Source: Lachnospiraceae bacterium (GTDB taxonomy: Bacteria > Bacillota > Clostridia > Lachnospirales > Lachnospiraceae). From it: 61,050 nucleotides of DNA. Each line of letters begins with the position of its first letter. Positions within the stretch are counted from its first letter, which is position 1. Position numbers and translations under genes: made by a program. Positions 1 to 61,050 of the stretch are shown here, in pieces. Under the pieces are notes generated by a model. That model did not search any database and was not told where the DNA came from. It saw only the letters and a list, made by a program, of their open reading frames with translations. Location: the NCBI GenBank assembly GCA_017440575.1, contig JAFSGY010000102.1:1-61050 (forward strand). The letters are read 5' to 3'.

Positions 1-169
1 CAATTCTGTAAAGCAAAGTCTTAGAGTTTCTTAATGGTCTCTGATGACAGCAAGCACCCTCTGGAGTCTTGTCTGAGTCCGCATAGCGGACGAGTTTGCG
101 CAAGAGGGTGCCAATCAAAGCTGTCAGAAGAGGACATTTAGTAACTCTTAGGCTTTGTGTCCCAGAATT
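1..169. repeat. 169-bp imperfect palindrome (hairpin element)
   Basis: The two ends are mutual reverse complements: CAATTCTG at 1-8 pairs with CAGAATTG at 162-169, and pairing continues inward with small bulges through GACAG/CTGTC and CACCCTCT/AGAGGGTG. The tip holds a perfect 6-bp stem GTCCGC-ATA-GCGGAC. No reading frame fits it. It could be a structured RNA, a MITE or a REP-like element. The identity is unknown; the palindrome itself is directly visible. Confidence 0.75.
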
Positions 170-260
170 GTGAACAACACTCTGCCAGCCCCCTTCACTC
201 ACCTAAACCTGAATTTATTATAGAAACTGATTAAATGTCCCCAAAATGTGAGAGGTAAAA

Positions 261-1001
261 ATGCAAAAGAAATTTTATATAGAAAACGACAGGAAAAACA
301 AAGAATATGTCATTCTTACCGACGAGGCATCGGTTGCAATAGAATGTAGTGAACGACAACAGCCTTATCTGTTTTTATTAACGGAGCAAAATAAGCAGGA
401 GAGTCTTCCGACAGGGGCTTACTGCATTGAGAGCATGGAGGATATCAGTAAGGATTATCTGAAAAAGGTTTACCAGCGGGCTAAGGGCTTGCCTTGGGAT
501 ATTCTGGAAACAGACAGGTTGATTATCCGTGAGATTACCGTAGAGGATGTACCACGCCTTTATGAACTGTATGCAGAGGAATCCATTACCAGATATATGG
601 AGCCGTTATTCCCAACAAGGCAGCAGGAGGAAGAATACACAAGGGATTACATCAAAAATATTTATCATTTTTATGGCTATGGTATGTGGCTGATTGTCTT
701 AAAAGAGAGTGAAGAAGTCATAGGAAGAGCCGGACTGGAGTATAAGGAAGGCTTAGAGGGTTTAGAGCTTGGTTTTATGCTGGGAAAGGAATATCAGCAT
801 AAGGGTTATGCTTTTGAGGCGTGCAGGGCAATTCTTGACTATGCAAGGGTGGAGCTGGAGCAAAGCGATGTCTATGCAGTGGCACATGAGGAGAATCGGG
901 AGTCTATTGCTTTGTGCGAAAGGCTGGGTTTCCAGAAGATGATAGACATATCGGAAGGTATTGTACCGGAATCTCATATTGTTATGACTTGCAAGGAATG
1001 A
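261..1001 (+). CDS. GNAT family N-acetyltransferase
   Basis: This is a 246-residue protein. An N-terminal segment of about 85 residues of unknown role is followed by a RimJ-type acetyltransferase domain (about residues 85-240). That domain opens with the typical ETDRLIIREIT strand and carries an acetyl-CoA loop of the form KEYQHKGYAFEA, then the late NxxSIALCERLGF segment common to the family. The enzyme would move an acetyl group from acetyl-CoA to an amine; the substrate cannot be read from sequence. The start follows an AGAGG site with normal spacing. It appears monocistronic, with no clear terminator before the next gene. Confidence 0.85.
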   Translation: MQKKFYIENDRKNKEYVILTDEASVAIECSERQQPYLFLLTEQNKQESLPTGAYCIESMEDISKDYLKKVYQRAKGLPWDILETDRLIIREITVEDVPRLYELYAEESITRYMEPLFPTRQQEEEYTRDYIKNIYHFYGYGMWLIVLKESEEVIGRAGLEYKEGLEGLELGFMLGKEYQHKGYAFEACRAILDYARVELEQSDVYAVAHEENRESIALCERLGFQKMIDISEGIVPESHIVMTCKE

Positions 1002-1022
1002 TAGAATAATAGTAATATTAGT

Positions 1023-1049
1023 GTAATTATGAAGGTACTGAATAATTAC
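1023..1049. promoter_or_regulatory. Palindromic element, copy A (shared 23-bp motif)
   Basis: An 8-bp perfect inverted repeat GTAATTAT/ATAATTAC encloses the core GAAGGTACTGA. The same core with complementary changes in the arms recurs at 41134-41156, and a diverged copy lies at 11537-11559. It sits 39 bases before the GTG start of the diguanylate cyclase. It could be an operator or a leader hairpin; a copy facing the other way near the AraC gene favours DNA binding. Confidence 0.6.
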
Positions 1050-1088
1050 ATATTAGTTTAGATTTCGATTAAGAGAGAAGGATTTAGG

Positions 1089-4000
1089 GTGGAAATACAA
1101 AGGAAGATATGCAAAAAGGTTGCAGGGACATTGTTACTTGTAGCCAGTCTGTTGTCTGTTATGACGGGGGGCGTTATGCAGGTGCAGGCAGAGGAGATAT
1201 CGGGAAGTCTGGAGATTTTGTCCAATATAGAAGAAACTATGATGCAGGAGTATTTGGATGCGTTTCAGAAAAAATATCCGGAAGTTGAGATTGATTATCA
1301 GTTCTATGCAGATTATGAAAATGAAGTAAAGGTACGCATGGAAAGCGGAGATTACGGAGATGTTCTGTTTGTCCCGGGTAGTGTACATACTTCTGACTGT
1401 GCAAAATATTTTGTACCGTTAGGTACTTATGAGGAGCTTTCTGAGAAATATAATTATCTGGAGTCGAGTAAATATATTGAGCAGACAGTATATGGAATTC
1501 CGTCCTCAGCCTATTTGTCAGGGATTGTCTACAATAAAGATGTCTTTTATCAGGCAGGAATATCGGAAACACCAAAGTCAATTGATGAATTTTTGGTGGC
1601 ATTACAGCATATAAAAGAGAGAACATCTGCGATTCCGTTTTATACGAACTATGTGGCTGACTGGACTTTACAGTTTTGGGAAAGATTTCCATATATTGAA
1701 ATGACAGGGAATCCGGATTATAAAGAAAATCTTTTTGTAAATATCAGCAATCCGTTTTCCAAAGGTTCAACACATTATCAGGTATATAAGATGCTGTATG
1801 ATATCGTAGAGGGAGAGCTTAGTGAGCGTAATCCGCTGATGTCAGATTGGGAACAGTCTAAGATATGGCTGAATGAAGGTAAGATTGCTTGTATGGCGAT
1901 TGGTTCCTGGGCGGTATCTCAGTGTAAGGAAGCTGGAGAATATGCGGATGCGGTTGCATTTATGCCGTTTCCAAATGAGATAGATGGAAGGCAATACATG
2001 TCCATTTTTACGGACTATTGCTATGCGATTAATAAAAATAGCGAAAATAAAGAAGCAGCCAAGGCGTATATTGATTTTATGCTGGATGAATCAGGCTATG
2101 CCTTAAATCGGGAAACTCTTTCCATTGTGAAAACAGATCCATACCCGAATTCCTATGGCAATATGGAGAATGTCATTGTACTCGTCAACAATCCTGCAAC
2201 AGGTGAAAATTATCAGAAAAAATTAAAGCTTGCATCTAAGTTGAATCTGGAGGATTTTTCGGAGACTAGAAGAATTATCGAGGCAGCACTTGGGATTCGC
2301 CAGGAAAGCTTTGATGATATTATGACGGATTGGAACAAGAGATGGGAGTCTTCCCGTACACCGGATATGGCAGTCATTGAAAATGAAGTGAACGCTTTAA
2401 AGGAAAGTGTCATTGACAGCAATTATGAGGCGAATTTTTCACAAACGGAGCAACAGTTTATAGAGGAGCAGCAAAGGATTCTAGTTGGTTATGTAAGAAA
2501 TATGGCACCTTTTCAGCAGGAGAAGGAGCAGGGATTCTATGGTGTAGCCGAGGAGCTTTGTCGTATTGTACAAGAGAATTCGGGATTGCAGATGGAATAT
2601 CTTGCTTATGACAATACGCAACAGGTGGTAGAAGCGCTGAAAAACGGCGAAATAGAGATGATAGCCTGTATCGACGAAAATACGGACTATCGGGCAGACA
2701 TTTTGTTATCGAAGGAATATCTGAGTTATTTAAATGTTGTGATACAACATGAAGCGGTTAATCTGGATAATCTGAAAACTGCTAAAACAGCAGGTGTTGA
2801 GGGGGAAACGATAGGTTATCTGGATGCAGTTGCAGTACAGGAGACACAGTACAATACCTATGCAGAAGCGCTAAAAGCAGTAGATACTCATGCACAGGAT
2901 TATACGGTTATGAATTATTATAGTGCAGACTATTATATTCAGGAGCAGAACTGTAAAAATGTATCGATGCTTCCACTGTCGGAGATGAGTGGAATATGCT
3001 TTGCCTTTCCTAAGGATGTAGATACCAGACTGGTATCTATTTGCAATAAGTGTATCTATGGAACTTCTGATGGTAATATTCAGGTGATTTTGCGTGAGTA
3101 TATGGAACAGCCGGAGCAGACAGTTACACTAAAGAGATTTGTAGAGGATAATCCATTCACAGCGATTATGATTGTATGTGCGGTCTTTTTATTGATTGTA
3201 GTTGCGATTATGCTTGTTATGTTGGAAAAGAATAGAAGTGCGAAAAAGCATGCAGTGGATGTAAAGCGTTATGAGATTTTGGCTTCGATTGTAGATGAAT
3301 ATATCTTTGAATATGATTATGGCAAAAGAATTTTTTCACTTGATAAAAAGCTACAGAAGAAGTTTGATATGGGAAAAGAGATACATTTTGATACATATCA
3401 GAGAGATAACGCTAATTTTGAAGCTGCGTATGTACAGTATGCGGCAGCAAGAGACAGGCAGGAGGATGTAACGCAGCCTTTCCAGATGACAGATAGGACA
3501 GGAGATACGAAGTGGTATAAAATGATATCTCATGTGGTATATGACAGTAGTCAAAAGCCGCAACATGTGATTGGAAAATTGATAAACGTACAGAAGGAAA
3601 TCGTAGAAATACAGCAGATGGAGAATAAAGCGCATAGAGATCCGCTAACCGGTATTTATAATCGTGAGGGTTTCCAAAGCAGGCTGGATGCTATTTATAG
3701 AAATCCGGAGCAGATGCTCCCGATTACGATTGCTGTTATGGATTTTGATGGCTTTAAGGGAGTGAATGATACCCTTGGACATGCCGGTGGTGACGAGGCA
3801 TTGAGGCTGCTTGCAGGCACTCTTTCTGAAATCTTTGACAGGAATGCCATTGTGGCGCGTTATGGTGGTGACGAATTCATGCTGTGTATCTATGAGACAG
3901 AAGAGAAGAAGGTGCAGGAGCAGCTTGCCAAGCTTGTTCGATCAATGGATAGAGTATTTGCCTATCAGGCACTAACACATAAGATTTCGATTAGTGTAGG

Positions 4001-4127
4001 AGCAGTACTGACAAGGGAGCCAGTAAGTTTTGAAATACTGTATAAGGAAGCAGATAAGGTACTGTATTATACCAAGAATCATGGCAAGAATGGCTATCAT
4101 CTGATACAGCATTTAGAAGAAATATAA
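1089..4127 (+). CDS. Sugar-sensing membrane diguanylate cyclase (SBP1-SBP3-TM-PAS-GGDEF)
   Basis: The 1012-residue protein starts at GTG, 7 bases after AGAAGGA, and has a signal peptide ending near VQAEE. Domains in order: family 1 solute-binding protein (about 35-430), family 3 solute-binding protein (about 465-680), one membrane helix (about 690-715), a PAS-like domain (about 728-840) and a GGDEF domain (845-1005) with an intact RYGGDEF motif near residue 924. The RxxD inhibitory site normally found five residues before GGDEF is not visible. The first domain is clearly related to the mannan binding protein at 11900 (shared DWE, GSWAVxQ, YTNYxAxWT). It should make c-di-GMP in response to an extracellular sugar. 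The ligand is inference; the architecture is seen directly. Confidence 0.9.
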   Translation: MEIQRKICKKVAGTLLLVASLLSVMTGGVMQVQAEEISGSLEILSNIEETMMQEYLDAFQKKYPEVEIDYQFYADYENEVKVRMESGDYGDVLFVPGSVHTSDCAKYFVPLGTYEELSEKYNYLESSKYIEQTVYGIPSSAYLSGIVYNKDVFYQAGISETPKSIDEFLVALQHIKERTSAIPFYTNYVADWTLQFWERFPYIEMTGNPDYKENLFVNISNPFSKGSTHYQVYKMLYDIVEGELSERNPLMSDWEQSKIWLNEGKIACMAIGSWAVSQCKEAGEYADAVAFMPFPNEIDGRQYMSIFTDYCYAINKNSENKEAAKAYIDFMLDESGYALNRETLSIVKTDPYPNSYGNMENVIVLVNNPATGENYQKKLKLASKLNLEDFSETRRIIEAALGIRQESFDDIMTDWNKRWESSRTPDMAVIENEVNALKESVIDSNYEANFSQTEQQFIEEQQRILVGYVRNMAPFQQEKEQGFYGVAEELCRIVQENSGLQMEYLAYDNTQQVVEALKNGEIEMIACIDENTDYRADILLSKEYLSYLNVVIQHEAVNLDNLKTAKTAGVEGETIGYLDAVAVQETQYNTYAEALKAVDTHAQDYTVMNYYSADYYIQEQNCKNVSMLPLSEMSGICFAFPKDVDTRLVSICNKCIYGTSDGNIQVILREYMEQPEQTVTLKRFVEDNPFTAIMIVCAVFLLIVVAIMLVMLEKNRSAKKHAVDVKRYEILASIVDEYIFEYDYGKRIFSLDKKLQKKFDMGKEIHFDTYQRDNANFEAAYVQYAAARDRQEDVTQPFQMTDRTGDTKWYKMISHVVYDSSQKPQHVIGKLINVQKEIVEIQQMENKAHRDPLTGIYNREGFQSRLDAIYRNPEQMLPITIAVMDFDGFKGVNDTLGHAGGDEALRLLAGTLSEIFDRNAIVARYGGDEFMLCIYETEEKKVQEQLAKLVRSMDRVFAYQALTHKISISVGAVLTREPVSFEILYKEADKVLYYTKNHGKNGYHLIQHLEEI

Positions 4128-4130
4128 ACA

Positions 4131-4173
4131 TAAGCAAAAAATGCAAGTCGAAAAGACTTGCATTTTTTGCTTA
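4131..4173. terminator. Bidirectional terminator between cyclase and HD-GYP genes
   Basis: A perfect 19-bp stem (4131-4149 with 4155-4173) with a 5-base loop carries A and T runs on its two sides. It can stop transcription from both convergent genes and includes the HD-GYP stop codon. Confidence 0.9.
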
Positions 4174-5313
4174 TATAATGGTTTCAATGGAAACGCTTTT
4201 TTGATTTCGAAGATTCATAATGCCCTGATAATATTCATTCTGAAGGTCAATAATCTCATCTGTGGTAGTGCGGATAACCGGTCTGGAAAAGCTATCGCGG
4301 TTGATAAAGATAACGTCACCTTCCATACCATTTGTAAGTGTTACACGATGGTTCAAATAGGAATTTGCCACATTTTCCAAAAAGGTAAGGATATATTTCA
4401 TCTCATATTTCTGAATACCTTCATCCTCAAAGGATTTGATAACGGAAAATGGACACATTGCTTTACGGTAGATGCGCTCGCTTGTCATGGCATCAAAGAT
4501 ATCGGCAATGGTAACAATTTTCGCAAATTTATCAATTTCATCTCCACTAAGTCCGTATGGATATCCGCTACCATCGCATTTCTCATGATGCATCAGTGCA
4601 GCATTTTTAATCGGGAGTGGAATATTTTCAAAACGGTTAAGCAGATGGAATCCCTCGATGGTATGAGTCTTGATAATAGAGAACTCATCGGGAGTCAGCT
4701 TACCTGGTTTTCTTAATACACCGGATGGTAAGAGGAACTTGCCTACATCATGGAAAAGACCACAGGCAGTTGCCATTCTCTGGTCTTCTTCTGAAAAATG
4801 AAGCCATTTTGATAATATATTGGAGATTAATGCAACGTCAATACAGTGTGCATAGACTGAGTCATCGCGGTTTTTCATGTTTAATAACATATCAAAAACA
4901 CTGATGTCAGAGTTCTCTTGCTTCATCATCTGCATGGTTTCTTCTACTAATTCATTTGCAAAAAGCGGCTGATTGTGATATAAGGATTTCATCAGATTAT
5001 CACGAAAGTGTTCGGCACATCGTGCAAAATCCTGACTGAAATGCTGGAATTGTGAACTGCTGCGAATTCGCTCTTTGCTAGTAGGTATGGAAGGTGCTTC
5101 CTGAAGCTGCTGTAAATCTGTAATCGGTTTTGATAGTTCATCTACGATTTCATCATTAATGTAAATATAGTATATGGAATAGCCTTCCAAACGTGATATG
5201 ATATTTTCAGTTAAAACGATGCCCTTAGGAATGATTAGTGTAAGGTCGTAGGTAAGGACATCCTCTGCTGTTACCATACCGGGAACTAATTCGGAGACTG
5301 GTATCTGTTTCAT
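4171..5313 (-). CDS. HD-GYP domain c-di-GMP phosphodiesterase
   Basis: The protein has 380 residues. An N-terminal DUF3391-like segment (MKQIPVSELVPGMVTAEDV) precedes an HD-GYP domain (about 145-300). It carries the HD pair at residues 188-189 (LFHDVGK) and the diagnostic HHEKCDGSGYP stretch at 242-252, so the metal-binding and GYP residues are intact. It should hydrolyse c-di-GMP. No membrane segment is seen, so it is probably cytosolic. It lies tail to tail with the diguanylate cyclase and diverges from the NUDIX gene, forming a local make/break pair for the second messenger. Pairing by function is inference from adjacency. Confidence 0.92.
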   Translation of the reverse strand: MKQIPVSELVPGMVTAEDVLTYDLTLIIPKGIVLTENIISRLEGYSIYYIYINDEIVDELSKPITDLQQLQEAPSIPTSKERIRSSSQFQHFSQDFARCAEHFRDNLMKSLYHNQPLFANELVEETMQMMKQENSDISVFDMLLNMKNRDDSVYAHCIDVALISNILSKWLHFSEEDQRMATACGLFHDVGKFLLPSGVLRKPGKLTPDEFSIIKTHTIEGFHLLNRFENIPLPIKNAALMHHEKCDGSGYPYGLSGDEIDKFAKIVTIADIFDAMTSERIYRKAMCPFSVIKSFEDEGIQKYEMKYILTFLENVANSYLNHRVTLTNGMEGDVIFINRDSFSRPVIRTTTDEIIDLQNEYYQGIMNLRNQKSVSIETII

Positions 5314-5343
5314 GAGTCTTCACCTTTCTAAATAGCAGTATCT

Positions 5344-5370
5344 GTAACGATTCATTGCTTGAATCGTTAC
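5344..5370. promoter_or_regulatory. 11-bp perfect dyad between divergent HD-GYP and NUDIX genes
   Basis: GTAACGATTCA at 5344-5354 is repeated inverted as TGAATCGTTAC at 5360-5370. It lies 31 bases before the HD-GYP start and 64 bases before the NUDIX start. No T run follows, so an operator is more likely than a terminator. The binding protein is unknown. Confidence 0.55.
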
Positions 5371-5434
5371 CAATATCTTCTATTTAAGTTTACGTGTTAA
5401 TAGTACAAAAGTCAATAAAAAAGGAGCTAATTGA

Positions 5435-6046
5435 ATGAAAAAATACACCAATATAAAAAAGATTTCTGATAACAAGTTTTTGAATCTCTTTCACATGAAT
5501 GCACTTACGGATGCAGGAAGGCCTTTTGATTACTTTTTTGTATCACGAAGAAAAGAAGATAGGCTTAAACTGTATACAAAGGATATACAGGCGGAAGGAG
5601 TTGTGATCTATCCTGTTTGTAAGGAGGAACCGGATAAGATTGTGATGATTCGTCAGTATCGTTATCCTTTAGATGATTATCTGTATGAGCTTCCTGCTGG
5701 GCTGATAGATGCAGGGGAGACACCTTCAGAGGCGGCAGTTCGTGAGATGAAGGAAGAGACGGGAATGGATTTTGAGGTGTATGAGGCTGGAAATGCTGCA
5801 TATCGCAGACCATTTTTTATGGGAGCAGGCTTCACGGATGAGAGTTGTAATGCTGTTTTTGGCTTTGCAAGTGGTAAGATTAGTAGAGATGAGATGGAGG
5901 ACACAGAGTCTATTCAGGTTCTAATTGTGGATAAGCAGGAGGCAAAGCGTATTCTGGCAGAAGAAAAGGTATCATTACGTGCAGCATATTTGCTGATGCA
6001 TTTTATTCATGCAGATCGTAATGAGCCATTTGCTTTTTTGGAGTAA
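5435..6046 (+). CDS. NUDIX hydrolase (ADP-ribose pyrophosphatase-like)
   Basis: The 203-residue protein has a complete Nudix box between residues 89 and 111: GLIDAGE, then REMKEETG. The preceding LYELPAG stretch is typical of ADP-ribose/ADP-sugar pyrophosphatases. It would hydrolyse a nucleoside diphosphate linked to another group using Mg2+. The start is set by AAAGGAG before ATG. Substrate preference is inferred only from general likeness. It diverges from the HD-GYP gene. Confidence 0.88.
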   Translation: MKKYTNIKKISDNKFLNLFHMNALTDAGRPFDYFFVSRRKEDRLKLYTKDIQAEGVVIYPVCKEEPDKIVMIRQYRYPLDDYLYELPAGLIDAGETPSEAAVREMKEETGMDFEVYEAGNAAYRRPFFMGAGFTDESCNAVFGFASGKISRDEMEDTESIQVLIVDKQEAKRILAEEKVSLRAAYLLMHFIHADRNEPFAFLE

Positions 6047-6091
6047 GCAGAAGTTACATAAAATGTAAAAGAAATATATTTAAAATGTACA

Positions 6092-6133
6092 AAAAATGCA
6101 CACTGTATTGACAAATATGGCGTGCATTTTTTA
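6092..6133. terminator. Inverted repeat: NUDIX terminator overlapping the lacI promoter
   Basis: AAAAAATGCAC at 6092-6102 and GTGCATTTTTT at 6123-6133 form an 11-bp perfect stem ending in a T run, 46 bases after the NUDIX stop. The -35 box of the next promoter lies in the loop and the -10 begins at the end of the right arm. It could also act as an operator. Confidence 0.6.
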
Positions 6134-6138
6134 TTATA
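6109..6138 (+). promoter_or_regulatory. Predicted sigma-A promoter for lacI-GH36
   Basis: TTGACA (6109-6114) is followed by an 18-base spacer and TATTAT (6133-6138). It lies inside the inverted repeat at 6092-6133, so a protein bound there would block it. Confidence 0.65.
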
Positions 6139-6172
6139 TAGGAAATTGCAGTTACGTAGTGGTAGTTAGACA

Positions 6173-6195
6173 AGAATGTGCTTTGCACATTCTTT
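6173..6195 (+). promoter_or_regulatory. Leader hairpin upstream of LacI gene (possible attenuator)
   Basis: AAGAATGTGC and GCACATTCTT form a 10-bp perfect stem with a TTT loop, followed by TATTTCTC. It sits between the predicted promoter and the LacI start, so it would be in the 5' leader. It may be a premature terminator or an operator. Confidence 0.5.
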
Positions 6196-6249
6196 ATTTC
6201 TCGTATTATGCAATGGGTGTAAAAGGTGTAACGATAAGGAGGAAAATGC

Positions 6250-7266
6250 ATGAAAAAGGTGACAATACAGGATATTGCCAAGGAAATGGGATTGAGTCGT
6301 AATACCGTTGCTAAGGCATTGAGTAATGGTGCGGTTGCTCCGGAAACGAGAAACGCTGTCATACAAAAGGCGTGGCAGATGGGATATGCCAAGCTTGCCG
6401 ATGATGTACAGCAGGAGATGGAGACACAGCATAAAAAGGAACAAAGTGGAACGATACTGGTTTTGTTTAACCGTTCGGAATCGGTATTTTGGAACAGAAC
6501 GATGGTAGGAATCAGCAATGCAGTATCTGAGGAAGGCTTTCGTATGCAGCTGCATATTGTAGATGAGCAGGACTTGGATGGAGATGGTGTGCTTGCGCAG
6601 CTTGCGGATGATGTAAAGGGAATCATTTTCTTGTGCGTATTTCCGATTCGGTTTGTGCAGGGTGTGGCAAGAGCGGGATTACCGATGACCTTTTTCAATA
6701 CACCGGTTAATGCACAGGAGTATATTGCGCTAGGAGATGTATATAATCTGGAAGGCTTCTATTCCATGAATCGCCTTACCAGCTATTGTATTGAGAAAAA
6801 GGGCTGTCGTAGCTTTGCCTTTATTGGTTATGCAGAAGGTTCGCGAGTGGTACAGGCAAGATATCTTGGCTTTTTAGGAGCGTGTAATCGCTACAGCATC
6901 CAGCCGGATGAAAATATGTTATATACTTGTCCATCCAATAAGTCTTATTTTAACTACAGTATGGTAGAAGAAGTAATACAGCAGATGCACAGTATTCCGG
7001 ATGCTATTGTGTGCGAGAATGATGACATTGCAAAGTATACTGCTCTTGCATTGCTGCAAAGAGATCCGATGCTTGCAAAGAATACGGTAATTACGGGCTT
7101 TGATAATACCATTGAGGAGGATTTTTTTAAGAAAGATATTCTCACGGTAGATGTCAGAGTAGAGGAATTAGGAAGAAGATTGGTGAAGTCTGTTATAGAC
7201 CGTGTTAGGGATCCACGTCTTGGCATTGTGTTTGCAACGTTAACAACATATCCAAAATTGATATAG
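6250..7266 (+). CDS. LacI family transcriptional regulator
   Basis: The protein has 338 residues. The N-terminal helix-turn-helix (VTIQDIAKEMGLSRNTVAKAL) is typical of LacI proteins and is followed by a periplasmic-binding-protein-like effector domain. The start follows AGGAGG. The GH36 gene starts 15 bases after its stop, so the two form an operon. It probably represses the GH36 operon, and perhaps the wider mannan locus, until a galactoside or mannoside is present. The effector is inferred from context. The effector domain is more diverged from typical LacI sequences than that of the second LacI. Confidence 0.88.
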   Translation: MKKVTIQDIAKEMGLSRNTVAKALSNGAVAPETRNAVIQKAWQMGYAKLADDVQQEMETQHKKEQSGTILVLFNRSESVFWNRTMVGISNAVSEEGFRMQLHIVDEQDLDGDGVLAQLADDVKGIIFLCVFPIRFVQGVARAGLPMTFFNTPVNAQEYIALGDVYNLEGFYSMNRLTSYCIEKKGCRSFAFIGYAEGSRVVQARYLGFLGACNRYSIQPDENMLYTCPSNKSYFNYSMVEEVIQQMHSIPDAIVCENDDIAKYTALALLQRDPMLAKNTVITGFDNTIEEDFFKKDILTVDVRVEELGRRLVKSVIDRVRDPRLGIVFATLTTYPKLI

Positions 7267-7281
7267 AATGAGGTAGAAAAA

Positions 7282-9471
7282 ATGAATATTACATATTTTG
7301 AAAAAGAGAGAATTTTTAAGCTGGATACACCGAAAACAAGCTATTTGATGGGAGTTGTAGATGAGGAGAATTTCCTTGGCCACATTTATTATGGAAAAAG
7401 ATTGGAGGATTATAACATTGGATATTTGATGAGAACTGAAGAGCCTCCATTTGTTCCAAGCAAGAATAATAGAGAGAGATGTTCGTTTTATGATGCGTTT
7501 CCATTTGAATATCCGACAGGAGGATTGGGAGATTTCAGAGAGAGCTGTCTGTCGATAAGAACAGAAGGAGGACACTGCGGCTGTTCTTTTTCCTATGTAT
7601 CTCATAAAATTTTAGAGGGAAAGCCGGAGCTTATTGGGCTTCCTGCAACTTTTGGAGATAAGGACAGCTGTATGACACTGGAGATTACTGGTGAGGATAA
7701 GCATGTTGGAATGGTAGTAAAGCTGTACTATACGGTATTTTCTGACACAGATGTCATTACTAGAAGCGTAAAGGTAGAAAATGCAGGTGAGAAACCATTT
7801 TATCTTACCAAAGTATTTTCCGCATGTCTGGATATGGACAATCAGGACTTTGATATGATTTCGTTGCATGGAAGCTGGGCAAGAGAGCGTCATATCCAGA
7901 GAAAGCCCTTAGGCTATGGAATCCAGAATGTCAGCTCTTTTCGAGGGGAATCCAGTCATCAGGATCATCCGTTCCTTGCGCTGGTAACCAAGAATACCAC
8001 ACAGGAGACAGGCGAAGTATATGCCATGAACTTTGTGTATTCCGGTAATTTCCGTGCGCAGGCTGAGGTTTCGCAGTTTGATAGTGTGCGTATGTCTATG
8101 GGAATCCATCCGGAGAACTTCTGCTGGAAACTGATGCCGGGTGAGGTATTTCAGGCGCCGGAGGCGGTTCTTGTATATTCCGCAGAAGGTCTTGATGGTA
8201 TGACAACTGCTTTCCATCATTTATATAAAAAGCACCTGATTCGTGGAGAATATAAGGATAAAAAGCGTCCGATTTTAATCAATAACTGGGAAGCAACTTA
8301 TTTTGACTTTACAACCGAGAAGCTGTTAAGCATTGCTAAAGAGGCTTCCTCTCTTGGTATCGAGATGTTGGTTATGGATGATGGCTGGTTTGGCAAGAGA
8401 AGTAGCGATAATTGCGCTCTTGGCGACTGGGTAGTGAATGAAGAGAAGCTTCCGGGAGGCTTAAAATATCTCGTGGATGAGGTAAATAAGCTTGGTATGA
8501 AGTTTGGTATCTGGTTTGAGCCGGAGATGATTTCACCGGATTCAGACCTGTACAGAGCACATCCTGACTGGGCAATTGCTATTCCGGGACGTGTGGCGAC
8601 CGAGTCAAGACAGCAGTATGTTTTAGATCTGTCACGTAAGGAAGTGGTAGACTATGTCTATGAAAGTGTGGCAAAGATTTTAAGAAGCGCTAATATCGAA
8701 TACGTAAAGTGGGATATGAATAGACAGCTGTCAGATATTGGAAGCTATGAGCTTGCAGCAGACAGACAGGGCGAATTGTATCACAGATATGTGCTGGCTG
8801 TCTATGAATTGCAGGACAGACTGACCAAGGAATTTCCACATCTGTTATTGGAGAACTGTTCCGGTGGTGGAGCACGTTTTGATCCCGGAATGCTGTATTA
8901 CAGCCCGCAGATTTGGTGTTCGGATGATACGGATGCGATAGAAAGACTGGAGATTCAGGAGGGAACGGCTCTGATTTATCCGCTTTCTACGATGGGAGCG
9001 CATGTGTCTGACTGTCCGAATCATACCGTTGGAAGGGTAACACCATTTGAAACAAGAGGAATCGTGGCACTTGCGGGAACCTTTGGATATGAGCTTGATG
9101 TAACAAAGATTCCACAGGAAGACCGTGAAATGATTCCAAAACAGGTTGCTATGTATCATAAATATAATGATTTGGTACGAAGAGGAGATTATTATCGAAT
9201 TGCTTCTTATTCACAGAATCATAAGTATGATTGCTGGGAAGTTGTCAACGAGGATAAGAAGGAAGTACTGGTTACCTTTGTACAGGTATTAAATAGAGCT
9301 AATTTTAAGTCAAGAAGAATTCGTTTAAAGGGACTCGATCCTAAGAAGTGCTATCGCATCGAAGGCGAAGAGAGAATCTATAGTGGAGAAGCTTTGATGT
9401 ATGCTGGATTGCAGATTCCAAATCCATGGGGAGATTTCAAGGCTGTGCTGATTCATCTGACAGAAGTATAG
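7282..9471 (+). CDS. GH36 alpha-galactosidase
   Basis: The 729-residue protein has no signal peptide, so it is cytosolic. It matches full-length bacterial GH36 (RafA/AgaA type): N-terminal beta-sandwich, TIM barrel, C-terminal beta domain. The nucleophile motif VKWDMNR is near residue 478 and the acid/base region WCSDDTDAIERL near residue 548. The LENCSGGGARFDPGML stretch is also typical. It releases alpha-1,6-linked galactose, here most likely from imported galactomanno-oligosaccharides before phosphorolysis, as in the R. intestinalis mannan locus. It is co-transcribed with the preceding LacI gene; raffinose-type substrates remain possible. Confidence 0.93.
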   Translation: MNITYFEKERIFKLDTPKTSYLMGVVDEENFLGHIYYGKRLEDYNIGYLMRTEEPPFVPSKNNRERCSFYDAFPFEYPTGGLGDFRESCLSIRTEGGHCGCSFSYVSHKILEGKPELIGLPATFGDKDSCMTLEITGEDKHVGMVVKLYYTVFSDTDVITRSVKVENAGEKPFYLTKVFSACLDMDNQDFDMISLHGSWARERHIQRKPLGYGIQNVSSFRGESSHQDHPFLALVTKNTTQETGEVYAMNFVYSGNFRAQAEVSQFDSVRMSMGIHPENFCWKLMPGEVFQAPEAVLVYSAEGLDGMTTAFHHLYKKHLIRGEYKDKKRPILINNWEATYFDFTTEKLLSIAKEASSLGIEMLVMDDGWFGKRSSDNCALGDWVVNEEKLPGGLKYLVDEVNKLGMKFGIWFEPEMISPDSDLYRAHPDWAIAIPGRVATESRQQYVLDLSRKEVVDYVYESVAKILRSANIEYVKWDMNRQLSDIGSYELAADRQGELYHRYVLAVYELQDRLTKEFPHLLLENCSGGGARFDPGMLYYSPQIWCSDDTDAIERLEIQEGTALIYPLSTMGAHVSDCPNHTVGRVTPFETRGIVALAGTFGYELDVTKIPQEDREMIPKQVAMYHKYNDLVRRGDYYRIASYSQNHKYDCWEVVNEDKKEVLVTFVQVLNRANFKSRRIRLKGLDPKKCYRIEGEERIYSGEALMYAGLQIPNPWGDFKAVLIHLTEV

Positions 9472-9492
9472 GAAATATATATATAAATCCCT

Positions 9493-9521
9493 TTGACAAA
9501 TTAACTAAATTAATTTATATT
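9493..9521 (+). promoter_or_regulatory. Strong sigma-A promoter for second LacI gene
   Basis: TTGACA (9493-9498), a 17-base spacer and TATATT (9516-9521). The spacer holds the AT-rich near-palindrome TTAACTAAATTAA, a plausible self-regulation site. It starts 21 bases after the GH36 stop. Confidence 0.75.
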
Positions 9522-9578
9522 GTAATTAGCTTAAAAAGATTAAAGAGAAGATTAAATATATATACGATGGAGGGAAAA

Positions 9579-10598
9579 ATGGTTAAATCAGTAAAGCTTG
9601 CTGACATTGCAGCAGAATTGAATGTGAGCATTGTAACGGTTTCCAAAGCGCTTTCCGGTCAGAAAGGTGTCAGTGAAGAACTTAGAAAGAAGATTAAAGA
9701 TCTTGCCGATGAGATGGGATATGTACCGGTACATGCTGCCCAGAAGAACAGAAGCAAGTCATATACGATTGGAATTATTAGTTTGGAGAGCTATTTTTCT
9801 AAATTCGCATCCTTTTACTGGAAAATGTATCAGGAGGTTGCAACTAAGGCGGTGAAGAAGAGCTGCTTTACCATGCTGGAGGTTATTAGTGCTGCGTCTG
9901 AGGATGCCTTGGAGCCGCCTAAGCTTTTTGAAGAGGAAAGAGTAGACGGTATCGTGATTATTGGCAAGCCGAAGAAGGAATATCTCAAGATGCTGTATCA
10001 GTATAAGAGGATTCCGATGGTATTTCTTGATTTTTATGATGATGAGCTGATATGTGATTCTGTAGTTTCGGCAGGTTACCTTGGAAGCTATCAGATGACA
10101 CATTATCTGATTGAAAAAGGGCATAGAAAGATTGCATATGTTGGAACTTTGAAATATACAGAGAGTATTACAGACCGATATTTTGGCTATTGCAAGGCTC
10201 TCATGGAAAGTAATCTTGAGGTTAGAAAAGATTGGGTGATTCCAGACCGTGATATGAACAATGGTATTATTGGTATGGATTATACATTCCAGCTACCTCA
10301 CGAGATGCCAACTGCATTTGTGTGCAATAATGATATTACGGCTTATGCGTTGATTCAGACCTTGGAGAAGGCAGGATATCGTGTTCCGGAAGATATATCA
10401 GTAGTAGGCTATGATAATTATTTGTATCCTGAATATGGTGATTCCAGAATTACTACCTATGCAGTAGATATGGGTGAGATGGCTAGAATTGCAATGCATA
10501 GTTTAGTGAAAAAGATTGAAAACATTTTATACAACGAAAGTATACATACCGTTCCCGGACGTATGATCGTCCGTGATACGGTAAAAGAGATTAATTAA
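9579..10598 (+). CDS. LacI family regulator (probable mannan-locus repressor)
   Basis: The protein has 339 residues from ATG 9579, chosen because GGAGGG at 9569-9574 lies just before it; the earlier ATG at 9567 overlaps that site. The helix-turn-helix VKLADIAAELNVSIVTVSKAL is at the N-terminus, followed by a typical sugar-binding effector domain with VPEDISVVGYDN near the end. It has its own promoter between the GH36 operon and the divergent AraC gene. It probably controls the manno-oligosaccharide import operon; target and effector are inference. Confidence 0.9.
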   Translation: MVKSVKLADIAAELNVSIVTVSKALSGQKGVSEELRKKIKDLADEMGYVPVHAAQKNRSKSYTIGIISLESYFSKFASFYWKMYQEVATKAVKKSCFTMLEVISAASEDALEPPKLFEEERVDGIVIIGKPKKEYLKMLYQYKRIPMVFLDFYDDELICDSVVSAGYLGSYQMTHYLIEKGHRKIAYVGTLKYTESITDRYFGYCKALMESNLEVRKDWVIPDRDMNNGIIGMDYTFQLPHEMPTAFVCNNDITAYALIQTLEKAGYRVPEDISVVGYDNYLYPEYGDSRITTYAVDMGEMARIAMHSLVKKIENILYNESIHTVPGRMIVRDTVKEIN

Positions 10599-11511
10599 GT
10601 ATATCAGAATCAAGAATGGGTGTTTCCCTGCGAAATGCAAGCGGGGTAACACCCGTTTTTTCTTTGAATAAACGGATAAAATGATTGGTGTTTTCAATCC
10701 CCACAAGCTGTCCGATGTCGCAGACCTTCTCATCTGTTGTGAGGAGGAGTTCTTTGGCACGTTGGATGCGAACCTGATTTAAGTATTGTAATGGTGTGGT
10801 CTGATAGTGTGCAGAGAATTCTCGACATAGTCTGTATTTATTGATACGGTATTTACGCGAGGCTTCTTCTAACGAAAAAGGCTCCTCACAGGCAGTATCA
10901 AAGGTCTTCTTCATATCGAGTAAATAAGCCGGAGTGTGAAAGCTCTGGCTGTTTTCTTTTTGACGTATCAGATAGAGCTCCGTAAAAAGCTGTGTCAGTG
11001 TTTTTGCGCGTAGTATGGCGTGTAGTTTATCGTCTTTAATCTCTTTGAATAATTGGTTCCATATGGTATTCAAATCACTATAAGCATCCGGTTTAAAAAC
11101 ACAATTGTGTTCAGGACAACACTGCTCATAATAGAAGGCTGTTACCGGTGGTGTGATAAAGCAGATGGTATATTCCCATCTCCCTCTAGGGCAGCAGATG
11201 CGGTGCAACTGGCTACAATCAAGAAAAACAAAGGTTCCTTTATCTAAGGTGTAAAGCTGTTCCTGATACTCGAGCTGTCCACATCCTCTGGTGGTGAGTA
11301 ACATACAATATGTCTGTACATGGCTAAGGGTGTAAGAGAAAGGAGCAGAAACGGATATATGCTGATAACACAATAAATCCGGCAGTGTAGGAGCAAGGCT
11401 GCAAACCTCTGAACAGGGAATGCTAAAATACTCGGAAAAGGAAAAGTGATTTCCGGTTTCAAAGGTTTGTAGATTTGAGTAAAAATCTGAGGTAAGTGAC
11501 TGGATATTCAT
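10591..11511 (-). CDS. AraC family transcriptional regulator
   Basis: The 306-residue protein starts at the ATG read leftward from 11511. A longer frame begins at 11526, but the AAAGGAG ribosome site lies inside its first codons, so the shorter start is preferred. The N-terminal half is a cupin-like sugar-sensing domain. The C-terminal about 100 residues hold the two helix-turn-helix motifs (YRINKYRLCREFSAHY and VCDIGQLVGIENTNHFIRLF). It is convergent and overlaps the preceding LacI gene by 8 bases. It diverges from the mannan import operon and is likely an activator of it, consistent with no good -35 box there. Activation is inference. Confidence 0.9.
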   Translation of the reverse strand: MNIQSLTSDFYSNLQTFETGNHFSFSEYFSIPCSEVCSLAPTLPDLLCYQHISVSAPFSYTLSHVQTYCMLLTTRGCGQLEYQEQLYTLDKGTFVFLDCSQLHRICCPRGRWEYTICFITPPVTAFYYEQCCPEHNCVFKPDAYSDLNTIWNQLFKEIKDDKLHAILRAKTLTQLFTELYLIRQKENSQSFHTPAYLLDMKKTFDTACEEPFSLEEASRKYRINKYRLCREFSAHYQTTPLQYLNQVRIQRAKELLLTTDEKVCDIGQLVGIENTNHFIRLFKEKTGVTPLAFRRETPILDSDILN

Positions 11512-11536
11512 AAAGGCTCCTTTCAAATTAAAAATG

Positions 11537-11559
11537 AACTATGAAGGTATGGAATTGTT
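11537..11559. promoter_or_regulatory. Palindromic element, copy C (diverged)
   Basis: It matches copy B (41134-41156) at 20 of 23 positions, sharing AACTATGAAGGTA and GTT at the end. It lies 26 bases upstream of the AraC start in the opposite orientation to that gene. A DNA operator is therefore more likely than an RNA leader. Confidence 0.5.
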
Positions 11560-11658
11560 ATGCTTATTATAACGCATTGAAAGAAAAACGCAAGAAACAG
11601 CGATTAAATGAAAGAAAAGAAGAATTTGAATGAATTTGTAAAGGAAATTTAAAATAAA

Positions 11659-11857
11659 TTAACAAACAAGAACTTAAAATAAGCTAAAAAATGAAAAGTA
11701 GCTTTACTATATTGGGTAAAATGACCAAAAAAACATTAAAACAATTGTAAAAAAGGAAGAAGTGATGTAAAAACGCAAGAATAGGTGATTAATATCAATT
11801 ATAAGTGATGACTAAATGAACTTTTTGGTTTAAAGTAAATTTAAGTTAACAAACAAG
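11659..11857. repeat. 12-bp direct repeat pair in mannan operon upstream region
   Basis: TTAACAAACAAG occurs at 11659-11670 and again at 11846-11857, 187 bases apart. The second copy is bounded by GTTAAC sequences. Candidate binding sites for LacI or AraC, possibly forming a loop. Direct repeats are visible; the role is inference. Confidence 0.5.
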
Positions 11858-11899
11858 TTAACGAGAAGTAAAACGTAGTTAAAACGGGAGGTTAAAAAC

Positions 11900-13354
11900 A
11901 TGGAATTTAAGAAAGTAACAGCACTCGGTATGGCAGCTGTCATGACAATGTCTTTAGCAGCATGCGGTAGTAGCGAAACAGCAACAACAAACACAGATAC
12001 TAAGACAGATGCAGCAGCAACAACAACAGATGCAGCAGCAACAACAGACACAGCAGCAACAACAGATGCAGCAGCTGATACAGCAGAGGCAGCCGGAGTT
12101 CCTACCTACGCAGAGGTTACATTGGGTGAGGATTATACAGACTTAACAACAACCATTAAGTTCATGCATCACAAGACAGACCGTGAGCAGGACGGAACAA
12201 TTGCTAACTTAATCGCAGAATTCAATAAGGTATATCCAAACATTACAGTTGAAACAGAAGGAATTACAGATTATGCAGAAACAGCTCTTCTTAGGCTTCC
12301 AACAGAAGACTGGGGCGACATCATGTTCATCCCTACAGTAGATGCAGCAGATCTTCCTACATACTTCCTTCCATATGGAACAGTAGAAGAAATGGATCAG
12401 TATGTAAACTTCGCTGATAACTGGAAGAACGAAGGAAACTGCTACGGAATCGGATACATGGGAAATGCTATGGGACTTCTTTACAACAAGGCAGTATTTG
12501 AAGCAGCAGGTGTTACAACATTACCTAAGACTCCGGATGAGCTTATGACAGCTTTGCAGGCAATCAAGGATAACACAGATGCGATTCCTCTTTATACAAA
12601 CTATGCAGCAGGTTGGACCATGGGTGGTCAGTGGGATGGTTTCCTTGGAGCAATCACAACAGGTGATGAGACATGGTTAAATCAGAAGTTCGTTCATACA
12701 GCAGAGCCTTTTGCTGATAATGGCGACGGAACAGGTGCTTATGCACTTTACAAGATTCTCTATGATGCAGTTGCAAATGACTTAATCGAAGATGACTATA
12801 CAACTACAGACTGGGAAGGCTGTAAGGGTATGATTAACAGAGGCGAAATCGGAACTATGGTTCTTGGTTCATGGGCAGTAGCTCAGATGAAGGCTGCTGG
12901 TGAGAATCCGGATGATATCGGATACATGCCATTCCCTATTACAGTAAACGGTAAGCAGTATGCAACAGCAGGTCCTGACTATGGATATGGTATCAATGTA
13001 AACTCTTCTGAGGAGAATCAGACAGCAGCTATGGTATTCGTTAAGTGGATGGTTGAAGAATCAGGCTGGTGTGATTTCGAAGGTGGATATCCTATTTCTA
13101 AGACAGCTCCTACATCCTTTGTATTTGATGGTGTAGAGGTAGTTAGCAACGTAACATCTCTGGAAGGTGAAGAAGACCTTATGAATGAGATGAATGCAGA
13201 ATCTGAGCTTAACTTCAACAACGGTGGAGACAGCAGAGTTCAGAAGATTGTAGAAGCAGCAGATGCTGGTATTCCTTATGAAGAATTAGTTGCTGAGTGG
13301 ACACAGGCTTGGAACGATGCTCAGGAAACTTTAGGAATTGAAGTACTTTACTAG
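11900..13354 (+). CDS. Manno-oligosaccharide ABC transporter binding lipoprotein
   Basis: A 484-residue family 1 solute-binding protein. A lipoprotein signal peptide with lipobox LAAC (Cys about residue 22) is followed by a Thr/Ala/Asp low-complexity linker of TDAAATT units to about residue 70, then the binding domain. The start follows GGGAGG. Codon use is strongly biased to GCA/ACA, suggesting high expression. It heads an operon of mannan enzymes and sits where R. intestinalis encodes its mannan-oligosaccharide binding protein, so beta-manno-oligosaccharides are the likely ligand. It is a paralogue of the sensor domain at 1089-4127. No ATPase gene is in the locus; a shared MsmK-like ATPase elsewhere would power it. 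Confidence 0.9.
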   Translation: MEFKKVTALGMAAVMTMSLAACGSSETATTNTDTKTDAAATTTDAAATTDTAATTDAAADTAEAAGVPTYAEVTLGEDYTDLTTTIKFMHHKTDREQDGTIANLIAEFNKVYPNITVETEGITDYAETALLRLPTEDWGDIMFIPTVDAADLPTYFLPYGTVEEMDQYVNFADNWKNEGNCYGIGYMGNAMGLLYNKAVFEAAGVTTLPKTPDELMTALQAIKDNTDAIPLYTNYAAGWTMGGQWDGFLGAITTGDETWLNQKFVHTAEPFADNGDGTGAYALYKILYDAVANDLIEDDYTTTDWEGCKGMINRGEIGTMVLGSWAVAQMKAAGENPDDIGYMPFPITVNGKQYATAGPDYGYGINVNSSEENQTAAMVFVKWMVEESGWCDFEGGYPISKTAPTSFVFDGVEVVSNVTSLEGEEDLMNEMNAESELNFNNGGDSRVQKIVEAADAGIPYEELVAEWTQAWNDAQETLGIEVLY

Positions 13355-13412
13355 TTTTTATGCAACATAAGGGGAAGGCCCTTACGATTATGATGGTAAA
13401 TCCCCTGTTTAT

Positions 13413-13439
13413 GAGCCGGGGAGCAATGCGCCCCGGCTC
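13413..13439 (+). terminator. Intercistronic hairpin after binding-protein gene
   Basis: GAGCCGGGG and CCCCGGCTC form a 9-bp GC-rich stem with a 9-base loop, 59 bases after the stop. Only a weak T run follows. It probably protects the upstream mRNA or partly terminates, giving more binding protein than permease. Confidence 0.7.
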
Positions 13440-13506
13440 GTATTTGGCTAATGATATGACGTTATGAAAAGATTTATTGTTTGAGAGAAAAGGAGGAGGT
13501 TGCGCT

Positions 13507-14517
13507 ATGGCATCATCCCAGATGGCAGCAAAGCCAAAAAAACCGTTTAATCTTCGCAAGTGGATAAGAAGTAGGGAAGGACAGCAGGCACTGGTTATTG
13601 TCGCTTTCTCTATTATTCCTTTAGCATTGCTATTGATATTTACTTATTATCCTTTTGCAGAAATGTTTAAATTCAGCTTCTTTAAAATGAAGTACGTAGG
13701 AGAAAGAGAGTTTGTTGGATTAAAGAACTATATTGATGTATTTACAAGAGATGATCTTTTTAGCTCCTTAAAGTTATCCCTATATTACATTGGCGGTGCG
13801 ATTGTGCAGCTTGCACTTGCTTTGTATCTGGCTACCGTACTCTGCTTTGGCGTTAAGGGTGGCAATTTATTTAAGGGATGTATGTTCTTCCCATACTTAA
13901 TTAACGGTATTGCAATTGGTTTTATTTTTAAATTTTTCTACACAAGAGGATTCGTATTTGATACGGTTCTTCAATGGTTTGGATTTGAATTGGAAAATCT
14001 TCCGTACTGGCTGAAAGACAGAAGCATCAACAATATTTCCCTGGTAGGAACTAGTGTATGGAAATATTTTGGACAGAACATGGTACTCTTCCTTGGTGCG
14101 ATGATGTCTGTTGATTCAGAATTATATGAAGCAGCAATGCTGGACGGTGCAAATAAATGGCAGCAGTTTAAATATATTATGCTTCCAAGTATTAAGACAA
14201 TTGTTACATTGAACCTGATTACCTCAATTACCGGTTCCTTAAGTGCATTCGAGCCGCCATACGTTGTTATGTCCGGTGGTGCAAACGGTACAGCAACTTA
14301 CTTTGTAAAGATGCATGAGGTTGCTCATACAAGTCAGAAGGTTGGTCTTGCATCTGCCATGGCAATCGTATTATTGATGATTATCTTTGTGGCAACTATT
14401 TTACAGAAGGTATTCATGAACTATGTATTCAAGAGTTCAGAGGATGAAGATGTGAATGCAGCAAAGAAAAGAGAGAAGAAGCTTGCCAAAGCAAGAGCAA
14501 AGGAGGCAGGAAGGTAA
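13507..14517 (+). CDS. Mannan-type ABC transporter permease 1 (MalF-like)
   Basis: The protein has 336 residues from ATG 13507, chosen because AAGGAGGAGG lies directly before it; an upstream TTG at 13477 would put that site inside the gene. About six membrane helices. The EAA loop (YEAAMLDGANKWQQFKYIMLP) is the contact for the ATPase. It ends in a charged Lys/Glu-rich tail. It overlaps the second permease by one base (TAATG), indicating translational coupling. It is part of a sugar importer with the preceding binding protein and the following permease. Confidence 0.92.
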   Translation: MASSQMAAKPKKPFNLRKWIRSREGQQALVIVAFSIIPLALLLIFTYYPFAEMFKFSFFKMKYVGEREFVGLKNYIDVFTRDDLFSSLKLSLYYIGGAIVQLALALYLATVLCFGVKGGNLFKGCMFFPYLINGIAIGFIFKFFYTRGFVFDTVLQWFGFELENLPYWLKDRSINNISLVGTSVWKYFGQNMVLFLGAMMSVDSELYEAAMLDGANKWQQFKYIMLPSIKTIVTLNLITSITGSLSAFEPPYVVMSGGANGTATYFVKMHEVAHTSQKVGLASAMAIVLLMIIFVATILQKVFMNYVFKSSEDEDVNAAKKREKKLAKARAKEAGR

Positions 14518-15359
14518 TGACAATCTTTCAGAAAATAAAGCATTATGGATGGATTTTTATCCAGTATTTTTCACTCATATTCTTTTCACTGGTAGCTTTA
14601 TTGCCGGTAGTATCCTGTCTTATAACAGCATTCAAGACAAAGGAAGAGTATGAAAGCACCAGTGTAATGACACTTCCGGAAAGTTGGTTGAACTTTGATA
14701 ACTTTATTCAGGTATGGAATGATGCCAACATGGGAAGAGCCTTTATAAATTCAGCAATCGTTTTGGTTTTTGTAGTAGCAGGTTCTGTTATGGTAGGTTC
14801 CATGATTGCTTATGTATTGAATCGATTCACATTCCCTGGAAATGGTCTGATTCGTAACCTGTTCCTTTTTGCAACACTCCTTCCGGGTATTGCGATGCAG
14901 GTAGCAACCTATCAGTTAATGTATCAGATTGGCTTTATCAATCACTTATATGGATATATCATTCTTTCCATGGGTACTGACGTTATTTCGATATACATAT
15001 TCATTCAGTTCTTTGAGAATATTCCGGTATCGTTGGATGAATCCGCATTTATGGATGGTGCTTCCTACTTTACGATTTTCTTTAAGATTCTGTTCCCACT
15101 CCTGAAACCAGCTATGGTTACGGTTATGATTCTTAAGGGTGTTGGAACATACAACGAATACTATAATGCCAGCCTGTATCTGACGGGAGATCAGAAGACG
15201 GTTTCCATGGCGTTATATACTTTTGTAGGACCACTTGGAAGCCAGTTTAACTTAATCTGTGCCGGTGTTATAATGAGTTTAATACCTGCATTGGTTGTAT
15301 TCCTTATTTTCCAGAAACAGATTTACAGTGGTATGACCGCAGGTGCTGTAAAAGGATAA
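14517..15359 (+). CDS. Mannan-type ABC transporter permease 2 (MalG-like)
   Basis: A 280-residue membrane protein with about six helices and a clear EAA loop (DESAFMDGASYFTIFFKILF). It pairs with the preceding permease to form the channel. Its ATG overlaps the previous stop. The C-terminus QKQIYSGMTAGAVKG is the standard ending for carbohydrate permeases of the MalG/AraQ type. The substrate is inferred from the operon. Confidence 0.92.
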   Translation: MTIFQKIKHYGWIFIQYFSLIFFSLVALLPVVSCLITAFKTKEEYESTSVMTLPESWLNFDNFIQVWNDANMGRAFINSAIVLVFVVAGSVMVGSMIAYVLNRFTFPGNGLIRNLFLFATLLPGIAMQVATYQLMYQIGFINHLYGYIILSMGTDVISIYIFIQFFENIPVSLDESAFMDGASYFTIFFKILFPLLKPAMVTVMILKGVGTYNEYYNASLYLTGDQKTVSMALYTFVGPLGSQFNLICAGVIMSLIPALVVFLIFQKQIYSGMTAGAVKG

Positions 15360-15382
15360 TATTACGGAAAAGGTGGTAAAAG

Positions 15383-16567
15383 ATGAGGGAAGAGATTAAA
15401 AAGCATTTAGTAAATGACATTATTCCTTTTTGGAAGGGATTAAGAGATGATGAAAACGGCGGCTATTATGGCTGGATGGATTATGAGCACAGTGTTGATA
15501 AGAAGGCTGTAAAGGGCTGTATCTTAAATAGCCGTATTACCTGGTTTTTTGCCAATGCCTATACTCTTTTAAAGGATGAGTCCTTATTGGCAGAGGCAAA
15601 GCACGGATTTGAATTCTTGAAAAATCATTGTTGGGATAAAGAGAACGGTGGAGTGTTCTGGTCTGTAAAATATGACGGAACACCGGAAGAAACCTTAAAG
15701 CATACCTATAATCAGGCATTTTCTATCTACGCACTTTCTTCTTATTATGAAGCAAGTGGAGATAAAGAAGCATTAAAGATGGCTTATACCTTATATGAGT
15801 TGATTGAGTCAAAAATGCGAGATGAGCTTGGCTATAAGGAAGCCTTTGATGAAAGCTTCCATGAGATTGATAATGAGAAGCTTTCCGAAAATGGTGTCAT
15901 GGCAGCAAAGACCATGAATACCCTGCTTCATGTATTTGAGGCATATACAGAGCTTTACCGGGTGGATGGTAAGGCAGAGGTCAAGGAAAAGCTGATGTGG
16001 ATGATGGATTTAGTCGCAGAGAAGATTTATAATCCTGAGCTTCACAGACAGGAAGTATTCTTTGACGAGAAGTGGAACAGTATCATTGATTTACATTCCT
16101 ATGGACATGATATTGAGACAGCGTGGCTGGTAGACAGAAGTGTTGAGGTGATTGGTGAGAAGAAGTATGAAGATAAGATGACACCGATTACCCTTGACCT
16201 TGCAAGACAGGTGAAGAAGCTTGCCTTTAATGGAGAATCCTTAAGCAATGAATGCGAAAAGGGTGTGGATGATACCAACCGTGTATGGTGGGTTCAGGCA
16301 GAAACCGTAGTTGGATTCCTGAATGCAGCAGAGAAGAGCGGTAAGGAATCGGAAGAAGGAAAAGAGTATATAGAGTCAGCAAAGGCTGTTTGGGAGTTTA
16401 TCAAGGCTCATGTGATTGATAAGCGAGATGGTTATGAAACAGGAAGAGAATGGTACTGGCTAGTGGATGAAAAGGGTAAGCCTTACAGCGATAAGCCGAT
16501 TGTAGAACCATGGAAGTGTCCATATCATAATGGAAGAATGTGCTTTGAAGTAATCAAAAGACTCTAA
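15383..16567 (+). CDS. Mannobiose (cellobiose-type) 2-epimerase
   Basis: A 394-residue member of the N-acylglucosamine/cellobiose 2-epimerase family: an (alpha/alpha)6 barrel with the N-terminal ENGGYYGWMDYE stretch and conserved histidines (for example HSYGHDIETAWLV). It converts the reducing-end mannose of mannobiose to glucose, giving the mannosyl-glucose used by the GH130_1 enzyme that follows 20 bases later. No signal peptide. The start is preceded by AAAGGTGG. Specificity for mannobiose rests on the operon context. Confidence 0.9.
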   Translation: MREEIKKHLVNDIIPFWKGLRDDENGGYYGWMDYEHSVDKKAVKGCILNSRITWFFANAYTLLKDESLLAEAKHGFEFLKNHCWDKENGGVFWSVKYDGTPEETLKHTYNQAFSIYALSSYYEASGDKEALKMAYTLYELIESKMRDELGYKEAFDESFHEIDNEKLSENGVMAAKTMNTLLHVFEAYTELYRVDGKAEVKEKLMWMMDLVAEKIYNPELHRQEVFFDEKWNSIIDLHSYGHDIETAWLVDRSVEVIGEKKYEDKMTPITLDLARQVKKLAFNGESLSNECEKGVDDTNRVWWVQAETVVGFLNAAEKSGKESEEGKEYIESAKAVWEFIKAHVIDKRDGYETGREWYWLVDEKGKPYSDKPIVEPWKCPYHNGRMCFEVIKRL

Positions 16568-16587
16568 ATTGAAATGGAGGTAATTAG

Positions 16588-17757
16588 ATGTTTCAGAAGA
16601 AATGTGAAGAAATTATGCAGCGTTACGAGGCTGTTGTAACTCGTAAGAATGAAAAAACAGATTTTTACAACGGAATCTATGACCGTTATAAGTATCCGGT
16701 ATTGACAAGGGATCATATTCCACCTTTCTGGAAGTTTGATATGAATCCGGAAACAAATCCATATTTTATGGAGAGACTTGGCGTGAACTGTGTATTTAAC
16801 TCAGGTGCAATTGAGTTAGATGGTAAGTTCTATCTGGTAGCAAGAGTAGAAGGAAATGACAGAAAGTCTTTCTTTGCGGTAGCAGAGAGTGATAACGGTA
16901 TCGATGGTTTCCGTTTCTGGGATTATCCGATTTTATTAGATGATGTGTGTCCGGAAGAAACTAACGTATATGATATGCGTTTGACCAAGCATGAGGATGG
17001 TTATATCTATGGTGTATTCTGCTCCGAGAGCAAGGATACAACAGTAAATGATTTATCTGCAGCAGTTGCGGCAGCTGGTATCGTAAGAACTAAGGATTTA
17101 AAGACTTGGGAGAGACTTGAAAATCTCAAGACTCTAAATTCTCCACAGCAGAGAAATGTGGTACTTCATCCTGAATTTGTAGATGGTAAGTATGCTTTCT
17201 ATACCAGACCAATGGATGACTTTATTGATACAGGAAGCGGCGGTGGAGTAGGCTTTGGACTTTGTGAGGATATTACTCATGCAGTAATTGATGAGGAAAT
17301 CATTACCAGCAAGAGAAAATATCACACCATTACGGAAGCTAAGAATGGTGCCGGAGCAACTCCGATTAAGACAGATAAGGGCTGGATTCATATTGCACAT
17401 GGTGTTCGTAACACAGCAGCAGGACTTCGTTATGTGATTTATGCCTTTGCAACCAGCTTAGAAGACCCTACTAAGGTTATTGCTGAACCAAGCGGATTCT
17501 TAATCGCACCACTTGGAAGCGAAAGAGTTGGTGATGTTTCTAACGTTGTATTTACAAATGGCGCTATTGCAAGAGATAACGGTGAAGTATATATTTACTA
17601 TGCATCCAGCGATACCAGACTTCATGTAGCGACAACTACGATAGATAAGTTGATTGACTATGTATTTAATACACCGGAGGATCCATTAAGAAGTGTTAAG
17701 TGTGTAGAACAGAGATGTGATTTCATTCGCAAGAATCTGGAGTACATGAATAAATAA
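16588..17757 (+). CDS. GH130_1 4-O-beta-D-mannosyl-D-glucose phosphorylase
   Basis: A 389-residue five-bladed beta-propeller of GH130. The N-terminus ([16 protein letters not shown]) and NVYDMRLTK around the predicted proton donor Asp129 are typical of subfamily 1, the mannosylglucose phosphorylases. It cleaves Man-beta-1,4-Glc with phosphate to mannose-1-phosphate and glucose, conserving bond energy. Directly downstream of the epimerase that makes its substrate. Cytosolic. Length agrees with the family. Confidence 0.93.
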
Positions 17758-17780
17758 AAAGACAGTCAGGAGAAGAAGGC

Positions 17781-18899
17781 ATGAGCAAGTATCTTATTGA
17801 TAACCATTTAGGAATCATGAATTGTGGTAATTGGTACCGAATCAAGCAGACCATGAGAAAGGCAGCAAGAGGAGAGAGTATTACGGTTGGATTCCTTGGT
17901 GGCTCGATTACACAGGGGTGTCTGTCATCTACACCGGAAACCTGTTATGCCTATCTAGTCTATGAATGGTGGAAGCAGAAGTTTCCTCAGGCTGAGGTAA
18001 AGTATGTAAATGCAGGTATTGGTGGAACAACTTCACAGTTTGGTGTGGCGCGAGTAGATAGTGATTTGCTTTCTCATCAGATTGATTTTACAACGGTAGA
18101 ATTCAGTGTAAATGATGACAATACCAATCATTTCATGGAAACCTATGAGGGCTTGATTCGACGTATCTATAGTAGTGAGAATAAGCCGGCGATGCTGATT
18201 GTGAATAATGTACGCTATGATGATGGCGAAAATGCACAGGAGAAGCATAATATCATTGGTGAAGCTTATCAGATTCCATGCGTCAGCATGAAGCCGACGA
18301 TTTATGCAAAGGTATTAGATGGAACGTTTACCAGTCGGGATGTGACAGAGGACGATTTGCATCCAAATGATGAAGGGCATTCTCTGGTTGCGGGAGTGAT
18401 TATACACTTTTTAGAGCTGGTATATACCAATTTGGAGCATGAAAGAGAGCAGGAGACAGCGATGCCTGAGCCTTTGACAGAAAATACCTACGAGCATTCA
18501 TATCGTTATCAGAATGATAATAGTAATCCTCTGAATGATGGATTTGTGGCAGATTTTACACCACAAAATGACATACGAGAGATATTTCGTAAAGGCTGGA
18601 CTTCAAGTCAAAAGGGTGCAACACTTACCTTTGAAGTACAGGGACGCAGCATAGCGGTACAGTATCGCAAGTCAGTGATACAGCCAACGCCAATTGCAAG
18701 AGCGATTGTAGATGGTGATGTGGAGCATGCGGTTATTTTAGATGGTAACTTTGAGGAGACCTGGGGAGACAGTCTGCATATTGATACGATTGCAGAGCAT
18801 CTTCCATGTGGAAAGCATAAGGTTGAAATTGAGATTATAACAACACATGAGGACGATAAGGTACCATTTTATCTGGTATCCGTAATCGGATCTTATTAA
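17781..18899 (+). CDS. SGNH acetyl-mannan esterase, CE17-like
   Basis: The protein has 372 residues. The SGNH hydrolase domain is N-terminal, with FLGGSITQG (Ser about 42), SVNDDNTNH and DDLHPNDEGH (His about 194). A beta-sandwich domain of CBM35 type makes up the C-terminal third. This order matches the CE17 esterase of the R. intestinalis mannan locus, which removes 3-O-acetyl groups from mannose. No signal peptide, so it acts on imported oligosaccharides. It starts 24 bases after the GH130_1 gene. Confidence 0.85.
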   Translation: MSKYLIDNHLGIMNCGNWYRIKQTMRKAARGESITVGFLGGSITQGCLSSTPETCYAYLVYEWWKQKFPQAEVKYVNAGIGGTTSQFGVARVDSDLLSHQIDFTTVEFSVNDDNTNHFMETYEGLIRRIYSSENKPAMLIVNNVRYDDGENAQEKHNIIGEAYQIPCVSMKPTIYAKVLDGTFTSRDVTEDDLHPNDEGHSLVAGVIIHFLELVYTNLEHEREQETAMPEPLTENTYEHSYRYQNDNSNPLNDGFVADFTPQNDIREIFRKGWTSSQKGATLTFEVQGRSIAVQYRKSVIQPTPIARAIVDGDVEHAVILDGNFEETWGDSLHIDTIAEHLPCGKHKVEIEIITTHEDDKVPFYLVSVIGSY

Positions 18900-18926
18900 T
18901 AAGAAAATAGGAAAGGAAATAAGAAA

Positions 18927-19949
18927 ATGAGCAAAGTAAAAATGATTAGCCCGGCAGTGCCAAACATGCCATGGCAGGAAAGACCTGAAAATATAGTAGG
19001 AGCACCAATCTGGAGATACAATGAGAACCCAATTATCGGTAGAAATCCGGTTGAGGGTGTTGCAAGAATCTTCAATAGTGCAGTTATGCCTTATGAAGAT
19101 GGCTTTATCGGTGTATTCCGTGGAGAGCAGACAAATGGTATTCCTTACATCTATATGGGAAGAAGTAAAGATGCAATTCATTGGGATTTTGAAAAGGATA
19201 AGATTAACTTCGTAGACGAAGAAGGAAAGCTATTTATGCCAGTATACGCATACGATCCTCGTCTTGTTAAGGTAGAAGATACATACTACATTATCTGGTG
19301 TGGAGATTTCTATGGTGCAGCAATCGGTATGGCTAAGACAACAGATTTCAAGACTTTTACAAGAGTTGAGAATCCATTCTTACCATTTAACAGAAATGCA
19401 GTATTGTTCCCAAGAAAGATTAACGGCAACTTCATGATGTTAAGCCGTCCTTCTGACAGTGGACATACACCATTCGGTGATATTTTCATTAGTGAAAGCC
19501 CTGACCTTGTTTACTGGGGTAAGCACAGACATGTTATGGGCAAAGGTAATGAGTGGTGGCAGTCAGTTAAGATTGGTGGCGGTGCAGCACCGATCGAGAC
19601 AAGTGAAGGCTGGTTATTGTTCTATCATGGTGTAAGTGGAACCTGTAACGGATTTGTATATTCTATCGGTGGAGCAATCCTTGACATTGATAACCCATCT
19701 ATCGTTAAATATAGATGTGAGAACTTCCTCTTAACTCCGGAAGAGTGGTATGAAGAGAGAGGCTTCGTTCCTAACGTATGCTTCCCATGTGCAACGATTC
19801 ATGATTCTGAGACAGGAAGAATTGCAGTATACTATGGTGCAGCAGACAGCTATGTAGGTCTTGCATTTACAGAGCTTGATGATATTGTAGATTATATTAA
19901 GACAAATAGTAAGCTTACCGAATCTGATAAGGAAATCGGAAGACGCTAG
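18927..19949 (+). CDS. GH130_2 beta-1,4-manno-oligosaccharide phosphorylase
   Basis: A 340-residue GH130 propeller distinct from the upstream one. Typical subfamily 2 features are NPIIGRNPVEGVARIFNSAV near the N-terminus and YAYDPRLVK around the predicted catalytic Asp110. It phosphorolyses beta-1,4-manno-oligosaccharides from the non-reducing end, giving mannose-1-phosphate and a chain shorter by one unit. Works before the epimerase and GH130_1. Cytosolic. It starts after GGAAAGGAAA, 27 bases behind the esterase. Confidence 0.92.
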   Translation: MSKVKMISPAVPNMPWQERPENIVGAPIWRYNENPIIGRNPVEGVARIFNSAVMPYEDGFIGVFRGEQTNGIPYIYMGRSKDAIHWDFEKDKINFVDEEGKLFMPVYAYDPRLVKVEDTYYIIWCGDFYGAAIGMAKTTDFKTFTRVENPFLPFNRNAVLFPRKINGNFMMLSRPSDSGHTPFGDIFISESPDLVYWGKHRHVMGKGNEWWQSVKIGGGAAPIETSEGWLLFYHGVSGTCNGFVYSIGGAILDIDNPSIVKYRCENFLLTPEEWYEERGFVPNVCFPCATIHDSETGRIAVYYGAADSYVGLAFTELDDIVDYIKTNSKLTESDKEIGRR

Positions 19950-19960
19950 TATAGTAGGGG

Positions 19961-19988
19961 GGCTGTGGGGCAGAAGCTATCCACAGCC
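19961..19988 (+). promoter_or_regulatory. Intercistronic hairpin GH130_2 / CE2
   Basis: GGCTGTGG and CCACAGCC form an 8-bp stem with a 12-base loop. Weaker pairing extends outward (TATAGTA with TGCTATA). No T run follows; an mRNA stabiliser or processing site is likely. Confidence 0.6.
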
Positions 19989-20017
19989 TCTTGCTATATA
20001 AAACATGAAGAAAGGGC

Positions 20018-21133
20018 ATGGAAAAGATGATGACAGAAACAGCAGTAGGTAAAATACCGGAATTAAAGGTACATGGGAGAACGACAAGGGAGAGAGCGCC
20101 GTTGACCTTATTCTGGACTGCAAGTGGATTTGAGTGTAATGTATCAGGTTCAGAGCTATGGGTTGAGGTGGAAGTAACCTATGACATCTATGAGCCGTGG
20201 TTTAGTTATACTGTGAATGGTGACTGGATTGGCAGACAGATGCTACTACCGGGCAGATACTGGATACCGCTGTTTCGAGGCATGAATCCTGAGAAAATCA
20301 AGAACGTGAGATTTTATAAGGATTTGCAGGCGATGAGTGGGGATGGTAATTCCTATATTCATATCCATGCCTTACGCCATGATGGTACATTTTATCCTGT
20401 GGAAGAGAAGAAACGAAAAATAGAGTTTATTGGAGATAGTATTACTTCTGGAGAGGGCTTGTTTGGAGCGAAGGAAGAAGAGGACTGGATTCCTATGTTC
20501 TTCTCAACACTGAAGGATTATGCCTATTTAACAGCAAAGGAATTAGATGCGGAATATCGTGTATTTTCCCAAAGTGGCTGGGGTGTTTATAACTCATGGG
20601 ACAATAATCGAAATGCTGCAATTCCGAAGTACTATAAGGAAATATGCAGCCTGATGCCAGGAGAAGAAAATGAGCGTCTTGGAGGAAATAAGCCGCATGA
20701 TTTTTCTGCTTGGCAGCCGGATGTGATTGTGGTGAATCTTGGAACAAATGATGTGTCTGGTTTTGACCAGCCGGAATGGGTAGATGAGGTGACGGGAGAA
20801 CGTCATAAGATGCGCAGAGAGGAAGACGGTAGCTTCTGTAAGGAGGATGTGAATGTCTTTAAAGGGGCAGTAGCTGACTTTTTAGAAACCTTACGGGAAT
20901 GTAATCCACAGGCGCAGATTATCTGGTGCTATGGAATGTTAGGAATTCCTTTTCAGATGCCGATTATGGAAGGAATCTCTGCTTATATAGAAAAGAGTGG
21001 AGATCAGAAGGTATCATATTTGCAGCTTCCGAATACGGATGAAACAAATGTTGGTTCTAGACAACATCCGGGGGCGTTGTGTCATAAACAGGCATCAGAG
21101 GTTTTAGCAGGATATATTAGACAAATTTTGTAA
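20018..21133 (+). CDS. CE2 family acetyl-mannan esterase
   Basis: The protein has 371 residues with the CE2 layout: an N-terminal jelly-roll domain (about 1-125) and a C-terminal SGNH domain (FIGDSIT, Ser141; VNLGTNDVS; RQHPGALCHKQA with the catalytic His). CE2 and CE17 enzymes act together in R. intestinalis, with CE2 handling the 2-, 4- and 6-O positions. No signal peptide. The SD AAAGGG is very close to ATG 20018; ATG 20027 has better spacing and may be the real start. Confidence 0.87.
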   Translation: MEKMMTETAVGKIPELKVHGRTTRERAPLTLFWTASGFECNVSGSELWVEVEVTYDIYEPWFSYTVNGDWIGRQMLLPGRYWIPLFRGMNPEKIKNVRFYKDLQAMSGDGNSYIHIHALRHDGTFYPVEEKKRKIEFIGDSITSGEGLFGAKEEEDWIPMFFSTLKDYAYLTAKELDAEYRVFSQSGWGVYNSWDNNRNAAIPKYYKEICSLMPGEENERLGGNKPHDFSAWQPDVIVVNLGTNDVSGFDQPEWVDEVTGERHKMRREEDGSFCKEDVNVFKGAVADFLETLRECNPQAQIIWCYGMLGIPFQMPIMEGISAYIEKSGDQKVSYLQLPNTDETNVGSRQHPGALCHKQASEVLAGYIRQIL

Positions 21134-21152
21134 AGAAAACGAGGTAATTCGT

Positions 21153-23459
21153 ATGTTTCAGAATGATTTTGTATGGGGCGTTGCCAGCAGCGCCTATCAG
21201 ATAGAAGGAACGGATAAGGAAGATGGCAGAGGGGACTGTGTGTGGGATGCTTTTACCAGAGAAGGCAGAGTATATGGTAATCAGAACGCAGATGTTGCCT
21301 GTGACCATATACACAGATATAAGGAAGATATTGCCCTGATGCGTCATCTTGGTGTGAAGGCATATCGTTTTTCTTTAAGTTGGGCAAGAATTCTACCGGA
21401 AGGAACGGGAAAGGTAAACGAGAAGGCGATTGCAATGTACCGTGATATGATTCTTGAGATGAAGAAAAATGGAATTACGCCTTTTGTGACACTGTTTCAT
21501 TGGGAGTATCCGCTTGCGTTACAGGAAAAGGGCGGCTGGTTGAATGCTGATTCTGTAGAATGGTTTGCTGAATATGCTAGAGTGGTAGCAGAGAAATTCT
21601 CTGATTTGGCGGAGTATTTCTTTACATTAAATGAGCCACAGTGCTTTGTTGGACTTGGACATTTAAGTGGTGTACATGCACCGGGATTAATGTTAGAGCC
21701 AAAAGAGGTATTTCAGATTGCACATAATGCGCTGAAAGCGCATGGTAGAGCTGTTCAGGAGCTTAGAAAGCATGCAAAGCAGCCGATTAAGATAGGTTAT
21801 GCGCCAACCTGTGGTGTTGCCTATCCTTATACAGAAAGTCCAGAGGACATTGAGGCAGCTAGAAAGATTTATTTTGGCTTTGACCAGCCAATCAGTAACT
21901 GGACCTGGAATGTTGCGTGGTTCAATGACCCTGTCTTTTTAGGAAAATATCCGGAGGAAGGCTTGAAGAAGTATGCAGAGTATCTTCCTGAGATTACGGA
22001 CGAGGATATGGAGCTGATTCACCAGCCGCTTGATTTCATGGGACAGAATATCTATAATGGTTACTGGGTTCGTGCCGGTAAAAATGGAGAGCCGGAATAT
22101 GTAGACAGACCAGAGGGATTTCCTAAGACGGCAACCAACTGGCCGGTAACACCGGAATGTCTCTACTGGGGAGTCAGATTCCTCTATGAGAGATATCAGA
22201 TGCCGATTTATATTACCGAAAACGGTATGGCTTGCCACGATCAGGTGTCAGCAGATGGCAGAGTGCATGATTCGAATCGAATTGATTTCTTGGATAAGTA
22301 TCTTTCCTGCTTACAGCGTGCAGCGGATGAAGGAATTGGTATTGCGGGCTATTTCCTATGGACCTTTTTAGATAATTTCGAGTGGGATAAGGGTTATAAT
22401 GAGCGTTTTGGACTTGTTTATGTGGACTATGCGACACAGAAACGTATTGTAAAGGACTCTGCTTTCTGGTATCAGAAGGTTATGGAGACAAATGGAAGGA
22501 TTTTAAGTGTGAATCAGATGAAAAAAGAAATTTTACATATGACCCCTGTTTTTAAGCAGATGATCTGGGGCGGTGAGAAGCTTGGCAGTGAGTGGAATTA
22601 TACGGTTCCGGGAGAAAAAACAGGAGAATGCTGGGGTGTGGCAGCACATCCAAATGGAGACTGTGTGATTCAGGGTGGAAGCTTTGGTGGAAAGACATTA
22701 AGTCAGATGTGGACAGAGCAGCCACAAATGTTTGGAAATGTGGATAGCAAGGTATTTCCATTATTAATCAAGATTATTGATGCAGAGCAGGATTTAAGTA
22801 TTCAGGTACATCCAAATGATGCCTATGCAGAGGTAAATGAAAACGGTTCTCTTGGTAAGACAGAGTGCTGGTATATCTTAGATGCACCAGAAGGAGCTAG
22901 CTTAGTAATCGGTCACAATGCGCAGGATAAGGATGAGTTAGTAGCCATGGTTCGAGAAGGAAAGTGGTCTGAGTTTATCCGTGAAGTTCCTGTGAAGAAG
23001 GGCGATTTTATCCAGATTGATCCGGGAACGGTTCATGCAATCAAGGGTGGCTTGCAAATCTTAGAGACTCAGCAGAATTCCGATATTACCTATCGTGTAT
23101 ATGATTATGACAGACTCTCTGATGGTAAGCCAAGAGAGCTTCATATTGAGAAGAGTATCGATGTAATCACAGTTCCTGCAAAGTCTGCAGAGGATAGTGT
23201 AAAGCATGTAGGAGAAGTGGAGCCAAATAAGATGAATCTACTCATTTCCTGCGATTATTATCAGGTATGGAAGCTGGATGTAGCAGGTAAGGCAGAGATC
23301 AATCAGGATTATCCATTCCTGATTATGAGTGTCATCGAGGGTGATGGTATCATTGATGGACAGTTTATCAAGAAGGGCGACCATTTCATTATTCCAAATG
23401 GATATGGAAAGGTAGAGCTGCAGGGCAATATGCAGTTGATTTGTTCAACAGTTTCATAA
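21153..23459 (+). CDS. GH1 beta-glucosidase fused to mannose-6-phosphate isomerase
   Basis: One 768-residue frame. Residues 1-450 are a complete GH1 domain with acid/base Glu161 (TLNEP) and nucleophile Glu356 (ITENG). Residues 456-768 are a type I phosphomannose isomerase with IQVHPND, GKTECWYI, PGTVHAI and QQNSDITYR. The join has almost no linker. GH1 would trim terminal beta-glucose (glucomannan) and ManA would convert mannose-6-phosphate to fructose-6-phosphate. It is the last gene of the mannan operon. The GH1 could instead be a 6-phospho-glycosidase, though an ABC importer argues against that. GTG 22509, 8 bases after GGAAGGA and in frame, could give free ManA. Confidence 0.92.
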   Translation: MFQNDFVWGVASSAYQIEGTDKEDGRGDCVWDAFTREGRVYGNQNADVACDHIHRYKEDIALMRHLGVKAYRFSLSWARILPEGTGKVNEKAIAMYRDMILEMKKNGITPFVTLFHWEYPLALQEKGGWLNADSVEWFAEYARVVAEKFSDLAEYFFTLNEPQCFVGLGHLSGVHAPGLMLEPKEVFQIAHNALKAHGRAVQELRKHAKQPIKIGYAPTCGVAYPYTESPEDIEAARKIYFGFDQPISNWTWNVAWFNDPVFLGKYPEEGLKKYAEYLPEITDEDMELIHQPLDFMGQNIYNGYWVRAGKNGEPEYVDRPEGFPKTATNWPVTPECLYWGVRFLYERYQMPIYITENGMACHDQVSADGRVHDSNRIDFLDKYLSCLQRAADEGIGIAGYFLWTFLDNFEWDKGYNERFGLVYVDYATQKRIVKDSAFWYQKVMETNGRILSVNQMKKEILHMTPVFKQMIWGGEKLGSEWNYTVPGEKTGECWGVAAHPNGDCVIQGGSFGGKTLSQMWTEQPQMFGNVDSKVFPLLIKIIDAEQDLSIQVHPNDAYAEVNENGSLGKTECWYILDAPEGASLVIGHNAQDKDELVAMVREGKWSEFIREVPVKKGDFIQIDPGTVHAIKGGLQILETQQNSDITYRVYDYDRLSDGKPRELHIEKSIDVITVPAKSAEDSVKHVGEVEPNKMNLLISCDYYQVWKLDVAGKAEINQDYPFLIMSVIEGDGIIDGQFIKKGDHFIIPNGYGKVELQGNMQLICSTVS

Positions 23460-23465
23460 GATAAT
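23436..23465 (+). promoter_or_regulatory. Possible promoter of APH-family gene
   Basis: TTGATT (23436-23441), 18-base spacer, GATAAT (23460-23465). It overlaps the end of the GH1-ManA gene. A dyad element starts 6 bases further on. Confidence 0.4.
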
Positions 23466-23471
23466 TTGTTG

Positions 23472-23506
23472 TAGTGAATTATGTTTCAGTGAAATGTAAT
23501 TCACTA
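23472..23506. promoter_or_regulatory. 35-bp dyad element, copy 1
   Basis: TAGTGAATTA and TAATTCACTA form a perfect 10-bp inverted repeat around a central CAGTGAAAT half-site. It agrees at 29 of 35 positions with 25455-25489, and position 9/27 changes in step (T-A here, C-G there). Lies 31 bases before the APH-family start; likely operator. Confidence 0.65.
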
Positions 23507-23536
23507 TAAGTGTTTATAGGATAAAAGGATTATGAT

Positions 23537-24490
23537 ATGGGAATAACGAAAAATAAGCAGACGAATGAAAAAATAATTGAAATGGCTAAAGCTGCGTTTT
23601 CAAACAAAGGAATACCTGAAATTCAAGAATTGACAGAAGGTATGTGTAATACGGCATATAAGTTGAGATATGAGGATGGATTTGAAACAGTTCTTAAAAT
23701 TTCCGCTTCAACAAATGACGGTTTTATGACGAATGAGTCTAATCTTATGGAAGCAGAAGTTAGAGCAATGAAGCTGGTGAAGGATAGTACGTCTATAAAA
23801 GTGGCGGAGGTATATAGATATGATACATCCAGGCAATTATGTGACGGAGACTATTTTTTCATGGAAAGATTAGAGGGTGCAAGCTGGATATCTGTAATCG
23901 ACAAGTTGGGAGAAGACGTTAATTCCAGACTTCGTATGGAAGTTGGAAACTTGCAGAAGCAGTTGTTGGAAATCAAAGGCAATAAGTTTGGACTATTAGG
24001 AGATGATGAGCATCAATTTGATAGTTTGTATGAGTTTATGCATTTTTTGATAAATAATGTTCTGGAAGATGCAGAAAAGAGAAATGTTGTAATAGGGGTT
24101 CCTAAAACGGAGATATTAGCGAAACTGAAGCATCATAAAGTCTTATTTGATAGTATTAAGATTCCTACATTGGTACATTGGGATATGTGGGAAGGAAATA
24201 TCTTTGTTAAAGATGGTCAGATTTCAGGAGTCATTGACTGGGAAAGAGCTATGTGGGGAGAACCATTTATGGATGATAGATTTAGATATCACAATAGGCA
24301 TGCGGATTTTCTTAGTGGCTTTGGAATAGATGAATTATCAGCCGAAGAATTGAGAAGAATTTATTGGTATGACATTTTGTTATATTTAACCATGATGACA
24401 GAAGTTACATATAGAGAGTATGACGATGATGGTCAGTATCAATGGGTTAAACCAATGTTTGATGAGGTGTGGAATCAGATTATTTTATAA
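23537..24490 (+). CDS. Aminoglycoside phosphotransferase (APH)-family kinase
   Basis: The 317-residue protein has the APH/choline-kinase fold signatures: an N-terminal nucleotide lobe, the catalytic loop LVHWDMWEGNIFV (HxDxxxxN) and GVIDWERAMWGEP supplying the metal-binding Asp. It phosphorylates a small hydroxyl substrate that cannot be read from sequence. The family includes sugar, choline and antibiotic kinases, so resistance should not be assumed. It sits between the mannan operon and an aldose epimerase, and shares a dyad element with the ATPase gene at 25504. Confidence 0.85.
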   Translation: MGITKNKQTNEKIIEMAKAAFSNKGIPEIQELTEGMCNTAYKLRYEDGFETVLKISASTNDGFMTNESNLMEAEVRAMKLVKDSTSIKVAEVYRYDTSRQLCDGDYFFMERLEGASWISVIDKLGEDVNSRLRMEVGNLQKQLLEIKGNKFGLLGDDEHQFDSLYEFMHFLINNVLEDAEKRNVVIGVPKTEILAKLKHHKVLFDSIKIPTLVHWDMWEGNIFVKDGQISGVIDWERAMWGEPFMDDRFRYHNRHADFLSGFGIDELSAEELRRIYWYDILLYLTMMTEVTYREYDDDGQYQWVKPMFDEVWNQIIL

Positions 24491-24511
24491 ATAAAAGTGG
24501 AGGAATTTAAA

Positions 24512-25405
24512 ATGAAATACGAATTAAAAAATGAATTATTAACAGTAAGTGTGGATAGCTTTGGGGCAGAATTGACCTCGATTGTGGATAAGAATGGTAC
24601 AGAATATCTCTGGTGTGGAGACAGTAAGTACTGGGGGAGACATTCTCCAGTTTTGTTCCCGGTAGTTGGTAAGCCAAGGGATAGCAAGTTCACCTATGAG
24701 GGTAAGGAATATGCCATGGGACAGCATGGATTTGCAAGAGATATGGAATTTACATGCACAAAGCAGGAGCAGGAAGAAATCTGGTTTGCACTGAATTCTA
24801 CAGAAGAGACATTGGCAAAATATCCATTTGCATTTTGTTTAGAGATTGGTTACCGTCTGACGGAAAATACGGTTAAGGTAATGTGGAAGGTAACAAATCG
24901 TGAACAGGAAAAGGATATGCATTTCTCCATTGGTGCACATCCTGCGTTTATGTGCCCGTTAGATGAAAAAGAAGAAAAGACAGCTTACAGTATTCAGATG
25001 AATGCAAAGGATAAGGTGACATATTCCTTTTTAAATGCGGCAAATGGACTATTGGTAGACAAAGAATATGAGTTAAAGCTGGAAAATGGAGTTCATAAGA
25101 TAACAGAAGACTTCTTTGACGAGAGCGCTTATGTTATTGAGAATAATCAGGTAAGTGAGGTTTCTTTAGTAAATCCTAAGGGAAAAGCCTACATTACAGT
25201 AAAGTTCGATGCACCGCTTGTAGGAATCTGGTCACCGGAGAAGAAGAATGCACCATTTGTCTGTATTGAGCCTTGGTATGGAAGATGCGATAAAGAGAAC
25301 TTTGCAGGTACCTTAGAAGAGCGTGAATGGAGCAATCAGCTCGCAGTAGGTGGAGTATTTAAGGCTGCATATGATATTTGTATGGTTGATGTTCGAAGAT
25401 TATAA
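24512..25405 (+). CDS. Aldose 1-epimerase family protein (LacX-like)
   Basis: The protein has 297 residues from ATG 24512, set by GTGGAGGAA just upstream; a GTG at 24497 would include that site. It is a galactose-mutarotase-like beta-sandwich: FGAELTSI at the N-terminus, GQHGFARDMEF (conserved His) and SIGAHPAF (second His). This pattern fits the LacX/YihR branch of sugar mutarotases. It starts 21 bases after the APH gene, probably co-transcribed. The sugar is unknown. Confidence 0.85.
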   Translation: MKYELKNELLTVSVDSFGAELTSIVDKNGTEYLWCGDSKYWGRHSPVLFPVVGKPRDSKFTYEGKEYAMGQHGFARDMEFTCTKQEQEEIWFALNSTEETLAKYPFAFCLEIGYRLTENTVKVMWKVTNREQEKDMHFSIGAHPAFMCPLDEKEEKTAYSIQMNAKDKVTYSFLNAANGLLVDKEYELKLENGVHKITEDFFDESAYVIENNQVSEVSLVNPKGKAYITVKFDAPLVGIWSPEKKNAPFVCIEPWYGRCDKENFAGTLEEREWSNQLAVGGVFKAAYDICMVDVRRL

Positions 25406-25426
25406 GATGCTTGATTTCATGTATTC

Positions 25427-25455
25427 TTGCGAAAAGAGAATATTATTGATATAAT
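25427..25455 (+). promoter_or_regulatory. Predicted promoter of AAA/DUF234 gene
   Basis: TTGCGA (25427-25432), 17-base spacer and TATAAT (25450-25455). The dyad element begins at the last base of the -10 box, so transcription would start inside the element. Confidence 0.65.
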
Positions 25456-25489
25456 AGTGAATCATATTACAGTGAAATACGATTCACTA
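25455..25489. promoter_or_regulatory. 35-bp dyad element, copy 2
   Basis: TAGTGAATC and GATTCACTA form a 9-bp inverted repeat with CAGTGAAAT in the middle. It matches the copy at 23472-23506. It overlaps the expected transcription start of the ATPase gene, an ideal repressor position. Confidence 0.7.
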
Positions 25490-25503
25490 AAAAGAGGTGC
25501 TAT

Positions 25504-26901
25504 ATGTTTATTGGGAGAGAATATGAATTACGGGAATTAAATACCCTTTATGAGAAAGATAGCTTTCAAATGCCGGTTATCTATGGTCGTAGACGTGTGG
25601 GTAAATCAACTTTGATTCGTGAGTTTGTAAAAGACAAAAAGTGTATCTTCTATACAGCTATTGAATCCTCTGCACAGAGAAATCTGGAATTATTCAGTCA
25701 GACAGTTTATAGGACATTGGATATGGAAATGGCTGGACTGCCTGGATTTGTAAGCTTTGATGCAGCATTTTCTTATATAGCAAAGAAGGCTGCGGAGGAA
25801 AGATTGATTCTTGTAATAGACGAATATCCTTATCTTGCATCTTCGGATAAGAGTATATCATCCTTATTACAGAAATACATTGATGAGACATTTTCGAGTG
25901 GTAAATTGTTTCTAATTCTATGTGGTTCCTCTATGAGTTTTATGGAGCATCAGGTACTTGGATATCAAAGTCCTCTATATGGAAGAAGAACAGCACAGTT
26001 TCTGATACGTCCATTCGATTATCAAACCTCAGGGGAATTTGTCAAAGAGTACAGCTGCGAAGATAAGGCTGTTGTCTATGGCATTACTGGTGGTATACCG
26101 AAATATTTAGAACTGTTTGATAGTAAGAAAAGTTTACGTGATAATATCATAGATTTATTTTTGAAGGAAAATGGTTACTTGTTTGAAGAACCTTCTAATC
26201 TTTTGAAACAAGAGTTAAGAGATTCATCACGATATAATTCTATTATTGAAGTGATTGCAAAGGGAGCAAATAAAGTATCGGAAATTGCCAGTAAGACACA
26301 GCTTGAAACGTCTACGGTTGTACATTGTCTGGACAGTCTTATGGAGCTTGGTATAGTCTCTCGTGAGAATGCAATGACAGAAGAAAATAATAAGAAAAAA
26401 ACATTTTATCGTTTAGAGGATTCCATGTTTCGATTCTGGTATCGTTTTGTTCCTAGTGGTATGGATGCTATCTTAGGGCAGAACGGTGACTACTTGTATG
26501 ATGAGTTCATTGAAAAGGAACTTCCGGATTATATGGGAAGAGTGTTTGAACATATGAGTAGTCAATATATCATGCTTAAAAATAAGCAGGGAGAGCTACC
26601 ATTTAAGGTATTGAAAATAGGAAGATGGTGGGGAAATAATCCTGCGAAGAAACGAGAAGAAGAGATTGACCTAATTGGAATCAATATGATTACAAAACAG
26701 GCCATTTTTGGAGAGTGTAAATATAAAAATGCAGTGCAGGGAACGGAGATTCTGACATCATTGGTGGAAAAGGCAGAGCTGCTTCCTGCTTTTGAGCAGA
26801 GATATTATATTTTGTTCTCGAAAAGTGGATTTACACAAGGCTTAATAGAGCAATCAGAAAAAGATGCCATTTTAGTGACATTGGAGGATATGTATAGATG
26901 A
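25504..26901 (+). CDS. AAA ATPase with DUF234 nuclease-like domain
   Basis: The protein has 465 residues. The N-terminal AAA_14-type ATPase carries a Walker A (GRRRVGKSTL, near residue 31) and Walker B (LILVIDEYPYL, near 100). A winged-helix segment follows around 245-290 (NKVSEIASKTQLETSTVVHCL). The C-terminal DUF234 domain has EEIDLIG and GECKYKN, the spacing of a PD-(D/E)xK nuclease core. The family is common in anaerobes and archaea but its function is not established. Own promoter and dyad operator. Its 3' end abuts the decayed GH43 operon, so it may have arrived or been joined by a rearrangement. Confidence 0.85.
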   Translation: MFIGREYELRELNTLYEKDSFQMPVIYGRRRVGKSTLIREFVKDKKCIFYTAIESSAQRNLELFSQTVYRTLDMEMAGLPGFVSFDAAFSYIAKKAAEERLILVIDEYPYLASSDKSISSLLQKYIDETFSSGKLFLILCGSSMSFMEHQVLGYQSPLYGRRTAQFLIRPFDYQTSGEFVKEYSCEDKAVVYGITGGIPKYLELFDSKKSLRDNIIDLFLKENGYLFEEPSNLLKQELRDSSRYNSIIEVIAKGANKVSEIASKTQLETSTVVHCLDSLMELGIVSRENAMTEENNKKKTFYRLEDSMFRFWYRFVPSGMDAILGQNGDYLYDEFIEKELPDYMGRVFEHMSSQYIMLKNKQGELPFKVLKIGRWWGNNPAKKREEEIDLIGINMITKQAIFGECKYKNAVQGTEILTSLVEKAELLPAFEQRYYILFSKSGFTQGLIEQSEKDAILVTLEDMYR

Positions 26902-26956
26902 AAAAGCTGAGGAACTGAATGTTGCTCAGGTCTTGGAGGAATTGAATGCAAATTAA
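26897..26956 (+). pseudogene. C-terminal remnant of a lost upstream gene
   Basis: A short frame ending in TAA reads DEKAEELNVAQVLEELNAN and overlaps the end of the ATPase gene. A GGAGG site inside it leads into the GH43 remnant with normal spacing. It looks like the tail of a gene that once preceded GH43, possibly a sugar transporter. No function is claimed. Confidence 0.4.
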
Positions 26957-27489
26957 AAAACAGATCTTCAACCCATATCTCTCCAGTTATGAATACATAC
27001 CGGATGGAGAGTTTGTGTAAGGAGGACGCATTCATTCTACTTCTGCTGTAGGCATTAACGGACATATGGTAGAAAATCCGGTTTATCCGAATGGGAATAC
27101 GCATGGAAGTATCGTTGAGTTAAATGGGAAATACTATATATTCGACCATAGACTCACGAATAATAGCTCTTATTGCAGACAGGGAGTTGCAGAGCAGATT
27201 TTCTTCGATGAAAATGGACATATTGCACAGGTCGGTGAGGATAGGGAATGCGAGCCCGGACAATATATACGGGGGATTCGTGATAACTGTCTGATGGGTT
27301 ATAAGTATTTTGGTTTTGAAAACTGTAAGAGCGTAACCCTTACAGTATGTGGCAGGGCAGAAGGTTGAGATACCCCTTTTACTGGAGAGTAATAAGAGTG
27401 CTTTCTATCTTGCATGGCAGGGTGAAGGAGCATTTGATTTACCGAATTTTTCTTTTCATAAATTTAGAAAGAGAAGAGCAAATGAATAA
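26946..27489 (+). pseudogene. Decayed GH43 beta-xylosidase/arabinofuranosidase
   Basis: Three fragments of one GH43 protein are in order. The true N-terminus (IFNPYLSSYEYIPDGE) ends at a TAA at 27018. A middle-to-late part follows (GRIHSTSAVGING, NTHGSIVELNGKYYIFDHR, SRQG-like). After a frame break near 27366, a C-terminal carbohydrate-binding-type end (SAFYLAWQGEGAFDLPNF) runs to 27489. The catalytic blades, about 250-300 residues, are deleted. It cannot encode an active enzyme. It marks a lost xylan/arabinan degradation operon. Confidence 0.85.
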
Positions 27490-27506
27490 AACGTTTGCTC
27501 TTTTTT
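27474..27506 (+). terminator. Rho-independent terminator of the GH43 remnant
   Basis: AAGAGCAAA (27474-27482) pairs with TTTGCTCTT (27494-27502), followed by a T run. It overlaps the remnant's stop codon. Confidence 0.85.
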
Positions 27507-27556
27507 GGGAATAGTTAAAAAAGAGTAAATAAAATAACTCAAAATTAATAAAAGTG

Positions 27557-27585
27557 TTGAGAAATTTTCTGAATATAAGTATAAT
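27557..27585 (+). promoter_or_regulatory. Sigma-A promoter of first chemotaxis receptor
   Basis: TTGAGA (27557-27562), 17-base spacer, TATAAT (27580-27585). No flagellar sigma-28 site is visible. The roughly 100-base leader includes an 8-bp pair GTTTTCCT (27622-27629) / AGGAAAAC (27657-27664). Confidence 0.75.
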
Positions 27586-27692
27586 AATTTTATATAATAA
27601 AATGTTACTCGATTCATAAAGGTTTTCCTCATCTTAGTATGAGCCGGCATTGTTTTAGGAAAACAAAAAGGGTACGATACCGGAGGTAGATG

Positions 27693-29987
27693 ATGGACGT
27701 GAAAGAAATTTTCAAGAAAAAAGAAAAAAGCCCAAAGGAACCGAAAAAACCAGAGAAAAAGAAGAGAACTTTGGATTTGAAAAATGCGAAACTCCCTATT
27801 AAAATGGATAAGTTCAAAAATATTAAGATTCCGAAATTGCCAGATGACCTGTTTTCACAAGAGGAAAAGGTGAAATCAAAGTTCATGCTTTTTAGTATCC
27901 GGAATAAGATTGTTGTATGCTTCTTAGTACCTATTATTTTCATGATTATTATAGGTGTCGCAGCTTATCAGAAGGCCTCTGATGGTATGAAAGAGAAGTT
28001 TGAAGCATCCACGATGGAAACGGTAAAGATGGCAACACAGTATATTGATATGAGCTGCGATTTTATAAAAACAGAAGGAACCAAGTATGCTTTTACATCA
28101 GATTTAAGTAAATATTCACTTGGATTGCTGGAGTCAGACCCGGTGCAAAAATCAGTACTTATCAATAATCTTCAGAAGGAGCTTTTGAATTCGCAGGTGC
28201 TTAATCCGTTTATCAGTAATATTCATATTGTTACTTCGGATGGAGTGAGGTTGATTACAACAGATACCACTTCAAACAACAATGGTTGTTATGATGCGTA
28301 TCGGGAAACGGTAGCAAAAGGGAAAAATTCAATTTTAAACTGGATTGACAGACATACGTATTTGGATGCGTATCTGGATGCCAGTTCAACAAAAGAAATA
28401 GATGTTGCGGCATATGAGAATGCAGATAACATGGAATATATCATGGCTTATCAGATAGCACTGCAATCCAATAAAGGATGTGTTATCATGGATATTAGCA
28501 AAGCTGCCATTCATGAATTTTTGATGGGATTGGATTTGGGAAAAGGAGGTATCATTGGCTTTGTTACTCCGAATGGAAGAGAGGTTGTTGTTGAGAACTT
28601 GGAAGAGGGACAGGAATCTGCTTTTGCAGAAGGAGAAAAGGTATTCTTTGATGAAGATTTTTATAGTGAACTTTTTGCAGTAGCAGATACAGAATCGGAA
28701 CAAGCTGCGCTCTTTGGTAATAAGCAGGTTAAATTCCGAGGTGAGGAATATTTATTCTTCTATAGCATCAGTGAACTTCATGGTTCTACGATATGTGCGT
28801 TAGTACCGCTTGATATTGTCGTTGCACAGGCAGAGGATATTAAGAGTATTACTATGGTTTTGGTTGTTGTTGCATGTATTGCAGTTTTTGCGATTGGTAT
28901 CGTGATTGCGGCTGGTATTCAGAAGAATATGGGACGTATTGCAAATAAGTTAGGAGTGGTTGCTCAGGGTGACCTTACCGTTGAGGTTGTAGTAAAGAGT
29001 AGAGATGAGTTTAATGATTTGGCAAAATCCGCAAACAACATGATTGGCAATACGAAGAAGCTGGTACAGAAGGTAACAGGTGCGACAGGTCAGTTAGAAG
29101 AATCTGCAAAGAACGTAGGAGAAGTATCTGGCGTTATCGATAATTATTCCAAGAATATTACGGATGCCATTGATGAGATTAATCAGGGTATGTCCATGCA
29201 GTCTGTTCATGCACAGGAATGTGTAACGAAGACAGATTTGTTATCCGAAGAGATGCAGGAAGTTACCCGAGTTGTTGAGCAGGTAGGAAAGCTTGTAAAT
29301 GAGACAGAGACCATGATTCGTCAGGGAATTGAAATCGTACAGGTGCTTGGCGAAAGAGCGAAGGAAACTACGGATATTACGGAGCAGGTTGGAGAGAGCA
29401 TTGAATCTCTTCGTAAGGAAACAGAGATTATTAATACTTTTGTTGAAACCATTACCGGTATTTCGAAGCAGACGAATCTGTTGTCATTGAATGCTTCTAT
29501 TGAGGCAGCAAGAGCAGGTGAAGCAGGTAGAGGCTTTGCAGTTGTTGCTGGTGAGATTAACCGATTGGCAGCTGACTCTGCTAAGGCAGCAGGAGAAATC
29601 AGAAATAACGTTACTCATATTAATGCGCAGACTGTTAACAGTGTAGACAGTGCAAAACAGGCTCGCTCTATGGTTGAGCTCCAGTCAGAGGCTGTCGTAG
29701 AGGTAGTCGAAGTATTTAATGAAATGAATGAAAGAATGTATCAGCTTGTAAATGGTCTGGAAGAGATTACGACAAGCATTGGTCGTGCAGATGTGGAAAG
29801 AGGTCATACCGTAGAAGCGGTTAAGAATATTTCCAATATCATAGAAGAGACCGCAGGCAGTGCAGAAAAGGTAAATGAGGTTGCAGCGAAGCTGTTGCAT
29901 AATGTAGAGAAGCTGAATCATACAGCAGATGTACTTGGCGAGAATATGGAAGGTCTGAAATCAGAGATTTCTGTATTTAAGATTTAA
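27693..29987 (+). CDS. Methyl-accepting chemotaxis protein
   Basis: The protein is about 764 residues. GGAGG at 27682-27686 spaces best to ATG 27693, though ATG 27690 is possible. An unusual cytoplasmic Lys/Pro-rich extension of about 70 residues precedes the first membrane helix ([20 protein letters not shown]). A Cache-type extracellular domain (to about 375), a second helix, a HAMP domain and the signalling hairpin ([21 protein letters not shown]) follow. It relays ligand binding to CheA. No C-terminal CheR/CheB pentapeptide is seen. The ligand is unknown; neighbouring glycan loci suggest sugars. Confidence 0.93.
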
Positions 29988-29997
29988 GGGATTTTAA

Positions 29998-30026
29998 GCA
30001 CCCCACAAAAAAATCTTCATATACTG
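29998..30026 (+). promoter_or_regulatory. Possible sigma-K promoter for dpaAB
   Basis: GCAC (29998-30001) and, 16 bases later, CATATACTG (30018-30026) match the mother-cell sigma-K pattern (AC, then CATAnnnTA) except the last base. It lies within the terminator stem of the receptor gene. Expression late in sporulation would suit dipicolinate synthase. Tentative. Confidence 0.4.
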
Positions 30027-30062
30027 AATAAGTAAATGAAGAAATTTGTGGGGTGTTTTTAT
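29999..30062 (+). terminator. Terminator of chemotaxis receptor, overlapping dpaA start
   Basis: A long stem pairs CACCCCACAAA on the left with TTTGTGGGGTG on the right, and CTTCAT with ATGAAG inside. It is followed by TTTTTATTTTT. The right arm and T run lie inside the first codons of dpaA. Confidence 0.85.
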
Positions 30063-30909
30063 TTTTGCGTATCAATATTCCGTAATTGGTGGAGACAGGC
30101 GGCAGGAGTTGCTCCTGAATGAGCTTCGGAAAAAGGCTTCCTGTATACGTTTTGGAGTAGGAGCAGAGGGAGATAAGGCTGCATCCTTGGAATTGGCAGT
30201 ATCCCTGGCAGAGAATCTGCTTCTTCCCATTCCCATGTGCAAAGGGAACAGGCTTAACATACAACAGCAGGAGATGGAGGCAACAAAGGAGGATATTTTA
30301 AAATATCTAAGGAAAGGACAGCGAATCTTTGCCGGCTGCATCGATAAGGCATGGGCACAAAAGGCAAGAGAAAAAGGGGCTGTGTGCTATGACTACATGG
30401 AAGAAAAGGCGATAGCAATCTATAATTCTATAGCAACAGCAGAAGGAACAATAGCTGAAATCCTTCAGACATATCCGCAGAATCTCCACGGTACAAAGAC
30501 ATTGGTACTTGGTTTTGGAACATGCGCAAAGACTCTGGCCGTAAAGCTTAGAGCATTGTCGGCGGAGGTTTGTATCGCAGCAAGGTCAGAAAATGCCCTG
30601 ATGGAAGCTTATGCAAATGGATATCGTATGATAAAGCTGGAAAAGGTATCAGAAGTGATAAAGGATTATCCTCTTATCATCAATACCATACCGGCAAGGG
30701 TGATAGATCAAAAAGAACTGGCGTATGTAGATAAGGAAGCAAGGGTTTATGAAATCGCATCTTTTCCTTATGGAGTAGATGTGAATGAGGCAGAAAAGCT
30801 CGGCATAACCGTCAGAATATGCCCGGCGCTTCCAGCAAAATATGCACCGGTTTCGTCGGCTGAGATACTAAAGCAGTATATTTTGGAAAAATCAGGAGGT
30901 AGCGCATGA
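30046..30909 (+). CDS. dpaA: Dipicolinate synthase subunit A
   Basis: A 287-residue protein matching SpoVFA/DpaA: N-terminal SVIGGDRRQELLLNEL, a Rossmann motif LVLGFGTCAKTLAVKL near residue 156, and the C-terminal YEIASFPYGVD segment. With DpaB it makes dipicolinic acid from a lysine-pathway intermediate for spore cores. Only TTG 30046 gives an in-frame start at the expected length, with no good ribosome site, and it lies inside the upstream terminator. An ATG at 30036 (MKKFVG) is out of frame by one base. Either a weak start or a one-base change is possible. It overlaps dpaB by four bases. Confidence 0.9.
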   Translation: MWGVFIFAYQYSVIGGDRRQELLLNELRKKASCIRFGVGAEGDKAASLELAVSLAENLLLPIPMCKGNRLNIQQQEMEATKEDILKYLRKGQRIFAGCIDKAWAQKAREKGAVCYDYMEEKAIAIYNSIATAEGTIAEILQTYPQNLHGTKTLVLGFGTCAKTLAVKLRALSAEVCIAARSENALMEAYANGYRMIKLEKVSEVIKDYPLIINTIPARVIDQKELAYVDKEARVYEIASFPYGVDVNEAEKLGITVRICPALPAKYAPVSSAEILKQYILEKSGGSA

Positions 30910-31487
30910 AGCTTGCAGGATTAAAGGTAGGAGTTGCATTCACAGGTTCCTTTTGTACCTTTTCAGAAGCGATAAAGGCATTGGAAACACTAAAAGAAGA
31001 AGGGGCAGAGCTGTACCCGATTCTTTCCTTTCAGACACAGAATATAGATAGTAGATTTGGGACGGCAGAAAGCTTTCGAAAAAGCATAGAAGAAGTGTGT
31101 GGAAGGAAGGCAATGGATTCCATTGAAACGGCAGAGCCTATCGGTCCGAAAGGATTTCTGGACCTATTGATTATTATGCCATGTACAGGTAATACCATTG
31201 CCAAGCTTGCATGTGCCATTACTGACAGTCCAGTCTTGATGGCGGCAAAGGCACATCTTCGAAATGAAAAACCGCTTCTGTTATCGATTTCAACAAATGA
31301 TGCTTTAAGCATGAATTTTAAGAATATTGGTCTTTTAATGAATGTGAAACATATTTATTTTGTGCCTTTTGGGCAGGATGCGCCTGAGAAGAAGCATAAT
31401 TCTATGATTGCGCATTTGGATAGACTGATTCCGGCAGCAGAGGCAGCTTTGGATGGAAGACAGCTTCAGCCTGTAATCTGTGGATAG
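30906..31487 (+). CDS. dpaB: Dipicolinate synthase subunit B
   Basis: A 193-residue flavoprotein of the SpoVFB/DpaB family: VGVAFTGSFCTFSEAIKALE at the N-terminus and LLIIMPCTGNTIAKLACAITDSPVLMAAKAHL in the middle are characteristic. It completes the dipicolinate synthase complex. ATG overlaps the dpaA stop (ATGA) after AGGAGG, so the pair is translationally coupled. Its presence supports an endospore-forming host. Confidence 0.93.
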   Translation: MKLAGLKVGVAFTGSFCTFSEAIKALETLKEEGAELYPILSFQTQNIDSRFGTAESFRKSIEEVCGRKAMDSIETAEPIGPKGFLDLLIIMPCTGNTIAKLACAITDSPVLMAAKAHLRNEKPLLLSISTNDALSMNFKNIGLLMNVKHIYFVPFGQDAPEKKHNSMIAHLDRLIPAAEAALDGRQLQPVICG

Positions 31488-31499
31488 AATCCACAGATT
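31475..31499 (+). promoter_or_regulatory. Hairpin at dpaB stop
   Basis: AATCTGTGGA and TCCACAGATT form a 10-bp perfect stem with a 5-base loop containing the dpaB stop. No T run follows, so it is more likely an mRNA-stability or processing element between dpaB and asnB. Confidence 0.6.
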
Positions 31500-31538
31500 G
31501 AGGGCATCATGAGAGAAGCAGGAAGGAGTGAGGGCTGT

Positions 31539-33392
31539 ATGTGTGGAATCAGCGGTATTTATCGACGTGTAGGGGGAATGAAACAGGAAGGTGAGCGCTA
31601 TAGGAATGTGCTTATGGCAATGAACAAGGCACAGAAGCATAGAGGTCCTGATGAAGGAGGAATCTATCTGGCAGATTCCTGTGGTCTGGCACATGTAAGA
31701 CTCTCGATTCTGGACTTAAAAATGGGTACACAGCCTATGTATTACCATACGGGCGTGGAAAAATATGCCATTGTGTATAATGGAGAAATCTATAATATGC
31801 ACGAGATTCGTAAAGAATTGATGAGTCAGGGAATAAGCTTTGATACGACCTGTGATACAGAGGTTATTTTGAAGGGGTATGTGGTATGGGGAACAGATAT
31901 TGCCAAACATCTCAATGGCATCTTTGCCTTTGCTATCTGGGAGGAAGGTGCAAAAAGGTTGACGCTGTGCAGGGATAGACTGGGTGTAAAGCCATTATTT
32001 TATAAGATACATGGAGAAGAGGTACTCTTTGCTTCGGAAATCAAGGCAATGCTGGCATATGATAAGGGGATTGCGAAGGTAGATAAGCAAGGCTTGTGTG
32101 AATTGTTGGCGCTTGGTCCTGCACACACCAGTGGAAAGACTGTGTATCAGGGAGTGACCGAAGTACAGCCGGGATATTTTTTCCAGATAGATGAACATGG
32201 AATGAGAGAGGAGAGCTATTGGCGGCTCGAAGGACACGAACATGAGGATAATGAGGAGAAGACGATAGAAAAGACAGCCTTTTTGATTCGGGATGCGATT
32301 AGAAAGCAGCTGTTATCGGATATTCCTGTCTGTACCTTTTTATCCGGTGGGCTTGACAGCAGTATTGTGACATCGGTGGCAAGTGAGTGTATGAGGGAAA
32401 AGGGAATGACGTTATCTACGTATTCCTTTGACTTTGAGGGAAATGAGGAATACTTTGCGGCGAATAGCTTTCAGCCGTCGCAGGATGCGCCTTTTGCAAG
32501 AGAAATGTCAGAGTATCTTGGTACAGACCATACGATATTGACCTGTAGTAATGAAAATCTGTTTCTGCATTTGTATGATGCCATGAAGGCGAGAGATTAT
32601 CCATGTATGGCAGATGTGGAGTCCTCACTAATCTATTTTTGTGGTGAAGTAAGTAAGCGTTTCAAGGTAACGCTTACCGGAGAGTGTGCGGATGAGATTT
32701 TTGGTGGCTATCCTTGGTTTTATCGTAAGGATATGTTTGAACGGCATGCATTTCCGTGGAGCTATGATATGGATGCAAGAACCGCATTGCTGAAACAAGA
32801 GCTTGTAGATGAACTAAAGCTAGAAGAATATTCGATAAAAGCCTATGAGAATACCATTGCCGAAACACCTCGCTTAGCTGGTGAGATGGGCGAAGAGGCA
32901 AGGCGCAGAGAATTATCCTATCTGAATCTGCGGTGGTTTATGGCAACCCTTTTGGAACGTATGGATAGAACCAGTATGTATCATGGGCTGGAGGCGAGAG
33001 TACCTTTTGCAGATCATAGAATTGTAGAGTATCTGTATAATGTTCCGTGGCATATGAAGTTCATGGGGGGGATGGAAAAAGGTTTATTACGCCATGCGGC
33101 AAAGGGCTTGTTGCCAGATAGTGTGCTGTTTCGTAAGAAAAGTCCATATCCAAAGACATATCATCCCAATTATGAGAGATTACTTAAGGATGCCTTTGCG
33201 GAAATACTTGAGCATGAGGATGAACCAGTAAGGCAGTTGTTGGATGTAGATAAGGCTCGTAGATTTTTGGAAAAACCAATGTCCTATGCAAAGCCGTGGT
33301 ATGGTCAGCTGATGGCAGGGCCGCAGATGCTGGCGTATTATTTACAGATTAATATGTGGATGAAGGAATATCAGGTTAAGGTAGAAGTGTAG
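31539..33392 (+). CDS. asnB: Asparagine synthase (glutamine-hydrolysing)
   Basis: The protein has 617 residues. The start must be ATG 31539 because the class II glutaminase needs Cys2 exposed (MCGISGIYRR). AGGAAGGAG precedes it; a frame starting at 31509 would bury the Cys. The glutaminase domain (2-200, with RGPDEGG) is followed by the synthetase domain with PP-loop LSGGLDSS near residue 270 and GECADEIFGGY. Makes asparagine from aspartate, glutamine and ATP. Located 51 bases after dpaB. Length is close to bacterial AsnB. Function in the dpa operon, if any, is unclear. Confidence 0.93.
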   Translation: MCGISGIYRRVGGMKQEGERYRNVLMAMNKAQKHRGPDEGGIYLADSCGLAHVRLSILDLKMGTQPMYYHTGVEKYAIVYNGEIYNMHEIRKELMSQGISFDTTCDTEVILKGYVVWGTDIAKHLNGIFAFAIWEEGAKRLTLCRDRLGVKPLFYKIHGEEVLFASEIKAMLAYDKGIAKVDKQGLCELLALGPAHTSGKTVYQGVTEVQPGYFFQIDEHGMREESYWRLEGHEHEDNEEKTIEKTAFLIRDAIRKQLLSDIPVCTFLSGGLDSSIVTSVASECMREKGMTLSTYSFDFEGNEEYFAANSFQPSQDAPFAREMSEYLGTDHTILTCSNENLFLHLYDAMKARDYPCMADVESSLIYFCGEVSKRFKVTLTGECADEIFGGYPWFYRKDMFERHAFPWSYDMDARTALLKQELVDELKLEEYSIKAYENTIAETPRLAGEMGEEARRRELSYLNLRWFMATLLERMDRTSMYHGLEARVPFADHRIVEYLYNVPWHMKFMGGMEKGLLRHAAKGLLPDSVLFRKKSPYPKTYHPNYERLLKDAFAEILEHEDEPVRQLLDVDKARRFLEKPMSYAKPWYGQLMAGPQMLAYYLQINMWMKEYQVKVEV

Positions 33393-33491
33393 CATAGGCT
33401 GCGCTTTTCCTTTATGCTAAAAATAAAGCAGGACTCATTTAGGCTCTTGCGAGCTAAAAAACGTTAATTTCACTTAATACTAAAATAAACA

Positions 33492-33520
33492 TTGATTAGG
33501 CAGAAGAAATAATATAAAAT
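33492..33520 (+). promoter_or_regulatory. Possible promoter of second chemotaxis receptor
   Basis: TTGATT (33492-33497), 17-base spacer, TAAAAT (33515-33520). It lies 71 bases before the start codon. Confidence 0.4.
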
Positions 33521-33590
33521 ATGTCTATAAACAGAAAATATATTACAACAGGGAGAAAAAGTCACACAAAAATATGCAAGGAGGTATGAT

Positions 33591-35735
33591 ATGAAAAAAC
33601 TCCCAAAACTGCCTAAGAGTACAAAGTTGATGCCTGATGTGAAGCAAAAGCTGTTGTGTATTTCAAAGCTTTCAAAAGGGCATAAGACTCAAAAGATTAA
33701 AAATGTTTTAATTGGTGCCTTTATGGTTCCGGTTTTTTTCATTGTGATTCTGGGTGTTGTTTCTTATCAAAGGGCATCGGAAACCATAGTAGAAAAGTAT
33801 AAGGAATCATCAATGAGCGCTATTTCGGCGGAAAGTCTATATTTTGATTTATTATGTGAGACTGTAGAAAATAAGGCAAATGAGATTATTATTGATGATA
33901 ATACATCGGGATACTATGAGAAATATTATAGATCAAAAAAAGCAAATGATTCTTTTCGTGAGCTAAGACAGAATCTTATTTATACTGTTGGTAGTATGAA
34001 TTATATTCAATTCTATGACATTATATCAGCGAATGGAAATCAATTTACATCTAGATCAGGAAATCTTCCTGAAGATGCCTATGAAGTGTTTATAGGTTCT
34101 CCAGAGGCAGCGTACCTAGAGGGTAGAAAAGCATGGATTGGCCATAATACGTATTACGACCAGGTATTTGAGCAGAGTGATGCAGAGAGTGGAATTGTTT
34201 TCTATCAGAAGTTCCTAGTGGCTAAAACGGTTGTTTCTTTAGAAATAAAGCGTAAAGCGATTCTGGAAGCACTTGCAGAGATGGATTTCGGAGAGGGAAG
34301 TTACAAGGCAATTGTAACACAGGATGGAAGAGAAATTGGTGTGCAGGATGTGCTGGGTGAGGATGGCATTTCTATTGTACAACAGAATATGGAAGATGTT
34401 CTTTTTGTGGGAAGTAGTTTCTATGAAGAATGTCTTGGAAGCGAACAGGCTGGAAGCATGGAGGTTACTTATCAAGGAGAAAGTTATCTTTATGTGTATG
34501 CTCCGGTTGGAACAACTGGAATTACCATTTGTGGTCTGATTCCATATTCTACCATTATGGAAGATGCTAAGGCGATTCGTAATATCACGGTTCTGCTCGT
34601 AATACTTGCTGCAGCAGTAGCGTTGATTGTAGGAAACAGAATCGCAAGAAATATTAGTAAAACACTTCAGGACATGGTTACTTCTCTGGAAAAGGTTGCA
34701 GAGGGAGATCTTACCACGGACTTCGTGACAAAGAGAAAGGATGAGTTCCTACGGCTGAATGGCGGACTGAATCATATGCTGACAGGTGTCAGGGATATTA
34801 TGTCGGATGTACAGGGCTTTGGTAAAGAGGTAAAGGATCTGTCAGGAACGGTTGCTCAGACAGCAGATTCTATTCATGTTTCTATGATGGGGATCTCAGA
34901 TTCTGTGGATGAAGTGGCAAGAGGCGTGGTATCCCAGTCTGAGGACGCAGAAAACTGTAATGTAAGGATGACAGAATTCTCCAATCAGATTATTGCTGTT
35001 TGTAATCAGGCAGAAGATATGGGCAGTATGACAGATAAGGCAATGGATGCGGTACAGCACGGAAGAGTGATTATTGAGAATCTCAATCAGCAATCAGAAA
35101 CGATTGTGAAGCTGGCAAATGAGCTGGGACAGGATATTGAGAATGTGAAAAAGCGTTCCGACGATATTGAGAATATTATTGATACCATTAACGAGATAGC
35201 ATCACAGACCAATCTGCTTTCACTCAATGCTTCGATTGAAGCGGCTAGAGCAGGCGAAAACGGAAGAGGATTCTCTGTTGTGGCAGATGAGATTAGAAAG
35301 CTTGCAAGTCAATCGATGGAGGCAGCAGACCAAATTAAGGATATTGTTGAAAATATTCGTAAGACGACACAGCAGACAACGGATTCTGCGAGAAAAACAG
35401 AGGAATATATTTTTAAACAGGCGGATTCTTTGGAAGAAACCATTACTATTTTTGGCTCTATTAACAGTTGTGTTGATGAGTTAGTAAGTGGATTAAACCA
35501 GATGCTTGCAGATATGCGTGGAATTAGTGCTGAGAGGAATCAGGTAGAGGATTCTATTCGCAGTATTTCTGCTGTTTCTCAGGAGGTTGCGGCATCAACA
35601 GGTGGCGTAGCGGATACCTTGGGTGAACAGGTGCAGCTGCTGTCAAAGCTTACCGAGAAGGCTGAGAAGCTGGCAAGACGAGTGGCTTCGTTAGAGCAGG
35701 CGATGGCAAAGTTTAAGCTGAATGTAGAAGAATAA
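33591..35735 (+). CDS. Methyl-accepting chemotaxis protein
   Basis: A 714-residue receptor. Like the first receptor it has a basic, Pro/Lys-rich cytoplasmic N-terminus (about 38 residues: [11 protein letters not shown]) before the first membrane helix ([19 protein letters not shown]). Then come a Cache-like extracellular domain, a second helix (about 330-350), a HAMP domain and a conserved signalling tip ([21 protein letters not shown]). The start follows AAGGAGG. The two receptors are related along their whole length, suggesting duplication followed by sensor divergence. Ligand unknown. Confidence 0.93.
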
Positions 35736-35739
35736 GAGT

Positions 35740-35778
35740 AAAACCTGAATGTCTGGAGATAGGACATTCAGGTTTTTT
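35740..35778 (+). terminator. Rho-independent terminator of second receptor
   Basis: AAAACCTGAATGTC (35740-35753) and GACATTCAGGTTTT (35763-35776) form a 14-bp perfect stem with a T run. Confidence 0.92.
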
Positions 35779-35881
35779 AGTTGATTAGGAATATCAGAAA
35801 AGCAAGCAATACTTGACGAATACGGGAAAATAGAGTAACGTAAACGAGTAACATAAATATAGAAGAGAGAGGGTTAATTTT

Positions 35882-37072
35882 ATGGTATCTCAAGATTATA
35901 AGTCTATGTTAAATGGAAAATCTGTAATTCGTGAAATGTCAGCTTGGGCAACCAAGAGAGGTGCAGAGATTGGATATGAGAATGTATTTGATTACAGTCT
36001 CGGTAATCCGTCTGTAGCTGTGCCGCAGGAATTCACGGATAAGATGATAGAATTATTACAGACGAAGAGTCCAATGGAGCTTCACGGTTACAGCCAGTCA
36101 CAGGGTATTCCTGCTGTGCGTGCGAAGCTTGCAGAATATTTGAATAAAACATATGGTATGAATTACACGGCAGAGCATATATTTATGACAACAGGTGCAG
36201 CAGGTGCAGTTGCTCATGCCACAAGAGCAGTAACGAAGCCTGGTGATGAGGTAATTACCTTTGCACCATATTTCCCGGAATATCAGCAGTACATAAATAG
36301 AACAGGTGCTGTATTAAAGGTAGTTGCAGCAGATACAGAGAGGTTCCAGATTAATTTCGAGGAGCTGGAAAAGACGATAAATGAAAAGACAGCTGCCATC
36401 TTAATCAACACACCAAACAATCCATCCGGTATTGTGTATTCTACAGAAACCTTAGAAAAGCTTGCAGCATTACTCCATGCAAAGCAGGAGGAATATGGTC
36501 ATGTTATTTTCATTATTTCAGATGAACCATATCGTGAGATTGTATTTGATGGTGTGGATGCTCCATATGTATCAAAGCTTTATGACAATACCTTATCCTG
36601 CTATTCTTATTCTAAGTCTCTGTCGTTACCGGGAGAGCGTATCGGATATGTGGCAGCCAATCCAAAATGTACAGATGCAGAGTTGATTTCCGTGATTTGC
36701 AGCCAGATTTCAAGAGGAATTGGACATAACTGTCCTCCTTCTATTATTCAGATTGCAGTAGCAGAGGTACTTGGATTAACAGCAGACCTTGGCGTATATG
36801 AGACCAATATGAAGTTAATCTATGATGAGCTTGTGAAGCTTGGTTTCACTTGTGTAAAGCCGGGTGGAACCTTCTATATCTTCCCAAAGGCATTAGAGGA
36901 GGATTCCGTTGCCTTTTGTCAGAAGGCATTGAAGTATGACCTTGTTTTAGTACCGGGTGATTCCTTTGGATGTCCGGGCTTCTTCCGTATGGCATACTGT
37001 ATCGAGACAGAAAAGGTAGAGCGTTCTCTTGCGGCACTGCGTAAATTTGTAGAAGCAGAGTATAAAGCGTAA
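35882..37072 (+). CDS. PLP-dependent class I/II aminotransferase
   Basis: The protein has 396 residues with a fold-type I layout: TTGAAGAVAHATRAV for cofactor phosphate, NTPNNPSGIVYS, SDEPYREIVFDG, and the PLP-binding Lys near 245 in SYSKSLSLPGERIGYV. It resembles aspartate/alanine-type aminotransferases of Clostridia; the amino acid pair cannot be assigned. Possible weak promoter TTGACG (35813-35818). The patatin gene follows 24 bases after its stop, so co-transcription is likely. Confidence 0.9.
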   Translation: MVSQDYKSMLNGKSVIREMSAWATKRGAEIGYENVFDYSLGNPSVAVPQEFTDKMIELLQTKSPMELHGYSQSQGIPAVRAKLAEYLNKTYGMNYTAEHIFMTTGAAGAVAHATRAVTKPGDEVITFAPYFPEYQQYINRTGAVLKVVAADTERFQINFEELEKTINEKTAAILINTPNNPSGIVYSTETLEKLAALLHAKQEEYGHVIFIISDEPYREIVFDGVDAPYVSKLYDNTLSCYSYSKSLSLPGERIGYVAANPKCTDAELISVICSQISRGIGHNCPPSIIQIAVAEVLGLTADLGVYETNMKLIYDELVKLGFTCVKPGGTFYIFPKALEEDSVAFCQKALKYDLVLVPGDSFGCPGFFRMAYCIETEKVERSLAALRKFVEAEYKA

Positions 37073-37096
37073 AATCCATAAATGGGAGGCGAAAAA

Positions 37097-37957
37097 GTGA
37101 TTCAGGCTGGTCTTGTGTTAGAGGGCGGTGGTATGAAGGGTGTTTATACTGCTGGTGTATTAGATTTTTTTATGGAGAGAGGACTGTATTTTGCCAATTG
37201 CTACGGTGTGTCTGCCGGAGCCATTCATTTATGCAGTTACATCTCCAAACAACATAAGCGTGCTTACAGAGCTTCTATGAATTATCTGGATGATAAGAAT
37301 TACTGTGGTGTAGGGAGTCTGATTAAGACAGGTGACTTTTTCAATGTGAAGATGTGTTATGATGATATTCCAAATAAACTGGATCTATATGATTATAAGA
37401 CAGCGGCAAAGTACGAAGGAAATGCGTATGCCGTAGTGACTAATATCAGAACCGGTGAGGCAGAATATATGCCTATGCGCGAGATGCATAGGGATATTCT
37501 TGCAGTAAGAGCCTCTGCTTCCCTTCCATTACTTTCAAGGAATGTGAAGATTGGTGATGAATATTATCTGGATGGTGCTATGGCTGATTCGATTCCGATT
37601 CGTCGATCCATCGCTGATGGGAATCAGAAGAATGTGGTGATCCTGACAAAAGAGATAGGCTTCGTACGTAAGCCTTCTTCGCATATAGGTCTGATGAAGC
37701 TAAGATATAAGAAGTACCCAAAGGTATATGAGCTTATGGCGAATCGTCACAATATGTATAACGATACGCTTGCCTTTATCGAGGAAGAGGAAAAGGCGGG
37801 AAGAGCCTTTGTGATTCGTCCTCAGGTTGCCGGAAATGTAGGCAGAATTGAGAAGGATAGAGCAAAGCTTGAAGCGTTATATCAAACAGGGTATGAGGAT
37901 GCAAAGAATTGCTATGAGAGCCTTTTAGTGTTTTTGCAAAATAAAAGAAGTATATAA
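37097..37957 (+). CDS. Patatin-like phospholipase
   Basis: A 286-residue protein from GTG 37097. GGGAGG at 37084-37089 sets this start; an ATG at 37082 overlaps that site. Patatin signatures: oxyanion loop LEGGGMKGVYTAG, GVSAGA with nucleophile Ser39, and LDGAMADSIP with catalytic Asp159. It is a predicted serine/aspartate lipid acyl hydrolase of the YjjU/RssA-like bacterial branch, cytosolic or membrane-associated. It is 9 bases from uppP, hinting at envelope lipid turnover. Substrate unproven. Confidence 0.88.
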   Translation: MIQAGLVLEGGGMKGVYTAGVLDFFMERGLYFANCYGVSAGAIHLCSYISKQHKRAYRASMNYLDDKNYCGVGSLIKTGDFFNVKMCYDDIPNKLDLYDYKTAAKYEGNAYAVVTNIRTGEAEYMPMREMHRDILAVRASASLPLLSRNVKIGDEYYLDGAMADSIPIRRSIADGNQKNVVILTKEIGFVRKPSSHIGLMKLRYKKYPKVYELMANRHNMYNDTLAFIEEEEKAGRAFVIRPQVAGNVGRIEKDRAKLEALYQTGYEDAKNCYESLLVFLQNKRSI

Positions 37958-37966
37958 GGTGAAAAG

Positions 37967-38806
37967 ATGTTAGAGATTTTAAAAGCAATATTATTTGGTG
38001 TTGTGGAGGGAATCACAGAGTGGCTTCCTGTCAGCAGTACCGGTCACATGATTATTTTAGATGAGTTTATTAAGCTTGATTGTACACCAGAATTTTTAGA
38101 GATGTTTTTGGTAGTCATTCAGCTTGGAGCGATATTAGCGGTTATTATTTTATTCTGGAACAAGATATTTCCATTCCAGTTCAAGGATAAGAAGAAGCCG
38201 GTCATAGAAATGGATAAAATCTGGCTGTGGCTTAAGATTGTCGTTGCCTGTATTCCGGCAGGAATGGTAGTTGTACTTGGACTTGATGAGGTCTGTGAAG
38301 AGAAGTTCTATCATGCAGTTCCGGTAGCCATTGCATTAATCGTATTTGGTATCGCATTTATTATTATCGAGAGAAGAAATAAGGGTAAGGAAGCACAGGT
38401 GAATTCCTTAGAGGACATTACCTTTAAGACAGCATTTATCATTGGTATGTTCCAGTTAATCGCTGCATTGTTTCCAGGAACCTCTCGTTCGGGAGCGACC
38501 ATTGTAGGTGCTTTGTTAATCGGTGTATCCAGAACCGTTTCCTCTGAGTTTACCTTTTTCCTTGCGATTCCGGTTATGCTCGGAGCAAGCTTGCTCAAGA
38601 TGTTAAAGTTTGGCTTTGCCTTCACTGGAATGGAGCTTGCGATTTTAGGTGTAGGTACTGTAGTGGCATTCGTAGTATCGATTGTAGTCATTAAGTTCCT
38701 GATGGATTATATTAAGAAACATGATTTTCAGGTGTTTGGCTGGTATCGAATCGTACTTGGGGCAATTGTTATATTGCTTGGAGTTTCCGGTGTGATTTCG
38801 GTATAA
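37967..38806 (+). CDS. uppP: Undecaprenyl-diphosphatase
   Basis: A 279-residue polytopic membrane protein with both UppP/BacA signatures: EGITEWLPVSSTGHM near residue 15 and FPGTSRSGATI near residue 168. It dephosphorylates undecaprenyl pyrophosphate to recycle the carrier for cell-wall synthesis, and extra copies give bacitracin tolerance. Preceded by AAGGTG. Probably last gene of an aminotransferase-patatin-uppP operon. Confidence 0.95.
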   Translation: MLEILKAILFGVVEGITEWLPVSSTGHMIILDEFIKLDCTPEFLEMFLVVIQLGAILAVIILFWNKIFPFQFKDKKKPVIEMDKIWLWLKIVVACIPAGMVVVLGLDEVCEEKFYHAVPVAIALIVFGIAFIIIERRNKGKEAQVNSLEDITFKTAFIIGMFQLIAALFPGTSRSGATIVGALLIGVSRTVSSEFTFFLAIPVMLGASLLKMLKFGFAFTGMELAILGVGTVVAFVVSIVVIKFLMDYIKKHDFQVFGWYRIVLGAIVILLGVSGVISV

Positions 38807-38828
38807 TAGTGAATAGAACTGTATTTAT

Positions 38829-38859
38829 AAGCGAATTAGTATATACTAATTCGCTTTTT
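38829..38859 (+). terminator. Rho-independent terminator after uppP
   Basis: AAGCGAATTAGTAT and ATACTAATTCGCTT form a continuous 28-bp palindrome followed by TTT. Confidence 0.9.
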
Positions 38860-38882
38860 ACATTTTTGATTGAGCATATATA

Positions 38883-38915
38883 ACTATTGACAACTTCTCA
38901 TTTGAATAGTATGTT
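38883..38915 (+). promoter_or_regulatory. Promoter with embedded dyad for GH43 lipoprotein
   Basis: TTGACA (38887-38892), 17-base spacer, TATGTT (38910-38915). ACTATT (38883-38888) and AATAGT (38905-38910) form an inverted repeat covering -35 and -10, a likely operator. Confidence 0.7.
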
Positions 38916-38987
38916 TTAATCAATAATGAAATATTTTAGTATTTTTTAGAACATGGCATATTCTTGAAAGAAAGGTTAGGCAAAAAC

Positions 38988-40613
38988 ATGAAAAAGAGAA
39001 GGATTTCAGTGTTATTAACAACGTGCCTGCTTGCCGGGCTTTGTGGTTGCGGACAGGCACAGGAGACTTCACAGACAAGTGAAGCTTCGCAGCCTGTAAC
39101 AGAGGTGGCTGAAGAAGCGCAGACCACGGTAGAGGCACAAGAGAAAAAAGCGGAGGAAGCCGCGGTGTTGGAAGTGAACTATGATGGAATCGCAACGGGA
39201 AAAATAAATGCGGGGGTATCGGTTCATGATCCGTCGATTATTAAGGCAGACGGACAGTATTACATTTATGGTTCTCATATGTCAGGGGCGGTAAGTAGTG
39301 ATTTGCGTACATGGAAGGATATTGCAAACGGTTATACGCAGAACAATCCGGTTTATGGTAATCTGTTCACAGAGGGACTTGGTGTATTTGATTATACCGG
39401 TAGTAAGGACAGTCTGATTCCGACGGATGATGGTACATCACATGTGTGGGCTCCGGATATTATTTATAATGAAGCACAGGGGCTTTATTATCTCTATTAT
39501 TGTACAACCTCTACATGGAATGCTTCCAATTTGTGCTATGGTGTTTCAGAGAATGTAGATGGACCGTTTGAATGGAAGGGAGCTTTGATTTATTCCGGCT
39601 TTACGAAGGATACCATAGAAGCAACGGATGTATATGATTATGTTTCTGAAGAATATGCCGCAGAAAATTATATGAAGATGGATGGCAGTTATAACTTTAA
39701 TGAATATCCAAATGCGATTGACCCGTCTGTGTTTTATGATGAGGATGGCAGAATGTGGATGGTATATGGCTCGTGGTCAGGCGGAATCTTTTTAATTGAG
39801 ATTGATGAAGCTACAGGAGAGGTGATTCATCCGGAGGCAGATGAGGAAAACAGAGTAGACCCATACTATGGAAAACGTTTGCTTGGTGGCAACCATAAGT
39901 CAATCGAAGGTCCATACATTTTATATGATGCAGAAAGCGGATATTATTATCTGTTCCTTTCCTATGGTTCGCTGGTACGTGAAGGTGGTTATCAGATTCG
40001 AGTATTCCGTTCGGAGACTGTGGATGGTGATTATGTAGATATGAATGGTAAGTATCCACTTGCATTTGATAATCATCCATTATTCGGATTAAAGCTATCC
40101 GGCAATTACTTCCTGCCTAGTTTGAAATGCGCTTATATGGCAACAGGACATAACTCAGCCTTTATTGACGAAGATGGTAAGAAATATATCTGTCACCATA
40201 CCAGATTCGACCAGGGCTCTGAATATCATGAGCCACGAGTAAAGCAGTTCCTTGTAAATGAAGAGGGCTGGCCTTGTATGCTTCCATATGCAACAGATGG
40301 TGAAACGGTATCTGAAACAGGATATGGTAAGGAGCAGGTGCTTGGTGAATATTATCTAGTAAATCAGGGATTATCTGTGGATGCCAGAATCGCAGAGCCG
40401 ATTAAGGTAATCTTACAGGAGGATGGAACGGTAACTGGTAATAAGCTTCAGGGAACATGGGAAATGACAGAGGGTACTTACTATATGCGCTTTACCTATA
40501 ATGACAAAGAGTATAGTGGTGTATTCTGTGAGATGAATGATGAGGCTGGAACAAAGGTTATGACATTCTCTGCTGTTGGTGATAACCAGAGCATCTGGGG
40601 AGTGAAGTATTAA
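38988..40613 (+). CDS. GH43 arabinan endo-1,5-alpha-L-arabinosidase lipoprotein
   Basis: 541 residues from ATG 38988, chosen because the lipoprotein signal peptide (MKKRRISVLLTTCLLAG, lipobox LCGC) then has normal length. An acidic linker precedes the five-bladed GH43 domain: VHDPSI (base Asp81), HVWAPDIIYNE, NAIDPSVFYDEDG and SIEGPYI (acid Glu307). The C-terminal about 100 residues form the small beta domain typical of GH43 arabinanases. Cell-surface cleavage of arabinan to oligosaccharides for the importers downstream is inferred. Confidence 0.88.
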   Translation: MKKRRISVLLTTCLLAGLCGCGQAQETSQTSEASQPVTEVAEEAQTTVEAQEKKAEEAAVLEVNYDGIATGKINAGVSVHDPSIIKADGQYYIYGSHMSGAVSSDLRTWKDIANGYTQNNPVYGNLFTEGLGVFDYTGSKDSLIPTDDGTSHVWAPDIIYNEAQGLYYLYYCTTSTWNASNLCYGVSENVDGPFEWKGALIYSGFTKDTIEATDVYDYVSEEYAAENYMKMDGSYNFNEYPNAIDPSVFYDEDGRMWMVYGSWSGGIFLIEIDEATGEVIHPEADEENRVDPYYGKRLLGGNHKSIEGPYILYDAESGYYYLFLSYGSLVREGGYQIRVFRSETVDGDYVDMNGKYPLAFDNHPLFGLKLSGNYFLPSLKCAYMATGHNSAFIDEDGKKYICHHTRFDQGSEYHEPRVKQFLVNEEGWPCMLPYATDGETVSETGYGKEQVLGEYYLVNQGLSVDARIAEPIKVILQEDGTVTGNKLQGTWEMTEGTYYMRFTYNDKEYSGVFCEMNDEAGTKVMTFSAVGDNQSIWGVKY

Positions 40614-40771
40614 GTAAAAGTGTTATATTATTGAGTATAATAGTATGCGTATTCAATGATTTGACAGAAATTGCTAAAAATTTTAGTGCTTTTTAAAACA
40701 CTTATTTTGATATTGTACATATTGCACAAAATCAGGAGTTGTAATTCGTGTAATATTATCAAAGTTACGAC

Positions 40772-40797
40772 AAACCGCCTATTTGGGCGGTTTTTTT
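40772..40797 (+). terminator. Rho-independent terminator of GH43 lipoprotein gene
   Basis: AAACCGCC and GGCGGTTT form an 8-bp GC-rich stem with a 6-base loop and a T run. Confidence 0.95.
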
Positions 40798-41025
40798 GTA
40801 TAAAACATCACGAATAAGGTTTAATCATGGCTTGACTTTTTCACTAATATAGCGTAAGTTTAATGATATAGAAAATACTATAATAATTAACTCAAAAATA
40901 AAACGAAATCAAAACTGCTCAAAACTCGTTCATTTTTGACATAAATAAAAAAGATTCGTTGAAGAAAAGAGTAAATGTTATATGTTGTAATAAAAATTAA
41001 GTAATATTGTGGTAACTGTTTGGTA

Positions 41026-41050
41026 GGAATACGCATTTACTGCGGATTCC
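41026..41050. promoter_or_regulatory. Operator-like dyad upstream of arabinan operon
   Basis: GGAATACGCA and TGCGGATTCC are inverted repeats with one mismatch and a 5-base centre. It ends 15 bases before TATGAT (41065-41070), about where a -35 box would lie; no consensus -35 is present. Confidence 0.5.
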
Positions 41051-41073
41051 GTAAGAAAATGTAGTATGATTAA

Positions 41074-41129
41074 GCAAAAATCCAATTGCACGGCAATACA
41101 GCCGCAGCAAATTTAAGATGGATTTTTGC
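41074..41129 (+). promoter_or_regulatory. Structured leader hairpin of arabinan operon
   Basis: GCAAAAATCCA (41074-41084) pairs perfectly with TGGATTTTTGC (41119-41129). Inside, TTGC/GCAA and CGGC/GCCG (41091-41094 with 41101-41104) extend the stem. No terminator T run follows. It would be transcribed if the -10 at 41065 is used. Confidence 0.5.
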
Positions 41130-41133
41130 ACAT

Positions 41134-41156
41134 AACTATGAAGGTACTGAATAGTT
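41134..41156. promoter_or_regulatory. Palindromic element, copy B
   Basis: AACTAT and ATAGTT flank GAAGGTACTGA, identical in core to copy A at 1023-1049. One arm base differs and its partner changes with it. It lies 22 bases before the start of the large binding protein. Confidence 0.6.
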
Positions 41157-41178
41157 AGAAAGGTCAGGTATCAGTGTC

Positions 41179-44100
41179 ATGAGAAAGCAAAAGTTCCAAG
41201 CGATTGCATGGGGATTGATTATGAGCATGGTGGTATCCGTAGCAGCTCCTGCACAGCAGGTATCCGCAGAGGGTGAGCAGGCAGCAGTTGCAAACACTGG
41301 TGACAGCTATGCCAGCGAGCGTATGGAAAGGGGATATACAAAGGTAAGTGCCGGATATACATTACCGGAATATACCGGAGAGAAGCTTCTTTATAAAATG
41401 CGAAACGTATGCACAACGGAGGATGCTGAGTTTACCACCGATTATGGATATGTAGGAAACAGCGATGATGACGGAGCAGTTGTAATCGGAGAACGAGGAA
41501 GCGTAGAGCTGGAAATCGAAGTTCCTGAGTCAGCAGTATATTATATGAACTTTGATTATCTGGCAGACAGCGATTCTATCTTACCCGTTGAGGCAGGAAT
41601 CATGGTAAATGGCGAATATCCATTTTATGAGATGCGTCAGCAGGTATTGGAAAGCCTCTGGGTTTCTGATGGAAATAAGAAGTATGACAGCTATGGAAAT
41701 GAAGTAGTTGGTATTCCGGATAAGGTATATGACTGGCAGAACAAATATGTGATGGATTCAACCTATCGTTATAGTGAACCACTTGGTATCGAGCTTCAGA
41801 AGGGTAAAAATACTATAACCATTACCTTAGGAGAAGGAACTCTTTTGTTAGGTAATCTGTGGCTTACCGGTAAGGAAACAGTAGCAGAGTATACTGGTAG
41901 TGAAAAGGCAACAGGTGATAGCTTTATCGAGATTCAGGCTGAGGACTTTACGTATCGTAATGCTTCATCCATTCATGCAACCTGTGAGTATGACCCCGAC
42001 CTATATCCATATCAGGCTGGCGACAGAGTGATGAATACGGTTGATGCAGCTTCCTTCTCAGAGGGTGGTAATGAAATCGCTTATGAATTTAATGTAGAGA
42101 AGGCTGGTAATTATTATCTGGCATTCCATTATAGTCAGAGTGGTAAGTCAGATTTCCCTGTTTTCATGAATGTGAAAATTGATGGTAAGTTACCGAATAC
42201 GGCATTTGAGAATCATGCCTTTGCTTATGAGAAGAATTATGAGATGTATTCTTTAACAGATGCAGATGGCAATAAGATAAGTGTTCCATTAGAGGCTGGT
42301 AAACATACGATATCCATGCAGATTAGTATGGAGCCGTTAAGAGAAGCATTAGAGACCATCGAAAATATCATGGGTAAGGTAAACGACCTGTCGCTTGAAG
42401 TAACTAAGGTAGCAGGTACGAATAAGGATAAGTATAGAGATTTCTCTTTAGAGAGTTATATTCCGGGAATTGGCGATACCATGACAGGCTGGGCGGATGA
42501 GCTTGCAGCGGTGATGGAAAAGGCAAAAGTTTATAATCCGAATAAAAAAAAGATTGCAGCTTTTTCTTCTATAACTATTGCAGAGAATCAGTTGAGAAGC
42601 TTAGCTAAGGAACCGGATGAATTAATTTATCGAATTGACGAGCTTGCAACAAGTACTTCATCCGTAAACCAGCATTTAGCGAATTTGATTGACAGTTTAA
42701 ACGGTAATGCGGTTGCTTTAGATAGTATTTATCTGTATCAGGAGGATTCGGCAGATCAGCTTCCTGAGCATAAGAACTTCTTTGTTAAGATTTGGCTTGG
42801 CATTGTAAGATTCTTTACCTCCTTTGGAGAGCAGGCATATTCAGCATCCAATACGAATCCGGAGCATTTACAGGTATCTGTAAACCGTTCCAGACAGCAC
42901 CTTGAAATTATGCAGCAGATGATTACTGAGCAGTTTACACCACAGACTGGAATTGAGGTTGATTTATCCCTTATGCCGGATCAGACTAAGCTAGTACTTG
43001 CTAATGCTTCCGGAGATTCACCGGATGTTGCAACAGGTGTTAACTATTCGATTCCTTTCGAGCTTGGTATTCGAGGTGCATTAAAGGACTTAACAGAGTT
43101 TGATGATTTTGCAGAAGTAGCAGAGCGTTATACAGCCGGACTTTTGATGCCATATGTCATCGGTGACAGCATTTATGCAATTCCTGAGACGATGAACTTC
43201 CAGGTAATGTTCTATCGTAAGGATGTTTTAGATAAGCTGGGATTAGAGGTTCCGACGACTTTGGAAGAGGTTCAGGGTATGTTACCTGATTTACAGATGA
43301 GAGGATTGAACTTCTACTATCCTACAGCGAGAACAGTTGGTATGAAGACCTTCCTTGATACGACACCGATTATTTTCCAATCGGGTGGAAGATTGTATGG
43401 CAAGAATGTAGAGGAACCGATTTTAACGAGTGAAAGCGTAGTAGAGGGCTTCACGACATTAACGGATTTATTTACGATTTATAACTTACCAAAGGATGTA
43501 CCGAACTTCTATCAGCACTTTAGAAATGGTGATTATCCAATTGGTATTTCAGATTTTGGTACATATAACCTGATTTCCAATGCAGCACCTGAAATTGATG
43601 GTTCATGGGGCGTAGCGCTGATTCCGGGTGTAAAAAATGAAGATGGCGAGATTATGCGTTATTCTTCAGCAGGTGCAGAGGGAACCTTCCTCTTTGAGTC
43701 AACACCGGAGAGAGAGCAGCAGGCATGGGAATTTGTAAAATGGTGGTCAAGTGCAGAGGTACAGGCTGAGTTTGGTCAGAGATTACAGATAACCTATGGT
43801 GATGAGTATTACTGGAACACAGCAAACTACGAAGCATTCTCAGAGCTTCCATGGGATAGCGATGATAAGGAAGTAATCCTAGAGCAGCTTACATGGACAA
43901 TGGAAGCACCACGAGCACTTGCAAGCTACATGATGGAGCGAGAGTTATCCGATGCTTATAATCTTGTGGTACTTGGAACCAACAGTGGAAATGTACGAGA
44001 AGCGCTTGATGAAGCACAGAAGAATATAAAGCGAGAGACTCTGAGAAAGCTGGAAGAGTTTGGTTATATTGAAAATGGCGTAACAGTCAAGCAATACGAA

Positions 44101-44187
44101 GTTCCTACGATTGAAAAAGTGGAGCAGATTATTGAAGATTCTAAGAATAAGACATCAGCAAAAAATGAAATGGAAGGAGGCAGATAG
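41179..44187 (+). CDS. Large ABC transporter binding protein with N-terminal carbohydrate-binding-like domains
   Basis: 1002 residues. A cleavable signal peptide (AQQVSA) is present; no lipobox is seen. Residues about 70-240 and 250-400 look like two beta-sandwich modules resembling carbohydrate-binding domains ([14 protein letters not shown] opens the second). A helical spacer follows, and residues about 590-960 are a family 1 solute-binding domain ([31 protein letters not shown]). The usual binding protein is less than half this size. Followed 2 bases after its stop by the first permease. Arabinan-derived ligands are inferred from flanking GH43 genes. Surface retention without a lipid anchor is unexplained. 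Confidence 0.85.
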
Positions 44188-44189
44188 TC

Positions 44190-45110
44190 ATGACACAGCC
44201 AAAGAGAAAAAAGACGAAAGCGGCAAGAAGAGAACATTCTAATAAGGCAGCATATGGCTTTCTTGCTCCTTATATCCTCTTGTTTACAACCTTTATTATT
44301 ATTCCGATGGTTGTAGCAATCGGATTATCCTTTACAAGCTATGATACCATTCAGATGCCTACCTTTAAGGGCATTCTGAATTACATAAACCTGTTAACAG
44401 CCGATGATATCTTCATGCAGAAGGTATTGCCGAATACCATTGTTTATGCGGTTATTGTAGGACCGGGCGGATATATCCTCTCCTTCCTTGTTGCATGGGC
44501 ATTGGCACAGCTAAGCTCTGTACCAAGAACGATATTAACGGTTATCTTCTATTCACCGAGTATGACAGGTGCAACTTCTATGACGGTATTATGGAAGATT
44601 ATCTTTTCCGGTGATCAGATGGGGTACTTAAACAGCTGGCTGATGAAGCTGGGGGTTATTGATGCTCCGATTATCTGGCTGGTAGATTCCAGATACTTGC
44701 TTCCAATTATTATTATCGTTGCATTATGGTCTAGTATGGGTGTTGGCTTTCTTGCCATGCTTGCAGGTATTTTAAATGCAGATGAAGAGATTTATGAAGC
44801 AGCAGCGATTGACGGTGTAAAGAACCGTTTTCAGGAAATGATTTACATTACCATTCCAACCATGAAGCCACAGATGCTCTTTGGTGCGGTTATGGCAATC
44901 GTAGGTGCATTTCAGAATGGTGCGATTGGTGTACAGCTTTCAGGAACCAATCCAACTCCGGGATATGCGGGTCAGTTGATTGTAAACCATATCGAAGACT
45001 ACGGTTTCTTGCGATATGAGATGGGGTACGCAGCTGCCGTTTCCGTAGTATTATTGTTAATGGTATTTGCATTTTCCAAGTTCTTTGGAAAGATGTTCAA
45101 GGAAGATTAG
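44190..45110 (+). CDS. ABC transporter permease (MalF-like), pair 1
   Basis: 306 residues with a basic N-terminus and about six membrane helices. The EAA loop is [19 protein letters not shown]. It forms the channel with the next permease for the large binding protein. A GGAGG site precedes the ATG, and only 2 bases separate it from the previous stop. Confidence 0.92.
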
Positions 45111-45123
45111 GAGGTGGCAGAGA

Positions 45124-45996
45124 ATGGCCGGTTATAAGGGCAGTAATATTAACCCTAAGAAATTTGAAGTCGGACAGATTAAGATTTTATTAATCCTTTT
45201 GCCACTTGCGGTTTTTATGGGAATACCGATTGTATTTATTGTATGTCACGCATTTAAGCCAATGGATGAGCTGTTTGCTTTTCCACCACAGATTTTGGTA
45301 CATAAGCCGACACTGGATAATTTTTCCAAGCTGTTAAAGGCTTCTGCAAACAGTAATATTCCGATGAGCCGTTATGTTTTTAACAGTATTGTAGTAACAG
45401 GTTCGGTTGTATTATTATCCATTATCTTTTCTACTATGGCAGGCTTTGCATTATCCAAGCTTCGCTTTAAGGGAAAATATGCACTGTTGGAAATTAATAA
45501 TACAGCGTTAATGTTTGTTTCTGTAGCAGTTATGATTCCGAGATACTTAGTAATTGATATTCTTGGAATTAAGGATACATATCTGGCACATATCCTGCCG
45601 CTTCTTGCAATGCCGGTTGGTCTGTTCTTGGTAAAGCAGTTTATCGACCAGATACCGGATGCGCTTTTGGATGCAGCATACATGGATGGTGCTTCGGATT
45701 TTAAGATTTATCGTTCCATTATCCTGCCACTGGTTAAGCCGGCAGTCGCAACAACAGCGATTCTTGCTTTTCAGGCAGCATGGACGAATGTAGAGAGCTC
45801 CAATCTCTATATCAATGACGAGAGTATGAAGACGTTAGCATTTTATCTGAATACACTCGCAAATACCAATAATAATGTAGCAGGTCAGGGTATTCTGGCG
45901 GCAGGCTTGCTGATTCAGTTCATACCAAACCTCGCAATCTTCTTAATCTTAAGAAAGAGCTTTATGAATACGATGGCTCATTCCGGTATCAAATAA
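45124..45996 (+). CDS. ABC transporter permease (MalG-like), pair 1
   Basis: 290 residues from ATG 45124, set by AGGAGGTGG at 45109-45117; a longer frame from 45067 starts inside the preceding gene. About six helices and an EAA loop (ALLDAAYMDGASDFKIYRSI). Partner of the preceding permease. No ATPase is encoded in the cluster. Confidence 0.92.
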   Translation: MAGYKGSNINPKKFEVGQIKILLILLPLAVFMGIPIVFIVCHAFKPMDELFAFPPQILVHKPTLDNFSKLLKASANSNIPMSRYVFNSIVVTGSVVLLSIIFSTMAGFALSKLRFKGKYALLEINNTALMFVSVAVMIPRYLVIDILGIKDTYLAHILPLLAMPVGLFLVKQFIDQIPDALLDAAYMDGASDFKIYRSIILPLVKPAVATTAILAFQAAWTNVESSNLYINDESMKTLAFYLNTLANTNNNVAGQGILAAGLLIQFIPNLAIFLILRKSFMNTMAHSGIK

Positions 45997-46018
45997 AAGA
46001 AGGAGTTAGTAGATCATT

Positions 46019-48061
46019 ATGAAAAAGAAAATAAAAAACATTCTGCTGCGCTCCTGTGCTTTGCTTTTATGCTTTATGATGATGGCAGGAATGACAGCAT
46101 CAGCAGACACACCATATAAGACCTATACTGTAGATGGTTACGGTTATGTATTGGAAACACAGTCTGCATACAATCCTCTTGCAGCGATTACCAAGGTTGG
46201 AGAGACATCCTTTGTCACTCCGGTCGATATGGCAATCAGCAAGGAAGGTAATCTCTATATTGCAGATGCCGGTGCTCATGTGATACTGGTAAGCAATCTA
46301 GAGGGTGAGCAGGTAGGAATCATCGGTGAAGGTATCTTACAGACACCAACAGGTGTATATGTTGCCGAGGATGGTACTGTGTATGTAGCAGACAAGGATG
46401 CTAAGAAGGTATTCGTTTTTGATAAGGCTGGTAACTTAACAGCTGAATATGGCAAGCCAAACTCACCAATTTATGGTAATGAGATGGATTTTAAGCCAAC
46501 CAAGGTAGTAGCAAATAAAACAGGTACGATGTATGTAATCTGTGAAGGTAATATGAATGGTATCGTTCAGTTAAGTCCGGTTGAGGGTGGTTCTTTCCTT
46601 GGATATTTCGGAACGAACTACACTTCATTAAGTCCATTCCAAATGTTACAAAGAATTATTCTGACAGATGCGCAGAGAGCACAGATGTTAAGTAATATTC
46701 CGTCAACACCGACTAATTTACATATTGATGAGACAGGACTGATCTATACCGTTACTCAGGGTGATCAGGACATGAGCTTGAAGAAGCTTAACATCGCAGG
46801 ACGTAACTTATTAGATTCTGATCCATACTGGGCAGACCTTCCGGCTGCTGTTACAACAGGTAATTATAAGAATATTTTAGTAGCAGATTCTGATGGATAT
46901 ATTTATGAATATAACGAAGAAGGCGAGTTACTCTTCATGTTCGGTGGACGTGATGATGGTCGTCAGAGAATCGGTCTTTGTAATAAGGTAGAAGCAATTG
47001 CGGTTGATGATGCGGATAGAATCTACTTGCTTGACTCTGATAAGAAGCAGATTCATGTGTTTGAGCCAACAGAGTTCACAAATCTTTTACATGAGTCCTT
47101 ATATTTGTTCTCAAAGGGACAGTATACGGCAAGTAAAGAGCCATTAAGCAAGGTATTGCAGATGAACAGTATGTTTGACTATGCAAACCAGGCAATGGGG
47201 CATGCATACTTGCAGGAAGAGAATTACGAAGAAGCACTTAGATATTTTAGACTTGCCAAATCCTTTGATGGCTATTCCGATGCCTTCTGGGAGGTTAGAA
47301 ATATCTGGATTCGAAGCTATATGGGTTATGCGATATTAGGTATTATTCTGCTGGTTCTTGCATGGAAGGGTGCAAAATACTTATGGGTGAAGAAGTATGG
47401 TGAGACAGAGAAGGTTGACTTAGTACATAGAACAGACCTTGCGGCTCAGCTTCGTTACAGCCTTTACTTTATGAGACATCCAATGGATGGCTGTTATGGA
47501 GTAAAGAGAGAAGGAAAGGCATCCTGGGCTTGTGCAAATATCTTACTGACTGCATTTATCCTGATTTCGATTATTGAGAAGTATTTTAGCGGCTTCCTTG
47601 TAAAGAATGTAAGAGAAGGTCGTTATGATATCCTTACGGATATTGGTTCGGTACTGATTGTATTTATCGGTCTGACCTTATGTAATTATCTGGTTGTTAC
47701 GATTAATGAAGGTGAGGGCTTTTTAAAGGAGCTGTACTGTGCATATGCATACTGTCTGACACCATTTATCGTAATCAAGCCATTTGTAGTAATCATTAGT
47801 AATGTATTAACCTTTAATGAGGTATTCCTCATTACCTTTGCAAACATCATTGTGTGGGTATGGGTGTTAATTCTTCTGCTTTTGGCATTAAAGGAGATTA
47901 ACAACTTTAATGTAAAGGAAACAGCAAAGGCATTAGGTATTACGGCATTTACCGTATTAATTTTGTCCTTACTTGTATGTGTAATCTATGTATTATTCTC
48001 ACAGGTAATCGACTTCGTAGTAACAGTAGTACGAGAGGTGGTGTATCGAATTGGAAACTAA
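46019..48061 (+). CDS. NHL-repeat / TPR / Yip1-domain membrane protein
   Basis: 680 residues. Signal peptide (to about ASA at 29), then a beta-propeller of NHL-like repeats (about 60-350: KEGNLYIADAGAHVILVSN, EDGTVYVADKDAKKVFVFD). TPR-like helices follow (355-425: ALRYFRLAKSFDGYSDAFWE), one membrane helix (about 438-458) and a Yip1-type domain with about five helices (490-675). The propeller would face outside. It lies between two permease pairs and overlaps the next gene by 11 bases. Proteins of this layout recur beside such permeases in Firmicutes, but the function is unknown; a scaffold or energy-independent gating role is speculation. Confidence 0.85.
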   Translation: MKKKIKNILLRSCALLLCFMMMAGMTASADTPYKTYTVDGYGYVLETQSAYNPLAAITKVGETSFVTPVDMAISKEGNLYIADAGAHVILVSNLEGEQVGIIGEGILQTPTGVYVAEDGTVYVADKDAKKVFVFDKAGNLTAEYGKPNSPIYGNEMDFKPTKVVANKTGTMYVICEGNMNGIVQLSPVEGGSFLGYFGTNYTSLSPFQMLQRIILTDAQRAQMLSNIPSTPTNLHIDETGLIYTVTQGDQDMSLKKLNIAGRNLLDSDPYWADLPAAVTTGNYKNILVADSDGYIYEYNEEGELLFMFGGRDDGRQRIGLCNKVEAIAVDDADRIYLLDSDKKQIHVFEPTEFTNLLHESLYLFSKGQYTASKEPLSKVLQMNSMFDYANQAMGHAYLQEENYEEALRYFRLAKSFDGYSDAFWEVRNIWIRSYMGYAILGIILLVLAWKGAKYLWVKKYGETEKVDLVHRTDLAAQLRYSLYFMRHPMDGCYGVKREGKASWACANILLTAFILISIIEKYFSGFLVKNVREGRYDILTDIGSVLIVFIGLTLCNYLVVTINEGEGFLKELYCAYAYCLTPFIVIKPFVVIISNVLTFNEVFLITFANIIVWVWVLILLLLALKEINNFNVKETAKALGITAFTVLILSLLVCVIYVLFSQVIDFVVTVVREVVYRIGN

Positions 48062-50345
48062 GAAAAAAGCTGTAAAAAAGAAAATTATTACCGTTGTTGT
48101 TATTCTGGTACTCATTCTTGCAGCGGCTTTGTGTTATTATCTGGTTACCAATTCCGGTAAAAAAGACAGTCTGGAATTCAGTCAGATTCAGCAGACTGTA
48201 ACAGAACCGTCAGCTGCCTTAAGTGAGGCAAAGGTAGACAATTCTAAAACCTTAAATGGTCATACTCTGGTTGCAGAGAATGATTTATATGAATTATATC
48301 TGTATGAGCCGGCTCTTTCTATTATTGTTCGTAATAAGAATACAGGAGCAATGATGGAGTCCACTGTACGTGACGAAGAAAAGCTGATAAATGTAAATGA
48401 TACATGGAAGGGCTTTTTGCAGTCAGGTATCGTGGTAGAGCTTCAGGAAGAAACTAATACCATGCAGAAGAAAATCGGTATTGAAACAAGTGGAGCAGCG
48501 GTTGCTGTTGAGTTGATTCCGGGCGGTTTCCATGCAAAGGTTGATTATACTGCTCAGGAATTCGGTTTTGAGGTAGAAGTAAAGCTCTATGATGATGGAA
48601 GTATTACAGCATATATTCCTGAAAGCTCTATTTATGAGAATGCAGAGAATAAGAAAATCGGTAATATTTATCTCTTCCCTCTTCTTGGTAATACCAGACT
48701 TGGTGAAGTAGATGGTTATATGTTTGTACCGGATGGAAATGGAGCATTGATTTATCTGGATGATAAGGAAGGACGTTTTGATTCCGGTTATGTACAGAAG
48801 GTATACAGTAGTGATGTTGGTGTAGGTGAGTCTTATGTATTATCCTTATTATGGGAGCAATATGAGACACATAATGAGGCAGAAAGAGTTCTTGCACCGG
48901 TGTTTGGTATGGTACATACACAGAATAACTTAGGTTATCTTGCTGTTATTGAAAGTGGTGAAGAAGAGGCATCTATTTACGCAACACCAAACGGAGCTTA
49001 TTCTGAATATAACTGGGTAACAGCATCCTTTAGAAAGTGCGCAACCTATATCCAGCCGACATCGAATTCTGGTGGTTCTGTTACAAAGGTAACGGATAGA
49101 ATCGGATATGATATCAAGATTCGCTATCTCTTTGTAGAAGGTGAAGAGGCAGATTATGCAGGACTTGCTAAAAGATACCGTGAGTATTTAATGGAAAAGG
49201 GCGAACTGACACAGAAAGAGGATGAGTTCCAGGTAAGACTTGATTTCTTAGGAATGGACGTAGAGAATTGGATGATGTGGAAAAAGGCAGTGCCTGTAAC
49301 GACCGTTGAAAATATCCGTGAAATCTATGCAGACCTGAAAACAGAAGGTGTGACAGATATCTTAAGTCAGTATAAGGGCTGGCAGGATGGCGGTGTACAG
49401 AGCCTTCCAGTGTTATCTCTTGATGTAGACAGTAGCATTGGCGGTAAGAAGGAATTATTAAAGTTAATGGATGAGAGTAAGGAGCAGGGTATTGATTTTT
49501 ATCTTTATACCGATGCGGTTCGTGCTAATCCGGAAACAGGAAATACGACATTTGATACCGTGAAAAAGATGGATAAGCGTCTTTATGAGGAAGAAAATTA
49601 CAAGGCAGTGTATAATACCTTCGTATATTGGACTCCGACAAAGAGCTATGAGAATCTGTTAAAGCTGGAAAAGAGCTTACAGAAGAATGATGTGAATAAT
49701 CTGGCATTGTCTAATATCGGTAATACGTTATTTACCTATACGTTAGGCGATAACATGCAGACTAGATCGGTTTCCAAATATCTGTATGAGCAGACGTTAA
49801 ATGAACTGTCAACGGATATGAATCTCTTGCTAGAGGCTCCGGCAGCATGCTATTGGCGTTATTCCAAGGCTCTAACAGATATGCCGGTTGATGATTCTGA
49901 TTATATCTATACAGACCAGAGTGTACCATTCCTTTCCATTGCATTAAAGGGTATGATGCCAATGTACGGTGACTATGTGAACTTTGAGGCAAATGAAAGA
50001 GAATATTTCTTAAAGCTGGTAGAGACAGGTATTTATCCTTCCTTCTATCTGACTTATGAGAATCCATCGGAATTGATTTATACGAATTCCAGTGATGTGT
50101 ATTCTTCTGAATATACGGTTTATAAAGAACAGATTATCAGCTATTATAATGAGCTGAAAACAGTAAACGAAGCAATTAATGGAAGCTTTATTACTGCACA
50201 TGATATAATGGAAAATGGCTTAACCGTCGTAACTTATGACAATGGTATTACCATTTATATCAATTACAGCGAGTCAGACATAACAGCAGACGGTGTAACC
50301 GTTCCTGCACTGGGATATCAGATTGTGGCAGGAGGTGTACAATGA
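48051..50345 (+). CDS. DUF5696 membrane-anchored protein (glycosidase-like barrel)
   Basis: 764 residues from TTG 48051, which overlaps the previous stop and follows GAGAGGTGG. One N-terminal membrane helix (IITVVVILVLILAAALCYYLV) anchors a large extracellular part. The first half is beta-rich; the second (about 390-740) resembles a TIM-barrel glycosidase, with YKGWQDGG, FYLYTDAVRANPETGN and YPSFYLTYENP. I recognise it as DUF5696; no activity is established. Acidic residues in the barrel could be catalytic. Translational coupling to the Yip1 protein and the following permease (ATGA overlap) suggests one complex. Confidence 0.8.
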   Translation: METKKKAVKKKIITVVVILVLILAAALCYYLVTNSGKKDSLEFSQIQQTVTEPSAALSEAKVDNSKTLNGHTLVAENDLYELYLYEPALSIIVRNKNTGAMMESTVRDEEKLINVNDTWKGFLQSGIVVELQEETNTMQKKIGIETSGAAVAVELIPGGFHAKVDYTAQEFGFEVEVKLYDDGSITAYIPESSIYENAENKKIGNIYLFPLLGNTRLGEVDGYMFVPDGNGALIYLDDKEGRFDSGYVQKVYSSDVGVGESYVLSLLWEQYETHNEAERVLAPVFGMVHTQNNLGYLAVIESGEEEASIYATPNGAYSEYNWVTASFRKCATYIQPTSNSGGSVTKVTDRIGYDIKIRYLFVEGEEADYAGLAKRYREYLMEKGELTQKEDEFQVRLDFLGMDVENWMMWKKAVPVTTVENIREIYADLKTEGVTDILSQYKGWQDGGVQSLPVLSLDVDSSIGGKKELLKLMDESKEQGIDFYLYTDAVRANPETGNTTFDTVKKMDKRLYEEENYKAVYNTFVYWTPTKSYENLLKLEKSLQKNDVNNLALSNIGNTLFTYTLGDNMQTRSVSKYLYEQTLNELSTDMNLLLEAPAACYWRYSKALTDMPVDDSDYIYTDQSVPFLSIALKGMMPMYGDYVNFEANEREYFLKLVETGIYPSFYLTYENPSELIYTNSSDVYSSEYTVYKEQIISYYNELKTVNEAINGSFITAHDIMENGLTVVTYDNGITIYINYSESDITADGVTVPALGYQIVAGGVQ

Positions 50346-51361
50346 AAAAGAATAGAGTAGTAAAGCCCGGACAGTTGGAACGCCGGGAAAACAGAGTCGG
50401 ATATCTTTTCGTTCTGCCATGGCTGATAGGATTTGTAGCTTTGGTTGCATGGCCTATGGTTCAGTCCTTCCAGTTCTCGCTGAATAAGATTAAGCTCTTG
50501 CCACAGGGTATGGCAAAGCTCTATGTCGGATTTGAGAATTATAGTCAGATATTCTTAACAGACCCTGACTTTATCTTGGGACTGGAAACTTATCTGATGG
50601 AAACCTTGATTGCCGTACCGGTAATCGTAGCATTTGCATTAATTATTTCGATGCTTTTGAATCAGAAAATCGTATGCAGAGGATTTTTCCGTATGATTTT
50701 CTTCCTGCCGATTATTATCGCAAGTGGTCCTGTTATGCAGCAGCTTGCCGATCAGGAGGCAGCCAGCATTCCGATGATGAATGTAACCATGATTCAGCAG
50801 TTGTTAGACGAGTATCTGCCACAGGTGCTGGCAATGAGTATCACAAGTGTATTCAATAACATGATTACATTACTGTGGTATTCCGGTGTACAGATTTTAA
50901 TCTTTCTTGCAGCTTTGCAGAAGATTGATACTTCACTTTATGAGGCAGCCAAGATGGACGGTGGTTCTGCGTGGGAGTGCTTCTGGAAGATTACACTTCC
51001 TACGATCAAGCCAATGATTCTGTTGAATGTAATCTATACGATTATTACCATGTCAAACAATGAGCAGAATGAGTTAATCGTTTTAATCTATGATACGATG
51101 CTATCTGCGACAGGTGGTTATGGATATGCTTCCGCAATGGCATGGTTGTATTCGATTATTGAAGCAGCCATTGTAATCTTCTTTGCGGTATTGATTGCAG
51201 GCCGTAAGGATGTATATGAGCGAAGGGCAAAGAAGTACAGACGTGAATTAAAGAAAGAGAAGCGTCTGGAAAAGAAGATTAGAAAGAGAGGTGAACGCCA
51301 TGAACGACGCTATGCACGCTACAAGCAAAAGCAAAGCAAAAAGGGAACAACTAAAATATAA
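50342..51361 (+). CDS. ABC transporter permease (MalF-like), pair 2
   Basis: 339 residues, about six membrane helices, EAA loop SLYEAAKMDGGSAWECFWKI. The C-terminal tail is strongly basic (KKYRRELKKEKRLEKKIRKRG). ATG overlaps the stop of the DUF5696 gene. The 3' end overlaps the next permease gene by 62 bases, which is long for a sugar ABC operon. Confidence 0.92.
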   Translation: MKKNRVVKPGQLERRENRVGYLFVLPWLIGFVALVAWPMVQSFQFSLNKIKLLPQGMAKLYVGFENYSQIFLTDPDFILGLETYLMETLIAVPVIVAFALIISMLLNQKIVCRGFFRMIFFLPIIIASGPVMQQLADQEAASIPMMNVTMIQQLLDEYLPQVLAMSITSVFNNMITLLWYSGVQILIFLAALQKIDTSLYEAAKMDGGSAWECFWKITLPTIKPMILLNVIYTIITMSNNEQNELIVLIYDTMLSATGGYGYASAMAWLYSIIEAAIVIFFAVLIAGRKDVYERRAKKYRRELKKEKRLEKKIRKRGERHERRYARYKQKQSKKGTTKI

Positions 51362-52292
51362 GTTTAAGAAGTTCATTTTTGGTTCTAAGGACACAGAGGG
51401 TGCAGGTAAGCTTGCGTTAGTATATTTGTTGTTAATAAGTATTGGCTTCATCTACCTTTATCCTGTATTATATATGGTAAGTAAGAGCTTCATGAATCTG
51501 AATGATTTACTGGATACTTCCATTAACTGGATTCCGAGTCAGCTTTATATGGAGAACTATAAGCAGGCATTTAAGTCTATGGACTTTTGGAAGACCTTTA
51601 AGGATTCGATTTTAATAGCAGGAATTCCGACTTTAATTAATGTAGTGATATGCTCTATTGTAGGCTATGGCTTTGCAAGATATGAGTTTAAGGGTAAGAA
51701 GCTTATGCTTGGATTGTTAATCTTTTCCTTTATCTTACCACCACAGGCAACGATGATGCCGACCTATGTATTTTATACGGATATCGGACTTATTAATTCC
51801 TTAAAAGCATTTGTGGTTCCGGCATTATTTGGACAGGGATTAAAGGCACAGATTTTTATCCTGATCTTCTATAACTTCTTCCGTCAGGTGCCAAAGGTAC
51901 TGATTGAAGCGGCTAAGATTGATGGAGCAGGACACTTTAAAGCATTTATGAGAATTGCACTGCCGTCGGCAGCACCTGCGATTTTGGTAGTATTCTTATT
52001 CTCTATTGTATGGTACTGGAATGAAGCATATTTGACACAGCTTTATGTTGTTGGTGCATTTGCAAGTAAGACAGATACCTATCATTGGAGCTCGTTGATT
52101 GTATCGCTGAAGAACTTTGAGAACAGCTACAATACAGCAAGAAGTGTTCCGGGAAGTGGTATGGTAGATATTAATGAATCTATTAAAATGGCTGGTACAA
52201 TGCTTAGTATTCTTCCACTTTTGATTATGTATCTGGTATTGCAGAAGCAGTTCGTTGAAAGTGTTGATAGAACAGGTATTACAGGGGAATAG
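51300..52292 (+). CDS. ABC transporter permease (MalG-like), pair 2
   Basis: 330 residues from ATG 51300. AGAGGTG at 51286-51292 supports it; GTG 51291 overlaps that site. Six-helix permease with EAA loop VLIEAAKIDGAGHFKAFMRI. The beginning lies inside the preceding gene in another frame. With the upstream permease it would serve the binding lipoprotein at 52455. Confidence 0.9.
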   Translation: MNDAMHATSKSKAKREQLKYKFKKFIFGSKDTEGAGKLALVYLLLISIGFIYLYPVLYMVSKSFMNLNDLLDTSINWIPSQLYMENYKQAFKSMDFWKTFKDSILIAGIPTLINVVICSIVGYGFARYEFKGKKLMLGLLIFSFILPPQATMMPTYVFYTDIGLINSLKAFVVPALFGQGLKAQIFILIFYNFFRQVPKVLIEAAKIDGAGHFKAFMRIALPSAAPAILVVFLFSIVWYWNEAYLTQLYVVGAFASKTDTYHWSSLIVSLKNFENSYNTARSVPGSGMVDINESIKMAGTMLSILPLLIMYLVLQKQFVESVDRTGITGE

Positions 52293-52353
52293 AACATATC
52301 AGCAGAAAAACAAGCGACTCCGAAGGAGGCATTTGTTTTTAACTGATATGTTC
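52292..52353 (+). promoter_or_regulatory. Intercistronic hairpin after permease pair 2
   Basis: GAACATATCAG (52292-52302) pairs perfectly with CTGATATGTTC (52343-52353). A second internal pairing AAAAACAA / TTGTTTTT and a CTCC-GAA-GGAG tip extend it. It begins on the last base of the stop codon. Confidence 0.75.
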
Positions 52354-52357
52354 ACGA

Positions 52358-52405
52358 GAAAATTAATAGCACGAAGTGCGGATTTTGCGAAGCAAAATAA
52401 TTTTC
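52358..52405 (+). ncRNA. Three-way-junction RNA-like element upstream of binding protein
   Basis: GAAAATTA (52358-52365) pairs with TAATTTTC (52398-52405). It encloses two triloop hairpins, GCAC-GAA-GTGC (52369-52379) and TTTTGC-GAA-GCAAAA (52383-52397). With the adjoining hairpin it fills most of the gap before the binding-protein gene. May be a REP-like or mRNA-processing element; it is not a known riboswitch that I recognise. Confidence 0.5.
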
Positions 52406-52454
52406 GAGTATAGTTAATAAAAATTATATTATATATCCAAGGAGGAAACAAAAC

Positions 52455-54059
52455 ATGAAAAAGAAAATGGTAAGTATGGTGTTAACAGCTTCCATGGTTG
52501 CTGGAGTGCTAGCAGGATGTGGCGGCGCAGCAACAACAGACAACAGCGCAGCATCAGCTGACACAAGCGCAAAGACAGAGGCTTCTGCAACAGGAGATGC
52601 AGCTGCTTCTACAGATGCAACAGCAGAGTCAGCAGGACTTCCTGCCATGACAACAGATGAGATTACTTTAACTTACATGCATTTCGATAACGAACAGCTC
52701 GTAAATGCAGTAGCAGATGCTTTCATGGCTAAGTATCCTAACATCACAGTAGAAGCTCAGGCATTCTCTACCGATGGATACAATGATACATTACTGAACT
52801 TAGTTCAGTCTGGTCAGACTCCTGACTGTATGATGATTCTTGGTAACTGTGATTTCGCATTATCAAACGCTTTATTAGGCGATATGACACCATACTGGGA
52901 AGCAGATCCTGAGAACCAGAATATCCTTCCTTCTATCAACAATGCAAAGTTAGGATATTACGGAACAGACAAGAAGCTTGCAACTCCAATCAAGTTCTTC
53001 CCGGATGCTATTTATTGTGATTTGAACGTATTCGAGACATTAAATATCGAAGCTCCATCACCAAACTGGACATGGGATGAGATGATTGATTCCTTCAAGG
53101 CTGCTACAAATACAGATGCAGGTACATACGGCTTCAACCAGTTCCATTCCTTAGTAACCTACTATCCGGTAGCTCATGGCTCAGGATGTATCGGTGAGTT
53201 TGGATGGAATGGCGAAGGCTATAACATGGAACAGTGGGCTGCTGGTGTAAATCAGTGGGCTGAGCTTGTAAACGGTAATTATCATGCACCATACGGAGAT
53301 ACCGATGCGATGGAAGCATGGACAGGCGACAGATTAATGTGGGCTGCTTATACAGGAAAGCTTGGATTCCAGCTGGATGCATGGTGGACATATTTGAACC
53401 TTTTTGATACACCAGACTACAGAAACCGTGGTATGGAATGGGTACCTTATACAACACCTGTAAGTGAAGAAGGCTATGTATTCGGTGTACTTGACTTCGG
53501 TGGAATCTCTTCTGCTACACAGTATCCTAGAGAAGCTTACGAGCTCTTAAAGTGGATGGGTTGGGGTGTAGAAGGCTGGCAGGCAAAGCTTGACGCTTAT
53601 CAGGACGTTGAGACATATGCAGACCTTCCACTTTACAGACAGGCTATGCCATGTCCTATCACTATGGATGAAGAAATCTGGAAAGAGTTCCAGGAATCCT
53701 TCTATCCAACAGCTAACACAAGAACTTACCAGTCTGTAAATGACCCTGTAAATGGAGAAGCTCTTGTAACAGCAGATGAAGATACTAAGTATGGTAAGTA
53801 TTTCGATGCATTCTTTACAAACTGTAAGAATCCGGTTCCATTCGGTGATTGCCAGATTCCAGGATTCTCAAGCTTCTTAAGCACTTCTTACTTCGCAGTA
53901 GGCGATACATTAGGTGTTGAGGATCAGGTTCGTTTAGAAGGTAAGAACGCAAATGACTTCGTAGCTGAGCTTGTACAGAAGGGTAATGAAGCAAACCAGG
54001 CTGCACTTGCTGCTGCTAAGGAAGCATATGCAATGATTGGTGTTGAATTAAACTACTAA
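52455..54059 (+). CDS. ABC transporter sugar-binding lipoprotein, pair 2
   Basis: 534 residues. Lipoprotein signal (MVAGVLAGC lipobox) and an Ala/Thr/Ser-rich linker to about 60 precede a family 1 solute-binding domain (ITLTYMHFDNEQLVNAVADA, WTWDEMIDSFKAATN). Strong codon bias, like the mannan binding protein, suggests high expression. Separated from its permeases by a structured gap that may raise its relative level. Arabino-oligosaccharide binding is inferred from neighbours. Confidence 0.9.
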   Translation: MKKKMVSMVLTASMVAGVLAGCGGAATTDNSAASADTSAKTEASATGDAAASTDATAESAGLPAMTTDEITLTYMHFDNEQLVNAVADAFMAKYPNITVEAQAFSTDGYNDTLLNLVQSGQTPDCMMILGNCDFALSNALLGDMTPYWEADPENQNILPSINNAKLGYYGTDKKLATPIKFFPDAIYCDLNVFETLNIEAPSPNWTWDEMIDSFKAATNTDAGTYGFNQFHSLVTYYPVAHGSGCIGEFGWNGEGYNMEQWAAGVNQWAELVNGNYHAPYGDTDAMEAWTGDRLMWAAYTGKLGFQLDAWWTYLNLFDTPDYRNRGMEWVPYTTPVSEEGYVFGVLDFGGISSATQYPREAYELLKWMGWGVEGWQAKLDAYQDVETYADLPLYRQAMPCPITMDEEIWKEFQESFYPTANTRTYQSVNDPVNGEALVTADEDTKYGKYFDAFFTNCKNPVPFGDCQIPGFSSFLSTSYFAVGDTLGVEDQVRLEGKNANDFVAELVQKGNEANQAALAAAKEAYAMIGVELNY

Positions 54060-54081
54060 TTTCATATTCATATAATAACAC

Positions 54082-54115
54082 GAAAGGGGCGCTAGTAATA
54101 ACGCTCCTTTCTATT
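54082..54115 (+). terminator. Terminator after binding-lipoprotein gene
   Basis: GAAAGGGGCG and ACGCTCCTTTC pair through a G-U tolerant stem, followed by TATTT. It lies 22 bases after the stop. Confidence 0.7.
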
Positions 54116-54146
54116 TGAACAATAAGAAAAGAGGAAGGACAATAAC

Positions 54147-55868
54147 TTGTTACTGGAGCGAATGAACAGTGATAAAAGGCATGATGAGAGAATGAAAAGA
54201 AAAAAACAGACAGGAATGTTAACTGCTGCACTGGTAGGTATCATATTATTAAGTGGTTGTGGGAATACAATAGCACAAAATGAAGAAGAGAGCGTGTCGC
54301 AGGAAATCGCAATACAGACGGTAGAAGAGACGCAGAATATAGAAACTGATACAGGAGAAAATGCATCCGTTCAGGAAGAAGAAAAGAAAGAAATGGAAAA
54401 AGAAGTGAAGAAAGAAACAACAGAAGTTCCTGTGAGCCGAGTAACGGTACATGACCCTTCGGTTGTATATGATAATGGTACATACTATGTATTTGGTTCC
54501 CATATGGCGTGGGCAAAGACGACCGATTTGATGAATTGGGAAAGCTTTACCATGAATATTAATTCGGAATATCCGGAGCTGTTTGGCAAGGAATGGGAGA
54601 GCTATTGTAAGACAGCAACCAATCCAAACCTAAATGGTAATCTGTGGGCACCGGATGTAATTTATAACGAAGCCATGCAGAAATATTGCATGTATATGAG
54701 CGTAAATGGAGATGATTGGAATTCTGTTATTGTTATGCTGACAGCAGATTCGATAGAAGGTCCATATTCCTATGCAGGATCTATTGTTTATTCCGGCTTT
54801 GATGATAAAGGAAAGCATCCGGTAGAGTTGACGGATGTCTATCAGGTACTTGGTGAGGGAGCAGACCTTACCAGATATCAGAATATTAAGAATACCAAGA
54901 TTAATGCGATTGACCCGTGTGTACTCTATGATAAGGATGGAAGTCTTTGGATGACTTATGGTTCGTGGTTTGGTGGTATCTATATGTTGAAGCTGGATGC
55001 AAACACTGGACTTAGAGATTATACAACCACTTATGAAACCGTTCCAAATCAGTCAGATGCTTATTATGGCTATAAGCTTGCAGGTGGATTTAGTGTGTCT
55101 GGTGAAGGACCATATATTATTGAGAAAGATGGCTATTATTATCTATTCTTGTCTTATGGTGGACTGACCGCAGAGGGCGGCTATCAGATGCGTGTGTTCC
55201 GTTCAGAGAACATGAATGGACCATATGTGGACGAGGCTGGTAATTCCGCAGTATATCAGAAGGAAGAGAATAACCTTTTTAGTAAGATAGGTGTTAGAAT
55301 TATGGGTTCCTATGACTGGACAGGCAATCGTGAGACTAGAGTTGCTCAAGGACATAATTCTGCCTATGTCACAGAGGATGGACAGATATTCCTTGTATAT
55401 CACAGCCGTTTTGCAGAAGGGAAAAATGGCATTTCGGAAGCTCATGAGGTCAGAGTACAGCAGATGTTCGTCAATGAAGACGGCTGGCTCGTGGCAGCAC
55501 CATATGAATATGCAGGAGAGAAAATCTCAGAAACAGGCTACAGTATGGAAGAAATGGCAGGTGACTATGAATTTATTCTTCATACACCAAATACATTTTA
55601 TCAGAAGGCTGGTAAAGCTACCGTAGGAATTATGCAGGCTTCTAAGATTACGTTATCGGAAGATGGTTCTGTATCTGGTGACTTAACAGGAAGCTGGACT
55701 TATGAAGAGGGAACACCAAATATGACAATCACGGTAGATAATGTTACCTATAAGGGAGTCTTTGTAAAAATGCCAAGCGAGAAGCTGTATTTTAACCCGG
55801 ACGAAAGAGAGATTACCATGACCTTTACGGTATTAGGAAATAACGTAACGGCTTGGGGAAGTCAATAG
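54147..55868 (+). CDS. GH43 arabinanase-type lipoprotein
   Basis: 573 residues from TTG 54147, which has the best ribosome site (AGGAAGG, 8 bases before). ATG 54192 would give a more usual lipoprotein signal (MKRKKQTGMLTAALVGIILLSGC). Lipobox LSGC and a Glu/Lys-rich linker precede GH43: VHDPSV (base Asp103), LWAPDVIYNEAM, NAIDPCVLYDKDG, GEGPYI (acid Glu320). A C-terminal small beta domain as in the GH43 at 38988. The two are paralogues bracketing the transporter cluster. A surface arabinan-degrading role is inferred. Confidence 0.87.
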   Translation: MLLERMNSDKRHDERMKRKKQTGMLTAALVGIILLSGCGNTIAQNEEESVSQEIAIQTVEETQNIETDTGENASVQEEEKKEMEKEVKKETTEVPVSRVTVHDPSVVYDNGTYYVFGSHMAWAKTTDLMNWESFTMNINSEYPELFGKEWESYCKTATNPNLNGNLWAPDVIYNEAMQKYCMYMSVNGDDWNSVIVMLTADSIEGPYSYAGSIVYSGFDDKGKHPVELTDVYQVLGEGADLTRYQNIKNTKINAIDPCVLYDKDGSLWMTYGSWFGGIYMLKLDANTGLRDYTTTYETVPNQSDAYYGYKLAGGFSVSGEGPYIIEKDGYYYLFLSYGGLTAEGGYQMRVFRSENMNGPYVDEAGNSAVYQKEENNLFSKIGVRIMGSYDWTGNRETRVAQGHNSAYVTEDGQIFLVYHSRFAEGKNGISEAHEVRVQQMFVNEDGWLVAAPYEYAGEKISETGYSMEEMAGDYEFILHTPNTFYQKAGKATVGIMQASKITLSEDGSVSGDLTGSWTYEEGTPNMTITVDNVTYKGVFVKMPSEKLYFNPDEREITMTFTVLGNNVTAWGSQ

Positions 55869-55946
55869 AGCCTTGTTATTTATGCAGGAAAAAGAGTATA
55901 ATAAGTAACATATATTCTATGTGTAAGAGAAGGGAAGACCAGAACC

Positions 55947-56513
55947 ATGCCAAATACAACGAAAATAGCTTTGGAAGCATCCTTAAAAAAGCTTTTGCTG
56001 CAAAAACCAATTGATAAGATAACAATAAATGATTTAGCAGCGGATTGTGGAATTAGTCGAATGGCTTTTTATTATCATTTTAAAGATATTTATGATTTGG
56101 TGGAATGGGTATGTGTAGAAGATGGGAAAAGAGTTTTGCAGGATAAGAAGACATATGATACATGGCAGGAAGGGCTTGAACAGGTCTTTGAGGCAGTTCT
56201 TGCGAATAAGCCATTTATTCAGAATGTGTATCGGTGTATCAGTAGGGAGAAGATAGAAAGCTATCTTTATAAGCTTACCTATAATCTGATTGCGGATGTT
56301 GTGAACGAGAAATGTGCAGGTGCGAAGCTTTCAGAAGAAAACAAAGCGTTTATTGCTGGTTTTTATAAATATGGATTTGTAGGGATTATGTTAGAATGGA
56401 TTGACCATGGAATGAAGGAAGATTATCGAGAGATTGTCAGAAAAATAAGTATAACCCTCCATGGAAACATTACAAATTCCATTCATAATTTTGAAGAGGA
56501 AAAGAAAAAATAG
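55947..56513 (+). CDS. TetR family transcriptional regulator
   Basis: 188 residues. N-terminal TetR helix-turn-helix (KITINDLAADCGISRMAFYYHFKDIYDLVEWV) and a TetR_C_7/DhaS-like ligand domain. It is upstream of and co-oriented with the oleate hydratase gene, with a terminator between. Control of that gene in response to fatty acids is an inference from position; other targets are possible. Confidence 0.88.
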   Translation: MPNTTKIALEASLKKLLLQKPIDKITINDLAADCGISRMAFYYHFKDIYDLVEWVCVEDGKRVLQDKKTYDTWQEGLEQVFEAVLANKPFIQNVYRCISREKIESYLYKLTYNLIADVVNEKCAGAKLSEENKAFIAGFYKYGFVGIMLEWIDHGMKEDYREIVRKISITLHGNITNSIHNFEEEKKK

Positions 56514-56520
56514 TTTTTAT

Positions 56521-56567
56521 CAAAACAGGCGAGATGATAAGTTTTTTATCATTTCGCCTGTTTTGTA
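56521..56567. terminator. Bidirectional terminator after TetR gene
   Basis: CAAAACAGGCGAGATGATA on the left pairs with TATCATTTCGCCTGTTTTG on the right with one mismatch, with A/T runs at the ends. Confidence 0.88.
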
Positions 56568-56644
56568 AATAGGAAAACAAATAGAGAAAGGATATGATGA
56601 ATACATAACAGATAAAAAGTGAAAAAGAAAGGTGGTACATTCGT

Positions 56645-58609
56645 ATGGGAAAGAAAACAAAGATTGGGTTTGGTATGGCGGCTCTTGCTGCCAGTGCCGG
56701 TGTAGCTGCGGTTGCTGCAAAGAATTACAAAAAAGCAGAGAAAAAGCCAGCAGTGGAACTGGCAAAGGAAGAGTATCGTAATACGGAACGAGGAAAAAAT
56801 CAGAAGAACAGCAAAGGGATTTATTATTCCAATGGAAATTACGAAGCCTTTGCAAGACCGAGAAAACCGGAAGGTGTAGAGGAAAAACAGGCATATATTG
56901 TAGGCAGTGGTCTTGCTTCCTTGGCAGCAGCTTGCTTCCTGGTGCGAGATGGTCAGATGCCGGGTTCTCATATCCATATTTTAGAGGCAATGGATATTGC
57001 AGGAGGTGCATGTGATGGCATTTTTGATCCTGCAAGAGGCTATGTAATGCGCGGCGGTCGTGAGATGGAGAATCATTTTGAGTGTTTGTGGGATTTGTTC
57101 CATAGCATTCCTTCTATTGAGACACCAGGGGTATCGGTATTAGATGAGTACTACTGGCTGAATAAGGAAGATCCTAATTATTCATTATGCAGAGCAACGA
57201 TAAATCGTGGTGAGGATGCGCATACCGATGGAAAATTTAATCTGAGTCAGAAGGGTTGCATGGAGATTATGAAGCTGTTTATGACGAAGGATGAAGATTT
57301 ATATGACAAGACCATAGAAGACGTATTTGATGAGGAAGTCTTCGATTCCACATTTTGGCTCTATTGGAGAACCATGTTTGCGTTTGAAAACTGGCACAGT
57401 GCATTAGAAATGAAGTTATATTTTCAGAGATTTATTCATCATATTGCAGGACTGCCTGATTTCAGTGCATTGAAATTTACCAAATACAATCAGTATGAAT
57501 CGTTAATTCTTCCGATGCAAAAATATCTGGAAGATGCAGGAGTTGATTTCCAGTTTGGTACGGAAGTAACCAATGTAATATTTGAGTTTAAGGGTAACAG
57601 GAAGATTGCAAAAGCAATAGAATGCAAGGTGAAAGGTGTAGAAAAAGGAATTACGCTCACGGAAAATGACCTTGTGTTTGTGACAAACGGAAGCTGTACA
57701 GAAGGGACTGTCTATGGTGATCAGAACCATGCACCAAATGGAGATGCAGAGGTAAGAACAAGCGGTTGCTGGAGCTTGTGGAAAAACATTGCCAAGCAGG
57801 ATGCTTCCTTCGGACGCCCGGAGAAGTTCTGTTCGGATGTGACAAAGACGAATTGGGAATCTGCAACGATAACAACCTTGGACGATAAGATAATTCCTTA
57901 TATTACGAATATCTGTAAAAGAGATCCAAAGAGCGGAAAAGTAGTAACGGGAGGTATTGTAAGCTGTCGTGATTCCAGCTGGTTATTAAGCTGGACAATT
58001 AACAGACAGGGACAGTTCAAGACACAGGATAAGGACAAAGTATGTGTCTGGGTATATGGATTGTTTACTGATGTGCCAGGTGACTTTGTGAAAAAGCCTA
58101 TGAAAGAATGTACAGGTAAGGAAATTACACAGGAATGGCTGTATCATATAGGTGTACCGGTAGAACAGATTGAAGAATTAGCAGAGAATAGCGCAGTTTG
58201 TGTGCCAACTATGATGCCATATATTACTGCATTTTTCATGCCTAGAACAAAAGGTGACCGTCCTGATGTTATTCCGGATGGCTGTGTGAATTTTGCCTTT
58301 TTAGGACAGTTTGCAGAGACACCAAGAGATACTGTATTTACCACGGAATATTCTGTAAGAACTGCGATGGAAGCTGTATATGGTCTGCTGGGGGTAGATC
58401 GAGGTGTGCCAGAGGTATGGGGCAGTGTCTATGATATTCGAGAGCTGTTAGACAGTACCGTGAAATTGATGGATGGAAAATCACCATTAGAGATTACTTT
58501 GCCGGGGCCATTAAATGCATTGAAAAAGCCGGTGCTTGGATTGATAAAAGGAACGGTGATAGAAAAAGTGTTACGAGATCATGAAGTATTAAAAGATGGT
58601 ATGATATAA
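56645..58609 (+). CDS. ohyA: Oleate hydratase (MCRA family)
   Basis: 654 residues. FAD-binding motif YIVGSGLASLAAACFLVRDG (about 86-106), the GGREMENHFECLWDLF active-site region and the C-terminal FLGQFAETPRDTVFTTEYSVRTAM stretch are diagnostic. It adds water to the double bond of oleic/linoleic acid giving 10-hydroxy acids, a detoxification step in gut bacteria. Unusually, an N-terminal extension of about 60 residues includes a hydrophobic helix (IGFGMAALAASAGVAAVAA) and a charged linker, so it may be membrane-bound. Start set by AAAGGTGG. Confidence 0.93.
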   Translation: MGKKTKIGFGMAALAASAGVAAVAAKNYKKAEKKPAVELAKEEYRNTERGKNQKNSKGIYYSNGNYEAFARPRKPEGVEEKQAYIVGSGLASLAAACFLVRDGQMPGSHIHILEAMDIAGGACDGIFDPARGYVMRGGREMENHFECLWDLFHSIPSIETPGVSVLDEYYWLNKEDPNYSLCRATINRGEDAHTDGKFNLSQKGCMEIMKLFMTKDEDLYDKTIEDVFDEEVFDSTFWLYWRTMFAFENWHSALEMKLYFQRFIHHIAGLPDFSALKFTKYNQYESLILPMQKYLEDAGVDFQFGTEVTNVIFEFKGNRKIAKAIECKVKGVEKGITLTENDLVFVTNGSCTEGTVYGDQNHAPNGDAEVRTSGCWSLWKNIAKQDASFGRPEKFCSDVTKTNWESATITTLDDKIIPYITNICKRDPKSGKVVTGGIVSCRDSSWLLSWTINRQGQFKTQDKDKVCVWVYGLFTDVPGDFVKKPMKECTGKEITQEWLYHIGVPVEQIEELAENSAVCVPTMMPYITAFFMPRTKGDRPDVIPDGCVNFAFLGQFAETPRDTVFTTEYSVRTAMEAVYGLLGVDRGVPEVWGSVYDIRELLDSTVKLMDGKSPLEITLPGPLNALKKPVLGLIKGTVIEKVLRDHEVLKDGMI

Positions 58610-58616
58610 GACAATG

Positions 58617-58648
58617 GATGCCGGGATAGATGATTCTCGGCATCTTTT
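58617..58648 (+). terminator. Rho-independent terminator after oleate hydratase gene
   Basis: GATGCCGGGA and TCTCGGCATC pair (one G-U) with an 8-base loop and TTTT tail. Confidence 0.85.
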
Positions 58649-58752
58649 CTATTGCAACGAAATGTAAATTATGTTAATATGAGCGCTGAGTGGTATTCGA
58701 TAGAAACTGCATCAGTGTCAAGTGTTGTCACTTACGTTTAGGAGGTGATGGC

Positions 58753-59622
58753 ATGAAAATAGGAATAATCGGTGCCGGAAAGGTAGGCTTTACCTTAGGG
58801 AAGTACCTAAGTATCAATGATGTTCACGTTACTGGCTATTATAGTCGGAATGGAGAGCATGCATTAGAAGCAGCCCAATTTACCGGTACAACATATTTTG
58901 AAAGCATGAGAGAATTGGTAGACGCAAGCGATACCCTTTTTATTACCACGTCGGATGCGGCGATTGGTGAGGTATGGGATTGTATTGCAAAGTATCCATT
59001 AGAGAACAAGACGATTTGTCATTTTAGTGGCTCACTGTCATGTGATGTATTTTCTGATTATGAACAGAAGGACGTTCAAGTCTGTTCCGTTCATCCATTT
59101 TTTGCGTTCAGCAACAAATATTCCACTTATGAACAATTTTATAAGGCAGCTTTAACCATCGAGGGAACACCGTTAGCGGTAGATGCTCTTGGGGCTCTTT
59201 TTGTGAGTCTTGGGCATTCAGTAGAGGTGATTCAAAGAGAAGATAAGGCAAAATATCATGCAGCAGCCTGCTTAGCCAGCAATGCGATGCTAGGTGTGCT
59301 TTACGAGGCAGTAGAGCTATTAGGAGAATGTGGCTTTTCCAGAGAGTCAGCCTATCGCTTGATTACTCCGTTAGTCCGTGAGAATGTGAACAATGGATTG
59401 GAAAACGGAGCGGTGGATGCGTTGACGGGACCTGTGGAGCGCGGTGACTGTGAGACCGTACAGAAGCACTTAGAGGTACTAAGAGAGGAAGAAAAGGCAC
59501 TCTACACCAGTATATCGGAATGTCTTTTACAGATGGCAAAGATAAAGAATCCTGACCGGGATTATGAGAGTATGGCAAGACTGTTAGCAGAGAGGAGTGC
59601 AGGGATTGAAGAAAACAGTTAA
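58753..59622 (+). CDS. Rossmann/DUF2520 protein, probable ketopantoate reductase (PanG-like)
   Basis: 289 residues from ATG 58753, set by AGGAGGTG; a longer frame from 58690 lacks a site. N-terminal NAD(P)-binding motif [29 protein letters not shown] and HPFFAF are typical of DUF2520 proteins, with a helical C-terminal domain. It overlaps panB, and no classical panE is in view. DUF2520 proteins include PanG-type ketopantoate reductases, so it likely reduces 2-dehydropantoate to pantoate. That function rests on context and family recall. Confidence 0.75.
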
Positions 59623-60433
59623 TACATTTAAACAGGCAAAGGAAAAGGGCGATAAGCTTACTATGCTTACCGCATATGATTATTCAACGGCAAAGTTAAT
59701 CGATGAGGCAGGAATTGATGCCATTTTGGTAGGGGATTCCTTAGGAATGGTATGTCTGGGATATCCGGATACCTTATCCGTTACCATGGAGGACATGATT
59801 CATCATACCAAGGCGGTAACAAGAGGTGCAAAAGAAGCATTTGTCGTTGCCGATATGCCTTTTATGTCTTATCAGACTTCTGTATATGATGCAGTAGTAA
59901 ATGCAGGAAGACTGATTAAGGAAGGGCATGCTCATGCAGTGAAGTTAGAGGGCGGTATGGAAGTTTGTGAACAGATTCGTGCCATTGTCAGAGCTTCGAT
60001 TCCGGTTTGTGCGCACATCGGACTGACACCACAGTCCATCAATGCTTTTGGTGGTTTTTCCGTACAGGGAAAGGGAGAAGAAGCGGCAAAGCGTCTGATA
60101 GAAGAGGCAAAGGCGGTGGAAGAGGCTGGTGCTTTTGCAGTGGTATTAGAGTGTGTACCGGAGGCATTGGCAACCTTGATTACACAGCAGATACATATCC
60201 CTACCATTGGTATTGGAGCAGGTGCAGGCTGCGACGGACAGGTATTGGTATATCAGGATATGTTAGGCTTGTATTCCGACTTTGTGCCGAAGTTTGTAAA
60301 GCAGTTCAAGAAGCTTGATTCGGAGATGAAGGAGGGCTTCCGTACATACCGTGAGGAAGTTAGAGCAGGACTGTTCCCGGCAAAGGAGCATACCTTTAAA
60401 ATTGATGAGACAGTATTGAGTAAACTTTATTAA
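59606..60433 (+). CDS. panB: 3-methyl-2-oxobutanoate hydroxymethyltransferase
   Basis: 275 residues from TTG 59606, 8 bases after AGGAG at 59593-59597, giving the usual [14 protein letters not shown] start. GTG 59597 overlaps that site. PanB signatures: [52 protein letters not shown]. First committed step of pantothenate synthesis. Overlaps the DUF2520 gene by 17 bases and precedes panC. Confidence 0.95.
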
Positions 60434-60457
60434 TCATAAAAATGAGGAGCATGAAAA

Positions 60458-61050
60458 ATGAGAGTCGTAAAAACAATAGAGGAAGTCAGAGAACAGGTAA
60501 AGGCGTGGAAAAGAGAAGGCTTGCGTGTAGGTTTGGTACCGACTATGGGCTTTTTGCATGAAGGACACAAGAGTCTCATTGTGAAAGCGGTAGAAGAAAA
60601 TGATAGAGTTGTCGTCAGTGATTTCGTAAATCCTACACAGTTTGGACCAAAGGAAGACCTGGCAAGCTATCCAAGAGACATCGAACGTGATGCAAAGCTG
60701 TGTGAAGAGGCAGGAGCGGATTTGATTTTCCATCCGGAACCAGAGGAAATGTATGCACCGGATTATTGCTCTTTTGTGGATATGGACGGACTTACGAAGG
60801 GACTTTGTGGAAAAACAAGACCGACACATTTTCGTGGTGTATGTTCTGTGGTTGCGAAGCTTTTTAACATTGTAGCGCCGGATAATGCTTATTTTGGTCA
60901 GAAGGATGCACAGCAGCTTGCGGTAATTCGCAGAATGGTAAGGGATTTGAACTTTGACATTCGTATCGTGGCATGTCCGATTATTCGTGAAGAGGATGGC
61001 TTGGCAAAGAGCTCACGCAATACGTATCTGAATGCAGAGGAGCGTGTAGC
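60458..61050 (+). CDS. panC: Pantothenate synthetase (partial, cut by window end)
   Basis: The first 197 codons are in the window. ATG 60458 follows GAGGAG by 8 bases. [15 protein letters not shown] (HxGH), [33 protein letters not shown] and the KSSRNTYL motif define PanC. It joins pantoate and beta-alanine using ATP. Third gene of the pan operon; a full-length enzyme is about 280 residues, so about a third is missing at the right edge. panD, if linked, lies beyond. Confidence 0.95.

Follow-up and report, generated by a model that had tools for sequence, protein, structure and literature searches.

What does a diguanylate cyclase respond to when the outer half of the protein resembles the binding protein of a sugar transporter and its gene is encoded close to a mannan locus? 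This question is raised by the window, the whole stretch of Lachnospiraceae DNA analysed here (61,050 nucleotides, contig JAFSGY010000102.1). Our preferred answer, held at a probability of roughly 0.6, is that extracellular beta-manno-oligosaccharides gate the enzyme, a transmembrane diguanylate cyclase. The reading is carried by the computed domain order, the sensor's place in the mannan solute-binding protein (SBP) family by sequence and tree, the intact GGDEF residues, and the recurrent linkage to mannan genes; the ligand, its affinity and the sign of the response are what we infer. The features of the cyclase gene are as follows.

1023..1049, + strand: inverted repeat GTAATTAT-N11-ATAATTAC ahead of the cyclase gene (sequence search of the window)
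1089..4127, + strand: diguanylate cyclase with tandem solute-binding ectodomain, 1012 aa (ORF, Pfam, whole-length relatives)
1089..1190, + strand: signal-like sequence, residues 1–34 (read by eye)
1191..2378, + strand: sensor domain 1, residues 35–430, SBP_bac_1 of the manno-oligosaccharide-binding family (Pfam, identity, PDB relatives, trees)
1224..1226, + strand: Asn46 codon, at the position taken to match BlMnBP1 Asn63 (alignment; role of Asn63 from passages of PMC8106489)
2400..3188, + strand: sensor domain 2, residues 438–700, SBP_bac_3, membrane-proximal Venus flytrap (Pfam and PDB profile)
3165..3221, + strand: transmembrane (TM) helix, residues ~693–711, one strong helix (hydropathy)
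3234..3632, + strand: PAS-like domain, residues 716–848 (below the Pfam cut-off in the window cyclase)
3630..4091, + strand: GGDEF domain, motif at residue 926, without RxxD I-site (Pfam and motif reading)

The cyclase gene starts with GTG and is preceded by an AGAAGGA-like ribosome site. The inverted repeat has no second copy in the window with up to three mismatches allowed, and an Rfam search of the window gave no match. The domain order, SBP_bac_1, SBP_bac_3, one TM helix, weak PAS and intact GGDEF, bears out the initial annotation. Specifically, Pfam matches SBP_bac_1 at residues 49–336 (E 3e-32) and GGDEF at residues 848–1001 (E 4e-34), while the family 3 domain is unmatched in the whole-cyclase run and passes SBP_bac_3 when residues 436–700 are searched alone (31.7 versus a cut-off of 26.4 bits); SBP_bac_3 is matched by all 18 members of the cyclase alignment. 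The PAS call is weak in the window cyclase, with PAS_3 at 18.2 bits versus a cut-off of 25.6; among the aligned members, 7 of 17 match PAS_3 and 6 of 17 PAS_9 (E up to 1), and a PDB profile search with the PAS region gave no match. In the GGDEF domain, the active-site residues are present (GGDEF, metal Asp and NDTLGH motifs) and the GGDEF motif is invariant in 12 of 12 aligned cyclase rows, and the RxxD product-inhibition site, an optional feature, is absent, with DRNA at that place.

Sequence and tree evidence supports the proposal, made in the initial annotation, that sensor domain 1 is a member of the manno-oligosaccharide-binding SBP family. The outer domain aligns with the mannan SBP encoded at 11900..13354 with 36% identity over 374 aa (E 3e-73), and the blocks earlier noticed as common to both proteins, YTNYxAxWT, DWE and GSWAVxQ, are all present in the alignment. 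The likeness is not generic SBP similarity, because among 92 ORFs from the 28 SBP_bac_1 loci of the genome this protein scores 235 bits against the sensor and the next non-cyclase protein 36.6 bits. The best PDB relatives are BlMnBP1 and BlMnBP2 (241 bits; next 67 bits), which were solved with mannotriose and mannopentaose and which, according to passages of PMC8106489, bind manno-oligosaccharides; the sensor belongs to the same sequence family, lies inside that family in the tree, and keeps 67 of 80 family residues. RiMnBP and FpMOBP, which are likened to the sensor by locus and not by sequence, bind such ligands too, RiMnBP with a Kd of 2.55–3.89 µM for M3–M5 (passages of PMC6385246; for FpMOBP, of PMC8262883).

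In the trees, the cyclase sensors form one clade (support 100/100) that, rather than clustering far from mannan binders, is nested among free SBPs mostly from mannan loci. Counted over 65 free-SBP loci with longer flanks, matching permeases occur in 59 and GH130 or epimerase genes in 40, versus 1 and 0 of 16 outgroup-hit loci. The sensor clade groups with the main Lachnospiraceae SBPs at 95/94, and the joins of another Lachnospiraceae SBP and of spirochaete SBPs are supported at 96/87 and 89/81, respectively; the immediate sister SBPs have weak support (85/39 and 84/71), and the root depends on long branches of the outgroups (69/43). The free SBPs as a single clade, a group chosen with the first tree already in view, are rejected with p-AU 0.0145. 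The first tree left out partial or weak rows (L096, L208, L066, L216, L218 and the second gene of L210), and the tree with the AU test comprised 21 of 22 cyclases (without L159), 32 of 91 free SBPs and 5 of 8 outgroups. The earlier idea that a transporter binding protein was captured as a sensor thus stands as to the capture and is refined as to the donor: we infer a single capture of a mannan-type binding protein, probably from an older sister lineage of the family. The neighbouring MnBP gene is rejected as donor, the cyclase sensors branching outside the clade that holds it. That gene is part of the following locus.

7282..9471, + strand: GH36 alpha-galactosidase (annotation of the locus)
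11900..13354, + strand: mannan solute-binding protein, MnBP (Pfam)
13477..15359, + strand: two ABC permeases (ORFs; Pfam on the first only)
15383..16567, + strand: 2-epimerase family protein, by locus a probable mannobiose epimerase (annotation of the locus)
16588..17757, + strand: GH130 phosphorylase (annotation of the locus)
18927..19949, + strand: second GH130 phosphorylase (annotation of the locus)
21153..23459, + strand: GH1 fused to phosphomannose isomerase (annotation of the locus)

The Roseburia intestinalis MULL mannan locus and the window locus have in common GH36, MnBP, two permeases, epimerase, two GH130 and esterases. The window locus has a cyclase, whereas the term 'cyclase' has 0 occurrences in the main text of the MULL paper (PMC6385246). 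Counting against the mannan-gated reading, RGIG2054 (L201) carries mannan genes 86–99% identical to those of the window, and no cyclase was found in this draft genome.

The alternative that survives best keeps the same machine and changes the sugar: the captured domain would have drifted to another plant or host oligosaccharide (e.g. gluco-oligosaccharides), with paralogues specialised by glycan. We consider this unlikely, yet it draws on the sensor itself. In the free SBPs, an (R/K)TD loop follows strand 1 (Thr in 91 of 91, Asp in 90 of 91), a feature seen in the present alignment and not taken from the literature; in the cyclases, Thr is found in 0 of 22 and the Asp position is a gap in 22 of 22. 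The lost loop borders the presumed BlMnBP1 Asn63, and the sensor pocket therefore appears altered. Asn46, at a position that is Asn in 17 of 22 cyclase rows, is the likely match of BlMnBP1 Asn63; that residue was placed where BlMnBP1 and BlMnBP2 differ by Asn/Gly, and the two differ in this way again five residues on. The sensor thus departs from the beta-manno-oligosaccharide SBPs of ABC importers in its fusion to GGDEF, in the lost loop, and in the signal-like sequence, where no lipobox was seen by eye. Consistent with paralogues reading different sugars, up to three such cyclases occur per genome (three in G011; in the window genome, C62, C86 and a piece at the end of C4), and the L155 cyclase adjoins a GH106-like gene and a MalK-type sugar transporter. 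Against another sugar, the window cyclase and its nearest relative, L144, are both at mannan loci; family residues such as W192, W197, W254, E255, W274 and Q278 are retained, among 67 of the 80 residues conserved in free SBPs (outgroups, 27–39 of 78–80); and the free SBPs on both sides in the tree are mostly from mannan loci (L195, L202 and L136 without GH130 or epimerase). Against the mannan-gated reading, no correlation of residue retention with mannan linkage was seen among the cyclases: unlinked L154, L147 and L149 keep 67 of 80, and linked L086 keeps 56.

Of 24 related cyclase genes, that of the window included, 5 have mannan genes no more than 10 kb away. In L144, the order is SBP-permease-permease-GH26-cyclase, all on one strand; in L086, it is MnBP-permease-permease-GH130-cyclase. 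The linkage exceeds chance expectation: the binomial probability is 7e-7, or 2e-5 when the window is set aside (4 of 23) and 5e-4 when the target is widened, these values being optimistic owing to the shared ancestry of the cyclases. In a hand count over six genomes, four of them chosen because linked, 0 of 148 other GGDEF genes came within 10 kb of a mannan SBP. Both counts, together with the continued conservation of the sensor, argue against an ordinary orphan cyclase whose sensor domain is a relic and whose proximity to the mannan locus is chance; this reading, which has on its side the 19 of 24 relatives without mannan genes in the available flank (7 of 24 contigs being under ~10.5 kb) and the non-conserved position beside the HD-GYP gene, is very improbable. 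Least probable of all is flux sensing, in which the sensor would read an ABC transporter or other surface protein, not free sugar, with the SBP fold as a docking module: SBPs dock on permeases, and permeases are linked in L144, L086, L153 and the window, but most cyclase relatives have no linked mannan transporter in the available flank, and many family residues, not necessarily cleft-lining ones, are conserved.

Loss of the loop in 22 of 22 cyclases and the 19 of 24 relatives without nearby mannan genes speak against exact mannan specificity. Some unlinked cyclases adjoin tsf, gltB, or a GH106-like gene with a sugar-ABC locus; no pattern emerges from their remaining neighbours, sulfatase and transglycosylase among them. 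In 396 other genomes of the family, at least three fused matches were found (G181, G451, G113), a lower bound given that up to four candidates per genome were scored.

Two consecutive flytraps followed by a TM helix make the cyclase a tandem-flytrap receptor. The closest PDB matches of domain 2 are the flytraps of BvgS (E 1e-44) and EvgS, and 5gzs, a GGDEF family protein that we take to be CdgH of Vibrio cholerae, also matches. CdgH (tandem PBPb-GGDEF) and the window cyclase both have two flytraps, a TM segment and GGDEF in one chain; in CdgH, both PBPb domains are amino-acid-binding (passages of PMC5431781), whereas the distal flytrap of the window cyclase is an oligosaccharide-type SBP_bac_1. 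The kinases BvgS and EvgS (tandem VFT, PAS, kinase) share the VFT-VFT-TM-PAS order, and it is their membrane-proximal flytrap that best matches domain 2, but the output in the window is GGDEF instead of a histidine kinase and the distal domain comes from another SBP family. RmcA, an arginine-sensing phosphodiesterase, likewise fuses an SBP domain to a c-di-GMP enzyme, its sensor being of family 3 (SBP_bac_3) and for an amino acid. In the mannan-gated reading, the distal, mannan-type SBP_bac_1 flytrap would close on sugar outside the cell, closure would pass to the membrane-proximal, BvgS-VFT2-like SBP_bac_3 flytrap, and the signal would run through the single TM helix and the PAS-like linker to alter GGDEF dimer activity, so that the c-di-GMP level would follow the presence of mannan fragments.

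Flytrap-fused cyclases are already known, and those with ligands found in the literature sense amino acids; passages of a 2022 review state that within the periplasmic-binding clan only SBP_bac_3 has been studied in c-di-GMP networks (PMC8846402). A search of CC0, CC BY and CC BY-SA papers in PubMed Central found no report of a sugar-gated cyclase of this type. For the window cyclase, homology, phylogeny and gene linkage together point to a likely ligand class, which makes a sugar-gated cyclase directly testable with manno-oligosaccharides. With an outer half akin to SBPs for mannan fragments, the cyclase may let a gut bacterium "taste" dietary fibre, and if so, gut fibre degraders would couple a lifestyle second messenger to one particular dietary polysaccharide. 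More tentatively, and with less than even odds, a single capture of a mannan-transporter SBP by an SBP_bac_3-PAS-GGDEF chassis could have founded a family of oligosaccharide-sensing cyclases in gut Lachnospiraceae. The family would then have expanded, to as many as three copies per genome, and diversified over different glycans, with dietary polysaccharides feeding directly into c-di-GMP and the window copy as the mannan reader. Motility or attachment as the output is speculative; with 8 flagellin-like and 8 PilZ matches in the genome, swimming or attachment is possible. A search of the genome for c-di-GMP-I riboswitches gave 0 matches, and the search controls were equally silent.

Downstream of the cyclase gene are two features on the opposite strand.

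4130..4174, − strand: terminator-like hairpin of 20 pairs, between the cyclase gene and the HD-GYP gene (sequence reading)
4171..5313, − strand: HD-GYP phosphodiesterase, a neighbour and not a conserved partner (Pfam, motifs, orthologue loci)

The initial annotation correctly placed a c-di-GMP phosphodiesterase convergent to the cyclase, 43 bp away; the protein carries HDVGK, HHEKCDGSGYP and DIFDA, including the HD and HHExxDGxGYP signatures. Its further claim that the two are paired is not supported: a terminator-like hairpin lies between the genes, and the pairing is positional only. HD-GYP as a conserved partner was rejected on the orthologue loci, 0 of 11 of which (fetched with ~1.5 kb on each side) have this cyclase beside the HD-GYP gene. 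The sole other case of adjacency is the near relative L211, found as a weak match, in which the cyclase is in fragments (only residues 123–163 and ~781–1012 are kept) and most mannan transporter genes are missing too; loss and assembly fault being indistinguishable there, this locus carries no weight in the argument. Among the 11 fetched loci, the convergent neighbours of 8, L241 not being one of them, were scanned with Pfam: in 7 the neighbour is an ammonium transporter-PII protein, and in the eighth, L237, a different GGDEF gene lies beyond a 95-aa ORF. In L243 and L245, the neighbour of the HD-GYP orthologue is a GNAT gene.

The cyclase is predicted to join two binding-protein domains to a PAS-like region and a GGDEF output in a single chain, and it lies beside a mannan locus:

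1089-4127, + strand: cyclase, ORF of 1012 aa
4171-5313, - strand: HD-GYP phosphodiesterase gene, convergent with the cyclase
11900-13354, + strand: mannan solute-binding protein (SBP), here the 11900 protein
11900 locus: GH36, two LacI and one AraC regulator, two permeases, 2-epimerase, two GH130, two GDSL esterases, and a GH1 glycosidase and phosphomannose isomerase fused in a single chain (21153-23459)

Pfam places SBP_bac_1 (domain 1, the sensor) at residues 49-336 and GGDEF at 848-1001; residues 436-700 (domain 2) pass the SBP_bac_3 cut-off when scanned alone, and SBP_bac_3 is matched by 18 of 18 members of the cyclase-family alignment. One strong transmembrane helix (residues ~693-711) precedes a PAS-like region (716-848) that scores under the cut-off in the window protein, with PAS_3 matched in 7/17 family members and PAS_9 in 6/17. 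The GGDEF motif and the active-site residues around it are intact, the RxxD inhibition site is absent, and the N-terminus carries a signal-like sequence without a lipobox. The predicted domains of a 629-aa relative (L230, 1387-3273), comprising domain 2, PAS and GGDEF without the mannan-type domain 1, show that this chassis exists without domain 1, through descent or loss, and are possibly an image of the ancestral chassis. The source genome is incomplete (2.83 Mb, 122 contigs, 78% complete), with the window forming one entire contig, C62; the nearest named records among the matches listed, L201 and L211, are Lachnospiraceae MAGs from goat gut.

Consistent with the initial annotation, which likened the sensor to the 11900 protein, the two are 36% identical over 374 aa. 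The 28 SBP_bac_1 loci of the genome gave 92 ORFs for comparison, and only two of these stand out: a cyclase paralogue encoded on contig C86 scores 446 bits and the 11900 protein 235 bits, before a drop to 36.6 bits for the third. The top PDB matches of the sensor are BlMnBP1 and BlMnBP2 (241 bits), whose structures contain mannotriose and mannopentaose and which are described as binding manno-oligosaccharides (PMC8106489), followed by a maltose-binding protein (67 bits). Two further SBPs come from loci similar to that of the 11900 protein, likened by locus rather than by sequence: RiMnBP, with a reported Kd of 2.55-3.89 μM for M3-M5 (PMC6385246), and FpMOBP (PMC8262883).

To place the sensor, relatives were drawn from 60 near genomes and 397 genomes of the family (both counts including the window's own) and from a scan of named genomes (best 80 matches). 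They fall into two sharply distinct sets, cyclase fusions of ~1000 aa and unfused relatives of domain 1 ('free SBPs') of ~430-500 aa, with a steep fall in score beneath; judged by frame length, and leaving the window's own genome aside, a fusion occurs in 8 of 35 genomes of the genus. The cyclase sensors form one clade (support 100 in a 121-row tree and 100/100 in a careful 58-row tree), which is nested within the free SBPs in a tree whose root depends on long outgroup branches (69/43). They meet the main Lachnospiraceae SBPs, together with five others, at a node supported by 95/94; further joins bring in one more Lachnospiraceae SBP (96/87) and spirochaete SBPs (89/81). Forcing the free SBPs into one clade, a group named after the first tree, is rejected (p-AU 0.0145). 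The free SBPs closest to the cyclase sensors (L108, L109, L144, L158 and L110) are only modestly supported as their immediate sisters (84/71 and 85/39). Matching permeases are found at 59 of the 65 free-SBP loci and GH130 or epimerase at 40, compared with 1 and 0, respectively, of 16 outgroup-hit loci, one of which, L211, is actually a near relative. From this nesting and the mannan-locus content of the free SBPs, the sensor therefore very probably descends from an SBP of mannan transport that was captured a single time, in agreement with the earlier proposal that a transporter binding protein had become a sensor; the tree of binding proteins called for at that time places the sensors inside the mannan-type free SBPs.

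Mannan genes lie within 10 kb of 5 of 24 distinct cyclase genes among the matches listed (window, L086, L091, L144 and L153; the 3′ part of the L091 cyclase is on a different contig). Taking 20 kb per 2.8 Mb as the target, the probability of at least 5/24 by chance is 7e-7; it is 2e-5 without the window (4/23) and 5e-4 with a wider target, and shared ancestry makes all three values optimistic. Linkage could also be missed, because the contigs of 7 of the 24 genes are shorter than ~10.5 kb. Among 148 other GGDEF genes, none has a mannan SBP within 10 kb (hand count in six genomes, four of them picked because linked). The L144 cyclase, the closest to the window's among the matches listed (66% identity in domain 1), ends an operon-like string on one strand (5661-12928) of SBP, permease, permease, GH26 and cyclase, and is the clearest case for bench work; the order in L086 is MnBP, two permeases, GH130 and then cyclase. 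Elsewhere the neighbours of these cyclases include tsf, gltB, ABC exporters and an EAL gene and, at L155 (6443-17444), a GH106-like gene together with a sugar ABC transporter of the MalK type; the L155 cyclase, of the same family, may sense another glycan.

In the binding domain, 80 alignment columns are conserved in at least 88% of the 91 free SBPs; 67 of these columns are kept in the window sensor and 51 to 67 in the other full cyclase rows, against 27-39 of 78-80 in outgroups. Residues kept in the window sensor, picked by family conservation alone, include Y185, T186, N187, W192, W197, W254, E255, K258, W274, Q278, W415 and W419. Asn46 of the cyclase aligns where BlMnBP1 appears to have Asn63, a residue reported to bond the mannosyl at subsite 2 (PMC8106489); this column holds Asn in 17/22 cyclases and 23/91 free SBPs, and His in 59/91 free SBPs. 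Against a mannan reading, the (R/K)TD loop directly after this column (Thr in 91/91 and Asp in 90/91 free SBPs) is lost in 22/22 cyclases, and no correspondence was seen across the cyclases between residue retention and mannan linkage. Weighing the kept residues against these two observations, we consider a mannan-type sugar to be the likely class of ligand, whereas the exact ligand is uncertain.

The HD-GYP protein carries its family's motifs and has orthologues (at least 65%) in 13 near genomes. The initial annotation treated it as the partner of the cyclase, but a dedicated pair is not supported: this cyclase is alongside the orthologue at 0 of 11 loci inspected (~1.5 kb either side). A terminator-like hairpin of 20 pairs separates the two genes. 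The two enzymes may nevertheless act on one c-di-GMP pool. A Nudix gene occupies the other side of the orthologue at 8 of the 11 loci, matching the divergent HD-GYP and Nudix pair of the window (4171-6046), which is kept independently of the cyclase. Also independently of the cyclase, HD-GYP and the mannan SBP share a contig in 9/13 genomes, and HD-GYP is therefore a long-standing neighbour of the mannan region. The window cyclase sits between the HD-GYP gene and a GNAT gene, which directly adjoins HD-GYP in L243 and L245. In L237 (2-1374), the slot beside the orthologue holds a GGDEF gene of another kind (resembling 7TMR-DISM, under the cut-off) and a 95-aa ORF. The near relative L211 (9267-19993; HD-GYP 91%) has the same gene order, but its cyclase, its AraC gene and the region of the mannan transporter are fragmentary or missing, through either real loss or an assembly fault.

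The nearest PDB matches of domain 2 are the BvgS flytraps (E 1e-44), with EvgS (E 1e-21) and 5gzs, a GGDEF-family protein, also matched. The BvgS kinase is reported to be turned off when the distal flytrap is locked closed (PMC4352136), and the CdgH ectodomain dimer to be more compact with arginine (PMC5431781). By analogy with both, closing of domain 1 on sugar would be relayed through domain 2 and the transmembrane helix to GGDEF pairing. Matches in the genome comprise 26 to GGDEF (one of which falls short of the cut-off), 8 to PilZ, 8 that are flagellin-like and one to GH26, the last lying in an open frame of 1444 aa; judged by these matches, a c-di-GMP network and flagellin genes are present, as is a possible mannanase. 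Switching between swimming and attachment as the output of the cyclase is speculation. Tandem-flytrap cyclases are already known; in the openly licensed PubMed Central papers searched, we found no report of a cyclase with a manno-oligosaccharide-type SBP. Elsewhere in the window, a 1002-aa protein (41179-44187) has an SBP_bac_1 domain after a long N-terminal part; a profile search gave no GGDEF match in it, and by eye its gene adjoins ABC permeases and GH43-like genes.
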